Assembly: GCA_003131585.1 (NCBI GenBank)
Contig: PKVW01000020.1
Span: forward strand, 9,848 to 73,847
Direction: 5' to 3'
DNA from: Acidobacteriaceae bacterium
GTDB lineage: Bacteria; Acidobacteriota; Terriglobia; Terriglobales; Acidobacteriaceae
Length of the DNA: 64,000 nt
Shown piece by piece: positions 1-64,000 of the stretch; positions within the stretch are counted from its first letter, which is position 1; each line of letters opens with the position of its first letter. The position numbers and the translations under genes were made by a program. The notes beneath the pieces are model-generated. The model did no database searches, was not told where the DNA came from, and saw only the letters and a list, made by a program, of their open reading frames with translations.

Positions 1-3
1 ACA

Positions 4-20
4 GCCGCCGGGACGGCGGC
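4..20. repeat. Short GC-rich hairpin at the left edge
   Basis: GCCGCC and GGCGGC arms pair around a five-base loop, about 38 bases before the first gene. It resembles the palindromic intergenic elements seen elsewhere in the window and may be the terminator or REP-like tail of a gene outside it. Confidence 0.4.
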
Positions 21-57
21 GCTACACGCTACGTTACGGCGCTGCGCGGAGGATTGA

Positions 58-774
58 ATGGGCGGTGCATTGATCGAGATTATTCAGGCCAAGGGTAAGA
101 ACGCCGGCGGCGAAGAAGAATCGCCCGTGGTCGTAGCGCGGGCGGTTTATGAGCATCCGTTGGTGGTGCGGCTGTGCCACTGGCTGAATGCGGTCGCGCT
201 GTTTGTGATGGTGGGCAGCGGATTGCAGATTTTCCGTGCCTTCCCCAGCTTCGGCGCCAAGATTCCGCAGAAGGATTTGCTGCATTGGCCGAAAGCGTTC
301 GCGATCGGCGGCTGGCTGGGCGGGGCGTTGCAGTGGCATCTCACGTTCATGTGGATCTACATGGCGACCGGCGTTTTTTATCTGGGCTACCAGCTTTTTA
401 GCGGGAACTACCGCCAGGTATTGTTCGCGCACCGTGACGTTCCGGGGGTGTGGCCGATGGTGAAGCACTACTTCTTCTTCGGGCCGAAGCCGCCGGTTCG
501 CGAAGCCTACAATCCGCTGCAGAAGCACGCTTACACCACCGTGATCGGGCTGGGCGTTCTCTCGGCGCTCACCGGTCTCGCGGTGTGGAAGCCGGTTCAG
601 TTTTCGTGGCTCGCCTGGATGATGGGAGGATTTCATTGGGCGCGCATCTGGCATTTCGCGGTGATGTGGGCGATTTTATTTTTCGTGCTGGGACATCTGG
701 TGATGGTAATTCTGCACGGCTGGAACAATTTCGTTTCCATGCTGACCGGTTGGAAAAAAGATCCGGAGTACTGA
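58..774 (+). CDS. Membrane b-type cytochrome (cytochrome b561 / PhsC-like subunit)
   Basis: A 238-residue integral membrane protein that probably carries electrons between the quinone pool and a periplasmic or membrane-attached oxidoreductase. Four hydrophobic helices lie near residues 42-62, 82-110, 160-178 and 195-220. Histidines suited to haem ligation occur at 33/41, 94, 157, 193/199 and 213/220, the layout of the Ni/Fe-hydrogenase/thiosulfate-reductase b-type subunit family. The start is supported by GGAGGA at 48-53, four bases before the ATG. Downstream genes are unrelated, so the catalytic partner (a molybdopterin or similar subunit) would lie upstream, outside the window. The exact partner cannot be told from this gene. 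Confidence 0.8.
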   Translation: MGGALIEIIQAKGKNAGGEEESPVVVARAVYEHPLVVRLCHWLNAVALFVMVGSGLQIFRAFPSFGAKIPQKDLLHWPKAFAIGGWLGGALQWHLTFMWIYMATGVFYLGYQLFSGNYRQVLFAHRDVPGVWPMVKHYFFFGPKPPVREAYNPLQKHAYTTVIGLGVLSALTGLAVWKPVQFSWLAWMMGGFHWARIWHFAVMWAILFFVLGHLVMVILHGWNNFVSMLTGWKKDPEY

Positions 775-868
775 GCAGGGATCGCGATTCAGCGGTTGCG
801 AACGGGGGTTTTAGGCCTGCGCTTCAACCCGCGGCGCCTGAAGGCGAACGTGAAAAAGGGGCACTTGC

Positions 869-889
869 GGCACGCCTCGAAGGCGTGCC
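869..889. repeat. Perfect 9-bp palindromic hairpin (REP-like or terminator)
   Basis: GGCACGCCT and AGGCGTGCC arms flank a three-base loop, about 95 bases after the cytochrome gene. There is no T-run, so it is more likely a palindromic intergenic element than a classical intrinsic terminator. Confidence 0.6.
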
Positions 890-896
890 CTGATAC

Positions 897-930
897 GAAT
901 CTCGATACGAGTATAGGAATCTCGATACGA
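897..930. repeat. Direct repeat of 14 bp with 20-bp period
   Basis: GAATCTCGATACGA occurs at 897-910 and again at 917-930, upstream of the ECF sigma factor gene. It is one of several short direct repeats in this window that sit just before coding regions. Confidence 0.8.
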
Positions 931-1003
931 ACCTTCGCGCCCCTTGCAGATTCGTGTCCCCTTGAGGATCTACGCGCGCGAAGATGTGAGGACTGCGAGC
1001 AAG

Positions 1004-1678
1004 ATGTCCGAACCAGACATGGTGTTGAAGAGCCCGCGGCCGGCCGGCGGCGCGCGTGAGCAGGATCTGATTTCGAGCGTGCAGCGCGGCGAGCATGAAT
1101 CTTTCTACGAGCTGGTCCGGCCCTATGAACGACGGGTCTATGCCGCGGCTCTGGCGATTCTGCGCAATGAGCACGACGCCGAGGACGCAGCCCAGGAAGC
1201 GATGCTGAAGGCGTTCGCGAATATCCGGCAATTCCGCGCCGAGGCTCGCTTCAGTACGTGGCTGATCCAGATCACGGTGAACGAGGCTTTGATGCGCCGG
1301 CGAAGGGAGCGGATTGTAGTCATGGAAGGCATCGACGATCGCCGCGACGGAGGCCGCAACGAAGAAAGCGAGTATGCGCCCCGCGATTTCGCCGACTGGC
1401 GAGAAATTCCGTCGGAAGCGCTGGAACGCAAGGAAGTGCGGCAACGGCTGGCGGAGGCCCTGGCGACGCTCGATCGAAAGTATCGCGAAGTCTTTGTGCT
1501 GCGCGATATGGAACACCTGAACATTCAGGAGACGGCGCAGGCTCTGGGAATAACGGTTGCTTCAGTGAAGACGCGGCTATTGCGGGCGCGGCTGATGCTG
1601 CGTGATTTGCTGGCCGCCGGATGGGAGCAGGGCTGGTTCAGCCGTCTGCCATTCGAGAAGGGAACCAAGCCATGGTGA
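1004..1678 (+). CDS. ECF-family RNA polymerase sigma factor
   Basis: A 224-residue sigma-70-family extracytoplasmic-function sigma factor. Region 2 (about residues 30-100) contains the typical DAEDAAQEAMLKAF core-binding and -10 helices. Region 4 (about 150-205) has the helix-turn-helix with NIQETAQALGITVASVKTRL. I chose the ATG at 1004; an in-frame TTG at 944 would add 20 residues without recognisable homology. The stop overlaps the start of the following anti-sigma gene by seven bases, so the two are translationally coupled and very probably form a sigma/anti-sigma pair responding to an envelope or redox signal. The target genes are not evident here. Confidence 0.93.
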   Translation: MSEPDMVLKSPRPAGGAREQDLISSVQRGEHESFYELVRPYERRVYAAALAILRNEHDAEDAAQEAMLKAFANIRQFRAEARFSTWLIQITVNEALMRRRRERIVVMEGIDDRRDGGRNEESEYAPRDFADWREIPSEALERKEVRQRLAEALATLDRKYREVFVLRDMEHLNIQETAQALGITVASVKTRLLRARLMLRDLLAAGWEQGWFSRLPFEKGTKPW

Positions 1679-2316
1679 ACCGTGTAACGAGTTGCGAAGA
1701 AGTCTGGCGCGAGATTTCTAATTACGTCGACGGGGATGTGGACGCTACGCTGCGCTCTACGATGGACGAGCATTTCCGCACGTGCCAGCGCTGCGCCTCG
1801 GTGCTGGCAGGAACGCGCAACGTGGCCCAACTCTATGGGGATGAACGCATGCTGGAGGTGCCCGCGGGTTTCAGCCGGAGGCTGGAGAAGCGGCTGGCGC
1901 AGAATTCCGCGGGGAGCGGACGGAGGTGGTCGAGCTGGTCGGCGTGGCTGATACCGGTGGCGGCTCTGGCGCTGATCGCTGGAGGACTGCAGTTGACGAA
2001 CTCGCTGACTCGCCGGCATCAAGTCAAATCGCCGCTCGCGGTGCCGGGCCAAAACATCCCTGCCGACCTGGTCGTCGTGGTTTCATCCGGCGCTAAGATC
2101 TTTCACGTGCCGGGATGTCCTTTCATTCACGACAAAGATTCCGAGAGAACGATGACGGCAAAAGAAGCGATTCACGAAGGCTATGCGCCCTGTGCGCGCT
2201 GCCTCCGGAAATATCTGAAGACGTCGTTGACTGGGAAGCCTGGGATGGAGGTTGCCGAAGGTGTGAGCGAGGGGGAAGAAGAGCGGGAGGAGCTAGTCAG
2301 TGCTAGTGCGCACTAG
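1672..2316 (+). CDS. Membrane anti-sigma factor with N-terminal zinc finger and C-terminal Ada-like metal-binding motif
   Basis: A 214-residue protein. Its N-terminus has an anti-sigma zinc finger (C8, then H34-x3-C38-x2-C41), which would bind the sigma factor encoded just upstream. A single transmembrane helix lies at about 90-108, placing the rest outside the cytoplasm. The C-terminal part carries H145-x3-C149 and, 24 residues later, C174-x2-C177 with a GYAPCARC signature. This resembles the Ada-type zinc-binding module (usually Cx3C...CxxC) and is not a usual anti-sigma sensor. The start codon overlaps the sigma gene. An ATG at 1621 is in frame but would overlap the sigma gene much further. 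The sensor role is inferred; the zinc-finger anti-sigma role is well supported. Confidence 0.85.
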   Translation: MVNRVTSCEEVWREISNYVDGDVDATLRSTMDEHFRTCQRCASVLAGTRNVAQLYGDERMLEVPAGFSRRLEKRLAQNSAGSGRRWSSWSAWLIPVAALALIAGGLQLTNSLTRRHQVKSPLAVPGQNIPADLVVVVSSGAKIFHVPGCPFIHDKDSERTMTAKEAIHEGYAPCARCLRKYLKTSLTGKPGMEVAEGVSEGEEEREELVSASAH

Positions 2317-2383
2317 CAGGCTGCCGATAAGTACTCGCAAAGACAGCGTTTGACCTCGGCGGCTAAAGCCGGCTCTGAAAATA

Positions 2384-2433
2384 GGCGACTTACCGCAGCG
2401 CTGAAGCGCTGCGCCACCCAAAATCAAGTCGCC
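2384..2433. repeat. Nested palindromic intergenic element
   Basis: Outer arms GGCGACTT (2384-2391) and AAGTCGCC (2426-2433) enclose an inner perfect hairpin, CGCAGCGC (2394-2401) with GCGCTGCG (2406-2413). It lies between the convergent anti-sigma and peptidase genes, where a stem could act as a bidirectional terminator. A further small stem, CGGC/GCCG, lies just upstream near 2360-2371. Confidence 0.7.
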
Positions 2434-2442
2434 GCGAATTTC

Positions 2443-3720
2443 TCAGCAGGTGAGGTGATCGCGGGAGATCTTCAGTCCGCTCAGATTGCCCAAGGCGGTG
2501 ACGGCGACGGATTCGGTCTTGAAGAATTCCTGAGCCAGGCCTTGCAGATCGCCGGCGGTGACGGCTTCGATCTTTTCGATCAGTTCGTCGAGATCCTGGA
2601 AGTGATCGAAATACATTTCCTGGCGGGCCAGGTTTGACATGCGCGCCGTGCTCGATTCAAGCGAGAGCATAAGACTGCCTTTGAGCTGATCTTTGGAGCG
2701 GCGAAGTTCTTCTTCCGGCACGGACTCGTTTTTCAGATTGCGAAATTCGCTGACCACCGCCTTCACCACTTTCGCGGCCGAGGCCAGGGAAGTTCCAGCA
2801 TAGACGGCCATGCAGCCGGTATCGCGGTAGGGATTGAGGTCGCTGTAGATGGAGTAGGCCAGGCCCTGGCGCTCGCGGATATTCTGGAACAGGCGGGAAC
2901 TCATGCCTCCGCCAAGCAGGGTGTTGAGAATGTAGCCGGCATGGCGCTTCTCGTGGGCAATGGGATACGCCGGAACCCCGATGCAGAGCTGCACCTGTTC
3001 GAGCGCTTTCTTGTTGCGCAGCACAATGCGAGGAACGATCTTGGGCGTGGCGGAGTGGAAGCCGTTCTGGGCGGGCTTCAGGTGCTCGAAGTGCTTGACC
3101 ACGAGGTCGACAAAGGGCTCGTGGTCGAGATGTCCGGCGGCGGCCACGATGATGTTGCCGGGGGCGAAGCGGTGGGCATAGGTGTCGAGCACCGCCTGGC
3201 GCTCGAAACGCTTGACGGTCTCTTTGGTGCCCAGGATCGGCTTGCCGAGGGGATGATCCTTCCAGAAGTTCTGAGTGAAGATTTCGTGGACGAGGTAGTC
3301 GGGATTGTCTTCGTCCATCTTGATCTCTTCGAGGATCACGCCGCGCTCGCGGGCGATGTCCTCGGAAGTGAATGTGGGATGCAGGACGAGGTCGGTGAGA
3401 ATCTCAAGCGCGACGGGAACGTTCTCGTCGAGAACCTTGACATTGAAGCAGATGCATTCCTTGGAGGTAAAGGCGTCCATGTTGCCGCCGATGGAATCGA
3501 CCTGGCGGGCAATTTCCTCGGCGGTGCGGTGCGTGGTGCCTTTGAAGACCATGTGCTCGATGAAGTGGGAGATGCCGTTCGATTGCGGAGTTTCGTCGCG
3601 GGAGCCGGTTTCGAGCCAAATGCCGATGGAGGCGGAGCGGATGTGCTCCATCCGCTCGGTAATCACGGTGAGGCCGTGAGGTAATACTTGGCGACGGATA
3701 TTGCGGACTTCTTTTACCAT
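2443..3720 (-). CDS. M16-family zinc metallopeptidase (processing-peptidase type)
   Basis: A 425-residue inverzincin-type peptidase. The inverted zinc motif HFIEH is at residues 52-56, with the downstream glutamate region in GVILEEIKMDED near 128-135. The C-terminal half is the inactive M16 domain with the R/Y-containing GLAYSIYSDLNPYRDTG loop. This is the layout of the bacterial PqqL / mitochondrial processing peptidase-like single-chain M16B enzymes. I chose the ATG at 3720, which gives the family's usual beginning (VKEVRNIRRQVLPHGLTVI); an upstream in-frame start at 3801 would add 27 unsupported residues. There is no signal peptide from the chosen start, so it is probably cytosolic. The substrate is unknown. 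Confidence 0.92.
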   Translation of the reverse strand: MVKEVRNIRRQVLPHGLTVITERMEHIRSASIGIWLETGSRDETPQSNGISHFIEHMVFKGTTHRTAEEIARQVDSIGGNMDAFTSKECICFNVKVLDENVPVALEILTDLVLHPTFTSEDIARERGVILEEIKMDEDNPDYLVHEIFTQNFWKDHPLGKPILGTKETVKRFERQAVLDTYAHRFAPGNIIVAAAGHLDHEPFVDLVVKHFEHLKPAQNGFHSATPKIVPRIVLRNKKALEQVQLCIGVPAYPIAHEKRHAGYILNTLLGGGMSSRLFQNIRERQGLAYSIYSDLNPYRDTGCMAVYAGTSLASAAKVVKAVVSEFRNLKNESVPEEELRRSKDQLKGSLMLSLESSTARMSNLARQEMYFDHFQDLDELIEKIEAVTAGDLQGLAQEFFKTESVAVTALGNLSGLKISRDHLTC

Positions 3721-3983
3721 GGCGATGTGACGGCGGAACTTCTCCAGACGTCCTACTATTCTTACACATCTGGCGGCGCGGAGTGGGGTGTGCGATAACA
3801 AGATGGTTAGTCATTTAGAATCAGCGAGTTGCAGGTATTCCCCGAAGAGATTCCTTTGGCTTTTGGGGCTTAGGCGATTTGGCAGTGCCGAAATAAACTA
3901 TAAACGAGTCCCTGGAACAAGCCTTGCCTTTCGGTTCGTGAGTATCTAGACTTGCCGCCGGTTCGCATTCGAGGAAGACAGCG

Positions 3984-4610
3984 ATGAAGGTGATGAAGCT
4001 AAGGATTGGCTCAGTCGTTGCTCTAGCAGCTTTCATGTCCGTCGCCACAGCCGGGAAGGTGTGTGCGCAAACGATTTTGAACTGGTTTTCGGCGAATCAA
4101 GGGCCAAACAAAGTCCTGGTCTCCGACAGCCTAACTGGTAGTCCCACTGCGACTCTGATCTACGTCCCAACGGCAGTTAAGTTTTCTTCTCTCTATGCGC
4201 AAATCACGACCGCGGACACAGACACGGCGGACTACTATGATATTGGCATAGGGAAGTGTCCGGGCAATGATTGTTCTCAGCCAAATGTCACCATCGACAT
4301 CGTATGCGATTGGGGCAACAGTAGCACCGGAATCAATCTGGCGTCGGCGTCGATACAGAGCCACCCGTGCTCCCAGACTACTCCCATAACAATTCGGCCT
4401 GGCGTGTACGTACTGCTTGGGGCAGGAAACGCAACGGCGGCGAAATGCTCTGGACAATCAGGAAGCACAGGAATTCAACCTTGGGCTACAACGGTGCAAG
4501 GGAACGCGGTGGATGGGTCGCTCCGAAACGTCGACATTGGCCGTTTTAAGACCAGTACTATGGCTGGGGCAAGGATCGCAGGAGATTCTTGCTCAATATC
4601 GCTACACTGA
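3984..4610 (+). CDS. Secreted Cys-rich protein of unknown function
   Basis: A 208-residue protein with a clear Sec signal peptide (basic start MKVMKLR, hydrophobic core VVALAAFMSVA, probable cleavage near the AQ at about 29). The mature part is rich in Ser, Thr and Asn and holds six cysteines, suggesting up to three disulfides. I recognise no domain. A GAGGAA Shine-Dalgarno at 3971-3976 supports the start; a second in-frame ATG three codons later is possible. The gene and its left flank are visibly richer in A/T than the surrounding genes, so it may be recently acquired. Function is not assigned. Confidence 0.65.
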   Translation: MKVMKLRIGSVVALAAFMSVATAGKVCAQTILNWFSANQGPNKVLVSDSLTGSPTATLIYVPTAVKFSSLYAQITTADTDTADYYDIGIGKCPGNDCSQPNVTIDIVCDWGNSSTGINLASASIQSHPCSQTTPITIRPGVYVLLGAGNATAAKCSGQSGSTGIQPWATTVQGNAVDGSLRNVDIGRFKTSTMAGARIAGDSCSISLH

Positions 4611-4628
4611 ATCCGCGCGGGGGCGGAC

Positions 4629-5249
4629 TCATTTTATCGACAATCGACCGTCCCAGAAATACAGATTGCACCAACTCCGCGTCTTGACCAGCCGCATTCC
4701 GTGTTGACGAATGAAAACCTCGTGAAGGAGGGGACTCACGTATATGACAAAGAGAGGCCTCGGCGAGCGGGTGAGGGAGGCCTGTATATTCGACACGACG
4801 CGGTCCATAGTCTCACCCTTGAACGGATTGTAGAAGAAGAGGATGCAGGGCGACGCAGGGAGGGAAAATTCCGTTGCGTCCATGCAAATGGATGTAACGT
4901 CCCGGCACTTCATTCGCTTTGCGGAGCGTATGTTTATCATCGCCGCCTCGTGCAACTCCTTCGAACGTTCGACGCCAACGACCTGAAGAAATGGGAATTT
5001 GGCCGCCGCGATAAGAACCCGTCCCTTGCCGGAGCCGAAGTCGACGAATGCGTAGTCAGCTGGATTTACTGGCAGATTACGAAAAGCCCATCGGATGTAT
5101 TTTGGCTCTGTCGGGTCGTATGGGATGTGGACATCTTGCTTGCCAGTCTCAATGCCGTTCCACCAATCGTAAAGACAGGCGACGTAGTAATACCACAATC
5201 CGCGGATGGTCTGGAGTGGATGGATGAACAGCTTGTGACGCGCCCTCAC
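4629..5249 (-). CDS. Class I SAM-dependent methyltransferase
   Basis: A 206-residue protein with a Rossmann-type SAM-binding motif I, FVDFGSGKGRVLIAA (about 68-82), followed by the acidic motif II region VVGVERSKEL. After it comes a FFYNPF strand that takes the motif IV place. These features fit a small class I methyltransferase of the type often found next to sugar or lipid genes. The substrate is not evident. It converges on the secreted-protein gene (18 bases apart) and is divergent from rlmN. Base composition is somewhat AT-richer than the neighbours. Confidence 0.75.
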   Translation of the reverse strand: MRARHKLFIHPLQTIRGLWYYYVACLYDWWNGIETGKQDVHIPYDPTEPKYIRWAFRNLPVNPADYAFVDFGSGKGRVLIAAAKFPFLQVVGVERSKELHEAAMINIRSAKRMKCRDVTSICMDATEFSLPASPCILFFYNPFKGETMDRVVSNIQASLTRSPRPLFVIYVSPLLHEVFIRQHGMRLVKTRSWCNLYFWDGRLSIK

Positions 5250-5356
5250 GCAGGCAGTCTATACTCATCCTGAACCTGGTTGCACGTGCAGGGTAGCGCA
5301 AGTGCAAACCGAGTACGGGCCGGCCTCAACATTTCGAGGGGAGCGGACATCTTCCG

Positions 5357-6751
5357 TTGAGGGCAGAACTTCTGACAACATCGCTGCTGGGTCTGGATCG
5401 CGAGGAGATCAACGCGCTGGTGCGGGAGGCGGGTGAGCCCAGCTACCGGGCGCAGCAAATCATGGACACGGTGTACCGGCAGCGGGTGGGAACGTTGGAC
5501 GAGATCTCCACAATGCCCCAGGAGTTCCGCGAGCGGCTGGCGCGGAGCGGGGTGACGGTGGGGGCGGCGAGGGTCGAGAAGAAATTTGTATCTCAGGACG
5601 GCACGGTCCGGTATTTGATTGCCTTCGCCGACGGGCAGAGCGTGGAAACGGTGTGGATGCCGGAGGGGGATGGCGGGGAAGCGGGGGATGGGAGCGAGGC
5701 TGAGGATGAAGTTGTGAGCGCGGGGAAGAATGATTCCCAGTCCACACAATCAGCGGTGAAAGAAATGCCGTCCCTACGGGACTCGGTTCCATCGTTGACC
5801 GCCTCTCCCGGCACTGCCGTGCCGGGCTTTCACATGCCGCCCCTTACGGGGCTGGAGTCAGGTAGCTCCGATCGGCAGCTTCATCCCATAACGAGCAGTT
5901 CGTGGGCAGTGGAAGGAGACAGAGCTGGCAGAGCAGCGTTGAAGGGTAAACGCGCCTCCTCTGGCCGTTCGACGATTTGCGTTTCCAGCCAGGTGGGTTG
6001 TGCCGTGGACTGCCAGTTCTGTCTGACGGCGTTGCTTGGGGTGAAGCGCAACCTGACCGCGGGCGAGATTGTGGGGCAGGTTTGTGCCGTGCTTAACGAC
6101 CAGAAGGTTTCGCCACCCGAGGATCGGATCAACCTGGTTTTCATGGGCATGGGCGAGCCCTTTCTGAACTACGAGAATTTCATGAAGGCGGCGCGTCTGC
6201 TGGTGGAGGCAGTGGGCATCGCGGAGCGGCGGATGACGGTGTCGACGGCGGGGATCGTGCCGCGCATCCATGATTTTGGCGGGGAGGCGATCCGGCCGAA
6301 GCTGGCAATTTCTTTGAATGCTTCGAACGACGCGCTGCGTACGCGGTTGATGCCGGTGAACAAGAAGTGGAGTCTGGAGATGCTGATGGCGGCGGCGAGG
6401 GCATACCCACTGCGTCCTCGGGAGTGGGTCACGTTCGAATATGTGCTGCTGGGAGGGGTAAACGACGAGCCAGAGAATGCGAAGGAAGCGGCGGAGTTGC
6501 TGCGCGGGCTGCGCTGCAAGGTGAATCTGATCGCGCTGAATCCGGGGCCGGGAATTGATTTTACGACTCCCGGCGCGGAGCGGGTGGCGGCGTTTCAAAA
6601 GATTCTGCGGGAAGCGGGAATTCCGGCGTTTGTGAGGCGTCCGCGGGGCCGGGATATCTACGCCGCCTGCGGCCAGCTTAAGCGGACGGTTGAGGTTGCC
6701 ACGTCACCGGAACCCCGTCTTCAGTCGATTTCTCCGGCGCCGGAGAGCTGA
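5357..6751 (+). CDS. rlmN: Dual-specificity rRNA/tRNA adenine-C2 methyltransferase (radical SAM), with repeat-bearing insert
   Basis: RlmN methylates C2 of an adenosine in 23S rRNA and in some tRNAs, using a [4Fe-4S] cluster and a methyl-cysteine. The radical SAM motif C215-x3-C219-x2-C222 is present, as are the two catalytic cysteines: C208 in TICVSSQ and C438 in the YAACGQL motif. The MGMGEP and PVNKKW motifs are also kept. The protein is 464 residues, longer than the usual 340-390. The surplus is a low-complexity segment at about 102-204 between the N-terminal domain and the radical SAM domain, encoded partly by palindromic repeats (see 5770-5852). A TTG start at 5357 is the only one that keeps the N-terminal domain. 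The 3' end overlaps the convergent kinase gene by 74 bp. Confidence 0.9.
   Translation: MRAELLTTSLLGLDREEINALVREAGEPSYRAQQIMDTVYRQRVGTLDEISTMPQEFRERLARSGVTVGAARVEKKFVSQDGTVRYLIAFADGQSVETVWMPEGDGGEAGDGSEAEDEVVSAGKNDSQSTQSAVKEMPSLRDSVPSLTASPGTAVPGFHMPPLTGLESGSSDRQLHPITSSSWAVEGDRAGRAALKGKRASSGRSTICVSSQVGCAVDCQFCLTALLGVKRNLTAGEIVGQVCAVLNDQKVSPPEDRINLVFMGMGEPFLNYENFMKAARLLVEAVGIAERRMTVSTAGIVPRIHDFGGEAIRPKLAISLNASNDALRTRLMPVNKKWSLEMLMAAARAYPLRPREWVTFEYVLLGGVNDEPENAKEAAELLRGLRCKVNLIALNPGPGIDFTTPGAERVAAFQKILREAGIPAFVRRPRGRDIYAACGQLKRTVEVATSPEPRLQSISPAPES
5770..5852. repeat. Three palindromic hairpins inside the rlmN reading frame
   Basis: Hairpins are GTCCC/GGGAC (5770-5782), CCCGGCAC/GTGCCGGG (5807-5826) and GCCCC/GGGGC (5839-5852). 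They look like intergenic palindromic elements but lie in frame, encoding roughly residues 138-166 of RlmN in the segment that normal RlmN proteins lack. Confidence 0.7.
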
Positions 6752-8462
6752 CCGGGAGCTCGACGCGGATGGTGGTTCCCGCATTCCGGTCTTGCTGCCA
6801 GAGAATCCGCCCATGATGTTGCCGCAGGATGCCCTGACATGCGCTCAGACCCAGGCCGGAGAGAGTCTGGTCTTCATCTTTATCTTTGTTTTCGTTTTCG
6901 GCGGGGCCGCCGGCGAGGCCGGTGCCGGAGATGGTGAGGATGGCAACGCCATCTTTGCGTTCCGCGGCGATGGTCAGAGTGCGGCTGCCGTGCGGGTTCA
7001 CCGCATGCAGCGCGTCGTTGATGACTTGTACGCAGACCTGGAGCAACTGGTTGGAATCTCCACGGACGAGCAGCAGGTCTGGCGGGAATTCGGCGCGCAC
7101 TTCGATGTTGAGAGCTTGCCACTGAGGTTGCGAGAGTTTGACGGCGGTGCGCAGCAAAGCGTTGAGATCCACGGAGGCCATGGCGGCGGGGCTTTGTTTG
7201 GCAAAACTGAGCAGACTGGCCACCAGAGACCTGGTGCGCCGGGCATGTTGCCCGATTCTTCCCGCCAGTTCGTTTTGCTCCGGAGTGAGGGGCGTACTCA
7301 ACAGCAGATCGGCATAACCCAGCATGGCGGTGATGGGATTGTTCAGTTCGTGCGCGGCCCCGCCTACCAGTTGTCCGATCGAGGCCAGTTTTTCCGACTC
7401 CGTAATCTGCGCCTGCAAACGTTTCAGGTTGGCGAAGGACTCCCGCGAGTGGGCCAGCAGGCGCAGCAATTCCCGGTCGAGCAAGCGCTGGCGCGCGAAA
7501 ACCATGACGCCCATGAGAAGTGCGGCGGCCAGAGTCAAGACCAGGCGGAACGAACGTATGGGCGGAGGAAGGGCCGTATCCACCAGAGCCCAGGCGGCAA
7601 ACAGGGGGAGCGAGAAAGCCGCGATCATGCCCAGCCGGGCCAGCCACACGCCCTGAGAGGTGGGACTGGAGCGGACGCCAGCTTGTGGCTCGCGCGCGCG
7701 AGTCCGCAGGCCGATCACTGTGATCCAGGCCATCGAAACCGCGAGCGGAATGTCGTAGAGACTCCCGCTGTAATAGACGTGCCAGCTGATGGCCCAATTG
7801 GCGACGTGAGAACTGGCGGCATAGGTGAAGCTGGCGCCGAACAGACTGGCATAGAAGGTTCTCCAGCCGCCCTTGCTCCCCATCCAGGCAACCAACAAGG
7901 CGCTCAGAAACGCCAGTTTCTCGATGAGATACAACCAGTTCAGATTGTCGTTGTAGGCCGCTACATTGGCCACGACATACTGCCAGGGGATTACGATGAG
8001 GATGTAGAGATACATCCACCAGACGATCATCAGTGCAAAATCGAGGCGGCGCAGGCGCGCGGCATACTCGTCCTGCGGGGCATGAGGACGGAGCGCCAGG
8101 GCGGCCATCAGCGGCACAATGTGCAGGAAAAGAATCATGTCGCCCGAGCACAGGTCCGGGACATCGGTGCGCAGCCAAACTTCGTAGTAGGTCCAAAGCA
8201 ACTGGTAGGAAAACCAGAAGGCAATGCCGGTAACGATGAGCGTCCAGAACAGGCGCAAGCGCCCGCGCGACCGCACCGCGTGAGGGACGAGGGAAACCGT
8301 CCCGGAAAACAGCAAGAGGCACTGAATCACATCGCTGAGGGCGGTGAGGCGAAAGGACTGAGGCAGGATCAGCGCAGCCAGGACCAGAGTCGCCAGACAG
8401 GCTGCGACTGTCGCGATCCAGAGCTTGGAGTAGGCGCGCAAAAAGACGATCCTCGTTGCCAT
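6678..8462 (-). CDS. Multi-pass membrane sensor histidine kinase (HisKA type) with degenerate ATP box
   Basis: A 594-residue kinase. The N-terminal ~325 residues form about eight to nine membrane helices with no periplasmic sensor domain. A short coiled linker follows (about 328-358). The HisKA dimerisation helix carries the phospho-acceptor H371 in AAHELNNPITAMLGY. The HATPase_c domain keeps N482 in its N-box and a G2-like SGLGLS box (535-540). The G1 box, normally DxGxG, reads ISGTG (511-515), so the adenine-binding Asp is replaced. No response regulator is adjacent on this strand; the divergent kinase/regulator pair is 200 bp away. The last ~25 codons overlap rlmN on the other strand. It may be a weak kinase, a phosphatase or a pseudokinase. 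Confidence 0.85.
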   Translation of the reverse strand: MATRIVFLRAYSKLWIATVAACLATLVLAALILPQSFRLTALSDVIQCLLLFSGTVSLVPHAVRSRGRLRLFWTLIVTGIAFWFSYQLLWTYYEVWLRTDVPDLCSGDMILFLHIVPLMAALALRPHAPQDEYAARLRRLDFALMIVWWMYLYILIVIPWQYVVANVAAYNDNLNWLYLIEKLAFLSALLVAWMGSKGGWRTFYASLFGASFTYAASSHVANWAISWHVYYSGSLYDIPLAVSMAWITVIGLRTRAREPQAGVRSSPTSQGVWLARLGMIAAFSLPLFAAWALVDTALPPPIRSFRLVLTLAAALLMGVMVFARQRLLDRELLRLLAHSRESFANLKRLQAQITESEKLASIGQLVGGAAHELNNPITAMLGYADLLLSTPLTPEQNELAGRIGQHARRTRSLVASLLSFAKQSPAAMASVDLNALLRTAVKLSQPQWQALNIEVRAEFPPDLLLVRGDSNQLLQVCVQVINDALHAVNPHGSRTLTIAAERKDGVAILTISGTGLAGGPAENENKDKDEDQTLSGLGLSACQGILRQHHGRILWQQDRNAGTTIRVELPVSSPAPEKSTEDGVPVTWQPQPSA

Positions 8463-8662
8463 TTTAGACTGGGACTAGAGAAGGTCCGGGTTACGGAAGT
8501 AATCATCAAAAGGGACAACAAGGATCGCGTGCAGGAAAGGGAGTGGGTGCCTGAGACACGGCCGGCTCAAAGTTTTGCTTGCTCCCAGTCTTTCTTATCA
8601 ATAGTATGCGAGACAATCCTTGTGCCCTGACAAATCCGCTTTACAGCGGGAAGTGACTCGAC

Positions 8663-10480
8663 TTGCACGCTGACGCCAATCACCGTTTTTTTGGAAGACC
8701 GCAGGCTCCCACCGACCCGAGCGAAGTTCGCCGCATCGAGCGCTGGCTGGCCACGGCACGAGTGTTTCTGGCGGTTTCGACGCTGGTTGCGGTCCGCATG
8801 GACCCTACAGAACTGGGTCATTCCGCGGCGGCGTATGGGCTGCTGGGGTTCTACATGGGGAATAGCATCCTGGTGCTGATGCTGCTGCGGCGGCGGAAAG
8901 CGTCGACGGCTCGGTTTCGTGTCCTGGTACACGCGGCCGACATTGTGTGGCCGGCCTTCATCTCGGTATTTGCGGAAGGTCCGAGAAGCCCGTTCTTTCT
9001 GTTCTTTATTTTCGTGCTGACGGCGGCGGCTTACCGGTGGGGCTTGTGGGAGACCCTGAGCACGGCGGCGGCGGAAGTGGTGTTGCTGTGGGCAGAGAGC
9101 TTCGTGCTGCTGCACGTGTGGGCCATGCGCGGGGGAAGCCTGCCGTGGCATGTGTTGGCGGGCCTGCAAGTCAACGTGACCGAGTTCGAGCCGAAGCGCC
9201 TGTTCATGCTGTCGGTTTACTTGCTAGTGATGGGATTGCTGCTGGGTTATCTAGCGGAGCAGCAAAAGCACCTGCGGGCGGAGAAGGCCGCAGTGACCCG
9301 CATGCTGGCGAAAGTGCGGGTGGAAGCGGGGCTGACCGGAACGCTGCAGCAGATCAGCCGGGAGATCGCCACCATGTATGGCGCGGCGCGGCTGCTGGTC
9401 GCCTCCCAGGAGATTCACAGCCACAGAAGCTTTCTGGGCGAGTTGCACAATGGGGAGGGAGGGCCTTCCGATTTCGTGTGGCTGGATTCTCGCCCGCGGG
9501 ACGCCAAGAGCTATCTGGAGGATTTTCCCGGGGAAGTGTGTTATGCGGCGAACGAGGGAGATCGCTGGTCTGTGACCGCGCTGGATCGAGAGGGCAACCA
9601 ACTGGCTTCGCCGTCCACCGAACCGCTGGTTCGATTAAAGCAGCGCCAACCCTTCCGATCTCTGATTGCGGTTTCCTTCGCCTTCGGAGGCGAATGGCGG
9701 GGGCGAGTCTTCGTGTTTGACCCATCGTGGCAAGGCGAGACGCAAGAAGAGCTGCGTTTTCTGCTCGATTTGCTCCGCCAAGTGGGGCCGGCAGTGTACA
9801 ACGTCTACCTGCTGCACCGGCTGAGGCGCCGGGCAGGGGCCGCGGAGCGGGCGCGATTTGCCAGAGAACTGCACGATGGAGCGGTGCAGTCGCTGATCGC
9901 AGTGGAGATGCAGGTGGATGTTCTCCGGCGTCAGGCGGAGAATTCGCCGGCCGTGGTCGGCGGGGAACTGGGCCGGATCCAGGGTTTGCTGCGGGAGGAA
10001 GTTCTGAAGCTGCGGGAGCTGATGCAGCAGATGAAGTCGATCGACGTGGATGCTCGAAGATTCCTCAGCGTGGTGACCGACACGGTGGAACGGTTTGAGC
10101 GGGAGACGGGGATTACGGCGCGTTTCGTGACCGACGTTGCGAAACTGGAGATGCCCGACCGGGTTTGCCGCGAACTGCTGCGGATTGTGCAGGAGGGGCT
10201 GGTCAACGTGCGCAAGCACAGCCAGGCGCGCCATGCGCTGGTGCGCCTGAGTTCGAGTGCCAGCCAGTGGAGCCTGACGCTGGAGGATGACGGCAAAGGT
10301 TTCCCATTTTCCGGCCGCCTGACGCAGGACGAACTTGAGCGCATGGGCAAGGGCCCGATGATCATCAAGGAACGTGTCCGTTTAATTGCAGGCGCGCTCA
10401 CTGTAGAATCGAATCCCGGCCTGGGGACACGCCTGGAAATCAAGGTTCCGAGGGGTGGAGAAGTTTCCGATGAACTTTAA
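8663..10480 (+). CDS. NarL-family membrane sensor histidine kinase with GAF-like domain
   Basis: A 605-residue kinase. Five to six membrane helices fill residues 30-200, followed by a coiled linker (about 200-220), a GAF-like region (about 222-385) and a HisKA_3 dimerisation domain with H404 in ARELHDGAVQS. The C-terminal HATPase_c domain has the N-box EGLVNVRKH and the G1 box EDDGKGF. This is the class of kinase that pairs with NarL/FixJ regulators, and such a regulator gene follows directly, overlapping by 11 bases. The signal is unknown. The TTG at 8663 is the best start found; it keeps a short hydrophilic leader before the first helix. Confidence 0.88.
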   Translation: MHADANHRFFGRPQAPTDPSEVRRIERWLATARVFLAVSTLVAVRMDPTELGHSAAAYGLLGFYMGNSILVLMLLRRRKASTARFRVLVHAADIVWPAFISVFAEGPRSPFFLFFIFVLTAAAYRWGLWETLSTAAAEVVLLWAESFVLLHVWAMRGGSLPWHVLAGLQVNVTEFEPKRLFMLSVYLLVMGLLLGYLAEQQKHLRAEKAAVTRMLAKVRVEAGLTGTLQQISREIATMYGAARLLVASQEIHSHRSFLGELHNGEGGPSDFVWLDSRPRDAKSYLEDFPGEVCYAANEGDRWSVTALDREGNQLASPSTEPLVRLKQRQPFRSLIAVSFAFGGEWRGRVFVFDPSWQGETQEELRFLLDLLRQVGPAVYNVYLLHRLRRRAGAAERARFARELHDGAVQSLIAVEMQVDVLRRQAENSPAVVGGELGRIQGLLREEVLKLRELMQQMKSIDVDARRFLSVVTDTVERFERETGITARFVTDVAKLEMPDRVCRELLRIVQEGLVNVRKHSQARHALVRLSSSASQWSLTLEDDGKGFPFSGRLTQDELERMGKGPMIIKERVRLIAGALTVESNPGLGTRLEIKVPRGGEVSDEL

Positions 10481-11159
10481 GAAGTCACAGCCTGTTCGCA
10501 TCGTGATTGCCGACGACCATCCAATTTTCCGGGATGGGTTGCGCCGCCTTCTGGAAGCTGAACCGGATTTGAAAGTGCTGGGTGAGGCCTCGGACGGCGC
10601 CGAAGCGGTAAAACTGGCGCGGCAGTTGAAGCCCGACATCCTTTTGCTGGACCTGGCGATGCCCAAGCATCCGGGATTGGAAGCCTTGCGGGATCTGAGC
10701 GCGGCAGGGAGTCCAACTCCGGTGCGCGTGATCCTGCTGACGGCGGCGGCGGAAAAGAGCCAGATTGTGGAGGCTCTGCAGCTAGGCGCGCGAGGAGTGG
10801 TGTTAAAAGATTCCGCCACTCAACTGCTGCTGAAAGCGATCCATACCGTGATGTCAGGCGAGTACTGGGTGGGACGAGAGAGCGTTTCCAACCTGGTGCA
10901 ATACTTGCGCACGCTGGTGCAGTCTTCCAGCGACGAGGCGCGGCAGAAGAAATTTGGCTTGACCCCGCGCGAGTTGGAGATTGTTGCGGCGGTGGTGGCG
11001 GGATATTCGAATAAGGAGATTGCCGAATACTTCAAGATCAGCGAAGACACGGTCAAGCACCATCTCAGCAACATTTTCGACAAGCTGGGCGTGTCCACGC
11101 GGCTGGAGTTGGCGCTGTTCGCGGTGAACCAGTCGCTCCCGCTGAAAAGCATTGGCTGA
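10470..11159 (+). CDS. NarL/FixJ-family response regulator
   Basis: A 229-residue regulator. The receiver domain (about 9-125) has acidic D15/D16, phospho-acceptor D61 in LLLDLAMP, and K113. The C-terminal LuxR-type helix-turn-helix (about 160-220) contains LTPRELEIVAAVVAGYSNKE and the recognition helix DTVKHHLSNIF. It is the partner of the upstream kinase, whose last codons it overlaps. A GGAG at 10457-10460 supports the ATG at 10470; a GTG at 10455 would add five residues. It may control the pilin gene that follows, but no binding site was identified. Confidence 0.93.
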   Translation: MNFKKSQPVRIVIADDHPIFRDGLRRLLEAEPDLKVLGEASDGAEAVKLARQLKPDILLLDLAMPKHPGLEALRDLSAAGSPTPVRVILLTAAAEKSQIVEALQLGARGVVLKDSATQLLLKAIHTVMSGEYWVGRESVSNLVQYLRTLVQSSSDEARQKKFGLTPRELEIVAAVVAGYSNKEIAEYFKISEDTVKHHLSNIFDKLGVSTRLELALFAVNQSLPLKSIG

Positions 11160-11330
11160 CAGGGAATTAGGAATTTGCGCCGGGGTAATCGGGTATGGCA
11201 CTTATGTGCTATTGGCGGGTGCGATTGCCGCAGCTATCATTTGTCCACGACCAGCCTCGGGACAGAAAATGATTCGGTCACAAGATTTGGTGGCCTTTCC
11301 CCTGTTCGAACGAGAGGGGTACGATTTAGA

Positions 11331-11358
11331 CAGATTCTCAGATTCAGATTCTCAGATT
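11331..11358. repeat. Perfect 14-bp tandem duplication
   Basis: CAGATTCTCAGATT occurs twice head-to-tail (11331-11344, 11345-11358), ending one or two bases before the Shine-Dalgarno of the pilin gene. Changes in copy number would move the upstream promoter or leader relative to the start. Confidence 0.9.
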
Positions 11359-11374
11359 CAAGGAGACGGAGCCC

Positions 11375-11539
11375 GTGGCAAAAATCCTACAATACCTTTG
11401 GAATGATGAGAGTGGCCAGGATATCGCCGAGTATGCGGTGATGCTGGCCGTAATTCTGGTGATCGTGGTCGGCACGATCCGGCTCATTGGCTCGAACGCC
11501 AACACCGTGTTCTCCAACGTGGGCAGCTCCATCCAGTAA
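11375..11539 (+). CDS. flp: Flp/Fap-type pilin subunit (small type IVb pilin)
   Basis: A 54-residue protein read from GTG at 11375. A short polar leader (VAKILQYLWNDESGQ) precedes a single hydrophobic helix AEYAVMLAVILVIVVGTIRL. The glutamate and tyrosine following the cleavage region (IAEYAVML) are the hallmark of Flp pilins, which are cleaved by a TadV-type prepilin peptidase and assembled into Tad pili. A strong AAGGAGA at 11360-11366 fixes the GTG start. No tad assembly genes are in the window, so these would lie elsewhere, as is common for lone flp copies. The gene follows the response regulator by about 215 bases and is too short for many gene finders. Confidence 0.85.
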   Translation: MAKILQYLWNDESGQDIAEYAVMLAVILVIVVGTIRLIGSNANTVFSNVGSSIQ

Positions 11540-11575
11540 TCGGCCAAGCGGGCGATTGCCATCGAGGCTGCAGGA

Positions 11576-11591
11576 CGCGCCGCCAGGCGCG
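11576..11591. terminator. GC-rich hairpin after the pilin gene
   Basis: CGCGCC (11576-11581) pairs with GGCGCG (11586-11591) around GCCA, 36 bases after the pilin stop. There is no following T-run, so terminator activity is only possible. Confidence 0.35.
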
Positions 11592-11692
11592 CCATTCGCC
11601 TTCCCATCGCGCAGGTCCAGTCGCACAGTGTCCAGACAATTCAGAATACTGCAGCGTCTGAATTACAGGGAAAGTAGTGCTCCAATCGTGTC

Positions 11693-13438
11693 TCACTTCG
11701 GAGCGGGCGCGGTAAGCGCGACCTTCTCGCTGCCAGGAATCGAGAGTCTGGTGAGGTAAGGAAAGAACGGCGTGATCTCGAACGGCATTTTTTCCCGGGC
11801 GGAGGTCAGGGCCACCGGTTTTGCCTTCGCCAGTTCCACCTGGTCCGTCCAGGGATCAAGCTTGATGCGTCCCCCGAGTGGAAGCGCGGCAATCTGATCG
11901 GCACGCTCCGGTTGCAGTTGCGGCGCGGACGCCAGCAGCGCCGACATGCGGATGCTCTTGCCGCTGGCCAGGCTATTGCCCAAATGCGGGCGAATCAAGT
12001 TGGGCAGATCGGGAGCACGTTCCTGCAAGGCCCTTAGAAATAACCCGGCGCTTCCCAGTTTGTCCTTGTAAGGAGAGTTCTTCAGCAACTCCAGAGCCTT
12101 GGTATCGGCCGCTTCTTCGTCGGCCGGCCGGCGTTTGAAGTCCAAGCGCTGGAACGAGTCTTCATCGGCGAAGAACATGCGGTCGTTGAATGCCAGCTTG
12201 GTATCGAACTTGTGTCCCAGGACAATGTGACTGAGTTCGTGGGCCAGGACCATGGCGAGCGAAGCCTCATCGGGCAGCACATCGAGCAGGCCGCGACTGA
12301 TCACGATGGTGTGCCCGATGGTGAAGGATTCCAGAGGAGAAGTGAGCAAGACCCGGCAGCGAACGTCCGACTGCAGGTCGATGTTATTGGTCACCAACAG
12401 ATTGTTGACCACGGTCTGCAGGACTTTGTCTACTTCGCCGACAGGCGCCAGCAGCCCGATCTTCTGCAGGCGCTCGACCGCGTTATCTTCGGCCTGGCGT
12501 TCCCACATGCGCTCGGCGACCACGGGAGTGGCGTCGGCGGCTGCGTCACTCTGATCTTTTACCGACGGAGCGTCCGACTGCGGAGAGTCCACCAGAATCT
12601 GGGTGAACTCCGAATTCTTGTTCAGAGCCTTCAAGTCGTATCCCCAAAGACGGGTCTGCGCCCGGAAGTGCAAACTCTTGGCGATGCGATATTTCAGGTC
12701 GGATTCCTCGCTGTAGATGTAGGCGGGCAGCCACATGCCGGGACGCAAGTTCAAACGCCAACTGTCGAAGTGCAGGTAGTAGCTGGTCTTGGGGTGGGGA
12801 TAATAGGTTCCGTTGAAGCGGACCACATTGTAATCCTGATCCTCGACCCAGATTCTACCCATGAAACGGCCGGTGCCGGAGCCTTCCTTGGGTTCGGCGT
12901 CGATGACCAGACAGCGTACTTCTCCCAGAAACTCACGACGCACGAAAGTGAAGTTGTAGTACTTCTTCTGGAAATCGGTATCGAGGACCACCATCTGGGC
13001 GAATCCCAGAGGCAGGAAGTGCATCGAGTAAATTCCGGTGAGCCGGTTGAGCATGCGGTGGCCGAACCCGGGCTGGCCCACGAAGGAGGTATCTTCGGGA
13101 CCGTCGCTCATGTCGAGGCGGCCGAGATAATACTGATCTTTGACGGGCACGGAATTTCCGACGCCGTCGGTCTTGAGATCCTGCAGATAAGTCTCGACGA
13201 GGGGCCGCATGTGGCGCATCTGCGCCACGAAAAGATGCTCTTTCTGCACCACCCGGTCCATGACGTCATTGAACGAGGCTGGGGGCGGAGAAGAAAGAGT
13301 TCCCGCGCCTGGTCCCGCGGCAGTAGCCTCGGCCGCTGCGGCTTGCGGCGCGGAAGACGTTGGATCCTGTGACACCGCGGGCAAAGCGCAGACCAGCCAC
13401 AGGAAGACCGAGAGCGAACCCACCCGAAAAATACTCAT
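11693..13438 (-). CDS. Secreted M48-family metallopeptidase with N-terminal LolA-like domain
   Basis: A 581-residue exported protein. A signal peptide covers residues 1-23 (hydrophobic VFLWLVCALPAVS). A low-complexity Ala/Pro stretch follows, and then (about 55-270) a beta-rich region reminiscent of outer-membrane lipoprotein-sorting (LolA/MucB-like) folds. The M48 peptidase domain has the zinc motif H400-E-L-S-H404 and a downstream EEAAD (441-445) carrying the third ligand. M48 enzymes of this type (BepA-like) monitor outer-membrane protein assembly. It lies 20 bases downstream of the TonB-like gene on the same strand, suggesting co-expression. Domain limits of the N-terminal part are approximate. 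Confidence 0.82.
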   Translation of the reverse strand: MSIFRVGSLSVFLWLVCALPAVSQDPTSSAPQAAAAEATAAGPGAGTLSSPPPASFNDVMDRVVQKEHLFVAQMRHMRPLVETYLQDLKTDGVGNSVPVKDQYYLGRLDMSDGPEDTSFVGQPGFGHRMLNRLTGIYSMHFLPLGFAQMVVLDTDFQKKYYNFTFVRREFLGEVRCLVIDAEPKEGSGTGRFMGRIWVEDQDYNVVRFNGTYYPHPKTSYYLHFDSWRLNLRPGMWLPAYIYSEESDLKYRIAKSLHFRAQTRLWGYDLKALNKNSEFTQILVDSPQSDAPSVKDQSDAAADATPVVAERMWERQAEDNAVERLQKIGLLAPVGEVDKVLQTVVNNLLVTNNIDLQSDVRCRVLLTSPLESFTIGHTIVISRGLLDVLPDEASLAMVLAHELSHIVLGHKFDTKLAFNDRMFFADEDSFQRLDFKRRPADEEAADTKALELLKNSPYKDKLGSAGLFLRALQERAPDLPNLIRPHLGNSLASGKSIRMSALLASAPQLQPERADQIAALPLGGRIKLDPWTDQVELAKAKPVALTSAREKMPFEITPFFPYLTRLSIPGSEKVALTAPAPK

Positions 13439-13458
13439 AAAGACCTTCTGGCAGCAAC

Positions 13459-14505
13459 TTATGCCAATTGAAAAATAATGTGCAAGACGACGGTGGAATC
13501 GGCTGGCTGGCCATCCCTCGTCGCCGGCTTGAAGTGAATCTGTTCGGCCGCCTTGACGGCATTGTCGTCGAGGCCATGACCCAATCCGCGCATGACGCGC
13601 ACCACCCGGAGGCTGCCGGACGCCTCGAGAACCACTTCCAGGAGAACTTCGCCTTCAATCCGCAGGCTTCGAGCTTCTTGAGTGTAGATGGGGGTTGGCT
13701 TGGAAAGGATTTCCGCAGGCAATGCCCTGGTCGCGGTCTCTGCACGGTGAGACCGCACAGAGGGCGCAGCGGGCACATCGGCGTCGGCAAAGCCGCCCGG
13801 CTGAACCGTGCCTCTGGGTATAGGAGCGCGGCTGCTTCCAATGGCCGTACCGTTGCCAAATCCGGAACTTGCGACCACGCCCGGCACGCCCTTGGCGCCG
13901 CCGCTGCCGTTGCCATAGCCCGGTCCTGATGGCAGATCAAAAGATCCGGACGCTGCGATGTTGATGGCCTTGCCCTGATTGGCCCTGGCGGGAATTCCAT
14001 TCGGGTCGCCGAAGCCCCCGGTCTGCACCTGCGAGGGAGCGCGCGCGATGGTGGGGGTGGCCGAACTGCCAGTGGAAAATACGTTCGTTTTCACCGCCTG
14101 TTTGGGAATCACGGGTGCGGAGTTGAGGGGCAGCGGTTCCAATTTCTTGGGCACGATGCTGACCGTGGGAGCGGGATCGTCCTCCACTTTCACTGGAGCC
14201 TTCGGCTGTGGCGCGGGTAGCCGCAGGGTATTGGTGGGCGGATCCAGATCGGCGACCAGTACGGGCCTCTGGAGTTGGGGCAACGGCTGCGGCTGATGAT
14301 TGACTGGAACGGGAGTGCTCACGAGCTGGACCGAACCGAAACTGTGCTCCGGAGTCGAGACAACTGCTGGATATAACAGGCGCACCCATACGAGAAACGC
14401 GACCGCGACCGCTTGCGTTCCGGTGCTAAAAGCGAACTCCGTCCAAGGGGTTCTCGTCTTCGGCAGCAGGGAGAAGAGAGTCGCTTGGGAAGCAGAAGAA
14501 CTCAT
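13459..14505 (-). CDS. TonB-family energy-transducing protein
   Basis: A 348-residue protein with an N-terminal membrane anchor (QAVAVAFLVWVRLLYPAVV) and a long Pro/Gln/Ala-rich periplasmic spacer (about 45-150). A Gly-rich linker follows, then a C-terminal TonB domain (about 270-348) with the GEVLLEVVLEASGSLRVVRV strand pair and a final hydrophobic strand. TonB proteins couple inner-membrane energy to outer-membrane transporters; in this phylum many TonB-like proteins without ExbBD neighbours have unknown partners. I chose the ATG at 14505; an in-frame TTG at 14532 would add nine residues. Probably co-transcribed with the M48 peptidase. Confidence 0.82.
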   Translation of the reverse strand: MSSSASQATLFSLLPKTRTPWTEFAFSTGTQAVAVAFLVWVRLLYPAVVSTPEHSFGSVQLVSTPVPVNHQPQPLPQLQRPVLVADLDPPTNTLRLPAPQPKAPVKVEDDPAPTVSIVPKKLEPLPLNSAPVIPKQAVKTNVFSTGSSATPTIARAPSQVQTGGFGDPNGIPARANQGKAINIAASGSFDLPSGPGYGNGSGGAKGVPGVVASSGFGNGTAIGSSRAPIPRGTVQPGGFADADVPAAPSVRSHRAETATRALPAEILSKPTPIYTQEARSLRIEGEVLLEVVLEASGSLRVVRVMRGLGHGLDDNAVKAAEQIHFKPATRDGQPADSTVVLHIIFQLA

Positions 14506-14905
14506 AGCCGCTTTTACTCGTCCCTTCTTCAAAACACCGGTTCAGGCTTGAAAGTTTCGCAGACCCAAAGGCAACCTGGTGATCCTGAGACTGCTAAGGT
14601 CAAGAAGCCTTTAGTCTACTACTCCAAGATAAAAATCTGCACGGCAAAGGCCGTTTCGCTGGCACCTCGGAAGTCTATCTTGTTGGCCTTTCAATCACTT
14701 ACGCTTGTCTCGCCCCCGGCTGGCGCGGGCAGAGCAAAAAAGAGCAAAAAATTACACCCCGAAGAGTCTTTTACGTCCGGAAAGCAGGACGAGCCCTCGG
14801 GCTTCCGGCCCGCTGACGAGTCGAGCCGGTCAACGAAATTCCCGCCAGAGACAGATCGAAAGATTGCATTCATTCGGCCACCATCAATCCGGTCAGCACC
14901 TCCGA
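14506..14905. other. Gene-free 400-bp stretch: leader of the TonB-like gene and tail of the dehydrogenase gene
   Basis: No convincing reading frame. Possible structure: GACT/AGTC with inner AAGG/CCTT around 14590-14620, an ACGGC/GCCGT hairpin near 14640-14655, and a tandem AGAGCAAAAA (14731-14750). On the minus strand this is a long 5' leader for the TonB-like gene. I could not match it to a known riboswitch class. Confidence 0.5.
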
Positions 14906-16336
14906 TCAGCACCGCACAACCTTGGGACTGTCGATGCCCTTGGTCGCGTTGCGGGTGTCAACAACCAGCTGGGCTTCGCCGACAATCTTCCGGTAGTCGT
15001 AGTCGGAGTGATCGGTGACGATCACAATGCAATCGTACTGGGCCAATTGCTCCAGTTCCGTCCGCTTCATCTGCAAGTCGTACTTGCGCCCCTTCCCGAT
15101 AAAAGGGAAGTAGGGATCGTGATAGTTGACCTGAGCGCCTTCCTTTTGCAATAGCTCGATGATGGTGAGGGCCGGAGACTCGCGCAAATCATCGATGTCT
15201 TTTTTGTAAGCTACTCCCAGGATAAGAACGCGCGCGCCGTTTACGGATTTCTTGTGCTGGTTCAGCGCTCCACCGATGGAAGCGAGCACGTGGTAGGGCA
15301 TGTTGTTGTTGATCTCGCCCGCCAGTTCGATGAAGCGGGTGCGGAAGTCAAACTCCTTGGCCTTCCACGAAAGGTAGAAGGGATCGATAGGAATGCAATG
15401 TCCGCCGAGACCGGGGCCGGGGTAGAAAGGATGAAAGCCGAAAGGTTTGGTGGAAGCAGCGTCGATGACTTCCCAGATGTCGAGTCCCATGCGCAGGCAG
15501 AGCAGCTTCAGTTCGTTGACCAGCGCGATGTTGACGCAGCGGTAGATATTCTCCAGCAGCTTCGTCATCTCGGCCGCGGCCGGCGAAGAGACGGGAACCG
15601 TGCGCTGGAAGATGGATCCATACAGAGCTCCAGCCAACTCCGAGGCCTTCGGGTTCACTCCCCCGACGACCTTAGGGATGTCGCGGCGCGCCACGGCGGT
15701 GTTGCCCGGGTCCTCACGCTCCGGAGAGAATGCCACAAAGAATTCGTTCTTCGCGCTGGCATCGTCGCAGGAAGTTCCGCGGGCCGCCTTCAGCCCGTTC
15801 TTACTCTCTTTTTCCAGAATCGGCACCATGACCTCTTCCGTGGTGCCGGGGTAGGTTGTACTCTCGAGAACCACCAACTGGCCAGCCTGCAGATGGGGCG
15901 CAATGGCGTGTGTGGTATCGGTGATGAAGCTGAGGTCGGGTTCGTGGTATTGGTTGAGAGGGGTGGGGACGCAGATGATGACGGCATCCATCTCAACCAG
16001 CCGGGCGTAGTCGGAGGTAGCGGAAAAGCCCTGCGCCTTGGCTGCCCGGATTTCTTCCGCGCCGATGCGGTAGATGTAGGATCCGCCCTGGGCGATGGTA
16101 TCGACCTTGCGCTGATCAATGTCGAAGCCGGTGACGGCGAACTTCTGTTCGCTGAACAGCAGGGCCAGCGGCAGTCCCACGTAGCCCAGGCCGATGATGC
16201 CGATCCGCGCCTGGCGCTGCTCGATCTTGTTCTTGAGTGGGTCGTTCTTTAGTCGATCGTTCTTCGGCTGATCGTTCTTCGGCTGATCGTTCTTCGGTTG
16301 ATCGGATGAACGATTTGCGGCAGAGTGATTCGTCAT
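14906..16336 (-). CDS. UDP-N-acetylhexosamine 6-dehydrogenase (WbpA/WbpO-type nucleotide sugar dehydrogenase)
   Basis: A 476-residue enzyme that oxidises C6 of a UDP-N-acetylhexosamine to the uronic acid with two NAD+. The Rossmann motif IGIIGLGYVGLPLA is at about 45-58. Catalytic C314 lies in GGHCIPIDP, with a lysine near 259 (TKLLENIYR). The C-terminal UDP-binding domain has GVAYKKDIDDLRESPA. The VxGxNP and PGPGLGGHC signatures fit the UDP-GlcNAc/UDP-ManNAc dehydrogenase branch, not UDP-glucose dehydrogenase. The N-terminus carries an unusual tandem repeat of DQPKN-like units (residues 12-36) before the fold begins. It is transcribed alone and away from the polysaccharide genes on either side but is clearly a precursor supplier for them. 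Confidence 0.9.
   Translation of the reverse strand: MTNHSAANRSSDQPKNDQPKNDQPKNDRLKNDPLKNKIEQRQARIGIIGLGYVGLPLALLFSEQKFAVTGFDIDQRKVDTIAQGGSYIYRIGAEEIRAAKAQGFSATSDYARLVEMDAVIICVPTPLNQYHEPDLSFITDTTHAIAPHLQAGQLVVLESTTYPGTTEEVMVPILEKESKNGLKAARGTSCDDASAKNEFFVAFSPEREDPGNTAVARRDIPKVVGGVNPKASELAGALYGSIFQRTVPVSSPAAAEMTKLLENIYRCVNIALVNELKLLCLRMGLDIWEVIDAASTKPFGFHPFYPGPGLGGHCIPIDPFYLSWKAKEFDFRTRFIELAGEINNNMPYHVLASIGGALNQHKKSVNGARVLILGVAYKKDIDDLRESPALTIIELLQKEGAQVNYHDPYFPFIGKGRKYDLQMKRTELEQLAQYDCIVIVTDHSDYDYRKIVGEAQLVVDTRNATKGIDSPKVVRC
16243..16302. repeat. Four 15-bp tandem repeats inside the dehydrogenase reading frame
   Basis: Units at 16243-16257, 16258-16272, 16273-16287 and 16288-16302 share CGTTCTTCGGCTGAT with few changes. 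Because the period is a multiple of three, copy-number change would only lengthen or shorten the DQPKN run at the protein N-terminus. Confidence 0.92.
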
Positions 16337-16470
16337 CTTCGCGGGAAGTAGTCTGTTCTGGATGTAGTGAATTTCATTTTCGATTCTAGCACGCAGTTGC
16401 GGGACGACGCGGCGCTGGAGTGCGCCAAAGTGCCGGAGAATTCGGTTTTTTCTTCCGGGGTTGGGAATTT

Positions 16471-17082
16471 ATGAAAAGACAGAGCGCAACTCATCGCGCG
16501 TGGTTGATGGTTTGGGCACTCCTGGTCTGGGCACTCTTGGGAGGATTGTCGGTATGGTTGGGGGCGAAAGCCGGCAGCTTTCTTTTGGTGGACGCGCCAC
16601 AGCGCTCCGATGTGATCCTGGTGCTGGCGGGGGAAACGGACCGGCGTCCGGAGCACGCCCTGCAACTTCTGGCGCAAGGATATGGGCGGCGGATGGTGCT
16701 GGATGTGCCGAAGAACTCGACAATCTACGAATTTACACAGCTTCAGTTAGCCCAGAAGTACGTTCAGGATCTGCCGCAGGCAGCGTCGGTCAGCCTATGT
16801 CCCATCGATGGGCTGTCGACCAAGGACGAATCGAAAGATGCGGAGAAATGCCTGGCGCGTGAAGGCGGCAAAAGTGTGCTGATCGTGACGTCGGACTTTC
16901 ACACCCGGCGCGCGCTGAGCGTTTTCCGGCGTGAAGTCCCGGGACATGAGTACTCGGTGGCCGCTGCCCGGGACGAAGCGCAATTTGGCGTTCGCTGGTG
17001 GACTCGCCGGCAATGGGCGAAAACCTTAGTGGATGAGTGGCTTCGGCTGATCTGGTGGAAGGCTGTCGATCAATGGCGTTGA
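16471..17082 (+). CDS. YdcF/SanA-like DUF218 membrane protein
   Basis: A 203-residue protein with one N-terminal membrane helix (about 8-30). A DUF218 domain follows, with a conserved DVILVLAGETDRRPEHAL strand and the later VLIVTSDFHTRRAL segment that shapes the active site. Members (ElyC, SanA, YdcF) act in envelope or polysaccharide metabolism, and homologues are common in exopolysaccharide loci. The ATG at 16471 gives the membrane anchor directly; an upstream start at 16420 would add 17 residues. It is divergent from the dehydrogenase gene and precedes the FecR-like gene on the same strand. Confidence 0.8.
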   Translation: MKRQSATHRAWLMVWALLVWALLGGLSVWLGAKAGSFLLVDAPQRSDVILVLAGETDRRPEHALQLLAQGYGRRMVLDVPKNSTIYEFTQLQLAQKYVQDLPQAASVSLCPIDGLSTKDESKDAEKCLAREGGKSVLIVTSDFHTRRALSVFRREVPGHEYSVAAARDEAQFGVRWWTRRQWAKTLVDEWLRLIWWKAVDQWR

Positions 17083-17171
17083 GAGTCCGTGGGCATGGAG
17101 AGTCCGCCCGCGGCGGGGACCGCCGAAAAAAGTTTTCCACCGCCCGAGCTCTTTTCCTGGCACAAAAAGCA

Positions 17172-17201
17172 TTGACTGGCAAGAACGTCGAAGGGTACGA
17201 T
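17172..17201 (+). promoter_or_regulatory. Candidate sigma-70 promoter before the FecR-like gene
   Basis: TTGACT at 17172-17177 and TACGAT at 17196-17201 are separated by 18 bases, about 40 bases upstream of the start codon at 17242. Similarity to the consensus is fair (5/6 and 4/6). This is a sequence match only. Confidence 0.45.
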
Positions 17202-17241
17202 GCATTAACGGTCACCAAATTAGTTATTAACGGAGCATGGG

Positions 17242-17910
17242 ATGGGCAGGTCTGCTTTCCGCAGTATGGTAAGTTGCGTGCTTCTGCTGATTGTGCCCGC
17301 TTCGCTGTTTGCCGCCGATGCTGGTGCGGCTATGCTTTATGCCAATGGCGCCGCCTGGTTGAACGGCGCTCATGTGCCTGCCTCTTCGGCCATCTTTACT
17401 GGCGACCTGGTGCAAACCCGGTCTGACTCGGCGGCCAATATCCATGCCCCCGGCTCCAGCATCACCGTTCTCGGTGATTCTCTTGTGCAGTTTGAAGGCG
17501 CTTCTTTGAAGGTGGAACATGGGGGCGTGAGTGTCTCCACATCGAAGGGCCTAGCCACCACGGCGGGCGATGTGCGGGTGGCGCCGGCGTCCAGTGCGTG
17601 GACTGAATTCAACGTAACGGATGTTGACGGCACGGTGCGAATCGCCGCCCGCAAGGGGGACCTGATGGTCACCGACGACAACGGTACGGTCACTCTGCCG
17701 CAGGGGCAGGAAACCACGCGGGACGAATCCTCCGACCAATCCGACAAGAAGAAAAATAAGAAGCGCGCCGCCGGGGCCGCTCCGGCAGCCGGCGGCGGCG
17801 TGCTGAGCACTCCTATCGCCATCGGCGTGGGAGCGGCAGCGATTGGCGGGGTCACGGCGTGGGTACTTTTGCGGAATGACAATCCTGTCAGTCCGTCGAA
17901 GCCCCAGTAA
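17242..17910 (+). CDS. FecR-domain protein with signal peptide and C-terminal membrane helix
   Basis: A 222-residue protein. After a signal peptide (about 1-24) comes a FecR-like beta-domain (about 30-150) with the typical GAAWLNG, GDLVQTRSDSAANI and GTVRIAARKGDLMVTDDNG segments. A charged Ser/Asp/Lys linker follows, then a Gly/Ala-rich hydrophobic helix (about 195-212). FecR domains usually relay signals to ECF sigma factors, but no sigma gene is adjacent. FecR-only proteins of this form are frequent in exopolysaccharide clusters, where they may be structural or carbohydrate-binding. CGGAG at 17231-17235 supports the start. Confidence 0.78.
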   Translation: MGRSAFRSMVSCVLLLIVPASLFAADAGAAMLYANGAAWLNGAHVPASSAIFTGDLVQTRSDSAANIHAPGSSITVLGDSLVQFEGASLKVEHGGVSVSTSKGLATTAGDVRVAPASSAWTEFNVTDVDGTVRIAARKGDLMVTDDNGTVTLPQGQETTRDESSDQSDKKKNKKRAAGAAPAAGGGVLSTPIAIGVGAAAIGGVTAWVLLRNDNPVSPSKPQ

Positions 17911-17944
17911 GCCAGTGCTGCCACTTCGGGTCTACAATGGTTCA

Positions 17945-17971
17945 GAGCCGTCCGGCGATGCCGGACGGCTC
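17945..17971. terminator. Strong bidirectional intrinsic-type terminator hairpin
   Basis: A perfect 12-bp stem, GAGCCGTCCGGC with GCCGGACGGCTC, has a three-base loop. It lies midway between the convergent FecR-like and O-antigen ligase genes and is followed on the plus strand by a short T-run (GTTTT), so it could end both transcripts. Confidence 0.7.
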
Positions 17972-18003
17972 GATACGTTTTGGGGCGAAGTCAGAAAGCG
18001 CAG

Positions 18004-19371
18004 TCAGAAGTTTGTGGCGGGTTGCGGTAAGGCTTCCGGCGAGGCCAGGACTTCTGCCCGAGGTTTGCTTCGCGCCACGCGGCGTTTGCGGGCGGGTTGC
18101 GCGAGGGGTTCCGAGGCTGCGATGGTGCATAGCACATAGAATAGGGCGGCATTGGCGGGAATCTGTAGATTGAAGTCGACCGCGCTGTGTACCAGGATGC
18201 CGCTTAAGCCGAGCACACAGGCCAGCGTTACGGCGCCACTGATCTCCGTGGTCCAGTTCTTCATCTTCTTGATGGACCGGATGTAGAGCGTCAGCAGAAA
18301 CCATACCATCGCGCCAAATCCCAGCAAGCCCATTTCCACGAGCAGTTGCAGATAATCGTTGTGCGCCTGATTGACGAAGAAATTGGTGTAGAAGGTGCGG
18401 GATTGCGGATACACGACGGGAAACGTTCCCAGGCCCCATCCCAGGACAGGCTTCTTCAGGAACATCCGAAAACCATCGCGGTTGATGTAGGTGCGAATGT
18501 CGCCGGAGAGCTCGGAGTGCGAGGGGCCCACGGTTGCGATGCGCCGGGTGAGTTCGCCACCGCCGACCCAGGTGAGCAGGGCGACGACAACCGCCAGAAA
18601 TACGCCGATGCCGATGGCGGTACGCAGGCCCCGTTTCTGCTTGACGAGCAAGACCGCCAGAATGACAAGTTCGGCGACAATGGCGAGCATGCCGCCGCGC
18701 GATCCAGAAAGAAAAATGGTGCCCACCATTACTGCGGCGGCCGCCGCCGCCGCGGTGCGCGCCTTGGTGGAAGCCAGCCGAGTCAGCGACAACACCAGGG
18801 GAATGGGAACCAGCATCTCCATCAGGCCGGCATAGTGGTTATGGTTTACATACGGACCGTAGATCCAGCCTCCCATGCGGGGTTGCCGAATCCAGTACAA
18901 CTTGCCGTTCGAAGAGATGCCCTGGATCAACGCAAAGCTGGCCAACGCGGCTCCGTACAGCGAAAAAATGAGCGCGAGACGGCGCGCTTGAGCGCCCCAT
19001 AGCAAGGTTTGTCCGGCCAGGAAGCACAGCATGGCGTAGGAGAAGTACAGGAGCGCTAACGATGCCGTGTCATGCGGATAGGAGGTCCTGCGGAAGAGGA
19101 GTTGCGCAATAACGAGCAGACCAAACGCTCCCATGGGGAGAAACAAGGGATTCCATGTGATCTTCAGTTCGCCTTCCAGAACCTGCTTGCCGATCCACAA
19201 TAAAAACAGGGCGGCGGAGCCAGCCTCCAGCAGAAAAATCGACCAGGGTTCCACCGCGCCGAATGCGACCGGTCCAAACAGGAGGAGACCGAAGATTCCG
19301 TACAGCAGGGCGGCGCCGGCTTGCGTCGCGCATTCGCGGCGATGGTTGGAAGTAGTGCTGTTCGCGCTCAT
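18004..19371 (-). CDS. O-antigen ligase/polymerase family membrane protein (Wzy/WaaL type)
   Basis: A 455-residue protein with about 11-12 membrane helices. The large periplasmic loop before the last helices contains FRMFLKKPVLGWGLGTFPV and the histidine-rich NQAHNDYLQLLVEMGLLG motif that define the Wzy_C / O-antigen ligase domain. Such proteins either polymerise lipid-linked repeat units or transfer the finished glycan to an acceptor; sequence alone does not separate the two. It is the last gene of a minus-strand operon led by the tyrosine kinase and follows the TPR protein by 27 bases. A second member of this family lies at 45035-46471, so one may be the polymerase and the other a ligase. 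Confidence 0.87.
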   Translation of the reverse strand: MSANSTTSNHRRECATQAGAALLYGIFGLLLFGPVAFGAVEPWSIFLLEAGSAALFLLWIGKQVLEGELKITWNPLFLPMGAFGLLVIAQLLFRRTSYPHDTASLALLYFSYAMLCFLAGQTLLWGAQARRLALIFSLYGAALASFALIQGISSNGKLYWIRQPRMGGWIYGPYVNHNHYAGLMEMLVPIPLVLSLTRLASTKARTAAAAAAAVMVGTIFLSGSRGGMLAIVAELVILAVLLVKQKRGLRTAIGIGVFLAVVVALLTWVGGGELTRRIATVGPSHSELSGDIRTYINRDGFRMFLKKPVLGWGLGTFPVVYPQSRTFYTNFFVNQAHNDYLQLLVEMGLLGFGAMVWFLLTLYIRSIKKMKNWTTEISGAVTLACVLGLSGILVHSAVDFNLQIPANAALFYVLCTIAASEPLAQPARKRRVARSKPRAEVLASPEALPQPATNF

Positions 19372-19398
19372 GAAATTGAATCCGCTTGATTCGAGGAG

Positions 19399-20655
19399 CT
19401 ATTGCCGCTTGGCCACGAGGCGGAAATCGGCGACCCAGAGCTTACCACGGATCGGACTCCCTTCCGGCAGGCGCCGGACATGCACCACCAGCAGTTTGCA
19501 ATTGTCTCCGGTGGTGAATTCTCCGGTGGCGGATTTCCAGAATCCCGCCTCTTTGAGTTCGTCGCTGTCATACAGCACGGCCTGCGTGTACCCATCCTGA
19601 ATCGTAAAATGCGGCCCCCCGGCACCCTCGATTTCTCCATTCTTATAGTACGCAGAGAACTGGTAGTGAGTGGTGGGCTGCACCGCGATGAATTGACGAA
19701 TCCCCGCATCGGTCACTCCGGGTCCGTCAAAGTTGATCAGCAGGGAGCGATGCCCGCCATGAAAGTCGCTGGGATCGAGGGTGAGAGTAACGCTTTGCTG
19801 TTTCTGGTACTGCCAATCGAAGCCGCCGTTTAGAACATCCAGGCTGAAATCCCCGTTGACAATTAAATTATTCCTGGTGGGCAAGTAGGCGGACAGGCCG
19901 AAGCGCGGGGCCGCCTGCTGCCACGCTAAACGCGCTTGATCGACATCCTTATGATTGAGCAGGTACTGGAGGTAGTCGTAGACCTGGCGTAGCTCGAAGG
20001 TCTGCGAAGTTGCCATCAGCGCGGCCCACACCTTAGCCGTCGCCGCCGTCTCCTGCTTGGTCATGAGCAGGTTGAGAAACGCGATATAGGCCGCGGACTT
20101 GGCGGGAACCACGTCGCGCAAGAGCATGTCCACATCCGGGTTGATGCGCCAGCAGAGTCGAATCGCGAGGTCCGCCAGGGACGGTTCATTCTCCAAAACC
20201 ACGCGGAATTCACGCAAGGCCCTCGCGTTGTCGCCTTGCACGAGGTAGAAGTTGGCGGCTTCCCAGGCCACATCCGGCGTGGTTGGATCGGCCTGGATGG
20301 CGTGTTCCAACGCCCAGGTTTGATTCGAGGTGTCTCCCAGCACCTGGTAGGCGGAGGCCAGATCGAACCAGTAGCGGGCCGAGTGCGGGTTCAATTGCAC
20401 GGCGGCGCGGTAGGGCTCGATGGCTGCGCCTGGGTCTCTGGCGACCAGCGCGTAGTAGCGTCCCAGATGATTGCGGTAGTCCGCGTTCCCGGCGTCGAGA
20501 CGGGCCGCCCGCTGAAGACTTGCGAGTTCCGGTTTTTCCGCGAACACGGAAGCGACAAACAGACGCCCTGCCAGAAGCACATAGATCAGGCAGAGCGCCG
20601 CTCCGGCGCCAATGGCGAGTCGTTTCCGCGAAACGGAATTGAGGAGTATTACCAT
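19399..20655 (-). CDS. Membrane-anchored TPR protein with C-terminal beta-sandwich domain
   Basis: A 418-residue protein. An N-terminal membrane anchor (about 15-35) is followed by tetratricopeptide-like repeats (about 45-180; e.g. AIEPYRAAVQLNPHSARYWF). The C-terminal domain (about 255-418) has the look of a carbohydrate-binding or galactose-binding-like beta-sandwich (NLIVNGDFSLDVLNGGFDW). It is expected to face the periplasm. Its place between the co-polymerase and the O-antigen ligase genes suggests a scaffold for polymer assembly or export. I took the ATG at 20655; a TTG at 20676 would add seven residues. Confidence 0.75.
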   Translation of the reverse strand: MVILLNSVSRKRLAIGAGAALCLIYVLLAGRLFVASVFAEKPELASLQRAARLDAGNADYRNHLGRYYALVARDPGAAIEPYRAAVQLNPHSARYWFDLASAYQVLGDTSNQTWALEHAIQADPTTPDVAWEAANFYLVQGDNARALREFRVVLENEPSLADLAIRLCWRINPDVDMLLRDVVPAKSAAYIAFLNLLMTKQETAATAKVWAALMATSQTFELRQVYDYLQYLLNHKDVDQARLAWQQAAPRFGLSAYLPTRNNLIVNGDFSLDVLNGGFDWQYQKQQSVTLTLDPSDFHGGHRSLLINFDGPGVTDAGIRQFIAVQPTTHYQFSAYYKNGEIEGAGGPHFTIQDGYTQAVLYDSDELKEAGFWKSATGEFTTGDNCKLLVVHVRRLPEGSPIRGKLWVADFRLVAKRQ

Positions 20656-20701
20656 GGTGTCCAGACGCGAAGCCAATCACACGAACCCACCGGTATTCTT
20701 A

Positions 20702-23062
20702 CTACGCGCTACTGGGCGATGCCTCAGCCGTGTCCTCGGTGTCGCCTTCCTCATCGGGGTGCGATTCATCGTCGCGATAGTAGCGGGAATACTTGCCCTG
20801 GTATTCGTAGTAGTAGTAGTAATCGGGCGAGCTCAGATCGACCGCATTCAACAGCACACCGGAGACCTTCGCATTCACCTGCATGAGGATATCGCGGGAG
20901 CGGCGAAGGGCTTGTTTGGTGGTCTGTCCGGAACGGATGACCAGGACGATGGCATCGGCTCGCGGCGACAGCACTACGGCATCGGTGACCGACAGGGTGG
21001 GGGGTGTGTCCACTACGATATGATCGTACTGTCCGCGCAGCTCCTCCAGTACGTCCCGCATGTTGGTGGAGGCCAGCAGTTCCGCCGGATTTGGCGGGGG
21101 CGTTCCGGCGGGCAACACAGACAGGTTGGGCAGGACGGGGGATCGCGTGATGGTCTGTTGCAAAGTGGCGCTTCCGGTCAGGACATTGCTGAGCCCACTG
21201 CGGGGACCCATGCCCAGGGTCTTGTGGATGCTGGGCCGTCTGAGGTCGGCGTCGATCAGCAGGACGCGAGTGCCTTTCTGAGCCAACACCACCGCGCAGT
21301 TGATGCTGGTGGTCGTCTTTCCTTCCTGGGGGAGCGCGCTGGTTACCATGATCACCTTGGGAGGCGCTCCCAGGTTGGACAGCAGCAGCGAGGTGCGGAG
21401 GGCGCGATAGGATTCCGCCATTTGCGACTGAGGCCTGACCTGCGTGACCAACTCCACCGCTTCCCTGGAGGTGGCGATCACCAGACGCTTCGCGTTTGGG
21501 CCTTCGCGCGCCGTTCTCGACCCCATGGGAATCATGCCTAACGGCGCGAAGCCGGAAATCATTTGCGCCTGTTCGGTGGTGCGTACCGTGTTGTCCAATC
21601 CTTCCAGCAGGAAGGCGAGTCCGACGCCAGAGGTCAAGCCCAGCATGAAGGCGAAAGCGAGGTTCCGCGGGATATTGGGTTCGACGGGCGAGGTTGGGAC
21701 GCGGGCGACGTCCACAATACGAAAGTTATTGGATTTGAGCCCGGCCGAAACCCCGGCCTCTTTCATTTTCTCCATCAGTCCTTCGTAGAGCGTGCGGTAG
21801 CTCTCGAGGTCACGCTTCAGGATGCTGTATTGGATCGCGCTCTCGTTGAGTTTGTTGGCTTCCTGCTTCTGTTTTTCGAGAGCGTCGTGCAGCATGTTTT
21901 CCCGCTGCAGGGCCGCCATGTACTGCCCCCGGATCTTGCCCGCGACCTTCCGCGTTTCCCCCAGAATTTGCGCGTCGATTTCTTTCAGCTGGCCGTTCAG
22001 TTGCGCCACTTTCGGATAAGACGGTCCGAACTGCGTGCTCAGTTCGGCCGCCTGGATCTTCACGTCGGCCTCCTTGGACCGGAGAGACTCCAGCAAGGTC
22101 GAAGCGGACTGGGTTCCGGTTCCGGCGGCGTCCAAGACACTGGCGGCGGAGGCGACGGTGTCGGCATCCCCCGATTGAACCAGGCGGTACACGGATTCCT
22201 TGTCCATGCGCTCGGATTCCGCGGCGGTCAGCGCTTTGTTCAATTCGTCAAGTTTCGCGGTGGTGATGTTCTGCTTTTCGTCGATGCCCAGAATTTCATG
22301 CTCTTTCTGGTAGCGCACCAGTTTTTCCTGGGAGGTTTCCACCTTCATCTGCAAATCCACGAGCTGCTTGGAAAGCCAGTCGGAGGCCTGCATGGTGGAG
22401 TCGAAACGGGACTTGAAGTTGTTCTCCGTGTAAGTGCTCATCAAGGTGTTGACCACGGTGGCGGCCAAATCCTTGTCGGGACTGCGGAAGTGCACCTCGA
22501 CGATGTGAGTGTTAGGGGCGAGCGTGACCTTCAGATTGCCTCGGAAACCGGAGAGCAGGGCGGAAGTCCGGCCGGCATCGGCCTGCAGCGGATCGGAAGC
22601 AAGATCGAGCGAAGAGGGCAAGGCCGCTGTTTTTCCGCCGAATTCCGGCCGGCGGTCAAGGCCCAATTCCTTCACCACCTGCAGGGCGAGAAGATCGCTC
22701 TGCAAAATCTTTACTTCGGTTTCCAGTTCGGTGGGGTCGTAGTAGTCGACGTTGAAGGTCGGAGAATTATTAAAGTTGACCAGGCCGGAATCCGGCTTGT
22801 TGATGGCAATGCTGCCACTTGCTTCATACACCGGCGTCATCTTGAGGCTGGCGATGGCGACCACGGAGAAGATGGTGAACAGGCAGGCGAGAACCGTCCA
22901 CTTGCGCTTCGCCAAAACGCGGACATATTCGCCGAGGGCCGATTCCTGGGAAAGAAGTTCGGGGTAGACGCGCGGGCCGGTGGGTCTCCCAAACTCCCCG
23001 GCCGCCGGCTGCATCTCGCGAACGGTTGGGTTATTGGCCTGCACCAGCGGTCCGGAATCCAT
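20702..23062 (-). CDS. Polysaccharide co-polymerase / tyrosine autokinase (Wzc-like)
   Basis: A 786-residue protein combining a Wzz chain-length domain and a cytoplasmic BY-kinase. The two membrane helices flank a long periplasmic coiled-coil region (about 80-470). The kinase has Walker A at about 576-586 (ALPQEGKTTT), Walker A' LLIDAD (about 601-606) and Walker B VVDTPP (about 683-688). A tyrosine-rich tail at about 748-762 (run of five Tyr followed by EYQGKYSRYY) is the autophosphorylation site. Wzc controls polymer length and export together with the outer-membrane SLBB protein, whose gene is at 62262-63341. A strong minus-strand GAGGAGAA (23067-23073) precedes the start. It heads a three-gene operon. 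Confidence 0.95.
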   Translation of the reverse strand: MDSGPLVQANNPTVREMQPAAGEFGRPTGPRVYPELLSQESALGEYVRVLAKRKWTVLACLFTIFSVVAIASLKMTPVYEASGSIAINKPDSGLVNFNNSPTFNVDYYDPTELETEVKILQSDLLALQVVKELGLDRRPEFGGKTAALPSSLDLASDPLQADAGRTSALLSGFRGNLKVTLAPNTHIVEVHFRSPDKDLAATVVNTLMSTYTENNFKSRFDSTMQASDWLSKQLVDLQMKVETSQEKLVRYQKEHEILGIDEKQNITTAKLDELNKALTAAESERMDKESVYRLVQSGDADTVASAASVLDAAGTGTQSASTLLESLRSKEADVKIQAAELSTQFGPSYPKVAQLNGQLKEIDAQILGETRKVAGKIRGQYMAALQRENMLHDALEKQKQEANKLNESAIQYSILKRDLESYRTLYEGLMEKMKEAGVSAGLKSNNFRIVDVARVPTSPVEPNIPRNLAFAFMLGLTSGVGLAFLLEGLDNTVRTTEQAQMISGFAPLGMIPMGSRTAREGPNAKRLVIATSREAVELVTQVRPQSQMAESYRALRTSLLLSNLGAPPKVIMVTSALPQEGKTTTSINCAVVLAQKGTRVLLIDADLRRPSIHKTLGMGPRSGLSNVLTGSATLQQTITRSPVLPNLSVLPAGTPPPNPAELLASTNMRDVLEELRGQYDHIVVDTPPTLSVTDAVVLSPRADAIVLVIRSGQTTKQALRRSRDILMQVNAKVSGVLLNAVDLSSPDYYYYYEYQGKYSRYYRDDESHPDEEGDTEDTAEASPSSA

Positions 23063-23481
23063 TCGTTCTCCTCAACAGGTTTTCAAAGCCTTTTCCGAGC
23101 TGACGGGCCAGTCTGGTACCCGCAGCCCAGGAAAGCCCGGCGACTCGATGGCTGGCGCATCGCGCGGTACCTTCTCGCACTAAGTATGTAGCGGTTTCGC
23201 CGATATTCTAGCATTGCCGGCGGGGAAAACGATTGACGATTCGACAAGCGGCACTTTTGGCGCATTAAACGATAATGGCGCAGTTTGGCAAGGAGGCGAG
23301 GCAAGCACGCGATTCTTGGGTCGCAAAAACCGCAGCCCTGGGCGCGGCTTGCCCAGATCGCCCTCGGCTTCGCTCAGGCCAGGCTGCCTTTTGCCGCGTT
23401 GACGCACGATTCGCGCAAAGGCAAAAAACTCCGCTATACTACCTTGCAATCGGCAATCCCAGCCGGAAAGCGAGCCGCGTT
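23063..23481. other. Gene-free 419-bp divergent regulatory region
   Basis: It separates the minus-strand kinase operon from the plus-strand polysaccharide operon. The minus strand carries a strong Shine-Dalgarno next to 23062 and a TAGAAT-like -10 near 23208. The plus strand has a TATACT at 23435-23440 with no good -35. A reading frame opens at 23275 and runs into the phosphodiesterase gene, but its first ~70 codons look non-coding. Confidence 0.5.
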
Positions 23482-24927
23482 TTGTTTTTTCGTTCCTCAC
23501 CCAAGCGCAAGGTCATGGTGATTGGGTTGGATTGCGCCGATCCCGAACTGGTGTTCGGGCCCTGGCTCGACGATCTTCCGAACATTAAACGCGTGCTCGA
23601 GGCAGGCGTGCACGGGAAGTTGCGCAGCATTACCCCGCCCATCACGGTGCCGGCCTGGATGTGCATGATGACCAGCCGCGACCCGGGCGAGTTGGGAATC
23701 TATGGCTTCCGCAATCGCAGCGGGTACGGCTACGACAAGCTTTCCGTGGCGAATTCGGCCAGCATCCGCGAGGATACGGTCTGGGACATTCTCAGCCGTG
23801 AAGGCAAGGACTCCATCATCATTGGAGTGCCGCCGACCTACCCGGTAAAGCCGCTGCGCGGCAGTCTGATAAGCTGCTTCCTCACACCCGGATCGCAAAG
23901 CCAGTTTACCTATCCCCACGATTTGCGCCCTGAGGTTCAGAGACTGGTGGGGGATTACATGGTGGACGTGAAGGGCTTCCGCACCGACAAGAAGCAGTGG
24001 TTGCTCAGCCAGATTTATGAAATGACCACCAAGCGGTTCCGTGTGGCCAAGCATCTGCTCAAGACGCGCCCCTGGGACTTCTTCATGATGGTCGAGATGG
24101 GGACCGACCGCATCCACCATGGCTTCTGGCAGTTCATGGATGCGCAACACGTCCTGTATGCCGGCGAAGGCAATCCTTTTCGCAACGCGATCCATGAATA
24201 CTACAAGTACGTGGATTCGCTGGTGGGCGAACTGCTGGAGTTTGCAGATACCAATACCCAGGTGCTGATTGTTTCCGACCACGGAGCCAAGCGGATGGAC
24301 GGCGCCATCGCGCTCAACGAATGGCTGTTGCAGAAGGGGTATCTGACGCTGAAGCGATACCCCACCGAGCCGACGCGATTCGACCAACTGGAAATCGACT
24401 GGCCGCGCACCAAGGCTTGGGGTGAGGGCGGCTACTATGGCCGGATTTGTCTGAACGTCGAAGGACGCGAACCGCAAGGCGCGGTGCCCAGGCCCGAGTA
24501 CGACGCTGTGCGGAGGAAACTAAAAGAAGAACTCGAAGGTTTAGGAGACGCCGAGGGACGCCCGATCGGCACTCGCGTGGTTCTCTCCGAAGAAGTTTAC
24601 AAAGAAACGCGCAACATCGCTCCCGATCTCAGCGTTTTCTTCGGCGACCTGTACTGGCGGTCGAGTGGGATGGTGGGCGGGGGCAAAATCCACAGCAAGG
24701 AAAACGACACGGGACCGGACGGCGCCAACCACAACTGGGACGGAATTCTTTTGATGGCGGAGGGCAAAGATCTAGCTCGAGGCAGGGGAACTGCGGCGGC
24801 GCCGGCGCCGGTGCAGGGCATGCGGCTCTACGACGTTGCGCCGACGGTTCTCGAGGCCTTCAAGATTTCCCGGACTCCGCAAATGCAAGGCCGGCCGATT
24901 CGGTGGCCTCTGGCCCGGGCGGTTTAA
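23482..24927 (+). CDS. Alkaline-phosphatase-superfamily phosphodiesterase/nucleotide pyrophosphatase
   Basis: A ~481-residue enzyme of the type I phosphodiesterase/nucleotide pyrophosphatase fold. Metal site pieces are visible: the first Asp in VIGLDCADPE, a Thr nucleophile in ITVPAWMCMMTS, D and H in MGTDRIHHGFW, and DH in VSDHGAKRMDG. The start is uncertain: TTG 23482 gives 11 codons before the first strand, ATG 23515 starts at the strand itself, and a frame open from 23275 is probably too long. It has no signal peptide, so it may act in the cytosol. It is the first plus-strand gene of the polysaccharide operon, 54 bases before pseB. A role in trimming nucleotide- or lipid-linked sugars is a guess. 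Confidence 0.8.
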   Translation: MFFRSSPKRKVMVIGLDCADPELVFGPWLDDLPNIKRVLEAGVHGKLRSITPPITVPAWMCMMTSRDPGELGIYGFRNRSGYGYDKLSVANSASIREDTVWDILSREGKDSIIIGVPPTYPVKPLRGSLISCFLTPGSQSQFTYPHDLRPEVQRLVGDYMVDVKGFRTDKKQWLLSQIYEMTTKRFRVAKHLLKTRPWDFFMMVEMGTDRIHHGFWQFMDAQHVLYAGEGNPFRNAIHEYYKYVDSLVGELLEFADTNTQVLIVSDHGAKRMDGAIALNEWLLQKGYLTLKRYPTEPTRFDQLEIDWPRTKAWGEGGYYGRICLNVEGREPQGAVPRPEYDAVRRKLKEELEGLGDAEGRPIGTRVVLSEEVYKETRNIAPDLSVFFGDLYWRSSGMVGGGKIHSKENDTGPDGANHNWDGILLMAEGKDLARGRGTAAAPAPVQGMRLYDVAPTVLEAFKISRTPQMQGRPIRWPLARAV

Positions 24928-24981
24928 CAGGGATACGGCCGTCACAAGGAAGCGCAAACGAGAATGGTTGAGGCAGGCTTG

Positions 24982-25983
24982 ATGAATTGGACCGAACAGG
25001 TCGTTCTAGTGACGGGTGGGACGGGCTCGTTCGGGAAGAAGTTCGTGGAAATCATGCTGCGGGAATATCATCCCAAGCGTCTGGTGATCTTCAGCCGCGA
25101 CGAACTCAAGCAGCATGACATGCGCGCCTCGGGTTTCGATGATGCCAGCCTGCGCTATTTTATCGGCGATGTGCGCGATCCCGGCCGGCTGCAGCGCGCT
25201 CTGGGTGGCGTTACCGTGGTGGTCCACGCGGCGGCGTTGAAGCAGGTTCCGGCCTGCGAGTACAACCCGTTCGAGGCGATCCAGACCAACATCATGGGCG
25301 GCCGCAACGTGATCGACGCGGCCATCGACCAGGGCGTTCAGCGCATCGTCGCTCTCAGTACCGACAAAGCGGTGAATCCGATCAATCTGTACGGCGCCAC
25401 GAAGCTGTGCGCCGAAAAGATGTTTGTGCAGGCCAATGCCTATGCGGGCGCGCAGGAGACGCGCTTCAGTTGCGCGCGGTATGGAAACGTCGTCGGCAGC
25501 CGCGGCAGCGTGATCCCGGTATTCCTGGAGCAGCGCAAGCGGGGCAGGATCACGATCACCGATCCCCGCATGACCCGCTTCTGGCTCACTCTGGAACAGG
25601 GTGCGCGGTTCGTGGTCCGCGCCATCGAGCAGATGCACGGAGGCGAAATCTTCGTGCCCAAGATTCCCAGCATGCGGCTGGTCGACCTAGCCGAGGCCGT
25701 CGCTCCGGGGTGCGCCGTGGAATACATCGGCATTCGGCCCGGGGAGAAACTGCATGAGGTGCTGCTTTCCGAAGATGAAGCGCGCGACACCGTGGAATTG
25801 GACGAGATGTATATCATCCAGCCGTCGCATCCCTGGTGGAAGAAAGGAAACTGGGTTCAGGCCCGGGAACTGCCACAGGGCTTCCGCTACACCAGCGACC
25901 GCAACGAACAGTGGCTCACCAATGAACAACTCCAGGAACTGATTGAGCCCGGAGCCGCGGCGAAGTCGCCGGTGCCAGCGTAG
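24982..25983 (+). CDS. pseB: UDP-N-acetylglucosamine 4,6-dehydratase/5-epimerase (inverting)
   Basis: A 333-residue short-chain-dehydrogenase-fold enzyme that performs the first step of pseudaminic-type acid synthesis: UDP-GlcNAc to the UDP-4-keto-6-deoxy-L-altro sugar. The Rossmann motif VTGGTGSFGKKF (about 11-22) is characteristic. The family-specific STDKAVNP (about 126-133) and YGATK catalytic pair follow. GNVVGSRGSVIP and RMTRFWLTLEQ are family signatures. GAGGCAGG upstream supports the ATG at 24982; one at 24964 would add six residues. The next gene encodes its aminotransferase. Confidence 0.93.
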   Translation: MNWTEQVVLVTGGTGSFGKKFVEIMLREYHPKRLVIFSRDELKQHDMRASGFDDASLRYFIGDVRDPGRLQRALGGVTVVVHAAALKQVPACEYNPFEAIQTNIMGGRNVIDAAIDQGVQRIVALSTDKAVNPINLYGATKLCAEKMFVQANAYAGAQETRFSCARYGNVVGSRGSVIPVFLEQRKRGRITITDPRMTRFWLTLEQGARFVVRAIEQMHGGEIFVPKIPSMRLVDLAEAVAPGCAVEYIGIRPGEKLHEVLLSEDEARDTVELDEMYIIQPSHPWWKKGNWVQARELPQGFRYTSDRNEQWLTNEQLQELIEPGAAAKSPVPA

Positions 25984-26037
25984 ATGCCACTCCGCAGCCA
26001 GAACGCCCGACCGGAACGCGCCAGCAAGGCCAGAGCG

Positions 26038-27249
26038 ATGCGTGTAACGTCCAGCACACAAGAAGTTCTCGCCGTCGATGGAGGAACTCCCGTGCGGAAC
26101 ACGCTCCTTCCCTACGGACGGCAGTCGATTGGAGAAGATGACATCCAATCTGTGGTGGACGTGCTGCGCTCCGATTGGCTCACGACGGGTCCGAAGGTAG
26201 GGGAGTTCGAGGAAGCGTTTGCCGCCTGGGTGGGAGCTAAGTATGCGGTGAGCTTCAGTTCCGGGACGGCGGCGTTGCATGGGGCTGTTTTTGCGGCAGG
26301 CCTGAAGCCGGGCGATGAAGCCATCACTTCGCCCCTGACGTTTGCGGCCACGGCGAACTGCGTGCTGTACCAGGGAGCCACTCCGGTTTTTGCCGACGTC
26401 AGCGCCGATACGCTCAACCTGGATCCGGAGAAAGTCGCGGCGCGAATCACGCCGCGCACGCGCGCGGTACTTCCCGTGGATTATGCGGGGCATCCGGCGG
26501 ACCTGGATGCGATCCTGGAACTTGCGGCGCGCCACGGGATGGTGGTGATCGAGGACGCCTGTCACGCGCTGGGCGCCGAGTATCGAGGGCGGCGCACCGG
26601 CAGCATCGCCGACATGACCGTCTTCAGTTTTCATCCGGTGAAGCACTTGGCAACCGGAGAAGGCGGCATGGTGACCACCGACCGCGCGGATTGCGCCGAG
26701 GCGCTGCGGCGGTTTCGTAATCACGGCATATCGAGCGACGCCCGGCAGCGTCAGACCGACGGGCAGTGGCGCTACGAAATGGTGTTGCTCGGCTTTAACT
26801 ACCGGCTCACTGATATCGCCTGCGCCCTGGGACTGTCGCAGCTGAAAAAGCTGGACGCAAATTTGTCGCGCAGGCGCCAGATCGCCGCTCGCTATGCGGC
26901 GGCGTTCCGCGACCTTGCCGGAGTGATGCCGCCAGCGGTGCGACCAGATGTGAATCCGGCGTGGCATCTTTATCCCATCCGGCTCAATCTCGAAGAACTG
27001 AGCGCAGACCGGGCCCAGGTTTTCAGGGCGCTGCGGGCGGAGAACATCGGAGTCAACGTTCACTATATTCCCGTGCATCGCCATCCCTACTATCGCGATC
27101 GCTTCGGATATCGGGGAGGCGAGTATCCCATCGCGGAGGACGCCTACGAGCGTCTGATCAGCCTTCCGATGTTTCACGGGATGACTGACGAAGATGTGGG
27201 GGATGTGGTCCGGGCGGTTTGCAAAGTTATCGGTCACTACGCCCGCTGA
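26038..27249 (+). CDS. pseC: UDP-4-amino-4,6-dideoxy-N-acetyl-L-altrosamine transaminase
   Basis: A ~403-residue PLP-dependent DegT/DnrJ/EryC1-family aminotransferase, second step of pseudaminic-type acid synthesis. The Schiff-base lysine is in FHPVKHLATGEGG. The PYGRQSIGEDDIQSV opening, EDACHALGAEY and LGFNYRLTDI are diagnostic. The start is uncertain: ATG 26038 gives the usual leader before AVDGGTPVRN, while ATG 25984 directly follows the pseB stop and would add an Arg-rich stretch of 18 residues. It lies immediately after pseB in the same operon and uses the pseB product. Confidence 0.92.
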   Translation: MRVTSSTQEVLAVDGGTPVRNTLLPYGRQSIGEDDIQSVVDVLRSDWLTTGPKVGEFEEAFAAWVGAKYAVSFSSGTAALHGAVFAAGLKPGDEAITSPLTFAATANCVLYQGATPVFADVSADTLNLDPEKVAARITPRTRAVLPVDYAGHPADLDAILELAARHGMVVIEDACHALGAEYRGRRTGSIADMTVFSFHPVKHLATGEGGMVTTDRADCAEALRRFRNHGISSDARQRQTDGQWRYEMVLLGFNYRLTDIACALGLSQLKKLDANLSRRRQIAARYAAAFRDLAGVMPPAVRPDVNPAWHLYPIRLNLEELSADRAQVFRALRAENIGVNVHYIPVHRHPYYRDRFGYRGGEYPIAEDAYERLISLPMFHGMTDEDVGDVVRAVCKVIGHYAR

Positions 27250-27354
27250 AGACAGCGTCCTGACGCCGGATTTGGGCTGTCTGTTCAACCACGAGATCGG
27301 CGTACAATGGATGCCTTTTCGAAAAGAAAGAAAATCCGGTTTGAACTGGAAAGC

Positions 27355-29010
27355 ATGAGAGTCTTCGTCATATTGCAGGCGCGTACTGCCAGCACTCGAT
27401 TGCCTGGGAAAGCTCTGCTGCCGGTCGCCGGTTGTCCCAGCGCGGTGTTGGCCGCTCTGCGTGCTGCGAATCAGGGTCACCAGCTTTTAGTTGCCACGTC
27501 GGACGATGCTTCTGATGATGAGCTGGTACAAACATTTCGTCACCATGGGTTCGAAGTATTTCGCGGTCCGCTTAACGATGTTCTCGGGCGCTACTACCTC
27601 GCTACGTCAGACCTGGCGGGTGATGACATTGTGATCCGGCTGACCGGCGACAATGTGCTTCCCGATGGCGGATTCGTGGAGGAGTTGACATCCGCCTTCC
27701 TCCGTTCTCGCCTGGACTATCTCGGCGTAAGCTCGCCCCAGAGCCGCTTGCCTCATGGCTTGTCCGGGGAAGCTTTTTCCGTCGATGTGCTGCGAAAGGC
27801 CCATGCCGCCGCGAACAGCACTTACGACCGGGAGCATGTAGGGCCGTGGATGGCTAGAAATTGTTGCGTGGGAAGTTACTCTCCCCTCTGTCTTAAGCAA
27901 TCCGACTACAGCCATCTGCGTTGCACCATTGATGACGAGGAGGATTACAGAAGAATTGTGCGCCTGTTTAGCGAAGTGGACGATCCTGTCCACGCAGGTT
28001 GGCTGGAACTGACTGAAGAACTGAGCTCGCTTCCCGGCGAACCGGCGTTTCGCGTGCCGTACAGCGTGATTGACAGCCGGGTGCACAGTGCGATGACGCT
28101 TGGAACCGTTCAATTGGGAATGGAATACGGCGTCGTGAATCACACCGGCAAGCCTCGCAGGTCCGAGGCAATTGCAATCGTTCGACGGGCGATTGCGCAC
28201 GGCGTGACCGCATTGGACACCGCCCGTTCCTACGGAGACTCGGAACAAATCCTGGGCGACGCACTTTCTGGCGCCTGGGGCTCCCGCGTCGAAGTCATTA
28301 CCAAGTTGGATACACTTGCCTCAGTTCCGCCGGATGCAAACGCTGAACAGGTACGAGCTGCCGTCAACCGAAGCGTGAGCGACTCATGCAACGCACTGGG
28401 TGCAAACCGGTTGACAACGTTGCTCCTCCACCGTTGGGTTCACCATGACGCGTGGCGGGGCGCCGCATGGCGGCATCTGCTGGAGCTCCGGGATAACGGT
28501 AAGATTGCGAGATTAGGCGTCTCGATTTCTGAACCCTCGGAAGCGGTCGCTGCCTTGCAGGATCCGGACATCCAGCACCTGCAGCTTCCCGTGAATGTTC
28601 TCGATTCGCGCTGGAAGGCGCATGGAATTGACGGTGAGTTAGCTGGCCGCCCGGACGTAGTTGTCCACGCGCGCAGCACCTTTCTGCAAGGCATTTTGCT
28701 CCATTCAGCAGATTGTTGGCCGGTCTCACGGGAATACGATGCGCAATCCTGCGTAGAACGATTGCACAGGTTTGCCCGGAAATTTGATCGCGAGAACGTT
28801 GCCGATCTTTGCCTGGCCTATGTCCGCTCGCAATCCTGCGTAACCAGCCTCGTGGTGGGATGCGAAACCATATCTCAATTGGAACAGAACCTCAGACTTT
28901 TTCGGTTGCCGAAGCTAACTTCCGAACAGTGCGAAGAACTCGAACAGTCTCTATCTACTGTTCCGGATGATCTACTCAACCCTTCAAAATGGAATCCGGC
29001 TCATGCCTGA
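27355..29010 (+). CDS. Fusion of SpsF-like cytidylyltransferase and aldo-keto reductase
   Basis: A 551-residue two-domain protein. Residues 1-240 match SpsF-type nucleotidyltransferases (ILQARTASTRLPGKAL at the start; RLTGDNVLPDGG in the middle; HLRCTIDDEEDY later), relatives of the CMP-sugar synthetase PseF. Residues from about 247 form an aldo-keto reductase barrel that keeps the catalytic tetrad: D and Y in ALDTARSYGDSEQ, K in VITKLD and H in LLLHRW. The most likely role is CMP activation of the nonulosonic acid, with the reductase acting on the sugar or a side chain. No separate PseF gene is present. ATG 27355 gives the normal beginning of the first domain; ATG 27307 would add 16 residues. 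Confidence 0.88.
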   Translation: MRVFVILQARTASTRLPGKALLPVAGCPSAVLAALRAANQGHQLLVATSDDASDDELVQTFRHHGFEVFRGPLNDVLGRYYLATSDLAGDDIVIRLTGDNVLPDGGFVEELTSAFLRSRLDYLGVSSPQSRLPHGLSGEAFSVDVLRKAHAAANSTYDREHVGPWMARNCCVGSYSPLCLKQSDYSHLRCTIDDEEDYRRIVRLFSEVDDPVHAGWLELTEELSSLPGEPAFRVPYSVIDSRVHSAMTLGTVQLGMEYGVVNHTGKPRRSEAIAIVRRAIAHGVTALDTARSYGDSEQILGDALSGAWGSRVEVITKLDTLASVPPDANAEQVRAAVNRSVSDSCNALGANRLTTLLLHRWVHHDAWRGAAWRHLLELRDNGKIARLGVSISEPSEAVAALQDPDIQHLQLPVNVLDSRWKAHGIDGELAGRPDVVVHARSTFLQGILLHSADCWPVSREYDAQSCVERLHRFARKFDRENVADLCLAYVRSQSCVTSLVVGCETISQLEQNLRLFRLPKLTSEQCEELEQSLSTVPDDLLNPSKWNPAHA

Positions 29011-29833
29011 TCTGCAGACCGGCACCCGGGATGTGTTGTCGCAGTTTCGTCTGGAGGGCCGAGTGGCCTTTCTGACAGGAGCTACGGGACACCTAGGGCA
29101 GCCGATGGCGAGAGTGCTCGCCGGCGCCGGCGCGCATGTCGTGCTCAATGCTCGCCGTCAAGATGCTCTTGAGGGTTTCGCCGCCGAACTAGTCAATGGC
29201 GGAAATCAAGTCTCGATCGCCTGCTTCGACGTCACCGATGAAAACGCTGTCAGGATTCATATTGGTAAAATCGCGGAGAAGCACGGTCGTTTGGACGTAC
29301 TCGTGAACAACGCCAGTTCCGGCCGACCCGGCGCCATCGATAGAGCAACTGCCGAAGATTTCCACCAAGCCTATCGTGTCAATGTTATCGCGGCCTTTCA
29401 GCTTCTTCAATTGTCACTCCCGCTGCTGAAAGAATCTGGCAAGCGCACGGCGGGCGGAGCCTCGGTCATCAATATAGCTTCCATGTACGGAAGTGTGAGC
29501 CCTGATCCTTCGATTTACGGAGCCAGTGGGGCGAACAACCCTCCATACTACGGAGCGGCAAAAGCGGGATTGATTCAACTAACCCGTTATGCCGCCTGCC
29601 ACCTGGCTTCTGATCGAATCCGCGTCAACTGCATCAGTCCTGGGCCGTTTCCCGCCGCTAAGTTCCTGGAGCGCGATCAGGAGTTCGGTAATCGGCTGTC
29701 TGGCAGGGTTCCTATGCGACGCATCGGCGATCCCCAAGAGATTCAAGGGCCATTGCTCTTCTTGGCTTCCGATGCGTCTTCCTATGTCACTGGGGCAAAT
29801 CTCGCAGTGGACGGTGGCTGGACCGCCTGGTAA
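29003..29833 (+). CDS. Short-chain dehydrogenase/reductase in the nonulosonate operon
   Basis: A 276-residue classical SDR. The NAD(P)-binding motif TGATGHLGQPMA is at about 29-40, NNASSG follows, and the catalytic serine region INIASMYGS and YYGAAKAG (YxxxK) come later. The C-terminal LAVDGGWTAW is the usual SDR ending. The start overlaps the fusion gene's last eight bases, so the two are translationally coupled. The substrate is probably a nucleotide-activated or free nonulosonic acid, or its precursor. It is not part of the canonical six-enzyme pseudaminate pathway. Confidence 0.9.
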   Translation: MPDLQTGTRDVLSQFRLEGRVAFLTGATGHLGQPMARVLAGAGAHVVLNARRQDALEGFAAELVNGGNQVSIACFDVTDENAVRIHIGKIAEKHGRLDVLVNNASSGRPGAIDRATAEDFHQAYRVNVIAAFQLLQLSLPLLKESGKRTAGGASVINIASMYGSVSPDPSIYGASGANNPPYYGAAKAGLIQLTRYAACHLASDRIRVNCISPGPFPAAKFLERDQEFGNRLSGRVPMRRIGDPQEIQGPLLFLASDASSYVTGANLAVDGGWTAW

Positions 29834-29980
29834 GTCTCCGGACTCGCACAGCGCAGCCTGGTTCGTCCCGTTAATTTGTTGTACAAGCTTGGGATTCACT
29901 TTATGAATTTATTCGCGCAGTTTAAGTCTCGAAGATTGAGACATGATCCGCTCTGCCAGGGCACGTGACTCTTAGCAATC

Positions 29981-31732
29981 ATGACGATTCTGCTCATACA
30001 TTCCGAGGACGATCCAGAGAAAGGTCCGTGGGCAAATATGCCTTGGGACCGGATCGTGGATCTTGGGCTGGGCGGAATGAATTGCTACGCGCGATGGAGC
30101 CGTCAGTTCCACTGTCCTGTGACAACTCTTGGATCCCTGAGGAACGGGTTCGATGATTTCCGGCGGGTACGCGACGTGCTGGGTGTGGGATGTGGGCGGC
30201 TGATCGACGAACATGGCTTGGACTGGTGGGAGATGATGTCACTGTTCCAGCACGAGGAATTGGAGACGCTGATCCTGCTGCAACGCTTTGCGCAAACCAT
30301 TAGGTCGGACGATGAAGTGTATGTTTCGCGCCCCGGTCTTCATGCCAGTCTTCTGCAGTGCCTGCGGGCTGCGCGGATCAATGTTTTTCCCTTGCGGCGC
30401 GGAGCCCAAAAAGGCGGCCTGGGGCACTACGTTCGCGTTTTCAATAAGCTTTCCGCGCCGCAGATGACCGACGTTTTCTGGGATAAATACGATACGGGAT
30501 ACCAGTTTCGCGGGCGCCTGCGAGGAAAGCGCCGCCCTTCGACGCAGCCGGTGGTCCTGCTGCCCACGGCCTACGTAAATGTGTCGCGAACCGGCGTGGC
30601 CTATGCGAACACATTTCCCGGGGAAAACTTTCTTTTGGTCGCCACGCGACGGAGCGGGTGGATACAAAATCTGCCGAAGAATATAGCCGCCGCATGGCTG
30701 TCCTCGTATGCCTCGGTGCGCGACCGCGGCGTGGAGAATGCGGATATTGAGAGCCGGTGGCAATTTCTGCTGAACGAACTACTCGGAGTGGCGGAATTCG
30801 AGATCCTGAACCGGCTGGGGTATTTGGATAGTTTTCCGCGACGGTTCCGGCATGGACTCCAGGTTCGCGATGCGTGGCGAAATGTTCTCGATACCGAACC
30901 GGTACAGGCTGTGTTGTGCGCGGATGACAGCAATCCTTACACGCGGATCCCGTTGCTGTTGGCTCGAGAGCGCGGGTTACCGAACATTGCTTGTCATCAC
31001 GGCGCCCTGGATGGCCGTTACCTGTTCAAGCGCAGCTACGGAGATGTCATCTGGGCGAAGGGAAAGATGGAGGAAGATTATCTACTGCGAAGGTGCGGAG
31101 TGCCTCGGGAGAGAGTCGAAATTGGCGCCCCGGCGCTGCCGGCGAATGGGAACGGATCGCAGCCGCCGAACCGTCAGACTTCCCGACCGTACCTTCTTTT
31201 TATCTCGGAAGCTTTTGATGCGGTGGGTGGTCGGCCGGAAGAGTTCTACCGGGATATTTTGCCTCCGCTGGCAGACTTGGCGCTGGCCACTGGGCGCAAG
31301 CTGATCGTGAAGTTGCATCCGGCGGAAAGCAAACACGAACGGGCTAGCATCCTGGCTCGAATACTTTCCCCCGAACAGAAGGGCGCCACACGCATTGTGA
31401 GCGGCCCTCTTACCGAGGACCTTCTGGCAAACACATGGTTCGGGATCACGATACTGTCCACGGTAGCGATGGAATGCGCAATTCGCGGGATTCCATGCTT
31501 TTTATGCAAATGGCTGGAGTTCTCGCCTTATGGATATGTGGAGCAATTCACTCGCTTCGGGGTGGGTATCGGTCTGAACGATCCCAGCGAAATCGAGAGA
31601 ATTCCGCAGTATCTGCAGCAGCATCCGGTGAACGCAGAAGTTCGCGAGAATTGCTGGCAGCCGGCCGCTGCGGGACGCTTGCGGGAGTTATTGTCCGCAT
31701 CGCGCAAAGAATCTACGACGGCGATGCGTTGA
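29981..31732 (+). CDS. Putative GT-B-fold glycosyltransferase in the nonulosonate operon
   Basis: A 583-residue protein I cannot place in a named family. The C-terminal half has features of GT-B transferases related to CDP-glycerol or bacterial sialyl/Kdo transferases: IACHHGALDGRY (about 336-347), an HP motif in IVKLHPAES (about 442-450), and ILSTVAMECAIRGIPCF (about 491-507) resembling the nucleotide-binding S/T-E loop. The N-terminal half starts ILLIHSEDD and contains IVDLGLGG. It has no signal peptide or membrane helix. Lying between the fusion/SDR pair and pseG, it is a good candidate for the transferase that adds the CMP-nonulosonate to the polymer. That role is inferred from position and fold hints only. 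Confidence 0.6.
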   Translation: MTILLIHSEDDPEKGPWANMPWDRIVDLGLGGMNCYARWSRQFHCPVTTLGSLRNGFDDFRRVRDVLGVGCGRLIDEHGLDWWEMMSLFQHEELETLILLQRFAQTIRSDDEVYVSRPGLHASLLQCLRAARINVFPLRRGAQKGGLGHYVRVFNKLSAPQMTDVFWDKYDTGYQFRGRLRGKRRPSTQPVVLLPTAYVNVSRTGVAYANTFPGENFLLVATRRSGWIQNLPKNIAAAWLSSYASVRDRGVENADIESRWQFLLNELLGVAEFEILNRLGYLDSFPRRFRHGLQVRDAWRNVLDTEPVQAVLCADDSNPYTRIPLLLARERGLPNIACHHGALDGRYLFKRSYGDVIWAKGKMEEDYLLRRCGVPRERVEIGAPALPANGNGSQPPNRQTSRPYLLFISEAFDAVGGRPEEFYRDILPPLADLALATGRKLIVKLHPAESKHERASILARILSPEQKGATRIVSGPLTEDLLANTWFGITILSTVAMECAIRGIPCFLCKWLEFSPYGYVEQFTRFGVGIGLNDPSEIERIPQYLQQHPVNAEVRENCWQPAAAGRLRELLSASRKESTTAMR

Positions 31733-31743
31733 GTTGAGGCAGA

Positions 31744-32808
31744 ATGGTCGGGGGCGTTGTGGGTGAAGGAACGCTTCTAATCCGGGCAGACGCCAACGTC
31801 GCCATGGGAACGGGGCACGTGATGCGATGTCTCGCGCTGGCGCAGGCGTGGCAGGACGCGGGAGGCAAGTCTGTATTTGCCATGGCGGAGCCTCCGCCGC
31901 CCGTGCGCGAACGCCTGCTTTCGGAAGACATGGAGGTCGTGCCGGTCGAGATTCAACCTGGAAGCCGCGAGGATGCCAGATGCGTGGCCGAATTGGCTAA
32001 TCGGCGCGCTGTTACCTGGGTTGTCGTAGACGGTTATCACTTTGACGCCGACTACCAGCGGGAATTGAAGAACGCCGGGCTGCAAGTTCTTTTCGTGGAC
32101 GATAACGGACACGCCAGCTACTATACCGCCGACCTGGTCCTGAATCAGAATGCGCACGCCGACGAGAGTCTGTATCCGAACCGTGAGCCTTACACCCGGC
32201 TTCTGCTCGGCGCGCGCTATGTCCTGTTGCGGCGCGAATTTCAATTGTGGCGGCAATGGAAACGAGTGATACCGCCCGCGGGACGCAGAGTTCTGGTCAG
32301 TATGGGCGGCAGCGATCCCGGCAACCTGACCGCCGATGTGATACCAGCACTGAAGTCAATCCAGGTCGAAGGTCTGGAGGTGGTGGTCGTTGCCGGGGGC
32401 AGCAACCCTCATCTGGAACCGTTGAAACGAGCCATAGGGTCGTCCGATGGCGGCTTCCGGCTGCTGAAAGATGTGGTCAATATGCCCGAAATCATGGCGT
32501 GGGCTGACGTTATGCTGGCCGCGGCCGGTTCGATCTGTTGGGAGATTTGCGCCATGGCGCTTCCGGCGCTGCTCGTTGTGACCGCCTCCAACCAGAGACA
32601 TGTGGCCCAGCGGCTAGCTGCATTGGGAGCCGCACGGACTCTCGATTCCGGGACGGAGAGAATCGCAATCGATTCCGCTCCTCTTATGCAGAGGCTTCTC
32701 GAATCGCAAGATATTCGGCAGAGTCTTTCTTCCAGGGCTCGCGAACTGGTTGACATGGACGGTTCGGCGCGGGTGGTTTCGGCTCTACGAGACTTATCCG
32801 ACCAATAA
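31744..32808 (+). CDS. pseG: UDP-2,4-diacetamido-2,4,6-trideoxy-L-altropyranose hydrolase
   Basis: A 354-residue GT-B-like hydrolase that removes UDP in the fourth step of pseudaminic-type acid synthesis. The catalytic His region MGTGHVMRCLALA (H25) is characteristic. VSMGGSDPGNLT and AAAGSICWEICAMALPALL form the UDP-binding half. GAGGCAG just before the ATG supports the start. It follows the putative transferase by 11 bases and precedes pseH by four. Whether the substrate has the L-altro or another configuration cannot be told from the sequence. Confidence 0.92.
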   Translation: MVGGVVGEGTLLIRADANVAMGTGHVMRCLALAQAWQDAGGKSVFAMAEPPPPVRERLLSEDMEVVPVEIQPGSREDARCVAELANRRAVTWVVVDGYHFDADYQRELKNAGLQVLFVDDNGHASYYTADLVLNQNAHADESLYPNREPYTRLLLGARYVLLRREFQLWRQWKRVIPPAGRRVLVSMGGSDPGNLTADVIPALKSIQVEGLEVVVVAGGSNPHLEPLKRAIGSSDGGFRLLKDVVNMPEIMAWADVMLAAAGSICWEICAMALPALLVVTASNQRHVAQRLAALGAARTLDSGTERIAIDSAPLMQRLLESQDIRQSLSSRARELVDMDGSARVVSALRDLSDQ

Positions 32809-32812
32809 TCCC

Positions 32813-33361
32813 ATGATTTCATTCCGCCCGCTCCAGTATGAGGATAAAGAAACGATCCGGCTGTGGCGCAACTTGCCGCACATCAGGCGCTATATGCTCA
32901 CCGATCATCTCATCGGTCCTGAAGAGCACGCGAGCTGGTTCGATCGCGTCTTCGGCAATCCCCTGTATCGTCACTGGATCATCCTCTGCGAGGAGGAAGA
33001 GGTGGGGCTACTCGATCTGTACGACATCGACGCCCGTAATCGAAGGTGTTATTGGGGATTCTATGTAGTCGGGGCTGACGTGCGGGGGAAAAATGTGGGC
33101 ATGTTCGCGGAATACTTTGTCCTTGAATATGTCTTCCATGAGTTGCAACTCAACAAACTGTGTTGTGAGGTTCTCGACTTCAATCGTGGGGTTCTAAGGA
33201 TGCACGAGGCGTTTGGCTTCGTGCAAGAAGGGCGCTTTAGGCGCCACATTGAGAGAAGCGACGGAGCGCACGACGTGATTTGCCTGGGTCTCCTCAAGAG
33301 CGAGTGGGAAGTGAGAAGGCCTCAGTTCGAGCGAATTTTCCGATCCAAAGGATTGATTTGA
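32813..33361 (+). CDS. pseH: UDP-4-amino-sugar N-acetyltransferase of the pseudaminate pathway
   Basis: A 182-residue GNAT acetyltransferase that acetylates the amino group put on by PseC. The acetyl-CoA-binding region DVRGKNVGMFAEYF (about 88-101) and the EVLDFNRGVLRMHEAFGF tail (about 119-136) are typical of PseH. The ATG at 32813 lies four bases after the pseG stop; the frame is open further upstream (32750) but that region overlaps pseG. The partner enzymes PseC and PseG flank its step. Confidence 0.88.
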   Translation: MISFRPLQYEDKETIRLWRNLPHIRRYMLTDHLIGPEEHASWFDRVFGNPLYRHWIILCEEEEVGLLDLYDIDARNRRCYWGFYVVGADVRGKNVGMFAEYFVLEYVFHELQLNKLCCEVLDFNRGVLRMHEAFGFVQEGRFRRHIERSDGAHDVICLGLLKSEWEVRRPQFERIFRSKGLI

Positions 33362-33420
33362 GCCAGGCATCGCGCGCAAGTATCGGCCCATTGAATAGGC
33401 ATAGCACTTGCCCGATTATA

Positions 33421-34512
33421 ATGCGATGTGTGCAATCCCGGGACCAATCTTCGATAAATACTCAGATCCAAATTGGCAACCGCCCGATAGGTCCCGGCCG
33501 ACCGGTTTATGTGGTTGCCGAGCTCTCGGCCAACCATAACCAGGACTACGATCAGGCTGTCCGGATCATTCGCGCCGCGAAAGACGCGGGTGCGGATGCC
33601 GTGAAACTGCAAACTTATACTGCCGATACGATCACGATGGCGAGCGATCGCGAGGAGTTCCGTGTCAGCGGCGGCACCATATGGGACGGCCGCAACCTGC
33701 ACGATCTTTACGGCGAGGCCTACACGCCGTGGGAATGGCAACCGAAACTTAAAACGGTGGCCGAGGATCTCGGGATGGATTTGTTTTCGAGCGCCTTCGA
33801 TGCCACTGCCGTGGACTTCCTGGAGGACATGGGCGTGCCCGCTCACAAAGTGGCCTCATTCGAGCTGGTGGATATTCCTCTCATCCAGCGAATGGGACGC
33901 ACCGGCAAGCCGCTGCTTATGTCCACGGGCATGGCCACGGTGGAGGAGATCGAGGAGGCTTTACGCAGCGCTCGGGACGCGGGCGCGACGCAGATTGCGT
34001 TGCTCAAGTGCACGAGCGCCTACCCCGCGCCGGCTGAGGAGATGAATTTGCTGACGATTCCCGAGATGGCGCGGCGCTTTGGAGTGCCCGTGGGCTTGTC
34101 CGACCATACGATGGGAATCGCGGCGCCGGTGGCCGCGGTCGCGCTGGGCGCCTGCATCGTCGAAAAGCATCTGACGTTGTCGCGCTCAACTCCGGGGCCG
34201 GATAGCGCATTCTCACTGGAGCCGCATGAGTTCAAAGCCATGGTGGATGCGGTGCGCACCGCAGAGAAGGCGTTGGGACAAGTACACTTTGGATTGAGCG
34301 GCAAGGAAGAAGCCAGCAGGGCGTTTCGCCGGTCTTTATTCGTGGTGGAGGATGTGAAGCAGGGCGAAGCATTCACCGCCGCGAATGTGCGCTCGATTCG
34401 GCCCGGCCACGGGCTTCACACTCGCCATTTCGCGGAGGTGCTGGGCAAGCGCGCGGCGCGGGAGATCAAGAGAGGCACTCCCTTGAGCTGGGATTTTGTG
34501 GTTCGATCATGA
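33421..34512 (+). CDS. pseI: Pseudaminic acid synthase (NeuB family)
   Basis: A 363-residue enzyme that condenses the 6-deoxy-sugar with phosphoenolpyruvate to the nine-carbon nonulosonic acid. The NeuB barrel shows YVVAELSANHNQDYDQA, AVKLQTYTADT, KVASFELVDI and GLSDHTMG. The C-terminal SAF (antifreeze-like) domain spans about 300-363 (RRSLFVVEDVKQGE). ATG 33421 gives a short leader; the frame is open from 33280, but that part overlaps pseH. It ends the core pathway; the deacetylase gene begins about 10 bases further on. Confidence 0.93.
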   Translation: MRCVQSRDQSSINTQIQIGNRPIGPGRPVYVVAELSANHNQDYDQAVRIIRAAKDAGADAVKLQTYTADTITMASDREEFRVSGGTIWDGRNLHDLYGEAYTPWEWQPKLKTVAEDLGMDLFSSAFDATAVDFLEDMGVPAHKVASFELVDIPLIQRMGRTGKPLLMSTGMATVEEIEEALRSARDAGATQIALLKCTSAYPAPAEEMNLLTIPEMARRFGVPVGLSDHTMGIAAPVAAVALGACIVEKHLTLSRSTPGPDSAFSLEPHEFKAMVDAVRTAEKALGQVHFGLSGKEEASRAFRRSLFVVEDVKQGEAFTAANVRSIRPGHGLHTRHFAEVLGKRAAREIKRGTPLSWDFVVRS

Positions 34513-34522
34513 GGTGCTGGTT

Positions 34523-35584
34523 GTGAGCCCAATCTGGAAGCGTGTCGTGTATCCGTGGTTGGCCAACTCCGGATACCTTCGCCGGCGCGCGGATGGTGGG
34601 GCTTTTTGTGTTGTTACCTACCACGGAGTTCTGCCTGCCGGATACCAGGGCGGCGACCCCCAGCAGGACGGCACCCTGGTAAGCGCAGGAAATCTTCGTC
34701 GCCAGCTTCAGTTGCTGAAAGAGTGCTACCACGTCGTATCGCCCGAGCAGGTGCGTGACTGGGCAGTCGAGGGAAAAGAACTGCCCGAGCTAGCCGTGCT
34801 TCTCACCTGCGACGATGGGCTGTTGAATGCGCTTACCGACATGGCGCCAATTCTGCGGGAAGAAGGTGTTTCGTGTCTTTTCTTCGCGCTGGGTGCCTCA
34901 GCCGCACAGAAAGCGCGGATGTTGTGGTACGAAGAACTCTATCTTTTGCTGCTGGCGGCGCCTGCCGGGGGCTACACTTTCGGCGCGCTGGGAATGACCG
35001 TCGAGTTGCGGGATCGGGCGCAGAGGAGGTCTGCGTGGTGGAATCTGGTGAAGAAGCTGTCACAATACGATCAGCCGGCACGAGAAGATTTCATCGAAGC
35101 ATCGCGCATCCAATTCGGATTGCCTGACCAGTGGAACTCGGAACGCACGAACAACGAGGCGCAGCGCCGGCGCTTTGGCTTGCTCAACCGGGACGAGTTG
35201 CGGCAACTGGTGGACCTGGGGATGAGCGTAGGATCTCACACCCTGAACCACCCGATACTCTCCCAACAGACCTCCGAGTTGGCGTGGCGGGAGATTTCGG
35301 AGAGTCGCGGCTTGCTCGAGGATGCCATTGGAAAGCCGGTATGGGCTCTGGCTTACCCGTTTGGCGACCCGGCGTCGGTGACCACCAGAGAGATGCAGAT
35401 GGCACAACAAGCCGGTTTCGAATGCGCATTCATGAATATCGGCGGAGGATTCGGCGCATCCTTGCCAAGGTTCGCGCTTCCCAGAGTTCACGTTACGGCC
35501 GACATGAGCTTGTCTGAATTCGAAGCCCACGTCTCCGGTTTCCACCGCGACTTCCGGTCTCGCCTGACAGGCGCAACGCCCTAA
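34523..35584 (+). CDS. Polysaccharide deacetylase (NodB/CE4-like)
   Basis: A ~353-residue protein of the carbohydrate esterase 4 type. The metal/catalytic aspartates are in LLTCDDGLLNA, the metal histidines in VGSHTLNHPIL, and the later ALAYPFGDP strand is also conserved. It has no signal peptide, so it may act on lipid-linked or nucleotide-linked sugars inside the cell. GTG 34523, with GAGG about nine bases upstream, is the best start; GTG 34514 and TTG 34496 are alternatives. A second deacetylase-like protein is at 40007-41188. Confidence 0.83.
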   Translation: MSPIWKRVVYPWLANSGYLRRRADGGAFCVVTYHGVLPAGYQGGDPQQDGTLVSAGNLRRQLQLLKECYHVVSPEQVRDWAVEGKELPELAVLLTCDDGLLNALTDMAPILREEGVSCLFFALGASAAQKARMLWYEELYLLLLAAPAGGYTFGALGMTVELRDRAQRRSAWWNLVKKLSQYDQPAREDFIEASRIQFGLPDQWNSERTNNEAQRRRFGLLNRDELRQLVDLGMSVGSHTLNHPILSQQTSELAWREISESRGLLEDAIGKPVWALAYPFGDPASVTTREMQMAQQAGFECAFMNIGGGFGASLPRFALPRVHVTADMSLSEFEAHVSGFHRDFRSRLTGATP

Positions 35585-35733
35585 GAGAGCATGAGTGAGA
35601 CTCGGGCCTGATTCCCGATGGCCGATACATACCCCGATACGAAGCCCGATCCGAACATTCTTACCTCTAGCCTTACCTGCAACGCACCCGACCTCACTGC
35701 GGTATCCTCCAAGGCTGTAGCGACGGGAGAGAA

Positions 35734-36888
35734 GTGAGTCTGCGCATCGTTGTGCACAGGGAAATTCCTGAAGATCCCAAGCTGCTGCGTCAGTGGAATG
35801 ACGTGGCGCTGCAGATGGAGCGGCCGGAAGTGTTTTATACCTGCGAGTGGGCGCTGGCGGTGCAGTCTTCTTATCAAGCTTTCCTCAAGCCGCTGCTGTT
35901 CCTAGGTTACGAGGGAGATGATCTGGTCGGAGTGGCGTCGCTGGCAACGGACGCTGCTGAGGAAACAGTAAGTTTCCTTGCCGCCACGACCGCAGACTAT
36001 TGCGAGTTTCTGACCGAGCCGTTACGGCGGACCGAGTTCGTCCATGCAGTTTTCGCGGGACTTGGAAAGACGAAGGCGAGCTTCATGGCGCTGGCGAATC
36101 TCCCGGAAGATTCCGCGACGCCTGCCGCACTGCGGGCTGCGGCGGGGAAGCATGGTTTTCACGTGTACATGCGAGCGGCATACTTGTGCGCTCAGGTGGA
36201 ACTGGGCTCCGGAGAACAACGTCAAGAGTTGAAGGCCTCCCTGGTGGGCAAGAAAAAACTTCGCCGGTACCTCCGAGCGATGGAGCGGGAGGGTCCAGTG
36301 ACATTTTCACATCTCCGGTCGCAGGCCCAGATCCAAGCGGCCTTGCCGGATTTCGCCAACGCCCACGTGGCGCGCTTCCAGGCTACACAGCGCATCAGCA
36401 GTCTCTCCACTCCCGAGCGCCGGCTTTTTCTCGAGGAACTTGCGAGGAGATTCTCCGGTACCGGGGTCGTGACTTTGAGCATGTTGACGATTGGAGACAG
36501 GCCTGTGGCTTGGAACTATGGCTTTCAGTTCGACGGGAGTTGGTTTTGGTATCAGCCGACCTTCGACAGTCGTCAGGAAGAGAATTCCCCCGGCTATTGT
36601 CTGCTTTCGAGGATTGTGATCGAAGCCTGCGACATGGATGGAATGAAGGTGGTTGATTTGGGCCTGGGCGCGGAAGGTTATAAAGAGCGATTTGGGAACA
36701 ATACGCGCCAGACACTGTACGTCACCCTGACGAGATCCTGGCGCCGTCATCTGCAAGAAGTCGTGAGATACCGCGCGGCCAGCTTGTTGAAACGCTCGCC
36801 GAAAGTCGAGTCAGCAGTCCGCCGCGTGCTGGGCCGATTGCAGCCGGCGCGCGGCGCCACATCGAGAACGAAAAAGCATTTAGACTAA
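35734..36888 (+). CDS. CelD/BcsL-type GNAT acyltransferase
   Basis: A 384-residue protein with a double GNAT-like fold of the kind annotated as cellulose-biosynthesis acetyltransferase (Acetyltransf_6). The central part KKKLRRYLRAMEREGP and the C-terminal WNYGFQFDGSWFWYQPTFD and VVDLGLGAEGYKERFG segments are typical. It probably acylates a sugar of the polymer. GTG 35734 is preceded by GGGAGA at 35725-35730. The 149 bases before it hold several CCGATAC-like copies. It precedes the flippase gene. Confidence 0.78.
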   Translation: MSLRIVVHREIPEDPKLLRQWNDVALQMERPEVFYTCEWALAVQSSYQAFLKPLLFLGYEGDDLVGVASLATDAAEETVSFLAATTADYCEFLTEPLRRTEFVHAVFAGLGKTKASFMALANLPEDSATPAALRAAAGKHGFHVYMRAAYLCAQVELGSGEQRQELKASLVGKKKLRRYLRAMEREGPVTFSHLRSQAQIQAALPDFANAHVARFQATQRISSLSTPERRLFLEELARRFSGTGVVTLSMLTIGDRPVAWNYGFQFDGSWFWYQPTFDSRQEENSPGYCLLSRIVIEACDMDGMKVVDLGLGAEGYKERFGNNTRQTLYVTLTRSWRRHLQEVVRYRAASLLKRSPKVESAVRRVLGRLQPARGATSRTKKHLD

Positions 36889-37022
36889 TGCATCGCAATT
36901 CTTGAGACGGTTTCAGGTCACCGGAACAGAGGCGAAGCGCGGGTGGGCCGATGTTCCGCCGGGGTGGGGACGGGCCGTGGAAACAGTGGGGGATCTGTTT
37001 GCTATCCGAAGTTCAGGCTGAT

Positions 37023-37055
37023 GATCCAACACGATTGGTTGATCCAATACGATTG
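37023..37055. repeat. 15-bp direct repeat before the flippase gene
   Basis: GATCCAACACGATTG (37023-37037) and GATCCAATACGATTG (37041-37055) differ at one base and end just before the AAGGAG of the flippase gene. The period is 18 bp. Confidence 0.85.
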
Positions 37056-37064
37056 AAGGAGAAG

Positions 37065-38633
37065 ATGCCTGCCGAGGGGTCAACCGCTGAACTTGCGCAC
37101 GCTGGGCCGGAGAAGCTGAGCTTCCAGACCGAGATGGGCCGCATTTCGCGGCAATCCGGAATCGTCTTTGCAGGGACGATTTTTGCGGCAGCGCTTGGTT
37201 ATGTCTTCAAGGTCTACCTTGCCCGGGTACTGGGGGCGGAGGCTCTTGGGATGTATGCGCTGGGGATGACCATCATCAGTTTCCTGGGCATTCTCAATGT
37301 GCTCGGTCTTCCGGATTCCGCAATGCGGTTTGTGGCTCTGTACGCAGCCTCGAAGAGATTCGAAGCGCTGCGATCGCTGTTGTGGAACGGCTCCTGGATA
37401 CTGCTGGCCACCAACCTGATTTTTGCGGCGGTCTTGCTTAAAGTGGGCCCTTGGATCGCCACGCGCTTTTATCATTCTCCTCAACTCGTGCGGTATCTTC
37501 CCCTGTTTGCGCTGATCATGATTACGGGCGCGCTCAACGCCTTTTTTAGCAAAGTCCTGGCGGGCTACAAAGAAGTCGGCCGCCGCACCATGATCACCCG
37601 GTTCGTAGCCAGCCCGGTCACAATGGCCGCGGCGGTGCTGCTGATTACTCTGGGAGGCGGCCTGTGGGGATACCTCGTGGCGCAGATTGTGGGGGCGGCG
37701 GTGGCGATGGCGCTCCTCATTTCCCTGGTGTGGCGCCTTACTCCGGTCGCGGCCAGGTCGCTGGATGTGAAGAAACTGTTGATCGAGCCTGAAGTCTGGT
37801 CCTTCTCCGCCGCCATGTTCGGCATCGGATTGATGGAATTCTTTATGGGGCAGGCGGACCGGGTCGCTCTTGGTTTTTACCGGGGAGCCCACGAGGTTGG
37901 GATTTATGCGGTTGCAGCCGCGCTCATTGCCTACGAACCGATCATTCTGCTGTCGGTGAATCAGATCTTCGCGCCTGTAATCGCGGACCTTCACACGCGA
38001 GGCGAACACGCTCTGCTGGAACGTTTGTTTCAGACTCTGACTAAGTGGATGCTGGGGCTGACGTTCCCGTTGGCGATGGTGATGATCATGTACGCGCGGC
38101 CGATCATGTGCATCTTCGGCCACGATTTCGAGGCGGGATGGCCCATCCTGGTCATCGGGACGTGCGGTCAATTAGTAAACTGCGGTGTTGGATCGGTGGG
38201 TTGCCTCCTGTTTATGTCAGGCAATCAGCGTCGTCTGATTCGCGTCCAGGCAGTGATGGCGGCGGTCATGGTGGGCCTGAGCATCCAACTCGTCCCGCTT
38301 TGGGGCGCCCTGGGCGCCGCCGTGGCCGCAGCCATCACGAACGCGGGTACGAACGCATGGAATCTGGTGGAAGTGCGTGCCGCACTAAAGCTGTCTCCTT
38401 ACAATCGCAGCTATCTAAAGTTGCTGCCTTCGATTGGCAGCGCTCTTCTGATCACGCTGTTGGTGAGCAAGGCGTCGGTATTTGTGCGGGCTGATTGGGT
38501 AGGGATATTGGTTGCGCTGCTGCTCGCTTACGGGGCGTTTTCTGCAATGACGTTCGCCATGGGCTTAGATGCGGACGATCGTTTGATCGCCAACGCCATC
38601 TGGACGCGAGTGCGGGGAGCTTTTGGACAATGA
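37065..38633 (+). CDS. Polysaccharide flippase (Wzx family)
   Basis: A 522-residue integral membrane protein with about 12-14 helices. It belongs to the MOP superfamily (Polysacc_synt/Wzx) that turns undecaprenyl-diphosphate-linked repeat units to the periplasmic face. Family hints are the opening SGIVFAGTIFAAALGYVFKV, the LARVLGAEALGMYALG segment and the long hydrophobic C-terminus. AAGGAGAAG just upstream fixes the ATG at 37065; the frame is open to 36951 but that extension has no membrane or homology support. It supplies the translocation step for the two Wzy/WaaL-type proteins of the locus. Confidence 0.9.
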   Translation: MPAEGSTAELAHAGPEKLSFQTEMGRISRQSGIVFAGTIFAAALGYVFKVYLARVLGAEALGMYALGMTIISFLGILNVLGLPDSAMRFVALYAASKRFEALRSLLWNGSWILLATNLIFAAVLLKVGPWIATRFYHSPQLVRYLPLFALIMITGALNAFFSKVLAGYKEVGRRTMITRFVASPVTMAAAVLLITLGGGLWGYLVAQIVGAAVAMALLISLVWRLTPVAARSLDVKKLLIEPEVWSFSAAMFGIGLMEFFMGQADRVALGFYRGAHEVGIYAVAAALIAYEPIILLSVNQIFAPVIADLHTRGEHALLERLFQTLTKWMLGLTFPLAMVMIMYARPIMCIFGHDFEAGWPILVIGTCGQLVNCGVGSVGCLLFMSGNQRRLIRVQAVMAAVMVGLSIQLVPLWGALGAAVAAAITNAGTNAWNLVEVRAALKLSPYNRSYLKLLPSIGSALLITLLVSKASVFVRADWVGILVALLLAYGAFSAMTFAMGLDADDRLIANAIWTRVRGAFGQ

Positions 38634-38649
38634 GGCGAAGCGGTCCGTC

Positions 38650-38847
38650 ATGAGCGAAACGCGTGAAGTTCGACTTCCCGCCGATTTGTGCGCTGCCGCG
38701 GAAGAGAAATTTGGCGCCACGTTCCGCAGCGTGGACGAACTGCTGATCTTCTTGTTGCGGGAGCTGATCCGTGGTGACACCGTCGATCTGGATCGGGCTG
38801 ATCAGGCGGTCGTGGAGGAGCGGCTGCGGGACTTGGGATACATCTGA
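38650..38847 (+). CDS. Small conserved-type protein with RLxxLGY ending
   Basis: A 65-residue soluble protein. The first part (EVRLPADLCAAAEEKFGATF) looks like a strand-helix beginning of a ribbon-helix-helix or similar small fold. The C-terminus ends EERLRDLGYI, a tail also seen at the ends of many sulfatase/phosphodiesterase proteins. It lies 16 bases after the flippase gene and 15 before the FemAB-like gene, so it is surely co-transcribed. ATG 38650 is preceded by a GAGG 13 bases away; TTG 38623 is the alternative and would overlap the flippase stop. Function unknown. Confidence 0.65.
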   Translation: MSETREVRLPADLCAAAEEKFGATFRSVDELLIFLLRELIRGDTVDLDRADQAVVEERLRDLGYI

Positions 38848-38862
38848 GGAATCAGTAGCAAA

Positions 38863-39939
38863 ATGGCCTTGGCGTTCTACACGACGAAGGATCTCTCACC
38901 GCTTCTGATAAGCGAGATCACAGATTTTCTGGACAGCCAGGATACAGGCCATATATTCCAATTCCCGCAATGGAATGTTTCGGGGGCAAGATTTGCGCTG
39001 CAGCGCGACCGCGGGAGCATTCGATGGTTCGGCGCTTTTGGAATGCATGCTCCTTTGGGGTCCACTTTGCCGTGGATGCGAGCTGTCATCGCCAATCGAG
39101 GACCAGTCTGTGATGATGGCAAGGTGTGGCAGGCCGCGATCGGAGATTTTATCGGGCAAATGAAACGGGAGGGGGTCGCTTATTTTGACGCTGCCCCTGA
39201 TTGGGTACAAACGCCGGACGTGGATGTAGAGAATAGTCTCCGGCATTCGGGATGGGAGGGGCTGGGTGGAGAACGCCTGTCGCTGCGTCTTGACCTAACA
39301 AAGCCTGAGGATGAAATCTTCGCAAATTTCCGTAAGAATTCACGCTACGAGGTACGTCGCGCGGAGCGCCTCGGAGTTTCGGTGGTTCTAGCTTCCGGCG
39401 GCGCGGAGATCGAAGAATTCTTGACCTTGCATGGCCGGGTGGCGGCTCGCAAGGGCTTCGGGGCGGAGTCTCCGGATCGTTTGCGCGCGATCATCGATTG
39501 GTTGATCGGCGAACGCTCCCGCGGCGCCCTGCTGCTTGCCCGCTCCGAGAACCTGGTTTGTGGCGGAGCCGTGATTGGGCGCTGCGGGAAGCGGTGTTGG
39601 TATGTTTGGGGAGCGAGCGACAAGCACGAGCATTTCAATGTCGGCCACATTCTGCAATGGAAGGCTTTACTTTGGGCGAAATCCCATGGCTGCGACGACT
39701 ACGATTTCGGGGGCTACACTCTGGGTGCAACGTCAGGGCCAGCGTGGTTCAAGGCAGGCTTTGGGGGCACACTTGTGCGTTTTGTCCCGGCTCACCGCAT
39801 GGTGCTTCGACGAGGGTACTATCGCATGTTCAACCTCATCTTCCAGATGAGAGAGTTCAGCAGGAGTTCGTCGGCGGTCCCGTGGGCTAAGAGGGCTTCG
39901 TTCCCAAAAAGCGCACCTGCAAACTTGGCGGAGAAGTGA
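38863..39939 (+). CDS. FemAB-family / GNAT-type acyltransferase
   Basis: A 358-residue protein with a two-domain FemAB-like layout. Signatures are FRKNSRYEVRRAERLGV (about 162-178) and CGGAVIGRCGKRCWYVWGAS (about 239-258). DYDFGGYTLGATSGPAWFKA (about 286-305) also fits. FemAB relatives in polysaccharide loci transfer acyl or aminoacyl groups to sugars; they often occur with exosortase-type systems, but none is seen here. It follows the small protein by 15 bases. Confidence 0.8.
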   Translation: MALAFYTTKDLSPLLISEITDFLDSQDTGHIFQFPQWNVSGARFALQRDRGSIRWFGAFGMHAPLGSTLPWMRAVIANRGPVCDDGKVWQAAIGDFIGQMKREGVAYFDAAPDWVQTPDVDVENSLRHSGWEGLGGERLSLRLDLTKPEDEIFANFRKNSRYEVRRAERLGVSVVLASGGAEIEEFLTLHGRVAARKGFGAESPDRLRAIIDWLIGERSRGALLLARSENLVCGGAVIGRCGKRCWYVWGASDKHEHFNVGHILQWKALLWAKSHGCDDYDFGGYTLGATSGPAWFKAGFGGTLVRFVPAHRMVLRRGYYRMFNLIFQMREFSRSSSAVPWAKRASFPKSAPANLAEK

Positions 39940-39952
39940 GAATCAAGTTCAT

Positions 39953-39994
39953 CTACGAACCCGCAACTACGAAACTGCAATTACGAACCCGGAA
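39953..39994. repeat. Three degenerate 14-bp tandem repeats before the second deacetylase gene
   Basis: Units CTACGAACCCGCAA (39953-39966), CTACGAAACTGCAA (39967-39980) and TTACGAACCCGGAA (39981-39994) lie head-to-tail, ending 13 bases before the ATG at 40007. Confidence 0.88.
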
Positions 39995-40006
39995 TAGAGA
40001 ACGCCC

Positions 40007-41188
40007 ATGCTGAACCTCTTGCGTAGAGCATGGCGGCGTCGGCGTTCTTTTCTGCCCGTGGAGGGCTTCGCTTTCGGCCGCCCGCTGGTGGTGCTGCAAA
40101 GCGATGACTGGGGAAGAGTCGGCGTGCGGGATGGCGAGGGCTGGGAAGAATTGCGAGCTCTCGGGATGAACCTTGGCGAGCGCAGCTACGACTTCTATAG
40201 TCTTGAGACGGCCGAGGATGTCGCGGCGATCGTGTCACTGCTGCAGCGCCACCGCGATTCGACAGGACGGCCTGCCTCGCTGGGGATGAACTTCATCGTC
40301 GCGAATGTAGACTTCGACAAAGTAAGCGCCAACAACTTTCGCCAGATTTATCTTCGTGCTTTGACCGAGGGTCTCCCGGAAGGCTGGAAGCGCCCGGGCC
40401 TATTCGAGGCCTACCGCGAAGGGATTTCCGCCGGGGTATTATCGCCGGCGCTGCACGGAACGACGCATTTCTGCCGGCCGGCGGTGGAACGGCACTTGGT
40501 CGACCCAGGGGAGCGAGGCGTTCTGCTGCGAGGCTTGTGGAAGGCGGGTGTTCCGTACATCCACTGGCGCATGCCCTGGATTGGATTTGAATACTGGGAC
40601 CCAGAACCGCACGGGGAGGAAGACTTCCTGACCTCGGAAGTTCAGGAAAGCTTGATTGCTCCGGCGGTGGAGACCTTCATACGATTCTTCTCGAAGGCTC
40701 CACGGTCGGCTTGCGCTCCGGGCTATCGCGCTAACCAATCTACGTATGGCGCGTGGGCAAAGCGTGGCATTCGCGTCGCGCAGAACGGACCGGGTAGCGC
40801 GATGCCGCCGCACTTCGACGGAAATGGCATTTTGCATCTGTACCGCTCGATGGATTTCGAGCCTGCCGTGGAGGAGGAATTTTCCGTGGACGCCTGCTTG
40901 CGAGTGGCCGAGGATTGCTTTGCCCGTGGCGTTCCCGCGATCGTTTCGGTGCATTCCATTAACTTCCACTCGACCATCAAGGATTTTCGGAGCCGGACCC
41001 TCGGATTGCTCGACGAGTTTCTGGCTGCTCTGGAAGCGAAGCACCCAGATCTCTTGTATGTTCGCGACGAGGACTTACACGACTTGGTGGATAAAGGTAC
41101 GTTGCAATCGATGCAAGCTGCGGTGCGGGTGCCGGTGACCAAACGGAAGTTTATGACGCGCGCAGTTGAGGCAGGGTGGAGAGCGTAG
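40007..41188 (+). CDS. Polysaccharide deacetylase-like protein (NodB-superfamily barrel)
   Basis: A 393-residue protein. The LQSDDWGRVG (about 30-39), LSPALHGTTHF (about 145-155) and SACAPGYRANQS segments match the active-site strands of the deacetylase barrel, with the aspartate pair and a metal-type histidine pair. It has no signal peptide. Its substrate is probably an amino sugar of the repeat unit. It is directly followed by the sulfatase-like gene with no spacer. Confidence 0.7.
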   Translation: MLNLLRRAWRRRRSFLPVEGFAFGRPLVVLQSDDWGRVGVRDGEGWEELRALGMNLGERSYDFYSLETAEDVAAIVSLLQRHRDSTGRPASLGMNFIVANVDFDKVSANNFRQIYLRALTEGLPEGWKRPGLFEAYREGISAGVLSPALHGTTHFCRPAVERHLVDPGERGVLLRGLWKAGVPYIHWRMPWIGFEYWDPEPHGEEDFLTSEVQESLIAPAVETFIRFFSKAPRSACAPGYRANQSTYGAWAKRGIRVAQNGPGSAMPPHFDGNGILHLYRSMDFEPAVEEEFSVDACLRVAEDCFARGVPAIVSVHSINFHSTIKDFRSRTLGLLDEFLAALEAKHPDLLYVRDEDLHDLVDKGTLQSMQAAVRVPVTKRKFMTRAVEAGWRA

Positions 41189-42694
41189 ATGGTTGCCCGA
41201 AAATCGGTGGTTCTAGTCACCGTCGACTGCTTGCGCGCGGATCACTGCGGCTTCATGGGCTATCCACGTCCAACCACACCTTTCCTCGATGGTCTTGCCG
41301 GCGAAAGCTTTGTTTTCCCCGCCGCCATCGTGGCGGGCGTTCCCACCTACTACTCATTGCCCGCGATGCTGGCATCGCGCTATCCGCTGGCGCTGGGGCG
41401 CGAACTGCTGGGACTTGCGGTCGAGGAAGAGTCTCTGACTTCGGTACTCAAGAACGACGGATATGCGACGGCCTTTTTCGGCGCTGGCAATCCCTATCTG
41501 TCTGCGCGCTTTGGCTACAATTTCGGTTTTGATACATTCCGCGATTTCTTGGATGGCGGCCTCGCTCCGTTTTCGAATTGTGACAGTGAGTCATCGGGAC
41601 CCCATGGCTGGGCGGGAACCTTAAATCGCGCCTTGGAAAGCCTCAGTCGTAAAATCCCGGGAGTTGGCGCCGCCTACGACGAACTCTACTTTCAATACTG
41701 CCAGCGCTGGGCCGTGTCCTCGCCGAAATCGCTCGATATGCTGCGCCGCTTCCCGGCGGCGGATGTGATCGTGGACCAGGCGCGCACCTGGTTGGCCTCC
41801 GTGGGGGAGAATCCTTTCTTTCTGTGGCTTCACTTCATGGATCCGCATTCCCCTTACTATCCGACGGAAAAAGGACTGGAAATCTTCGGGCAGAACCGGC
41901 TGACGGCTTCTCGCGCGCGTTATTTGAACGCCTACTGGAACCGCTTCGACATTGGAACGAAACGTCTGCGGCGTCACCGCGACGAAGTCGTTGCCATGTA
42001 CGACTCCGGAGTTTGCTGGGCGGATGCGCAGATTTCGCGGCTGGTCGAGGTCTTGCGCCGATTTAAACTCTGGGAGAATTGTGTTTTCGCTTTTACCGCG
42101 GATCACGGGGAGGAATTCCTGGAACACGACGGGCGCTACCATGCGCCCTCCCTGATGGAAGAGCTGATTCACGTTCCGCTCGTCCTCCGTGTGCCTGGAG
42201 CCGTAAGAAGAGTGCTTCCCAGCAATCCCTTCAGCTTGCTGCATCTCGCGCCGACGCTGCTTGCGGCTTCCGGATTGCCAATCCCGTCTGAATTTCAAGG
42301 ACAAAGTCACTGGAGACACATCCAGGAAGGAACCGCGTGGAATGAGCCCGCAATTTCCGAGTGTATTGCCGGATGCACGAATCCTTTTCGCCCCGAGCAG
42401 CGCCGCGGGGCGCGGCTGCTGGCAATCCGCGAAGTGCGATACAAGCTGCTGTTGAATTTTGATGCTCGTACGGAGTATTTGTTCGATCTTGAAGCCGATC
42501 CGGGAGAACAAACACCCTTGCCAGGCGCAGCCGGAAAGCCCGAGCGGAGGCGCTTGCTCGAGGCTGCGCTCGCACATCTGCGAAGGTCCAGCGCCAGACA
42601 GAGTTCAGAAGCTTACCTGCGAGCTCGCTTGCGCGAGATTGGCCTGAATCTTACAAATGCCTCGGCAACAGCGAGTACGCGGGCTGCCGGTTAA
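41189..42694 (+). CDS. Sulfatase/alkaline-phosphatase-fold hydrolase or transferase
   Basis: A 501-residue protein of the alkaline phosphatase superfamily. The N-terminal metal site VTVDCLRADHCGF, the later metal pair region MDPHSPYYP and TADHGEEFLEHDGRY are clear. The nucleophile loop reads VPTYYSLPAMLAS and lacks the C/S-x-P-x-R motif that sulfatases need for formylglycine. A phosphoglycerol/phosphoethanolamine-type transferase or phosphodiesterase is therefore at least as likely as a sulfatase. It has no signal peptide. The start directly follows the stop of the preceding gene. Confidence 0.78.
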   Translation: MVARKSVVLVTVDCLRADHCGFMGYPRPTTPFLDGLAGESFVFPAAIVAGVPTYYSLPAMLASRYPLALGRELLGLAVEEESLTSVLKNDGYATAFFGAGNPYLSARFGYNFGFDTFRDFLDGGLAPFSNCDSESSGPHGWAGTLNRALESLSRKIPGVGAAYDELYFQYCQRWAVSSPKSLDMLRRFPAADVIVDQARTWLASVGENPFFLWLHFMDPHSPYYPTEKGLEIFGQNRLTASRARYLNAYWNRFDIGTKRLRRHRDEVVAMYDSGVCWADAQISRLVEVLRRFKLWENCVFAFTADHGEEFLEHDGRYHAPSLMEELIHVPLVLRVPGAVRRVLPSNPFSLLHLAPTLLAASGLPIPSEFQGQSHWRHIQEGTAWNEPAISECIAGCTNPFRPEQRRGARLLAIREVRYKLLLNFDARTEYLFDLEADPGEQTPLPGAAGKPERRRLLEAALAHLRRSSARQSSEAYLRARLREIGLNLTNASATASTRAAG

Positions 42695-43795
42695 ATGAAT
42701 CCGCCTGAGCAAACCGAAATGAAGCCGGTCAACATATTAGTCGACTCGTTCGCGGACGAGGGCTTGACCAATGCCCAAATGATTAACGCGCGGGAGATCG
42801 TGAGCCGATTGAACTCAGATCGCTTTTCCGTGACCATGTTCGTGCATGGAGTTCCCGATACGCAAATCAGCCGCAGGCCCAATACGCGTTTGATCCAACT
42901 TCCAGACCGGCTGCAGACGATTCCCTTGCTGGCCCACTTCCTTTTCGGGAAGCAGGATATTCTGTTCTATCTGAAGGCATCGCCGGCCAGCCGATGGTAT
43001 TTGAAGCTGCGATCGCTTCGCCAAAGTCATTGCGTGATCGTGGGCACAATCGAGTCGCAAACCGACTGGCGGGACGAGACGACTACCCGGCAAACCATGC
43101 GGCTCGTCGAGGAGACCGTTCTGCGTTGTGATTATCTGTTCAGTAACTCCGCGTTCGTCAAGCGGAGTCTGGAAACGAATTACAGGCTGCAGAGCGAAGT
43201 GGTTCCGACAGGGGTCGATACTGGGTTCTTTACGCCCAATTGGGACAGGCCTGTAAATTCGAGACCCCGCGTGCTCTTTGTGGGATCGCTTCGAGCTTTC
43301 AAGGGACCGCAGATTGTTCTCGATGCTGCGCAACGCTATCCTCAAGCGGATTTTGTGGTCGTGGGAGACGGTGTCCTGGCTCAGGAATTGCACGACCGTG
43401 CGAAAGGACTGGCGAACGTTGCGATGCGCGGCTCGATTGGGCGCACCGCAATTCATGAGGAATATCGCGCGGCTGACATTTTTCTGTTTCCCTCGCGCTG
43501 GGAAGGGTCGCCCAGAGTTTTGATGGAGGCGGCGGCCAGCGGTTTGCCGGTGATTGCGCGCAAAGATTACGAACCCGAGTCCGTGATTGACGGTAAGACG
43601 GGATTCCTGGCAACCACAGACGACGAGATGATGGCACGCTTGGCCCAACTACTCGCGGACCCTGACTTGTGTCGCGCGTTGGGACAGTCAGGGCGTTCGC
43701 ACGTGGCTCGCTTCAGTTGGGACGTGATCACCCGCCAGTGGGAGACCATCTTCACGCGCCTGGCAAACGCGCAAAGGAAGGACTCGCGATCTTGA
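42695..43795 (+). CDS. Glycosyltransferase family 4 protein
   Basis: A 366-residue retaining GT-B transferase. The C-terminal half has VLFVGSLRAFKGPQIVLDAA (about 190-209) and the E-x7-E motif in WEGSPRVLMEAAASGLPVIA. No membrane helix. The acceptor and donor are unknown. It starts directly after the stop of the sulfatase-like gene, so translation is coupled. Confidence 0.87.
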   Translation: MNPPEQTEMKPVNILVDSFADEGLTNAQMINAREIVSRLNSDRFSVTMFVHGVPDTQISRRPNTRLIQLPDRLQTIPLLAHFLFGKQDILFYLKASPASRWYLKLRSLRQSHCVIVGTIESQTDWRDETTTRQTMRLVEETVLRCDYLFSNSAFVKRSLETNYRLQSEVVPTGVDTGFFTPNWDRPVNSRPRVLFVGSLRAFKGPQIVLDAAQRYPQADFVVVGDGVLAQELHDRAKGLANVAMRGSIGRTAIHEEYRAADIFLFPSRWEGSPRVLMEAAASGLPVIARKDYEPESVIDGKTGFLATTDDEMMARLAQLLADPDLCRALGQSGRSHVARFSWDVITRQWETIFTRLANAQRKDSRS

Positions 43796-43886
43796 ATCGA
43801 GGCCCGGCTGGAAGTTTTCCCCATGATCGTGTTTCGGACTCGCGCGGCATAGGCCGCCTCGGGCAGTTCTGCCGGGAGTCCGTCGC

Positions 43887-45038
43887 TTGATTCCCAAGCT
43901 GGTAATCGTTACCGAGATCATTGCGCCGTACCGGATTCCTGTTTTCAATGCCCTGGCGCTGAGACGAGAAATTGACCTGCACGTTATTTTTCTCTCCGAG
44001 AACGATCCCGGTCTGCGCCAGTGGCGGGTGTATAAAGATGAGATCAAGTTTCAGTATGATGTGCTTCCATCCTGGCGGCAGCGCTTCGGCAGATATAACC
44101 TCTTGATCAATCGTGGAGTGCTTTCGGCGCTGAACAAAATCGGGCCCGACGCTGTGTTGTGCGGCGGATACAACTATCTGGCCTCCTGGGAGTCTGCCTA
44201 CTGGACGAGAGTTCATCGAGTGCCCTTGCTGCTTTGGTCCGAAAGCACGGCTTTGGACAGGCGGCGAGGTCATCGTCTTGTGGAATTTATGAAGGCGCGC
44301 TTTTTGAATCTATGCGGGGCTTTCGTTGTGCCTGGGAAATCGTCGTTGAAGTACTTGAAGGATCTTGGGGTATCGGATCGGCGCATCTTCACAGCGCCCA
44401 ACGCCGTTGACATCGGGCTATTTGCGGCATTAGCGGAAGAAGCGGGCCGGGCCGAATCCGAGGTGCGCACCCGCCTCTCCCTGCCGTTGCGATATTTCCT
44501 TTACGTTGGCCGATTGGTGCAAGCCAAGGGAGTCTTCGATCTGGTGGAAGCATATGCCCTGCTGGACGACGAGATCCGCTCCAAGGTTGGTTTGGTATTG
44601 GTGGGAAACGGCGCGGATCGCTCCGAACTGATGGAACGAGCTTCGCGAATCGCGCCGGGGACGATCCAGTTCCCTGGTTTTGTACAGCGTGAGGGGTTGC
44701 CGGAGTTTTACGCTTTGGCAGACGCGTTGATCCTTCCAACTCATAGCGACACTTGGGGGCTGGTGGTGAACGAAGCAATGTCGTGTGGTTTGGCAGTGAT
44801 CTCCACAAGTGTTGCAGGATGTGCGGCGGACCTGGTGCAGGATGACTGGAACGGATTTGTCGTTCCGCCCGGAGATGTGTCTCAACTCGCCGCCGCGATG
44901 GCACGTGTAGCAGTCGATTCCGGATTGCGAATAGAAATGGGTTCCAACAGCAGGGAACGAGTAGAGGCGTACTCTCCGGCGGCTTGGGCTGAGGGATTGG
45001 TAAAGGCAGTGCAATTCGTATGTGCGAGAGAGCGATGA
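43887..45038 (+). CDS. Glycosyltransferase family 4 protein
   Basis: A 383-residue GT-B transferase. The N-terminal part begins LVIVTEIIAPYRIPVFNALA and has WSESTALDRRRGHR; the C-terminal part has YFLYVGRLVQAKGVFDLVEA and a D-x7-E version of the usual motif, SDTWGLVVNEAMSCGLAVI. The start is TTG 43887, preceded by GGGAG at 43873-43877. The last four bases overlap the start of the following membrane protein gene (ATGA). Confidence 0.85.
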   Translation: MIPKLVIVTEIIAPYRIPVFNALALRREIDLHVIFLSENDPGLRQWRVYKDEIKFQYDVLPSWRQRFGRYNLLINRGVLSALNKIGPDAVLCGGYNYLASWESAYWTRVHRVPLLLWSESTALDRRRGHRLVEFMKARFLNLCGAFVVPGKSSLKYLKDLGVSDRRIFTAPNAVDIGLFAALAEEAGRAESEVRTRLSLPLRYFLYVGRLVQAKGVFDLVEAYALLDDEIRSKVGLVLVGNGADRSELMERASRIAPGTIQFPGFVQREGLPEFYALADALILPTHSDTWGLVVNEAMSCGLAVISTSVAGCAADLVQDDWNGFVVPPGDVSQLAAAMARVAVDSGLRIEMGSNSRERVEAYSPAAWAEGLVKAVQFVCARER

Positions 45039-46471
45039 AGGGCCGGGTTCAGCTAATTCTTCTCCCTCTGGGAATGACTGCGTTTCTGATGCTGGTTGTC
45101 TTGGCGGAGCGCCGCCCAGCTTTGTTTGCCAACACCACCTACCTCGGCGCGATTTTGGCATTGCAGGTTGCCTTCGTCGGCCTCAGCTATTTTGAACAGG
45201 TATTCTTTCCTCTATTGATGGGAACCTTTCTTTGGGCAGGATCGTCGCTGCCGTTTTATGGAGTTGGGATGTCGCTGCGCTGGCTTTTCTTAGGAGTGGG
45301 CGCGCTGGGTGGCTTCGTCATCTGGATTAAGAGGCCCCGTCCGCGGCATTTTGCATTCTTCCATCTGGTGGCCGCGTTTTGCGTGCTTTCCGCGCTCGTC
45401 TCCGCCGTAGTTTCCGAGATTCCGAGAACGGCGTTGCTTAAAGTATTGAGCCTGTTCTTGCTGTTCCTGTATGCATCCTCGGGAGGACGCGTGGCGATTG
45501 CCGGACGGGAAAACAAGTTTATGAGCGGCCTGGTGCTGGCATGTGAGGTCCTGGTTTACGTCTCGGCAGTGTGTTACTTCGTTTTAGGTTTCGGCGTTTT
45601 TGGCAACCCTAACTCGCTGGGAGCGGTCATCAGCATTGTCGCAGTTCCGATCCTGCTGTGGGCGGCGTTTGTGGCTGAAACGCGAGGTCTGAGGCAGCGC
45701 CGATTTTTCGCCTTGGCGTTGTGTGGTGGCCTGCTTTACCTGGCCAACTCCCGCGCCTCGATTTTGGGTGCGATGGCGGTCGTACTGATGATCACGGTGG
45801 CTTTGCGCCGCCAGCGGCTGCTCGTGCAATGTGCCTTCATTTCTCTCTTCTTTCTTACTGTGATGGCGGTGATTAATCCCTCCCACATGGATGAACTGGT
45901 TTCGTCGTTCACCGGAAGGGTGGTTTACAAGGAACAAGGCACCCACCTCGGCATGTTCGGGTCCCGCCTTTCTCCTTGGGCTGAGACGCTTTCCGTTGTC
46001 AAACGGCACCCTTGGTTCGGCAGTGGTTTTGGCACCAGTGAACTTGGAGACCTTCGGCCTGATCTCGATGCGTCTTCGATCTACACGAAAGAGGGAACAA
46101 ATCGGGAGCACGGCAGCAGCTACCTGGCATTGGCGGAGTATATGGGGCTGCTCGGTGCGATGCCGTTTCTGGTCCTGCTTTTCATGCTGATTCGGGTGGT
46201 GATTCGAATTTATGGGTTTATGCGACGAACCGGAAATCCCTATAACTATTGCATTCCATTCGCGCTGGTTGCGATCGCCGGCCTGATACATGCCTGCTTT
46301 GAAGACTGGTTGTTTGCGGTAGGCTCCTACCTCTGCGTCTTCTTCTGGGTATCGGTTTTTGCGCTGATGGATCTGATTCCCGAGGCCGAGCCGGGAAGAT
46401 CGGCGCCTGGGTTTCACCGGCGATCAGGCGTGGTGGCATCGCCGGCTTCAATGGCCCATTCGCTGCGCTAA
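45035..46471 (+). CDS. O-antigen ligase/polymerase family membrane protein (second copy)
   Basis: A 478-residue protein with about 11-12 membrane helices. The conserved loop WAETLSVVKRHPWFGSGFGT (about 317-336) and the following HGSSYLALAEYMGLLG place it in the Wzy/WaaL family. It overlaps the preceding glycosyltransferase gene by four bases; ATG 45035 is chosen over a start at 45020. Because it lies amid glycosyltransferase genes it is the better candidate for the repeat-unit polymerase, leaving the 18004-19371 protein as a ligase or alternative polymerase. This division is inferred. Confidence 0.85.
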   Translation: MKGRVQLILLPLGMTAFLMLVVLAERRPALFANTTYLGAILALQVAFVGLSYFEQVFFPLLMGTFLWAGSSLPFYGVGMSLRWLFLGVGALGGFVIWIKRPRPRHFAFFHLVAAFCVLSALVSAVVSEIPRTALLKVLSLFLLFLYASSGGRVAIAGRENKFMSGLVLACEVLVYVSAVCYFVLGFGVFGNPNSLGAVISIVAVPILLWAAFVAETRGLRQRRFFALALCGGLLYLANSRASILGAMAVVLMITVALRRQRLLVQCAFISLFFLTVMAVINPSHMDELVSSFTGRVVYKEQGTHLGMFGSRLSPWAETLSVVKRHPWFGSGFGTSELGDLRPDLDASSIYTKEGTNREHGSSYLALAEYMGLLGAMPFLVLLFMLIRVVIRIYGFMRRTGNPYNYCIPFALVAIAGLIHACFEDWLFAVGSYLCVFFWVSVFALMDLIPEAEPGRSAPGFHRRSGVVASPASMAHSLR

Positions 46472-46683
46472 TCAAATCCTCTCGGTTGGAACTGCTAATC
46501 TACCGACTCCGATGTATCGGCGGACCATCGGCGTGTTGGCAGTGTCCAGGCGTTCGAGAATCGGTTCCGCAAGCCCTGCCATGCTCATGCCATGTAGATC
46601 CTGCAAATCGCATCTGCGACGCAAGGCAGGTAACTTCATATACACTCATTGCGCATCCAGATCAGTTTTGACCTGAAACATCA

Positions 46684-47847
46684 ATGGAGAAAGAGATATC
46701 GGCAAAGCTGCACATCCTGACAGTGACCCCTTTTTATCCCTCCGATGGAAACGACGTAAGTGGTTGCTTTGTAGCTGAACCTCTTCGACAGCTCAAAGCC
46801 TACGGCGTGTCGTCCTCGGTGATCGCGGTCGGCTCGATTTATCATGCCGGCAGAAGGTCAAGCCGCGAGTCTCCCGCCGAATGGATTCGCTATCCGCAAC
46901 TGCCGGGGAATTTTGGCTTGTCGAGCGCGGGTAAGTTTCTGGGCGCATTTCTTCTGCGAAGGGTCCGGCAACTTCATCGGCATTCGCCGATTCGTGTGAT
47001 CCATGCTCATGCCGCATTGCCCTGCGGGCATGCCGCGGCATTTCTTTCGCGGCGTTTGGGCATTCCGTTCGTTGTTACCATTCATGGCCTGGACGTTTTC
47101 AACAGTTGCTTCCAGGAAGGAATCGCGGCAGAGTGGCGACGGAAAGCTTCCTTGAGCGTCTATGAGCGCGCACGCAAAGCGATCTGTGTCAGCGGCAAGG
47201 TGCGGCAATTGCTGACGGATGGGATGGTTGCAGACGTTGCGGCTGAGGTTGTCTATAACGGAACCGATCCCGACCTCTTTGCGCCTGGCTCTCCACAAAA
47301 CGGGACACCGGCAATTCTAATGGTTGGAAACCTGTTGTCGGGAAAAGGGCACGAGCTGGTGCTGAGAGCCTTCGCGCGAGCGAAGGTTTCGCATCCCGGC
47401 CTGCAATGCCGCATTATCGGGATAGGGGCAGATCGAGATCGTTTCGCCCGCCTGGCTGGAGATCTGGGCATAAGCGATCGGGTTCATTTTCTCGGGCGGC
47501 GAAGCCGCTCCGAAGTGGCGCAAGCCATGCGCGACTGTACGGTTTTTGCATTGCCCAGCCGGTACGAGGGACTGGGATGCGTTTATCTGGAAGCGATGGC
47601 CTGTGGCAAGCCCGCAATCGCGTGCCGGGGACAAGGTATTGACGAAATTATCCATCACGGCAGCAACGGATGGCTGGTTCCGGTCGACGGTCTGGAGGAA
47701 CTGGTACAAGGGCTGCAAGTCTTGCTGCGAAACGCCGACCTGCGTGCGCGAATCGGCCACGCCGCCCGGCAGACAATCCTCGATCGGCTGACATTGTCAC
47801 ATCAGGCGCGAAACCTGATGAAGATTTACGAGGAAGCTGCGCAGTGA
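46684..47847 (+). CDS. Glycosyltransferase family 4 protein
   Basis: A 387-residue GT-B transferase. The N-terminal side has LTVTPFYPSDGNDVSGCF and VIHAHAALPCGHAAAFLS; the C-terminal side has LMVGNLLSGKGHELVLRAFA and the E-x7-E motif in YEGLGCVYLEAMACGKPAIA. It follows a 212-bp gap that holds no recognisable gene or RNA. Confidence 0.88.
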   Translation: MEKEISAKLHILTVTPFYPSDGNDVSGCFVAEPLRQLKAYGVSSSVIAVGSIYHAGRRSSRESPAEWIRYPQLPGNFGLSSAGKFLGAFLLRRVRQLHRHSPIRVIHAHAALPCGHAAAFLSRRLGIPFVVTIHGLDVFNSCFQEGIAAEWRRKASLSVYERARKAICVSGKVRQLLTDGMVADVAAEVVYNGTDPDLFAPGSPQNGTPAILMVGNLLSGKGHELVLRAFARAKVSHPGLQCRIIGIGADRDRFARLAGDLGISDRVHFLGRRSRSEVAQAMRDCTVFALPSRYEGLGCVYLEAMACGKPAIACRGQGIDEIIHHGSNGWLVPVDGLEELVQGLQVLLRNADLRARIGHAARQTILDRLTLSHQARNLMKIYEEAAQ

Positions 47848-48029
47848 TCACGGCTGGGCAATCCCGGCATTCCCACAAGAGCGGGTGCCGCGCCGAAGCG
47901 TGTGCAATCTTCGAGGGGAACATCGCCGAGGGTGCGTGCTTGATCGCAGCTAAGTCAGGCCGAACCAGAGAAATCGTGAAGGCGCTCCACGAAGATGCCT
48001 CGCGGGATGCAGAGGGTCTTGTCTGGTGA
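47843..48029 (+). other. Possible small ORF or gene remnant
   Basis: A frame from GTG 47843 overlaps the glycosyltransferase stop (GTGA) and runs 61 codons. The peptide contains ACAIFEGNIAEGACLIAAKS and then GRTREIVKAL but no recognised family. There is no clear Shine-Dalgarno beyond the coupling. It may be spurious. Confidence 0.22.
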
Positions 48030-48074
48030 GGAGTCGCGTAAGTGTTAAGTTACGCTTGAGGGCGGAATGTCAGA

Positions 48075-49262
48075 GTGGTGGACTCGTACCGAGGAATGAT
48101 CCGCCTTTTCATGAACGCGCTGGCGGCCAGTGCAGGCGGAGGGCTTACTTACGCCCGCAATGTTTTGCCGCGCCTGGCGGCTCGCCATGACGTGCGCACA
48201 ACGGTGCTGCTCGGTAGGGCGCTGAGGGGTGAAATCACAGAATCAGATCGCGTTACCGTTTTGCGGGGAGATTGTCCCGCGGGTTCCGCGAGACGATTCT
48301 GGTACGAGCAGCGCAACCTGCCGGACATGATTCGCCGCTCCGGGGCTGATGTCCTCTTGTCCACCGGAAATTTTGCGCTCTACCGCTCGCCAGTGCCACA
48401 AATCCTTCTCAGCCGGAACTCACTGTACACTTCGGCCGACTTTGTGTGTGATCTGCGAGCCCGGGGCGACTACCGGTTGTGGCTTGACACGGAAGTGAAG
48501 GCCACGCTCGCCCGATGGTCCGTGCGCACGGCGGACTGCACGGTCGCTCCCAGCGCGGCCTTTGCCAGCGATCTGCGGCAGTGGACGGGGAAGGACGTCG
48601 TCTGTATCCATCACGGTTTTGATCCCGAAGCTTTCTTCCGCGAACAGGCGTCATTGCCCCAAGACGTGCGTGGACGGCTCGCCGCGACGCAAGGTTCCCT
48701 CCGCGTGCTGTTCGTCAGCCATTACAACTATTATCGCAATTTCGAGACGTTGATTCGCGCGATCGCGGTTTTAAAGAAGATGCGGCACCCTCGCACCGTC
48801 CGGCTGATTCTGACGTGCAAACTCAAATCGCAGGACAATCCTGGAGACTACCGAGCGGACAGGGCAGCGGAGTTGGTGCGGCAACTCCGGCTTGGCGAAG
48901 AAGTTGTGGAGTTGGGCGCAGTTCCTTACCCCTTGCTGCATCACCTCTATCGAGCGTGCGATTTGTACATAACTCCCGCCTACGCCGAGACATTTGCTCA
49001 CCCTCTCGTTGAGGCGATGGCCAGCGGCCTTCCCGTGATCGCGTCGGACATAACGGTGCACCGGGAAATCTGCGGCGAAGCCGCGCTCTATTTCCCGCGC
49101 TTTTCTCCAGAGGTCCTGGCAGAGCTGGTGATTCAGGCAACTCAATCGACGGAACAGATCGCGGCCATGCGTGAAACGGGATTGTTGCGCTCCCAAGACT
49201 TCAGTTGGGACAAGCACGTTGAGCAACTGCTCCGGTTGGCCCTGCGCTTGGCTGAAGGTTAG
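48075..49262 (+). CDS. Glycosyltransferase family 4 protein
   Basis: A 395-residue GT-B transferase. The start MNALAASAGGGLTYARNVLP is typical of the WbaZ/WbpY-like branch, which use GDP-mannose or similar donors. The C-terminal half holds LRVLFVSHYNYYRNFETLIR and an E-x7-E motif in YAETFAHPLVEAMASGLPVIA. Two GTG codons (48075, 48078) and ATG 48096 are possible starts; I took the first. Confidence 0.86.
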   Translation: MVDSYRGMIRLFMNALAASAGGGLTYARNVLPRLAARHDVRTTVLLGRALRGEITESDRVTVLRGDCPAGSARRFWYEQRNLPDMIRRSGADVLLSTGNFALYRSPVPQILLSRNSLYTSADFVCDLRARGDYRLWLDTEVKATLARWSVRTADCTVAPSAAFASDLRQWTGKDVVCIHHGFDPEAFFREQASLPQDVRGRLAATQGSLRVLFVSHYNYYRNFETLIRAIAVLKKMRHPRTVRLILTCKLKSQDNPGDYRADRAAELVRQLRLGEEVVELGAVPYPLLHHLYRACDLYITPAYAETFAHPLVEAMASGLPVIASDITVHREICGEAALYFPRFSPEVLAELVIQATQSTEQIAAMRETGLLRSQDFSWDKHVEQLLRLALRLAEG

Positions 49263-49393
49263 GGATGTCCGATCACCTTTCTAACACCGACCGCTATCGG
49301 CGACTTCTGCGCTGACCCCGAAGAATCGAACGCTTCGCGTAAGATGATTTCCGAAGTCCTGGGGAGCGACAGTTCGAAGGAGCGACCGCTCGG

Positions 49394-51337
49394 ATGTGCG
49401 GAATTTTCGGCATCATCGGCTTTAACGCGCGTGTGCCTGCCGAGGTGCTGGAGCGCGCCACTCAATCGCTCGCTCATCGTGGGCCGGACGATAGCGGTAC
49501 CGTCATTCTGCGCGACTCCGCGCCGGAAGCGGTCGAAATCGGTTTGGGGAATCGCCGCCTCGCAATCCTGGATCTGTCTCCTCTAGGGCATCAGCCCATG
49601 AACGATCCGGCAACCGGCAACTGGATCGTCTATAACGGCGAGGTCTACAACTTCCGCGAAGTTCGCGCGAAATTGGAGCGAGAGGGGCTGCACTTCAGCA
49701 GTCTTTCCGATACGGAGGTGATCCTCAAAGCTTATTCACACTGGGGAGAACAGTGCCTCCATGAGTTTCGCGGGATGTTTGCGTTCGCGATCTGGGATGC
49801 GCCGCGGCACCGCCTGTTCGCGGCCCGCGATCCGATGGGAATCAAGCCGCTCTATTACTGCCATTCGGATCGGTACTTCATGTTTTCTTCCGAGGTCCGG
49901 ACCCTGCTGGGAACCGGGCTTGTGCCGCGCCGCTTAGATCCTGCGGGCCTTGTGAATTATCTGTCCTTTGGATCGCTTTACGACCCCAACACACTAGTGG
50001 AAGGAGTGAATGCGCTTCTGCCCGGGTGCTATCTGACCTGGGAAAAAGGACAGGTGAAACAGGCGCAGTACTGGGATCTGATCGGCCCAACCCTGGTCAA
50101 CTCCGACCTTGTTGAACCTTCCCATCATCAGGCTTGCGATGCCGGCACGGAGAGGCGCGAACTCGAAAGCCAGGTCGCCGAGATGCTCGATGAGTCGGTG
50201 CGCATGCAACTGGTGAGCGATGTGCCGGTTGGAGTGTTTCTTTCGGGCGGCATCGACTCCAGCGCCCTCGTCGGCATTCTGAGCCGAAACGGCAAAAGGC
50301 CGAGCACGTTTTCCATCGTATTTCGCGAGGCGGACTACTCCGAAGCGGAGTATTCCCGCGCTATCGCGCAGCAGTTTCGCACCGACCACCACGAAATCAC
50401 CGTTTCCCAGTCAGACTTCTTTGCGGCGATTGCCCCTGCCATCCACGCGATGGATCTGCCCACCATGGACGGCATCAACACCTACTTCGTGTCGGAGCGA
50501 ACCCGGGCGGCCGGTGTGAAGGTGGCTCTTTCTGGCTTGGGTGGCGACGAAGTATTTGCCGGCTACTCCAGTTTCCGGACGGTGCCGCGGGTGGAACGAT
50601 TTGCCAATGCATGGGAGCACATACCTCGGGCGGTCCGCGCTCCGTTGGCAAATATTTTTGGTGCGATCGCTCCATCCAGTGACCAGAATCGCAAGTTGAC
50701 TGCTCTCGCGCGGAATGACGGAGGAATCGTTCATCCGTATTTTCTTTCGCGCATGCTGTTTACGCCGGAACAACAGAACGAATTGCTGCCTGAGAGGAAG
50801 ACGAACTCCGCGGCTTTCCTGCGTGCTGAAAAATCCTTGAGCGAGAGCTTGAGCCGCGCCCTAAGCCTGGACCCGGTCAACCGTGTTTCCTATCTGGAGA
50901 CGCGGTGTTATATGCTCAACACACTGCTGCGGGACTCGGACTTCATGAGCATGGCGCACGGCCTGGAGGTGCGGGTACCGTTGATCGACCATCGACTGGC
51001 GCGGCGCATCCTGGCCGTGCCGGGATCCTGGAAGCTGGATGCGGAAATTCCTAAGCCTTTGCTGGTCAGGGCGCTCGGCGGACAACTCCCCGACAAGATC
51101 ATCCATCGCAAGAAACAAGGCTTTACGTTGCCGTTCGAGCATTGGCTGCGGGATGCGTTGCGTCCAGTGGTAGAGGAATCGTTGCGCAAGATCGGGGACG
51201 GCGCCCTGGGTTCCGTGATCAATCAACCGGCGGCGCTTCGCGTCTGGGCAGATTTTCTGGAAGGCCGAACTTCTTGGTCTCGCCCGTGGTCGTTGTATGT
51301 GCTGCAATGCTGGTGTCAGCAGCACCTTTCGAGTTGA
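49394..51337 (+). CDS. asnB: Asparagine synthetase-type glutamine amidotransferase (first copy)
   Basis: A 647-residue enzyme with an N-terminal Ntn glutaminase (catalytic Cys2 in MCGIFGIIG, HRGPDDSG, YNGEVYN) and a C-terminal ATP-pyrophosphatase domain with the P-loop LSGGIDSSALVG. The glutaminase makes ammonia that is channelled to an acyl-adenylate. In polysaccharide loci such enzymes usually amidate a sugar carboxylate, as WbpS does in Pseudomonas O-antigens. With a uronic-acid-forming dehydrogenase in the same locus that is a reasonable role here. A general asparagine synthetase role cannot be excluded. Confidence 0.9.
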   Translation: MCGIFGIIGFNARVPAEVLERATQSLAHRGPDDSGTVILRDSAPEAVEIGLGNRRLAILDLSPLGHQPMNDPATGNWIVYNGEVYNFREVRAKLEREGLHFSSLSDTEVILKAYSHWGEQCLHEFRGMFAFAIWDAPRHRLFAARDPMGIKPLYYCHSDRYFMFSSEVRTLLGTGLVPRRLDPAGLVNYLSFGSLYDPNTLVEGVNALLPGCYLTWEKGQVKQAQYWDLIGPTLVNSDLVEPSHHQACDAGTERRELESQVAEMLDESVRMQLVSDVPVGVFLSGGIDSSALVGILSRNGKRPSTFSIVFREADYSEAEYSRAIAQQFRTDHHEITVSQSDFFAAIAPAIHAMDLPTMDGINTYFVSERTRAAGVKVALSGLGGDEVFAGYSSFRTVPRVERFANAWEHIPRAVRAPLANIFGAIAPSSDQNRKLTALARNDGGIVHPYFLSRMLFTPEQQNELLPERKTNSAAFLRAEKSLSESLSRALSLDPVNRVSYLETRCYMLNTLLRDSDFMSMAHGLEVRVPLIDHRLARRILAVPGSWKLDAEIPKPLLVRALGGQLPDKIIHRKKQGFTLPFEHWLRDALRPVVEESLRKIGDGALGSVINQPAALRVWADFLEGRTSWSRPWSLYVLQCWCQQHLSS

Positions 51338-51349
51338 GCGATTGCCGTG

Positions 51350-52252
51350 ATGGAAAAGATTGAAGAAATTGGAAAGAGCGCGAGTGCCGCCTCCGCTGGC
51401 AAACTCCCGGTCAGCGTGATTATTGCGGTGCGCAACGAGGCGAAAAATCTGCGACGATGTTTGCAGGCGCTCAAAAATGTTGGCGAAGTGTACGTAATTG
51501 ACTCTCAGAGCACAGACGACACCGCGGAGATCGCGCGATCCCACGGAGCCCACGTCGTGCAGTTCCACTATCAGGGTGGATGGCCCAAGAAGCGGCAATG
51601 GGCCATGAACACGCTGCCGATTGCGTACGGCTGGATTCTGCTGCTGGATGCCGACGAGGTGCTCACGCCGGAACTCGCCGCAGAAATTCGTTCGGCGATC
51701 CAGAGTCCGGCGATAGACGGGTATTCCGTCCTCCTTCGCATTTGGTTTCTGGGCCGGGTCCTGCGTCATGGAGATGTGGGCTTGTGGAAGCTGTCTTTGT
51801 TTCGCCGGGGCAAGGGACAGTACGAATGCCGCCTGAAAGATCAAGATGTTTCGATGGCCGATATGGAAGTGCATGAACACGTTGTCGTCGAGGGCGCGAC
51901 CGCAAGACTGCGGAATCCGCTGATTCATCACAATGTGGAATCGCTCTCGCGTTATATCCAGAAACACAACGAGTATTCCAACTGGGAGTGCCGCGTGTTG
52001 CTGCAGGGTGGGTACGACGAAGACCTGTCGCCATCGCTTTTGGGCACGCAAGCGCGGCGCCGGCGCTGGTTGAAGCGCACACTCTTTGCCGTTCCGGGCT
52101 CTTCCGTGCTGCTTTTCCTGTATCGTTATGTCTTGCGGTTGGGATTCCTGGATGGGGTACCAGGCCTGATCTACTGCGGTTTCCAGGCGGTTCAGATGTT
52201 TCATACCAAGGCCAAGATCTACGAACTGCAATCGAAGGGAACGGAAGTCTAA
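51350..52252 (+). CDS. Glycosyltransferase family 2 protein (WaaE/KdtX-like)
   Basis: A 300-residue inverting transferase with a GT-A fold. VSVIIAVRNEAKNLRRCLQA is at about 21-40, YVIDSQSTDDTAE follows, and WILLLDADEVLTPEL (about 94-108) holds the DxD-type motif. The C-terminus has a hydrophobic patch that may associate with the membrane (VPGSSVLLFLYRYVLRLGF). It lies between the two asnB-like genes. Confidence 0.88.
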   Translation: MEKIEEIGKSASAASAGKLPVSVIIAVRNEAKNLRRCLQALKNVGEVYVIDSQSTDDTAEIARSHGAHVVQFHYQGGWPKKRQWAMNTLPIAYGWILLLDADEVLTPELAAEIRSAIQSPAIDGYSVLLRIWFLGRVLRHGDVGLWKLSLFRRGKGQYECRLKDQDVSMADMEVHEHVVVEGATARLRNPLIHHNVESLSRYIQKHNEYSNWECRVLLQGGYDEDLSPSLLGTQARRRRWLKRTLFAVPGSSVLLFLYRYVLRLGFLDGVPGLIYCGFQAVQMFHTKAKIYELQSKGTEV

Positions 52253-52278
52253 GGGGATAGAGAGGAACCAAGCCCATT

Positions 52279-54270
52279 ATGTGTGGGATCGCCGGACTCG
52301 CCAACTGTGGGGACAGGGAAGTGCTGGGACGGATGACGCACGTCCAGGCGCACCGCGGCCCCGACGACTCCGGTCTGTGGGAGCGAAGATTCCCTGACGG
52401 TTCCTACATTGGCCTCGGCAGCCGCCGGCTTGCCATCCTCGATCTTTCGGCCGATGGCCATATGCCGATGTGCAACGAGGACCGCACGGTCTGGATCACG
52501 TACAACGGCGAAATTTACAACTTTGCCGAGCTTCGCCGTGAGCTTCAAGGCAAAGGCCACCACTTTGCCTCCAACACGGATACGGAAGTCGTGATCCACC
52601 TTTACGAACAAGAAGGCGCGGATTGCGTTCATCGGCTCAATGGCATGTTCGCCTTCGCGATCTGCGATCTACGCTCGGGCAGGCCAGAGTTGTTTCTGGC
52701 GCGCGATCATTTTGGAGTCAAACCCTTCTACTACGCTCACCACGGGAGGAAGCTGGCGTTTGCTTCGGAAGTGAAAGCCCTGCTGCATGTGCCGGAGATC
52801 GAGGCGGAGATCGATCTGGAGTCCTTGCATCAGTATCTGACCTTTCTGTGGGTTCCCGATCCCAAGACGATGTTCCGTGGGATCTACAAGCTACCCGCGG
52901 GACATTGCGCGACGTTCCGCGACGGCGAACTCAAAATCCGGCAGTACTGGGACCTGAGCTTTCCCCGCGCGGATGCGAGTTATCCGCGATCCGAAGCGGA
53001 TCTTGCCGACGAGGTTCGTGAGCGCTTTCGGCGTTCGGTGGAAGCGCAGATGGTAAGCGATGTTCCGGTTGGCGCATTTCTCAGCGCCGGGTTGGATTCT
53101 TCCAGCATCGTGGCCATGATGTGCCGGGCGACGAAACAGCCCGTCCGGACTTATACGATTACTTTCCCGCACAAGTATCGCGTCGGCGAGACCACGCTGG
53201 ATGATCCCAATGTGCCGGCGCGACTGGCGCGACAACTGGGCTGCGAGAACCAGCAGATTGTGGTTGAGCCGGATGTGGCCGAGTTGCTGCCTCGCCTGAC
53301 GTGGCACATGGACGAGCCCACTGCGGATCCTGCGATCATCACGGCGTATCTGGTCTGCCGCGAGGCGCGCAAGCAGGCTACTGTGTTGCTCTCCGGCGTC
53401 GGGGGAGACGAGTTGTTTGCCGGATATCGCAAGCATGCCGCGCACCGCTGGGCGCGGGCGTGTCAGAGTTTGCCCAGTGCGCTGCGAACCGGGATCGAGT
53501 CCGGCCTCGGCGCCCTGCCCAGCTTGCGCGGCACGGCCATGAAGGGAAGCGTGCGCTTGGCCAAGAAGATGGCTCGAAGCGCGTCGCTCGATCCTGAGGA
53601 CCGCTTCGTTCGCAACTGCACCTACCTGGATAACGGCCAGAAGATGAGCCTGTATGCGGCGGAGGTTCAGGATCAGCTTCGTGCCTCCGACCCAGCGGTT
53701 CGCCACCATTCCAGCTTCAACGCGGTGCGCGACGCGGACTTTCTGAACCAGATGCTTTACCTCGATACGAAGATCTTCATGGTAAGCCTGAACCTGAACT
53801 ATAACGACAAGATGAGTATGGCATCGTCGGTTGAGGTACGCGTCCCATTTCTCGACCGCGAACTGGCCGAGTTCGCCGCCTGGAACATTCCGCCGGATCT
53901 CAAGCTGAAAGGATTCTTGCGGCCCACTACGAAACACATTTTCCGCAAGGCGATGCGGGACGTTCTGCCTGCCGAAGTATTGCGGCAGCCGAAAGCGGGC
54001 TTCGCCGCTCCGGTGGATTACTGGCTGGCGCACGATTTGCGGGAGATGGTGGACGATCTGCTTTCCGATACAAACATCCGCAAGCGCGGGTTGTTTCGCC
54101 CGGAAGCGGTGCGCCGCTTCGTGGACGAACACCGGAGCGGCGCCGAGGACTGGTCAATGCAAATCTGGCAGTTTCTAACTCTGGAAAACTGGATGCGAAT
54201 TTTCCTCGATGCTGGAGCGCAGCAGAGGACGGAAGAGTTCAGTCAGACACGCGAGGCGGCCACCGCGTGA
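52279..54270 (+). CDS. asnB: Asparagine synthetase-type glutamine amidotransferase (second copy)
   Basis: A 663-residue enzyme with the same two-domain design as the first copy. Cys2 is present (MCGIAGLANCG), as are HRGPDDSGLW and YNGEIYNF. The P-loop reads LSAGLDSSS, with Ala for the second Gly of the usual SGG; this variant occurs in related enzymes and need not abolish activity. GVGGDELFAGY follows. The two copies are clearly diverged and may amidate different sugars. The next gene starts about 46 bases downstream. Confidence 0.9.
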   Translation: MCGIAGLANCGDREVLGRMTHVQAHRGPDDSGLWERRFPDGSYIGLGSRRLAILDLSADGHMPMCNEDRTVWITYNGEIYNFAELRRELQGKGHHFASNTDTEVVIHLYEQEGADCVHRLNGMFAFAICDLRSGRPELFLARDHFGVKPFYYAHHGRKLAFASEVKALLHVPEIEAEIDLESLHQYLTFLWVPDPKTMFRGIYKLPAGHCATFRDGELKIRQYWDLSFPRADASYPRSEADLADEVRERFRRSVEAQMVSDVPVGAFLSAGLDSSSIVAMMCRATKQPVRTYTITFPHKYRVGETTLDDPNVPARLARQLGCENQQIVVEPDVAELLPRLTWHMDEPTADPAIITAYLVCREARKQATVLLSGVGGDELFAGYRKHAAHRWARACQSLPSALRTGIESGLGALPSLRGTAMKGSVRLAKKMARSASLDPEDRFVRNCTYLDNGQKMSLYAAEVQDQLRASDPAVRHHSSFNAVRDADFLNQMLYLDTKIFMVSLNLNYNDKMSMASSVEVRVPFLDRELAEFAAWNIPPDLKLKGFLRPTTKHIFRKAMRDVLPAEVLRQPKAGFAAPVDYWLAHDLREMVDDLLSDTNIRKRGLFRPEAVRRFVDEHRSGAEDWSMQIWQFLTLENWMRIFLDAGAQQRTEEFSQTREAATA

Positions 54271-54316
54271 GTTTCTCAGTTCTGTTGGGACACATCTTCC
54301 GGGGACAAATTCCGCA

Positions 54317-55618
54317 ATGACTGGCTCCGGGGCGGCTTCCAGGGACAATGGCGGCGACAATGGCATGAAGGGTCAAATCGCCAGGGCGCTGACCGAAGCG
54401 ACGGGCTTGCTGCGCGGACCGCAGCGCGTGGTTCCGTTGATCCGGAAACTCGTCTCCGACAAGCTGCGGATCGCCTTCGAGCAACGCCATCTTTATTCGT
54501 ACACAACCACCAGGCGAGCCAGCGGAGATGCGCTGAACTTATTGCTGCGCTGGATTCTCGACGCGCAGCGCCCCGATGGCGGCATTGCCGCCTACTACAG
54601 CCTGCTCACGGGATATTCGGAATCCTACCCGGAGGTCACCGGCTACATCGTTCCGACGCTGTTCGATATTGCGCGCGCGGCCGGCGACGACGGCGCGGCT
54701 GTCGCCGCGAAACGCGCCACCCGATGGCTGCTTTCGCTGCAAATGCCAACCGGAGCCTTTCCAGGAGGGTTGCACGGCGGCGAAGCGCAGCCGTCAGTGT
54801 TCAATACCGGCCAAATCCTGCAAGGATTGGTTCGCGCTCACCGGGAGACGAACCGTCCGGAGATTCTGCAAGCGGCCGTCGCCGCCGGCAATTGGCTGGT
54901 CAACAGGCAGCAAGCAGACGGATCGTGGGCCGGACCTGGTGCCTATCAAGACGTAGCTCACACTTACTACAGCATGGTTGCGTGGGCGCTGGCTGAATTG
55001 TCCGAGCGTACTGCGGATCATCACGATCACGGCGTGGGCTACGGCCGGGCGGCAGAACGAAATCTGGATTGGGTGTTGTCACACGTCCGGCCCAGCGGCT
55101 GGATCGATGGCATCAACCTGCGAGGCCATCCTAACTATCTGCACTTCATTGCTTACGCGCTTCAGGGCGTTCTGGAATGCGCCATTCTGCGGAGGCGGAG
55201 CGATGCCATCCAGGTAGTTGCGAAGTCGGCTTGGGTACTGCTGCGAAAGTTCGAGACCAACAAATGGTTGCTGGGCGCGTATGAGCCGGATTTCAAAGGC
55301 GGCCGGCGCTTCACTTGTCTGACGGGGAACGCGCAGATGTCGTGCGTCTGGTTGCGTTTGTTTGAGGTGACGGACGACCTGCGTTATCTCAATGCCGCGC
55401 TCAAGATGAATGAGATGCTGAAGCAATTGATCCCGGCGCGCGGGCGGCGAGGCATCGCCGGCGGAGTGAGCGGATCCTACCCGGTCTGGGGCCGCTATCA
55501 GCCGCTGCGCTACATCAGTTGGGGATGCAAGTTCTTCGCGGACGCTCTCCTGTTAGAGCAGCGCCTGACGCGGTCGTTCGCGGCATCGGCACCCGAGGCA
55601 TTGCCATGCGCATCGTAG
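54317..55618 (+). CDS. Soluble helical-toroid protein of unknown function
   Basis: A ~433-residue protein built of repeated helical hairpins of the (alpha/alpha)-toroid type (e.g. LLLRWILDAQRPDGGIAAYY; AGNWLVNRQQADGSWAGPGAY), as in prenyltransferase/squalene-cyclase and some glycoside hydrolase folds. It has no QW cluster, no DxDD cyclase motif and no signal peptide, so terpene cyclisation is not supported. A role in processing the polymer or its lipid carrier is inferred from context. The start is uncertain: ATG 54317 and ATG 54365 are both possible; the frame is open further upstream over the asnB gene. Confidence 0.65.
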   Translation: MTGSGAASRDNGGDNGMKGQIARALTEATGLLRGPQRVVPLIRKLVSDKLRIAFEQRHLYSYTTTRRASGDALNLLLRWILDAQRPDGGIAAYYSLLTGYSESYPEVTGYIVPTLFDIARAAGDDGAAVAAKRATRWLLSLQMPTGAFPGGLHGGEAQPSVFNTGQILQGLVRAHRETNRPEILQAAVAAGNWLVNRQQADGSWAGPGAYQDVAHTYYSMVAWALAELSERTADHHDHGVGYGRAAERNLDWVLSHVRPSGWIDGINLRGHPNYLHFIAYALQGVLECAILRRRSDAIQVVAKSAWVLLRKFETNKWLLGAYEPDFKGGRRFTCLTGNAQMSCVWLRLFEVTDDLRYLNAALKMNEMLKQLIPARGRRGIAGGVSGSYPVWGRYQPLRYISWGCKFFADALLLEQRLTRSFAASAPEALPCAS

Positions 55619-56433
55619 TTCTGTGCTCCAGCGTACACAGCGAAACCGCGTGTGCCATGGCAGTGCGTGTGGCCGAGTTGGGCTATGTTCCCGCCGGTGC
55701 CCTTGCTCTTCCCACTCTCGACCGCGGAACTTTGCGGCGCAAGCTTGGACAGTGGGGTTTGCGGGACGTTGCGCGCTACGCGCGCGCGAAACTGATTCCG
55801 CGTCACGGCGATGGGCAGGCGCGCGTGATTAATCACTACCTCCAGCCTCTGCTCAAACACGCGGACGGGGTCTTCCGCAGCCTGCGGGAGGCGGCGGCAT
55901 TGTACGGCTTCCCGGTTGCGGTCTGCAAGGACCAGAATGCGCCGGATTCGATTGCGCATCTCAAAGAGTGGTCGCCCGACTTGATCATTTTCACCGGCGG
56001 CAACATTTTGCGCAAGCAGTTGCTGGACGTGCCCCGTCTCGGAGTCCTCAATGTACACCTCGGCTTGCTGCCGGAAATTCGGGGTATGAGCAGTCCGGAG
56101 TGGTCGTTGCTGAACCACGTTCCGGTCGGCATCACCGTTCATTACATGGATGCGGGCATCGATACCGGGCCGGTTCTTCAAAGATGTGAATTTCCCGAGG
56201 CAGCCCGGTGCGAATCGCTCAGCGACCTGCGCAACCGGCTGGTCGCCTTCGGCGTCGAGAAAGTCGGAGAGGTGGTTGCCGGTCTCGATCATGGCACGAT
56301 CTCCGCCACACAACAATCCGATCTCGATAAGGATAATCAATTCTTCGTCATGCATGAATGGCTCCAGGCGCGGGCGGCCGAACGCCTTACGAAGAGCCGC
56401 CTGGCAACCCTGGCGGGGACGGTGAATGGCTAA
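55606..56433 (+). CDS. Formyltransferase-family protein (amino-sugar N-formyltransferase type)
   Basis: A 275-residue protein of the formyl_trans_N fold. The active-site loop LGVLNVHLGLLPEIRG (about 145-160) and the MDAGIDTGPVLQ motif with the catalytic Asp are present, as in methionyl-tRNA, WbtJ- and VioF-like formyltransferases. A sugar amine is the likely acceptor. The start codon is 13 bases inside the preceding gene, preceded by GAGG; the last eight bases overlap the heparinase-like gene. Confidence 0.82.
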   Translation: MRIVVLCSSVHSETACAMAVRVAELGYVPAGALALPTLDRGTLRRKLGQWGLRDVARYARAKLIPRHGDGQARVINHYLQPLLKHADGVFRSLREAAALYGFPVAVCKDQNAPDSIAHLKEWSPDLIIFTGGNILRKQLLDVPRLGVLNVHLGLLPEIRGMSSPEWSLLNHVPVGITVHYMDAGIDTGPVLQRCEFPEAARCESLSDLRNRLVAFGVEKVGEVVAGLDHGTISATQQSDLDKDNQFFVMHEWLQARAAERLTKSRLATLAGTVNG

Positions 56434-58636
56434 GCCGCTGAGTAAGATCGGAACCCTGTTGCAGGTCGGCCGCACCTTCGGGATGCGCGACGGCATGCTC
56501 CGCCTGGAATACGAACTCCAGCGCGGCAGCGGCCTGATGTCGTGGAGGATGCGATCCGTGCAGGGCTGGGATTCCTGGGACCTGAAGCGGATTGCACCCG
56601 GCGTCCCGGCGGAAGAGATGCGGGCTGCGCGCCGCGACGGCACGCGACGATTTTTCTTCACCGATGCGCAGGCATTGGGAAAGAGTCTCAGAAAGATTGT
56701 GGAGATCGACGGAGAAGAGTCTGTTCTCGCCGAAGCGCAGAGCATTCTTGCAGGCAACCTGCCATTCTTCGGCCAACTGTCGTTCGCGTGCGAATTCCCG
56801 CCGCGATGGTTCCGGAATCCGGTCACCGGCCAGAGTGTCTCACCGGGGCAGCCGTGGACCCAGATGCGTTTTGCCTCACCCGCCTACGGCGACCTGAAAT
56901 TTATCCTCGAGCCCTCCAGGTTCCTGTTTGCCTACCCATTGGTTCGGGCTTACGCTCTCAGCGGCGACGAGCGATTTCCGCAGGCCTTCTGGGACTCGGT
57001 TGAGGAATGGGCCCGCCACAACCCGCCAATGGCCGGTCCGCTATGGATTTGCGGGCAAGAGTGCTCGTTGCGCATTTTGGCCTGGTCGTTCGCGCTGCAT
57101 GCGTTCGTTAATTCGCCGTCGACAACCAACGAGCGCGTCGCTTTGCTTGTCTCCATGATCGCCGCTCATGCCTGGCGCGCCGCGCAGACCCTCGGTTATG
57201 CCCGCTCCCAGCGCAGCAATCACTTGATCAGCGAGGCCGTTGGTCTTTGGACGGCGGGCACGCTCTATCCAGAATTGCGAGAGGCGCAAGTTTGGCAGAA
57301 CCTTGGCGCGCATCTGTTGCACGAAGCGGTCCTCGACCAGATCACACCGGAGGGCGTTTCGCAGCAGCACTCTTTCAACTACCAGCGCATGATTCTGCAT
57401 CTGCTGCTGTGGACGCTGCGCCTCGCCGACGTTCACCGCGCTCCGCTTCACGAGGACATTCGCGCGCGCACGCAGACCGCTTTTGACTTTATGCGCGCCT
57501 GGGTCGATCCGGTGAGCGGCTGTGTGCCTAACTACGGTTCTGACGATGGCAGCATGATCCTCCCCCTCGCTCCGGGTGCGTACCGCGATTTTCGTCCGTT
57601 GCTGCAGTTGGGTGCTGCAGTTCTGAAGCTCCCGGCGCTCAAGCCAGGGCCTTGGGACGAGGCCGCGCTGTGGTTCGGCGTCAAGCCTGCGGTCGTGGAG
57701 AACGCTGCGCCGGCTTCGCTTCCGTCCGCCGAGAGCGGATACTTCCGTCTGGGGGATGAGACTTCCTGGGCGATGGTTCGCGCGGGGCGATACACTCGCC
57801 GGCCTTTTCAGGCAGATCAGTTGCAGATGGATTTGTGGTGGCAAGGCATCAATCTGGCCCGCGATGCCGGAACATATCTCTACAATGGCGCTATACCGTG
57901 GAATAATGGACTCGCGGGGACTGCCGTTCATAACACGGTCACGGTCGATCGTCGCGATCAGATGCGCCGCGCCGGCCGCTTTCTCTGGGTCGACTGGGCG
58001 CAAGCGTCAGGCCGGTTGTATTCTTCGCCCGCTCGGGCTTGCGCCGACCGTTTTGAGGGCGAGCATGATGGCTACAGACGTTTTGGCGTGAGGCACCATC
58101 GCATGGTTCAGTGGCTGGCTGGCGCCGGCTGGGTCATCGTGGATGACATACAGGGAGCCGCAGTGCACGACTTGCGCTTGCATTGGCTGGTGGCTGATTT
58201 GCCGTATGAGGTTTCTGATTCGCCTTTTGAAGTTGTGTTCGCGTCGGGGCAGTCGCGGATTCGCTGGACTATTCTTGCCAGCATTCCGGGAAGTTCGGCA
58301 GTCGTCCGGACAGGGAAACAAGCAGGGAGCGCGACAGGGAAGAGTTCCGCGCTTGAGATCACAGCCGCGGACACGCAGTTGCTCGGTTGGGAGTCGCCCA
58401 CGTATGGTGATCTTCGACCGGCGGTTTCCCTGGTGTACCAGACTCGATCGCAGTTGCCGGTTCGATTCGTAACCGCAATTCTCACGGACGAACGATGCAG
58501 GCTTGAATCGGAAGACGGCCGGTTAGTCGTTTTGCGGGATGAATCCGCGGTCTACCGGGTGAATCTTTCGGCGAAAGCGCCGCATACCGCTGAAGGGCAG
58601 CCACTCGCAGTAAGCGTGCAAAGAGAAACCGCATGA
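56426..58636 (+). CDS. Heparinase II/III-like protein without signal peptide
   Basis: A 736-residue protein with an alpha-toroid N-terminal domain (about 120-430) and a C-terminal beta-sandwich of the heparinase II/III type (from about 450; e.g. ESGYFRLGDETSWAMVRAG, GTAVHNTVTVDRRDQ, VDDIQGAAVHDLRLHWL). Members are polysaccharide lyases acting on uronic-acid glycans, but usually secreted. Here no signal peptide is seen, so it may act in the cytosol or be exported otherwise. Both ends overlap neighbours (8 and 4 bases), giving strong coupling to the formyltransferase and dehydrogenase. Turnover of the uronic-acid polymer or editing of repeat units is inferred. Confidence 0.82.
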   Translation: MAKPLSKIGTLLQVGRTFGMRDGMLRLEYELQRGSGLMSWRMRSVQGWDSWDLKRIAPGVPAEEMRAARRDGTRRFFFTDAQALGKSLRKIVEIDGEESVLAEAQSILAGNLPFFGQLSFACEFPPRWFRNPVTGQSVSPGQPWTQMRFASPAYGDLKFILEPSRFLFAYPLVRAYALSGDERFPQAFWDSVEEWARHNPPMAGPLWICGQECSLRILAWSFALHAFVNSPSTTNERVALLVSMIAAHAWRAAQTLGYARSQRSNHLISEAVGLWTAGTLYPELREAQVWQNLGAHLLHEAVLDQITPEGVSQQHSFNYQRMILHLLLWTLRLADVHRAPLHEDIRARTQTAFDFMRAWVDPVSGCVPNYGSDDGSMILPLAPGAYRDFRPLLQLGAAVLKLPALKPGPWDEAALWFGVKPAVVENAAPASLPSAESGYFRLGDETSWAMVRAGRYTRRPFQADQLQMDLWWQGINLARDAGTYLYNGAIPWNNGLAGTAVHNTVTVDRRDQMRRAGRFLWVDWAQASGRLYSSPARACADRFEGEHDGYRRFGVRHHRMVQWLAGAGWVIVDDIQGAAVHDLRLHWLVADLPYEVSDSPFEVVFASGQSRIRWTILASIPGSSAVVRTGKQAGSATGKSSALEITAADTQLLGWESPTYGDLRPAVSLVYQTRSQLPVRFVTAILTDERCRLESEDGRLVVLRDESAVYRVNLSAKAPHTAEGQPLAVSVQRETA

Positions 58637-60921
58637 AACAAGTTTTCCAGGATGCCCGCAGCGCTGAGATCAACGTGGCGGAGGTTCCTGCCCCGAAATT
58701 GCTGGCGGGCTGCGTGCTTGTTCGCACCGCTGCTTCCCTCGTTTCCGCGGGCACGGAGCGGGCTTCCTCTGAGTTCGCGAGCAAGAACTTGCTGCAGAAA
58801 GCGAGAATGCGGCCCGATCTTGTGCGCGAAGTTCTTAGCAAGATCGGCCGTGACGGACTGGTGGCGACGGTGTCTGCCGTCCGCAGCCGTCTCGACCAAC
58901 CCAGCGCCTTGGGGTATAGCAGTGCCGGAACCGTCGTCGCCGTCGGCGAAGGCGTTGCCGATATCAACCCCGGAGATCGTGTGGCATGTGCCGGCGCCGG
59001 TTATGCCGTGCACGCCGAGTTTGCCTGTGTTCCCCGCCTGCTGGTCGCGCGGATTCCTTCCGAAGCCGTGAGCTTTGACGAAGCTGCCTTCACCACGGTC
59101 GGTTCGGTGGCGCTTCATGGCGTGCGGACAGCCGACGTCAAGCTGGGCGAAATTGTGGCCGTGATCGGCCTGGGCTTGCTTGGTCAACTGATGGTGCAGA
59201 TCCTTAAGGCGGCCGGCTGCTGCGTGCTGGGAATGGACATCTCCACCGAGCGGGCGGACCTGGCTTTGCGCTCGGGAGCGGATGCGGTGAGCGCTTCGTC
59301 TTCCGGCTTTCAGGATTTATGCCTGCAGCATTCTGGCCGGCATGGCGCGGACGCAGTCCTGATCGCGGCGCAAACCGCCAGCAACGATCCAGTGAATCTC
59401 GCGGGAGCGGTGGCGCGGAATCGCGCCGTAGTGGTAGCGGTGGGAACGGTTGCGATGGATATCCCGCGAAGATTCTTCTACGAAAAAGAACTCGACTTTC
59501 GCGTCTCCCGCTCCTACGGGCCCGGCCGCTATGACTCGGCCTACGAGCAGAAGGGAATCGACTATCCGATTGGCTACGTCCGCTGGACGGAAACGCGGAA
59601 CATGGAAGCTTTTCTGAAGCTTCTCGCGGACCGCAAACTTGATTTGCCTCCGTTGATGACCCATCGTTTCCCCATCGCGCGGGCGCACTCCGCCTATGAT
59701 TTGATCGCGGGGAAAACGCACGAGGCATTTCTGGGTGTATTGATCGCGTACCCGGAGGATGCGGACGATACCCGCCACGTAAACCTGGCGGCTCCCGACC
59801 GGCTTGTCCGGCCTGTCGCAAGTCGGCAGGCCATTCAGATCGGTCTTCTTGGCGCGGGCACCTTCGCCACCGGCACGCTCCTGCCTGCGATCAAGCGAGT
59901 TGGTGGGGTAGAGATGGTCGTGGCTGGCGCGGCTAATGGTTCTCACGCGCGGCATGCCGCCGATAAATTCGGATTTCGTTCCTGCGCCACCGACGAGCGG
60001 GAGATTCTTAACAATCCCGCGGTCAATACGGTTGTCATTGCCACACGCCATCATCTGCATGCAGGGCAGGTGATAGCCGCCCTTAATTCCGGCAAGCATG
60101 TTTTCTGCGAAAAGCCTCTCTGCCTTAATGCAGCGGAGCTCAACAGAATCGTTGCGGCACACGACGATCAAACTCATAACGATCAAACTCACGAAGGCCG
60201 GCCCTCCCAGCGGCGCCTTCTCATGGTCGGTTTCAACCGCCGGTTCGCCCCGTTGGCGGTTCGACTCAAGAGTTTTCTGCAGGAAGTGCGGGAGCCTCTG
60301 GCGCTTCACTACCGCGTGAATGCAGGTTTTCTTCCAGCGGATCACTGGCTGAACGATCCGCAGCAGGGCGGCGGCCGCATCCTCGGAGAGGTCTGCCATT
60401 TTGTGGACTTCCTGTGCTTCCTGGCGGACTCTGCCCCCGTGGAAGTTGAGACCCGCAGCCTGCCGAATCCGGGTCAATACAGCAACGACAACATCGTGTG
60501 TTCGATGCGCTTTGCCGATGGTTCCCAAGGCACAATCACCTACCTCGCAAACGGGGATAAGTCCTTTTCAAAGGAAAGACTCGAAGTTTTCGGCGGCGGC
60601 AGCGTGGCCGTGCTGGAAGACTTTCGGCGGCTGGAACTTGTCCGCGGCGGAAAGAATCGCGTAGTTCGCTCGCTCCTGCGCCAGGACAAAGGGCATCGCG
60701 GCGAATGGGAGGCCTTCATCACGGCGATTCAAGCCGGCGCGGAGTCGCCGATCCCGTTCCGCGAAGTGGTGAGCCCGATGCTGGCGACGTTCGCTCTGGA
60801 GGAGTCACGGTGTTTGGGGCAACCCGTCGCCGTGCCCGTCGCCGTCGTGCCCGTCGCCGTCAAAGACCTTCGCAGCGACGATCGCGCTCCCGACGCAAGC
60901 GGTTTCGACCGGGCGTCTTGA
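58633..60921 (+). CDS. Bi-domain oxidoreductase: MDR dehydrogenase fused to Gfo/Idh/MocA dehydrogenase
   Basis: A 762-residue protein. Residues about 1-370 are a medium-chain dehydrogenase-like domain (ALGYSSAGTVVAVGEGVADI; VAVIGLGLLGQLMVQ for NAD). From about 398 a Gfo/Idh/MocA domain follows (IQIGLLGAGTFATGTLLPAI; FCEKPLCLN; later GGGRILGEVCHFVDFLCFLA). Such fusions are known in polysaccharide clusters next to heparinase-like genes; the substrate is unknown. Tandem repeats at 60164-60193 (DQTH units) and 60823-60861 (PVAV units) lie inside the frame. The ATG overlaps the preceding stop (ATGA). Confidence 0.88.
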   Translation: MKQVFQDARSAEINVAEVPAPKLLAGCVLVRTAASLVSAGTERASSEFASKNLLQKARMRPDLVREVLSKIGRDGLVATVSAVRSRLDQPSALGYSSAGTVVAVGEGVADINPGDRVACAGAGYAVHAEFACVPRLLVARIPSEAVSFDEAAFTTVGSVALHGVRTADVKLGEIVAVIGLGLLGQLMVQILKAAGCCVLGMDISTERADLALRSGADAVSASSSGFQDLCLQHSGRHGADAVLIAAQTASNDPVNLAGAVARNRAVVVAVGTVAMDIPRRFFYEKELDFRVSRSYGPGRYDSAYEQKGIDYPIGYVRWTETRNMEAFLKLLADRKLDLPPLMTHRFPIARAHSAYDLIAGKTHEAFLGVLIAYPEDADDTRHVNLAAPDRLVRPVASRQAIQIGLLGAGTFATGTLLPAIKRVGGVEMVVAGAANGSHARHAADKFGFRSCATDEREILNNPAVNTVVIATRHHLHAGQVIAALNSGKHVFCEKPLCLNAAELNRIVAAHDDQTHNDQTHEGRPSQRRLLMVGFNRRFAPLAVRLKSFLQEVREPLALHYRVNAGFLPADHWLNDPQQGGGRILGEVCHFVDFLCFLADSAPVEVETRSLPNPGQYSNDNIVCSMRFADGSQGTITYLANGDKSFSKERLEVFGGGSVAVLEDFRRLELVRGGKNRVVRSLLRQDKGHRGEWEAFITAIQAGAESPIPFREVVSPMLATFALEESRCLGQPVAVPVAVVPVAVKDLRSDDRAPDASGFDRAS
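60164..60193. repeat. In-frame 15-bp tandem duplication in the bi-domain oxidoreductase
   Basis: ACGATCAAACTCATA (60164-60178) is followed by ACGATCAAACTCACG (60179-60193), encoding a repeated DQTH unit in a loop of the Gfo/Idh/MocA domain. Confidence 0.88.
60823..60861. repeat. In-frame CCCGTCGCCGT tandem repeats near the end of the oxidoreductase gene
   Basis: Three units begin at 60823, 60835 and 60850 with lengths 12, 15 and 12 bases, encoding a PVAV(V) run near the protein C-terminus, outside the conserved domain. Confidence 0.88.
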
Positions 60922-60956
60922 ATAATAGGTTTCCTGAATCATTGTTCGCCGTCTCC

Positions 60957-62240
60957 ATGAAGATTCTTTACGTCTCGCAATACTTTCCACCGGAGATGGG
61001 TGCGCCGGCTGCGCGGGCGGGCGAGTTGTCGCGGCATTGGGCGGGCGCAGGGCACGAAGTGACCGTGCTCACAGGGTTCCCCAATCATCCTACCGGCGTG
61101 GTGCCGCCCGAGTATCGCGGCAAGTTCCGGCGCCTGGTGGTTCGCGAGCAAACTGACGGTGTAAAGGTGGTCCGCACCTGGCTGCTTCCTTTTCCTAACC
61201 GGAAGGCGTACGAGCGAATGTTCAACTACAGTTCGTTTTGCGCATCGGCGGCCAGTACAGGTCTTTTTTTGTCGCGGCCTGACGTGGTGATTGCCACGTC
61301 CCCGCAGTTGCTGGTTGGACTCTCCGGCTGGTGGCTGGCCCGTTGCAAGCGCGTGCCTTTTGTCTTCGAGGTGCGCGATCTTTGGCCCGAATCGCTGGCC
61401 GCGGTCGGCATGGGCGACGGCAATTCGCTGTTGCACCGGGCTCTGGCGAAGATCGCCGGTTTCTTGTACCGCCATTCCAATCGGGTGGTGGTGGTCACGC
61501 CCGCTTTTGAGGATTACCTGGTGGAACACTGGCGCGTGCCGCGGGAAAAGATTTCAGTGATCGAGAATGGGGTGGAGACCCACCTCTTCGCTCCAGAACC
61601 ATTTACCGGAGAAACAGGAACCGGCCTGAGAAGGGAATTGGGCGTGGAGGGAAAGTTTGTTGTCTCCTACATCGGCACCATGGGAATGGCGCACGGGCTG
61701 GAAACAATTATTGCCGCCGCCGCCCAGTTGCGGGATACGAATCCCGGCATTGTATTTCTGATGCTGGGAGAAGGCGCCGAAAAAGCGCGCATCGTCGCGC
61801 TGGGGCGGGAGCGCGGTCTGAACAATCTGCGATTTGTCGAGCAGCAGCCTCGCGAAAAAATTCCCGCCTACATCCGCGCGTCGGATGTTTGCCTCGTTCC
61901 GCTCAAGAAAACCGACTTGTTCAAGACCGTCATCCCTACCAAGATGTTGGAATTCATGTCGTGCGCTCGCCCGGTCATCCTCGGGGTAGACGGGCAGGCG
62001 CGCGCGATTCTGGAGGAAGCCCGTGGCGGCCTCGTGATCGAACCGGAGAATTCCGGCGCTCTGGTGAATGCTGTTCTTTATCTGGCGGCGAATCGGGAAA
62101 TGGCTCGCGTACTGGGACAGAACGGCAGGGAATACATCGTGCGCAAGTTTTCCCGCCCCCAGACCGCGGAAAAATACCTTCGCGTGCTCGAACGCCTGTT
62201 GCAGTTGCCGGAACGGCCTGGCACAGAACTTGCCGCGTAA
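60957..62240 (+). CDS. Glycosyltransferase family 4 protein (WbuB-like)
   Basis: A 427-residue GT-B transferase. The N-terminal KILYVSQYFPPEMGAPAARA and TVLTGFPNHPTGVVPPEYRG, and the C-terminal VIPTKMLEFMSCARPVILGV, match the WbuB branch that adds N-acetylfucosamine-type sugars. Family members often act early on the lipid carrier. The ATG at 60957 gives the canonical start; the frame runs upstream to 60705, but that portion overlaps the oxidoreductase gene and is Arg-rich shadow sequence. It is the last plus-strand gene of the operon and converges on the SLBB gene 21 bases away. Confidence 0.88.
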   Translation: MKILYVSQYFPPEMGAPAARAGELSRHWAGAGHEVTVLTGFPNHPTGVVPPEYRGKFRRLVVREQTDGVKVVRTWLLPFPNRKAYERMFNYSSFCASAASTGLFLSRPDVVIATSPQLLVGLSGWWLARCKRVPFVFEVRDLWPESLAAVGMGDGNSLLHRALAKIAGFLYRHSNRVVVVTPAFEDYLVEHWRVPREKISVIENGVETHLFAPEPFTGETGTGLRRELGVEGKFVVSYIGTMGMAHGLETIIAAAAQLRDTNPGIVFLMLGEGAEKARIVALGRERGLNNLRFVEQQPREKIPAYIRASDVCLVPLKKTDLFKTVIPTKMLEFMSCARPVILGVDGQARAILEEARGGLVIEPENSGALVNAVLYLAANREMARVLGQNGREYIVRKFSRPQTAEKYLRVLERLLQLPERPGTELAA

Positions 62241-62261
62241 ACCAAGCTCCCGTGTGTCCGC

Positions 62262-63341
62262 TCACGGATGGGCGGCGATGACTGCCAGTCCCACTGCCGC
62301 GGATATCGCCGCGGTAAAGCCTGCTCCCGCCGCGACCCGGACTCCGCTGAGCGGCACGAAAAGGATGTCATCGGCCTGCAGGCTGATGTCGGGAGCCTTC
62401 GCTTCCAGCATTTTCTTCAACGGAACTCGCGTTTCGGTCATTCCGGTCGGGCCCTTGCGGATGATGCAGGTTCCGCTCATCTTTGCGGTGTGATTCGTCC
62501 CGCCCGCGAGCGCAAGCGCCTGCAGCACGGTCAAGCTGCCATTGTCCACAAGCAAACCGGTGGGACGGCCCACATCCCCCACTACGTAGATGACCGGCGC
62601 CCGGGGTACTGTAATGGTGTCTCCCGGCAGGATCTCGATATTATCCTGCAAATCGTCAGCCAGATTTCTGGGCAGGTTCACGGTGATCGGCTCGGCCTGA
62701 TCGCGCTGCCGGATGATGCTTACCTTGCGTCCTGCGCTAGCCGTGAATCCCCCCGCCGCCGAGATCATATCGTACAACTTGCGGTCCCCAAGGGCCGGGT
62801 AGATGCCGGGTCTATTTACGTCGCCGAGGATCGTCACTCCCTGCGAAGCGGATTCGTCGAGGAAGATGGTAACGTGAGGATTGCGGACAAAGCCCCCGTC
62901 CTCGAGCCGCTTCTCGATCAAAGCCTGCGCCTCTTCCACCGTCAGGTCGCCCACGTGCACGTAGTCAATGAGCGGAAGGTAAACATCTCCTGAATTGCCG
63001 ATTCTCGCTTTGGTGGCCAATTCCGGTACGTTGTAAACGCCGACTTCAAGCAAATCGCCGGTACCCAGCCTCAGCAGTGACGAATTTCCATTGGCCGTGG
63101 CCACCGAACCTGTCGAAGAGGCGCTCTGGGAAGCCTTCGCAGCCTGAGCATTGTTGGGTACGGTTCCGGCCGCGGCTTCAGAGAGCGGTTGCGCCGCGGG
63201 CAGCGCTGGCACCGTGCTTTGCGCGGGGGAGGATGTCGCCGTTCCCTGCGCCCAAATCTTGAACTCCGAACTGCAAAATAAAACGAGGGAGAACGCGAGC
63301 AGACGGCGGCTGCGGGCAAAACTGAATCTGCCGAACTCCAT
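62262..63341 (-). CDS. Polysaccharide export protein (Wza-like, SLBB domains)
   Basis: A 359-residue exported protein. A signal peptide (about 1-31) and an Ala/Ser-rich linker precede a Poly_export domain (about 92-165; GTGDLLEVGVYNVPEL, YVHVGDLTVEEA). Two SLBB domains follow (about 168-330; GDVNRPGIYPALGDRKLYDM and GDVGRPTGLLVDNGSLTVLQ). A C-terminal hydrophobic stretch (about 338-355) could insert in the membrane. Such proteins form the outer-membrane channel with a Wzc partner, here the gene at 20702-23062. No lipobox cysteine is evident at the expected cleavage point. Confidence 0.9.
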   Translation of the reverse strand: MEFGRFSFARSRRLLAFSLVLFCSSEFKIWAQGTATSSPAQSTVPALPAAQPLSEAAAGTVPNNAQAAKASQSASSTGSVATANGNSSLLRLGTGDLLEVGVYNVPELATKARIGNSGDVYLPLIDYVHVGDLTVEEAQALIEKRLEDGGFVRNPHVTIFLDESASQGVTILGDVNRPGIYPALGDRKLYDMISAAGGFTASAGRKVSIIRQRDQAEPITVNLPRNLADDLQDNIEILPGDTITVPRAPVIYVVGDVGRPTGLLVDNGSLTVLQALALAGGTNHTAKMSGTCIIRKGPTGMTETRVPLKKMLEAKAPDISLQADDILFVPLSGVRVAAGAGFTAAISAAVGLAVIAAHP

Positions 63342-63471
63342 TTACAAGCCTCTGGCGGAAGGAAGAAGGATCGGTGAAAAGTTTAGCACAGAGTGCCCGA
63401 TCCGATGGCAGCGGGTTGCCGTCGATGGCTTACCGGCCTGAAGTTTTCCACAGGTTTTTCACTCGAACGAA

Positions 63472-63500
63472 TTGAAACCCTGCGTTCATGCTGCTAGATT
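63472..63500 (+). promoter_or_regulatory. Candidate sigma-70 promoter before the WecA-type gene
   Basis: TTGAAA (63472-63477) and TAGATT (63495-63500) are spaced by 17 bases, about 140 bases before the start codon at 63643. The match is 5/6 and 4/6 to the consensus. No experimental evidence. Confidence 0.45.
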
Positions 63501-63630
63501 CCCAGTAACCTTCTAAACGCAGACGGATACGGACGGAACCCATTCACTCACTACCAGCCAGCATCGTGCGGCTGCAATACTTGCCTGTCGGATGAGGATG
63601 TTGCGCGCCGATGTTCATGATTGATGGGCC

Positions 63631-63638
63631 GAGGGAGG
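63631..63638 (+). promoter_or_regulatory. Shine-Dalgarno that decides a TTG start
   Basis: GAGGGAGG lies four bases before the TTG at 63643. No ATG or GTG lies at a suitable distance ahead of the first conserved helix, so this site fixes the start of the truncated transferase. Confidence 0.7.
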
Positions 63639-63642
63639 ATCG

Positions 63643-64000
63643 TTGACGGTAGCCTTTTTTGCGATTTTCTTCCTGTCGCTGCTGTTCTCGTTCGTCCTCA
63701 CTCGTTATGTGCGGGACTTCGCGTCCCGGCGCGGATGGGTCGCGGCGCCTTCTCAGGAGAGGCATCTCCACGCCAGCCCTCTGCCCCGCCTGGGTGGAGT
63801 GGCGATTTTCGTCTCCTTTTCGTTGAGCATGGTGGCGGCTGCGGTTATGGCCTCTTACATTCCCCACCTGCACTCGGCCTTCTCTCTGAAGACTCTGTTG
63901 ACCATCCTGGTCCCTGCATCCCTCGTTTTCCTGCTGGGCGTCTATGACGATCTCTACAACGTAGGCCCGTACGTCAAGTTCGCGGTTCAAGCTCTTGCCG
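63643..64000 (+). CDS. Undecaprenyl-phosphate sugar-1-phosphate transferase (WecA/MraY family), 3'-truncated by the window edge
   Basis: The first 119 residues of a polyprenyl-phosphate HexNAc-1-phosphate transferase, which starts repeat-unit synthesis on undecaprenyl phosphate. The first membrane helix (VAFFAIFFLSLLFSFVLT) is followed by the conserved basic/His segment ERHLHASPLPRLGGVAIF and the second and third helices. The catalytic-region motif LLGVYDDLYNVGPYVKFA is reached before the window ends. It starts with TTG after a strong Shine-Dalgarno. It is divergent from the export gene and probably heads another operon of the same locus. Confidence 0.88.
   Translation, partial: MTVAFFAIFFLSLLFSFVLTRYVRDFASRRGWVAAPSQERHLHASPLPRLGGVAIFVSFSLSMVAAAVMASYIPHLHSAFSLKTLLTILVPASLVFLLGVYDDLYNVGPYVKFAVQALA

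Follow-up and report, generated by a model that had tools for sequence, protein, structure and literature searches.

Dermatan sulfate epimerase 1 performs uronate chemistry at the polymer level from a lyase-like active site, and the excerpted text of PMC8006597 describes a metal site, His450-x-His452, and names a DUF4962 domain. A different enzyme, from Bermanella, is presented in the excerpts of PMC13308652 as a GlcE-type glucuronyl C5-epimerase, and as the only bacterial glucuronyl C5-epimerase identified so far; the same excerpts list the catalytic residues of human GLCE. They also describe Agl32, an archaeal D-glucuronyl C5-epimerase of N-glycosylation that acts on a lipid-linked glycan and folds as one alpha-helical domain akin to that of N-acylglucosamine 2-epimerases, its nearest folds being cellobiose 2-epimerase, D-mannose isomerase and GlcNAc 2-epimerase. 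In Vibrio vulnificus, finally, the available part of PMC6037467 reports that a zinc-binding dehydrogenase, VV0357, has a heparinase-III-like neighbor, VV0358, that in-frame deletion of either gene abolishes the capsule, and that complementation restores the wild-type phenotypes except growth in serum; its authors propose a lyase-type role.

Here we consider the window, a 64,000-nucleotide stretch of contig PKVW01000020.1 from a soil acidobacterium close to Candidatus Sulfotelmatobacter, in which four genes, TOR, FMT, HEP and BID, sit inside a large polysaccharide cluster. What is new here is that TOR-FMT-HEP is interchanged with a GlcE-type glucuronyl C5-epimerase cassette in one and the same slot. 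Because relatives hold this epimerase where the window holds HEP, the exchange suggests that HEP, a heparinase-like protein, reshapes a sugar polymer rather than destroying it.

A four-gene unit in a polysaccharide cluster

An earlier note on this DNA had described genes overlapping by 13, 8 and 4 bases (TOR/FMT, FMT/HEP and HEP/BID) downstream of an asnB gene, all of which the open reading frame coordinates bear out. These overlaps exceed chance: counting the window, 12 of 13 tabulated loci have the 13-nt TOR/FMT overlap, which shrinks to 10 nt in L043; 8/13 have the 8-nt FMT/HEP overlap and 9/12 the 4-nt HEP/BID overlap, the last two distances hinging on start choice in the relatives because starts there were set by script. 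The tabulation omits L037, in which TOR is broken. Within the window, TOR, for which Pfam gives weak toroid matches and nothing else, has an alternative start at 54365, and the residues N-terminal to it are not conserved.

Features of the window (positions in the window; Pfam and TIGRFAM scores in bits, with cut-offs in brackets where given)
Feature	Position	Strand	Length	Description
nucleotide-sugar dehydrogenase	14906..16336	-		TIGR03026 424 (189.8)
wzx-like flippase	36951..38633	+		Polysacc_synt_3 76.9
sulfatase-superfamily protein	41189..42694	+		lacks the C/S-x-P-S/A-R signature
wzy-like polymerase/ligase	45020..46471	+		Wzy_C 52.1
asnB1	49394..51337	+		glutamine-dependent amidotransferase; TIGR01536 449.2 (267.1)
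GT2	51347..52252	+		family 2 glycosyltransferase; kept in clusters A and B
asnB2	52279..54270	+		glutamine-dependent amidotransferase adjoining TOR upstream; TIGR01536 488.8 (267.1)
TOR	54317..55618	+	433 aa	(alpha/alpha)6-toroid protein without leader; fold like the unsaturated glucuronyl hydrolase / N-acylglucosamine 2-epimerase superfamily
FMT	55606..56433	+	275 aa	formyltransferase; Formyl_trans_N 55.7 (26.1)
HEP	56426..58636	+	736 aa	heparinase-II/III-like, without leader; Asn265/Tyr319/His502
BID	58633..60921	+	762 aa	bi-domain oxidoreductase; Pfam ADH half and GFO_IDH_MocA half
GT4	60951..62240	+		family 4 glycosyltransferase; ends the slot in both clusters, A and B
wza-like polysaccharide export protein	62262..63341	-		Poly_export and SLBB

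The four genes would form part of a Wzx/Wzy-type exopolysaccharide pathway, for which the nucleotide-sugar dehydrogenase is a possible source of uronic acid. Assignment of asnB1 and asnB2 as XrtA/PEP-CTERM amidotransferases was rejected, their TIGR03108 scores (446.9 and 548.4 bits) falling below the cut-off of 816.9.

HEP contains both Hepar_II_III_N (82.2 bits, cut-off 22) and Hepar_II_III_C (98.1 bits, cut-off 24). Its N265, Y319 and H502 are invariant in an alignment of 14 rows and align with the Asn, Tyr and His of 4fnv and 5jmd, the catalytic positions of the heparinase III / PL12 family; the triad is present in 18 of 19 diverse HEP rows. The protein has no in-frame start codon further upstream and no hydrophobic leader: over its first 60 residues the Kyte-Doolittle mean of a 15-residue stretch peaks at 0.57, whereas secreted HepC from Bacteroides gives 1.88 and the wza product of the window 1.53. 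The measure is crude, for BID scores 1.95 despite lacking any obvious leader and FMT scores 1.31; only low values are therefore informative. On this measure the lack of a signal peptide, which had been claimed before, holds, secretion in the manner of heparinase III / PL12 enzymes is unlikely, and no leader is seen in any of the 12 HEPs with a set start (the window's and 11 diverse relatives).

FMT keeps N149, H151 and D186, the Asn-x-His...Asp motif of formyltransferases, in all 13 aligned rows. The ADH-like half of BID lacks the usual zinc ligands and its Gfo/Idh/MocA half carries the EKP motif; relatives in plasmid records bear the name bi-domain-containing oxidoreductase.

Two cassettes interchanged in one slot

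In relatives belonging to the window's genus, the order asnB1-GT2-asnB2-TOR-FMT-HEP-BID-GT4-wza recurs (cluster A). Other members of the family carry a largely collinear cluster B, asnB1-GT2-asnB2-BID-CARB-PROP-C5EPI-GT4-wza, in which TOR-FMT-HEP is replaced by a GlcE-type epimerase (C5EPI), often with a carbamoyltransferase (CARB) and a protein of unknown family (PROP). The collinearity extends upstream of asnB1, where the glycosyltransferases GT_42695, GT_43887, GT_46684 and GT_48075 are all matched in 10 of 12 stretches (4/5 A, 6/7 B), in nearly the window's order, and the sulfatase-superfamily protein in 7 of the 12. The window's wzy is matched in just 6 of these stretches (1 A, 5 B) and its wzx in 5, and the A and B polymers may simply differ.

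C5EPI matches PF06662 at 173.8 bits (cut-off 23.3) and human GLCE (6hzz) at 4.5e-41. Its E202, N213, Y260 and Y275 are invariant in 15 rows and Y203 is found in 13 of them; placed on 6hzz by alignment and residue spacing, they retain the catalytic Glu499, Tyr500, Asn510, Tyr560 and Tyr578 of human GLCE as given in the excerpts of PMC13308652. In two loci, L151 and L143, C5EPI lies directly 3' of BID with neither CARB nor PROP, which makes it the one constant member of cassette B.

The two cassettes keep apart. C5EPI is absent from all 15 A-side loci (the window and L032-L045), HEP, TOR and FMT from all 23 C5EPI loci even with a broad HEP model, and none of the loci examined holds both HEP and C5EPI. 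Neither CARB nor PROP has a match in the window or in L001-L045, PF06662 has none in the window genome, and the C5EPI model has none in the window. When genomes of the genus are counted, C5EPI and window-type HEP exclude each other with modest significance only (1/6/9/5; one-sided Fisher p 0.043). One locus, L044, reads BID-[TOR-FMT-HEP]-GT4, an A cassette sitting in a B slot; in a BID tree whose starred branches require at least two changes between versions, its BID falls together with B rows (100/99), and the arrangement could reflect exchange of BID rather than of the cassette.

A four-gene module conserved across phyla is not supported: among the sampled genomes the full set was seen only in the window's genus, and it is the HEP-BID pair that occurs more widely, in four phyla. 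Of 7 plasmid records that encode a full-length BID, 5 have HEP right next to it, as judged from coordinates alone in two cases, and all 8 HEP-bearing plasmid loci examined include a nucleotide-sugar dehydrogenase. In a 297-genome sample of the phylum, HEP lies within 10 kb of BID in 13 of 55 BID-bearing genomes, the window genome included, and closer scanning added five HEP-BID loci. A further 20 BID loci were picked by score from those lacking HEP within 10 kb; even with broad models, 16 of them show no HEP or C5EPI in the neighborhood, and BID therefore has other partners. TOR occurs in 14 sampled genomes outside the genus, with neither FMT nor HEP beside it in 12 loci scanned with genus models; it was not found in 13 HEP-BID loci scanned there, and so is not a constant partner. 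TOR-FMT-HEP would be a cassette, and BID a recurrent partner of HEP.

Candidate activities of HEP and TOR

That these genes edit or build a uronic acid inside the cell, as the earlier note supposed, is still the best-supported reading, given the leaderless relatives in several phyla, the nucleotide-sugar dehydrogenases of the plasmid loci, the sister cluster and a capsule phenotype in Vibrio. We believe, with slightly less than even confidence, that HEP, perhaps with TOR, edits a lipid-linked uronic acid in the cytoplasm, most likely by C5-epimerization. The target of HEP would be a uronic acid in the lipid-linked repeat unit, with Asn265 facing the carboxylate and Tyr319 and His502 serving as acid and base in a heparinase active site; HEP would strip the C5 proton and restore it from the opposite face, so that the unit is epimerized, not cut (D-GlcA to L-IdoA, for example, or D-ManNAcA to L-GulNAcA). 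BID may supply or condition the target sugar by NAD(P)-dependent oxidation or reduction, FMT may put a formyl group on an amino sugar, and TOR may bind, or help edit, the same oligosaccharide as HEP.

Lyases use this same triad, and its residues therefore cannot tell an epimerase from a lyase. HEP might be a cytoplasmic or membrane-side lyase that clears stalled or mis-built lipid-linked units, TOR processing the resulting unsaturated ends. Unsaturated glucuronyl hydrolases act after heparinases in degradative pathways, and the best fold match of TOR (AlphaFold2 model, pLDDT 71.7) is indeed a heparin-specific enzyme of this kind, 3wiw, at Z 30.8. That match is nonetheless tied with cellobiose 2-epimerase (3wkf, Z 30.4), and profile comparison finds no match to four GH88 (PF07470) proteins. 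The swap with a GlcE-type epimerase fits a synthetic step better than proofreading, as does the loss of capsule in the Vibrio deletions described in the excerpts of PMC6037467, and we consider a lyase unlikely.

Since both cassettes comprise three genes, TOR rather than HEP could be the counterpart of C5EPI. In that case the C5-epimerase in cassette A would be TOR, an enzyme like archaeal Agl32, and HEP would do something else. The fold neighbors of TOR (3wkf, 5x32 at Z 28.6 and 1fp3 at Z 27.3) resemble those given for Agl32 in the excerpts of PMC13308652. Its only two relatives in plasmid records are haloarchaeal and 39-40% identical; their polysaccharide-type loci have sulfatase-like and nucleotide-sugar dehydrogenase genes close by, and the TOR and C5EPI profiles have a 76-column stretch in common (probability 85.7). 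This stretch is short, however, and may be toroid repeat likeness, and the 13 HEP-BID loci without TOR also speak against an assignment to which we give a small chance. More doubtful still is a slot that is merely an exchange hot spot, its cassettes making different decorations, such as formyl and carbamoyl groups, with no step in common. FMT and CARB are both group-transfer enzymes, exchange is frequent among polysaccharide loci, and the patchy matching of wzy and wzx points the same way; against this, C5EPI is retained without CARB and PROP in L151 and L143, HEP, like C5EPI, accompanies BID in loci that lack TOR, and the two never share a locus.

Epimerization by HEP remains our preferred reading. 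The wider proposition, that HEP is a bacterial C5-epimerase on a heparinase fold, trading a slot with the GlcE type in this acidobacterial family, and that its leaderless kin in capsule and exopolysaccharide loci are largely synthetic editors, we advance more tentatively. If true, HEP would do in a prokaryote what dermatan sulfate epimerase does in animals, and both animal solutions to glycosaminoglycan synthesis would compete for one slot in one polysaccharide pathway. The common annotation 'alginate lyase / heparinase II/III family protein' would be a misreading in polysaccharide synthesis loci, where leaderless proteins of bacteria and archaea would be largely synthetic, not degraders, and candidate enzymes for the bacterial synthesis of L-iduronic or L-guluronic-type sugars. 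The natural A/B swap offers a direct genetic test by cross-complementation and an enzyme source for glycosaminoglycan-like polymers, and it bears on the evolution of lyase and epimerase chemistries within one fold.

Comparison with known systems

HEP shares both Hepar_II_III domains, the fold and the Asn/Tyr/His positions with the heparinase III / PL12 enzymes (5jmd, 4fnv, 4mmh), at 16-19% identity; 5jmd is its best Foldseek match, from a model of middling confidence (pLDDT 74.3). Unlike them, it is leaderless, and its gene lies amid glycosyltransferase and amidotransferase genes instead of in a degradative locus; HEP scores 67.3 bits against the HepC equivalog, far under the 700-bit cut-off. 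The toroid plus beta-sandwich fold also matches that of human dermatan sulfate epimerase 1, with 545 residues aligned to 6hzn at Z 18.6 and rmsd 4.1, a match that is not diagnostic since lyases have this fold too; HEP is in fact nearer to heparinase III (4fnv, Z 20.7). In place of the metal motif of this animal Golgi enzyme, whose catalytic Tyr has Tyr473 as its partner, HEP has His502-Asn-Thr504; DUF4962 is not found in a Pfam scan (E up to 0.001), which lists just the two Hepar_II_III families, and 6hzn is not among the PDB sequence matches of HEP at E up to 1. The GlcE-type epimerases (PF06662; human 6hzz) occupy the same slot in the sister cluster and belong to a different protein family, and Agl32, as far as the excerpts of PMC13308652 describe it, has fold neighbors in common with TOR. 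A genetic parallel is VV0357/VV0358: in the available part of PMC6037467 this pair, close to a capsule locus, likewise combines a dehydrogenase with a heparinase-III-like protein, and the capsule requires both; it belongs to another phylum, and VV0357 has two predicted transmembrane helices. By analogy, this pair fits with uronic-acid editing by HEP in the synthesis of a polysaccharide.

Cluster context and conservation within the genus

The four overlapping genes encode a toroid protein (TOR), a formyltransferase (FMT), a leaderless heparinase-II/III-like protein (HEP) and a bi-domain oxidoreductase (BID), and they form the end of a large polysaccharide cluster that also holds a pseudaminic-acid set, a wzx-like flippase, a wzy-like gene, several glycosyltransferases, a sulfatase-superfamily gene, two asnB genes, a GT4 gene and, on the opposite strand, a wza-like gene. 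The overlaps of 13, 8 and 4 bases described in the earlier note are correct. Membership of asnB1 and asnB2 in the XrtA/PEP-CTERM amidotransferase group was rejected on comparison with NCBIfam cut-offs, and a PHROGs comparison gave no useful lead. The genome (3.93 Mb, 75 contigs) has as its nearest named relatives acidobacterial metagenome assemblies, including Candidatus Sulfotelmatobacter.

Features of the polysaccharide cluster in the window
Feature	Position	Strand	Remark
nucleotide-sugar dehydrogenase	14906-16336	-	above general subfamily cut-off, below every specific one
pseudaminic-acid set	24964-34512	+	PseB, PseC, PseG, PseI above NCBIfam cut-offs
CTP_transf_3 (cytidylyltransferase) + aldo/keto reductase fusion	27307-29010	+	within pseudaminic-acid gene set
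sulfatase-superfamily gene	41189-42694	+	without C/S-x-P-S/A-R signature
TOR	54317-55618	+	ORF
FMT	55606-56433	+	13-base overlap with TOR
HEP	56426-58636	+	8-base overlap with FMT
BID	58633-60921	+	4-base overlap with HEP

A long HEP match (62-81% identity) is present in 16 of the 44 other same-genus genomes, with partial matches in 2 more. In the 13 locus stretches L032-L044, TOR, FMT and HEP are always consecutive, and BID lies downstream of HEP in 12 and upstream of TOR in one (L044); asnB2 precedes TOR in all 9 of these loci whose stretch includes it, and all 11 that extend far enough have GT4 and wza downstream. The 13-nt TOR/FMT overlap recurs in 12 of 13 tabulated loci. One further locus, L045, has a HEP at 41% without these neighbours. 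Gene-neighbourhood scans found the full TOR-FMT-HEP-BID set in this genus only, so the conservation of a four-gene module across phyla, to which the earlier note had looked, was not borne out and is rejected. In another family of the phylum (L182:1406-5919, plus strand), a formyltransferase-like gene (59 bits) lies about 1.3 kb upstream of BID, separated from it by one reading frame, and neither HEP nor TOR is on that 7.2-kb contig.

Some frames are broken in clusters that are otherwise intact: TOR is split over two frames in L037:1-877, BID is stopped after 69 aa in L036 (near 12275), and L007 has a stop within the HEP frame; either metagenome assembly error or decay may be responsible. The window genome also encodes a second HEP homologue, about 28-30% identical (L055, G000:C44:13001-33000), which adjoins an oppositely oriented nucleotide-sugar dehydrogenase gene and has two asnB genes nearby; similar HEP-asnB neighbours are seen again in other genomes of the class.

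A GlcE-type epimerase in the same slot

The window order asnB1-GT2-asnB2-TOR-FMT-HEP-BID-GT4-wza (cluster A) gives way to asnB1-GT2-asnB2-BID-CARB-PROP-C5EPI-GT4-wza (cluster B) elsewhere in the family and also in some same-genus genomes. In cluster B, CARB is a carbamoyltransferase (PF02543/PF16861), PROP matches nothing in Pfam or NCBIfam, and C5EPI belongs to the D-glucuronyl C5-epimerase C-terminus family (PF06662, 173.8 bits), with a match to human GLCE at 4.5e-41. With residues placed by the GLCE alignment and spacing, and the GLCE residue list taken from section 6 of PMC13308652, the residues equivalent to Glu499, Asn510, Tyr560 and Tyr578 do not vary among 15 C5EPI rows, and the one equivalent to Tyr500 is present in 13 of the 15. 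Few genomes of the phylum sample have PF06662 over cut-off (4 of 297), but it is frequent in family genomes (51 of 300). Among plasmid relatives of C5EPI, of which 3 of 7 matches were inspected, only that of Priestia has a polysaccharide-type setting, which includes a nucleotide-sugar dehydrogenase.

The composition of cassette B varies. CARB is full-length in nine loci, and PROP stands beside C5EPI in 15 of 23 C5EPI loci (full-length in all 15; for example L155:10540-11706, minus strand), which makes it a recurrent partner of this GlcE-type epimerase; in L113 both CARB and PROP are remnants only. Two loci, L151 and L143, have C5EPI immediately 3' of BID with neither CARB nor PROP, a minimal cassette B (in L143 BID is split over two frames), and six more have PROP, C5EPI and GT4 with BID absent from the stretch.

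Within the stretches examined, C5EPI occurs in none of the 15 A-side loci, and HEP, TOR and FMT in none of the 23 C5EPI loci; neither CARB nor PROP is matched anywhere in the window or L001-L045. Among 21 same-genus genomes, 6 carry window-type HEP alone, 9 C5EPI alone, 1 both and 5 neither (one-sided Fisher p 0.043, with HEP counted at >=53% identity, the partial match in G029 included and a weak PF06662 match in G002, below cut-off, scored absent). The one genome with both, G041, has its C5EPI at a separate locus (L148, 35% identity).

Upstream of asnB1, all four window glycosyltransferases (GT_42695, GT_43887, GT_46684 and GT_48075) are matched in 10 of 12 stretches (5 A, 7 B), the sulfatase-like gene in 7, wzy in 6 and wzx in 5; the A stretch L168 missed the cluster and gave no match, and the B stretch L173 reached GT2 and asnB1 only. 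The order varies: in L164 and the B stretches GT_46684 comes ahead of GT_43887 and wzy, and in the window it comes after both. Most of the assembly line is thus common to A and B, and the polymers need not be identical. In L044, on a contig of G041, the order BID-[TOR-FMT-HEP]-GT4-wza shows the A cassette at precisely the B position, and the L044 BID clusters with L140 and L147, B rows from the same genus, at 100/99. The starred branches of the BID tree require a minimum of two A/B changes, as do those of the GT4 tree. The simplest reading of these sequences is that cassettes A and B replaced one another more than once, though an exchange confined to BID or GT4 could also yield the L044 placement and the tree pattern.

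The HEP protein and its partners outside the genus

Both heparinase II/III domains of HEP are over Pfam cut-offs. The predicted model (pLDDT 74.3) has heparinase III as its best Foldseek match and, re-aligned, gives Z 20.8 with the PL17 alginate lyase 4ok2, Z 20.7 with heparinase III (4fnv) and Z 18.6 with human dermatan sulfate epimerase (6hzn, rmsd 4.1, 545 residues); a profile comparison of HEP with C5EPI gave no lead. Asn265, Tyr319 and His502, aligned with heparinase III residues, are invariant in 14 rows, and the triad is kept in 18 of 19 HEP relatives, the exception being the Deinococcus row. A hydrophobic leader is absent from HEP (0.57) and from 11 other rows with a set start (range -0.58 to 1.06), compared with 1.88 for secreted HepC on the same measure, which is crude, since the first 60 residues of BID reach 1.95; for the Sphingobium CFD-2 protein the annotated start was used, which is possibly too late. 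With no leader in 12 rows and synthetic neighbours in A and B clusters alike, a secreted degradative heparinase is unlikely, in agreement with the doubt voiced in the earlier note.

On plasmids of Sphingobium, Streptomyces and Parabacteroides, BID adjoins HEP in 5 of 7 records with full-length BID (two Streptomyces ones among the 5 judged from coordinates alone), the exceptions being Thalassospira and Streptomyces HUAS 15-9. Shinella, Rhizobium and Deinococcus each have HEP alongside genes for a nucleotide-sugar dehydrogenase and a GT4 glycosyltransferase. The archaeon Haladaptatus has the order sugar dehydrogenase, GT4, sulfatase-like, HEP-like, TOR-like, and in Halobellus a sulfatase-like gene adjoins a TOR-like one, with an alginate-lyase-family gene and a GT4 gene about 14 kb off. 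The adjacent sulfatase-like, heparinase-like and TOR-like genes of the Haladaptatus plasmid (L082:10835-15095) are a grouping partly common to the acidobacterial cluster, across domains of life; among plasmids, no TOR relatives were found besides two haloarchaeal ones.

In the sample of 297 acidobacterial genomes, BID was found in 55 and HEP in 49, with at most three candidates scored per genome, which makes absences soft. BID and HEP are no more than 10 kb apart in 13 of the 55 BID genomes and no more than 1 kb apart in 7 (the window genome and one congener counted), and a closer scan added five more HEP-BID cases (genomes G604, G644, G610, G630 and G595); one of the locus sets was chosen largely for presence of HEP or strong BID. 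Twenty further BID loci were chosen by BID score among those without HEP within 10 kb in the phylum search. A broader HEP model (19 rows, seven of them stop-to-stop reading frames) placed HEP beside BID in 4 of them (G644, G610, G630 and G595), and the broad models found neither HEP nor C5EPI near BID in the other 16, so BID also has other company; some of the 20 stretches end at contig ends.

A proposed role for HEP in polymer synthesis

Since the nucleotide-sugar dehydrogenase passes the general cut-off and none of the specific ones, either GlcA or ManNAcA may be the uronic acid. The scores of the four Pse enzymes make a pseudaminic-acid-type sugar a probable component of the polymer, and such a sugar, rather than another, could be the formyl acceptor of FMT, which has the PseJ formyltransferase among its matches. 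By inspection, the ADH half of BID is without the usual Cys/His zinc ligands, and the Gfo half keeps the EKP motif and His589. The window sulfatase-like protein shares a PTY(Y/F)-type stretch with those near TOR in Halobellus and Haladaptatus. Because sulfatase-like proteins of Halobacterium are shown in PMC11980604 to be sulfotransferases acting on an IdoA-containing glycan, the window gene may also encode a transferase.

Overall, we believe HEP is most likely the counterpart of C5EPI in cassette A, because only C5EPI is constant in cassette B and the companion of BID elsewhere is HEP, not TOR. Heparinase-fold lyases and dermatan sulfate epimerase both act at C5 of uronic acids. Given this chemistry of the fold, and a leaderless enzyme in a Wzx/Wzy cluster, we infer that HEP would encounter the lipid-linked repeat unit prior to export, in the manner of Agl32 in Halobacterium (PMC13308652, section 3), and would epimerise a uronic acid of that unit. 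That HEP works like an epimerase is offered as a tentative hypothesis, with a chance slightly below even, and not as a family assignment. The earlier note's idea of uronic-acid editing or building inside the cell is right in direction, and a natural swap of genes now links it to a known family of epimerases. No proposal of an epimerase role for leaderless heparinase-like proteins was found in the open-licence papers searched, which is weak evidence of novelty.

TOR itself may instead be the epimerase of cassette A, since it has a fold neighbourhood in common with Agl32: cellobiose 2-epimerase (3wkf, Z 30.4), tied with the unsaturated glucuronyl hydrolase 3wiw (Z 30.8) as a match to the TOR fold, also belongs to the neighbourhood reported for Agl32 in PMC13308652. 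Profile comparison of TOR with four GH88 proteins gave no link. HEP could also be a proofreading lyase. In Vibrio vulnificus, according to PMC6037467, deleting either the dehydrogenase or the heparinase-III-like gene abolishes the capsule, and complementation brings back wild-type phenotypes, growth in serum excepted; these losses support a synthetic role for the pair, and the authors themselves suggest a lyase-type one.

For human dermatan sulfate epimerase 1 (DS-epi1), the authors of the structure proposed in PMC8006597 that minute changes convert a lyase into an epimerase. HEP differs from DS-epi1 in not matching its metal motif, and from heparinase III in lacking the secretion feature, but it has the heparinase III domains and residues.
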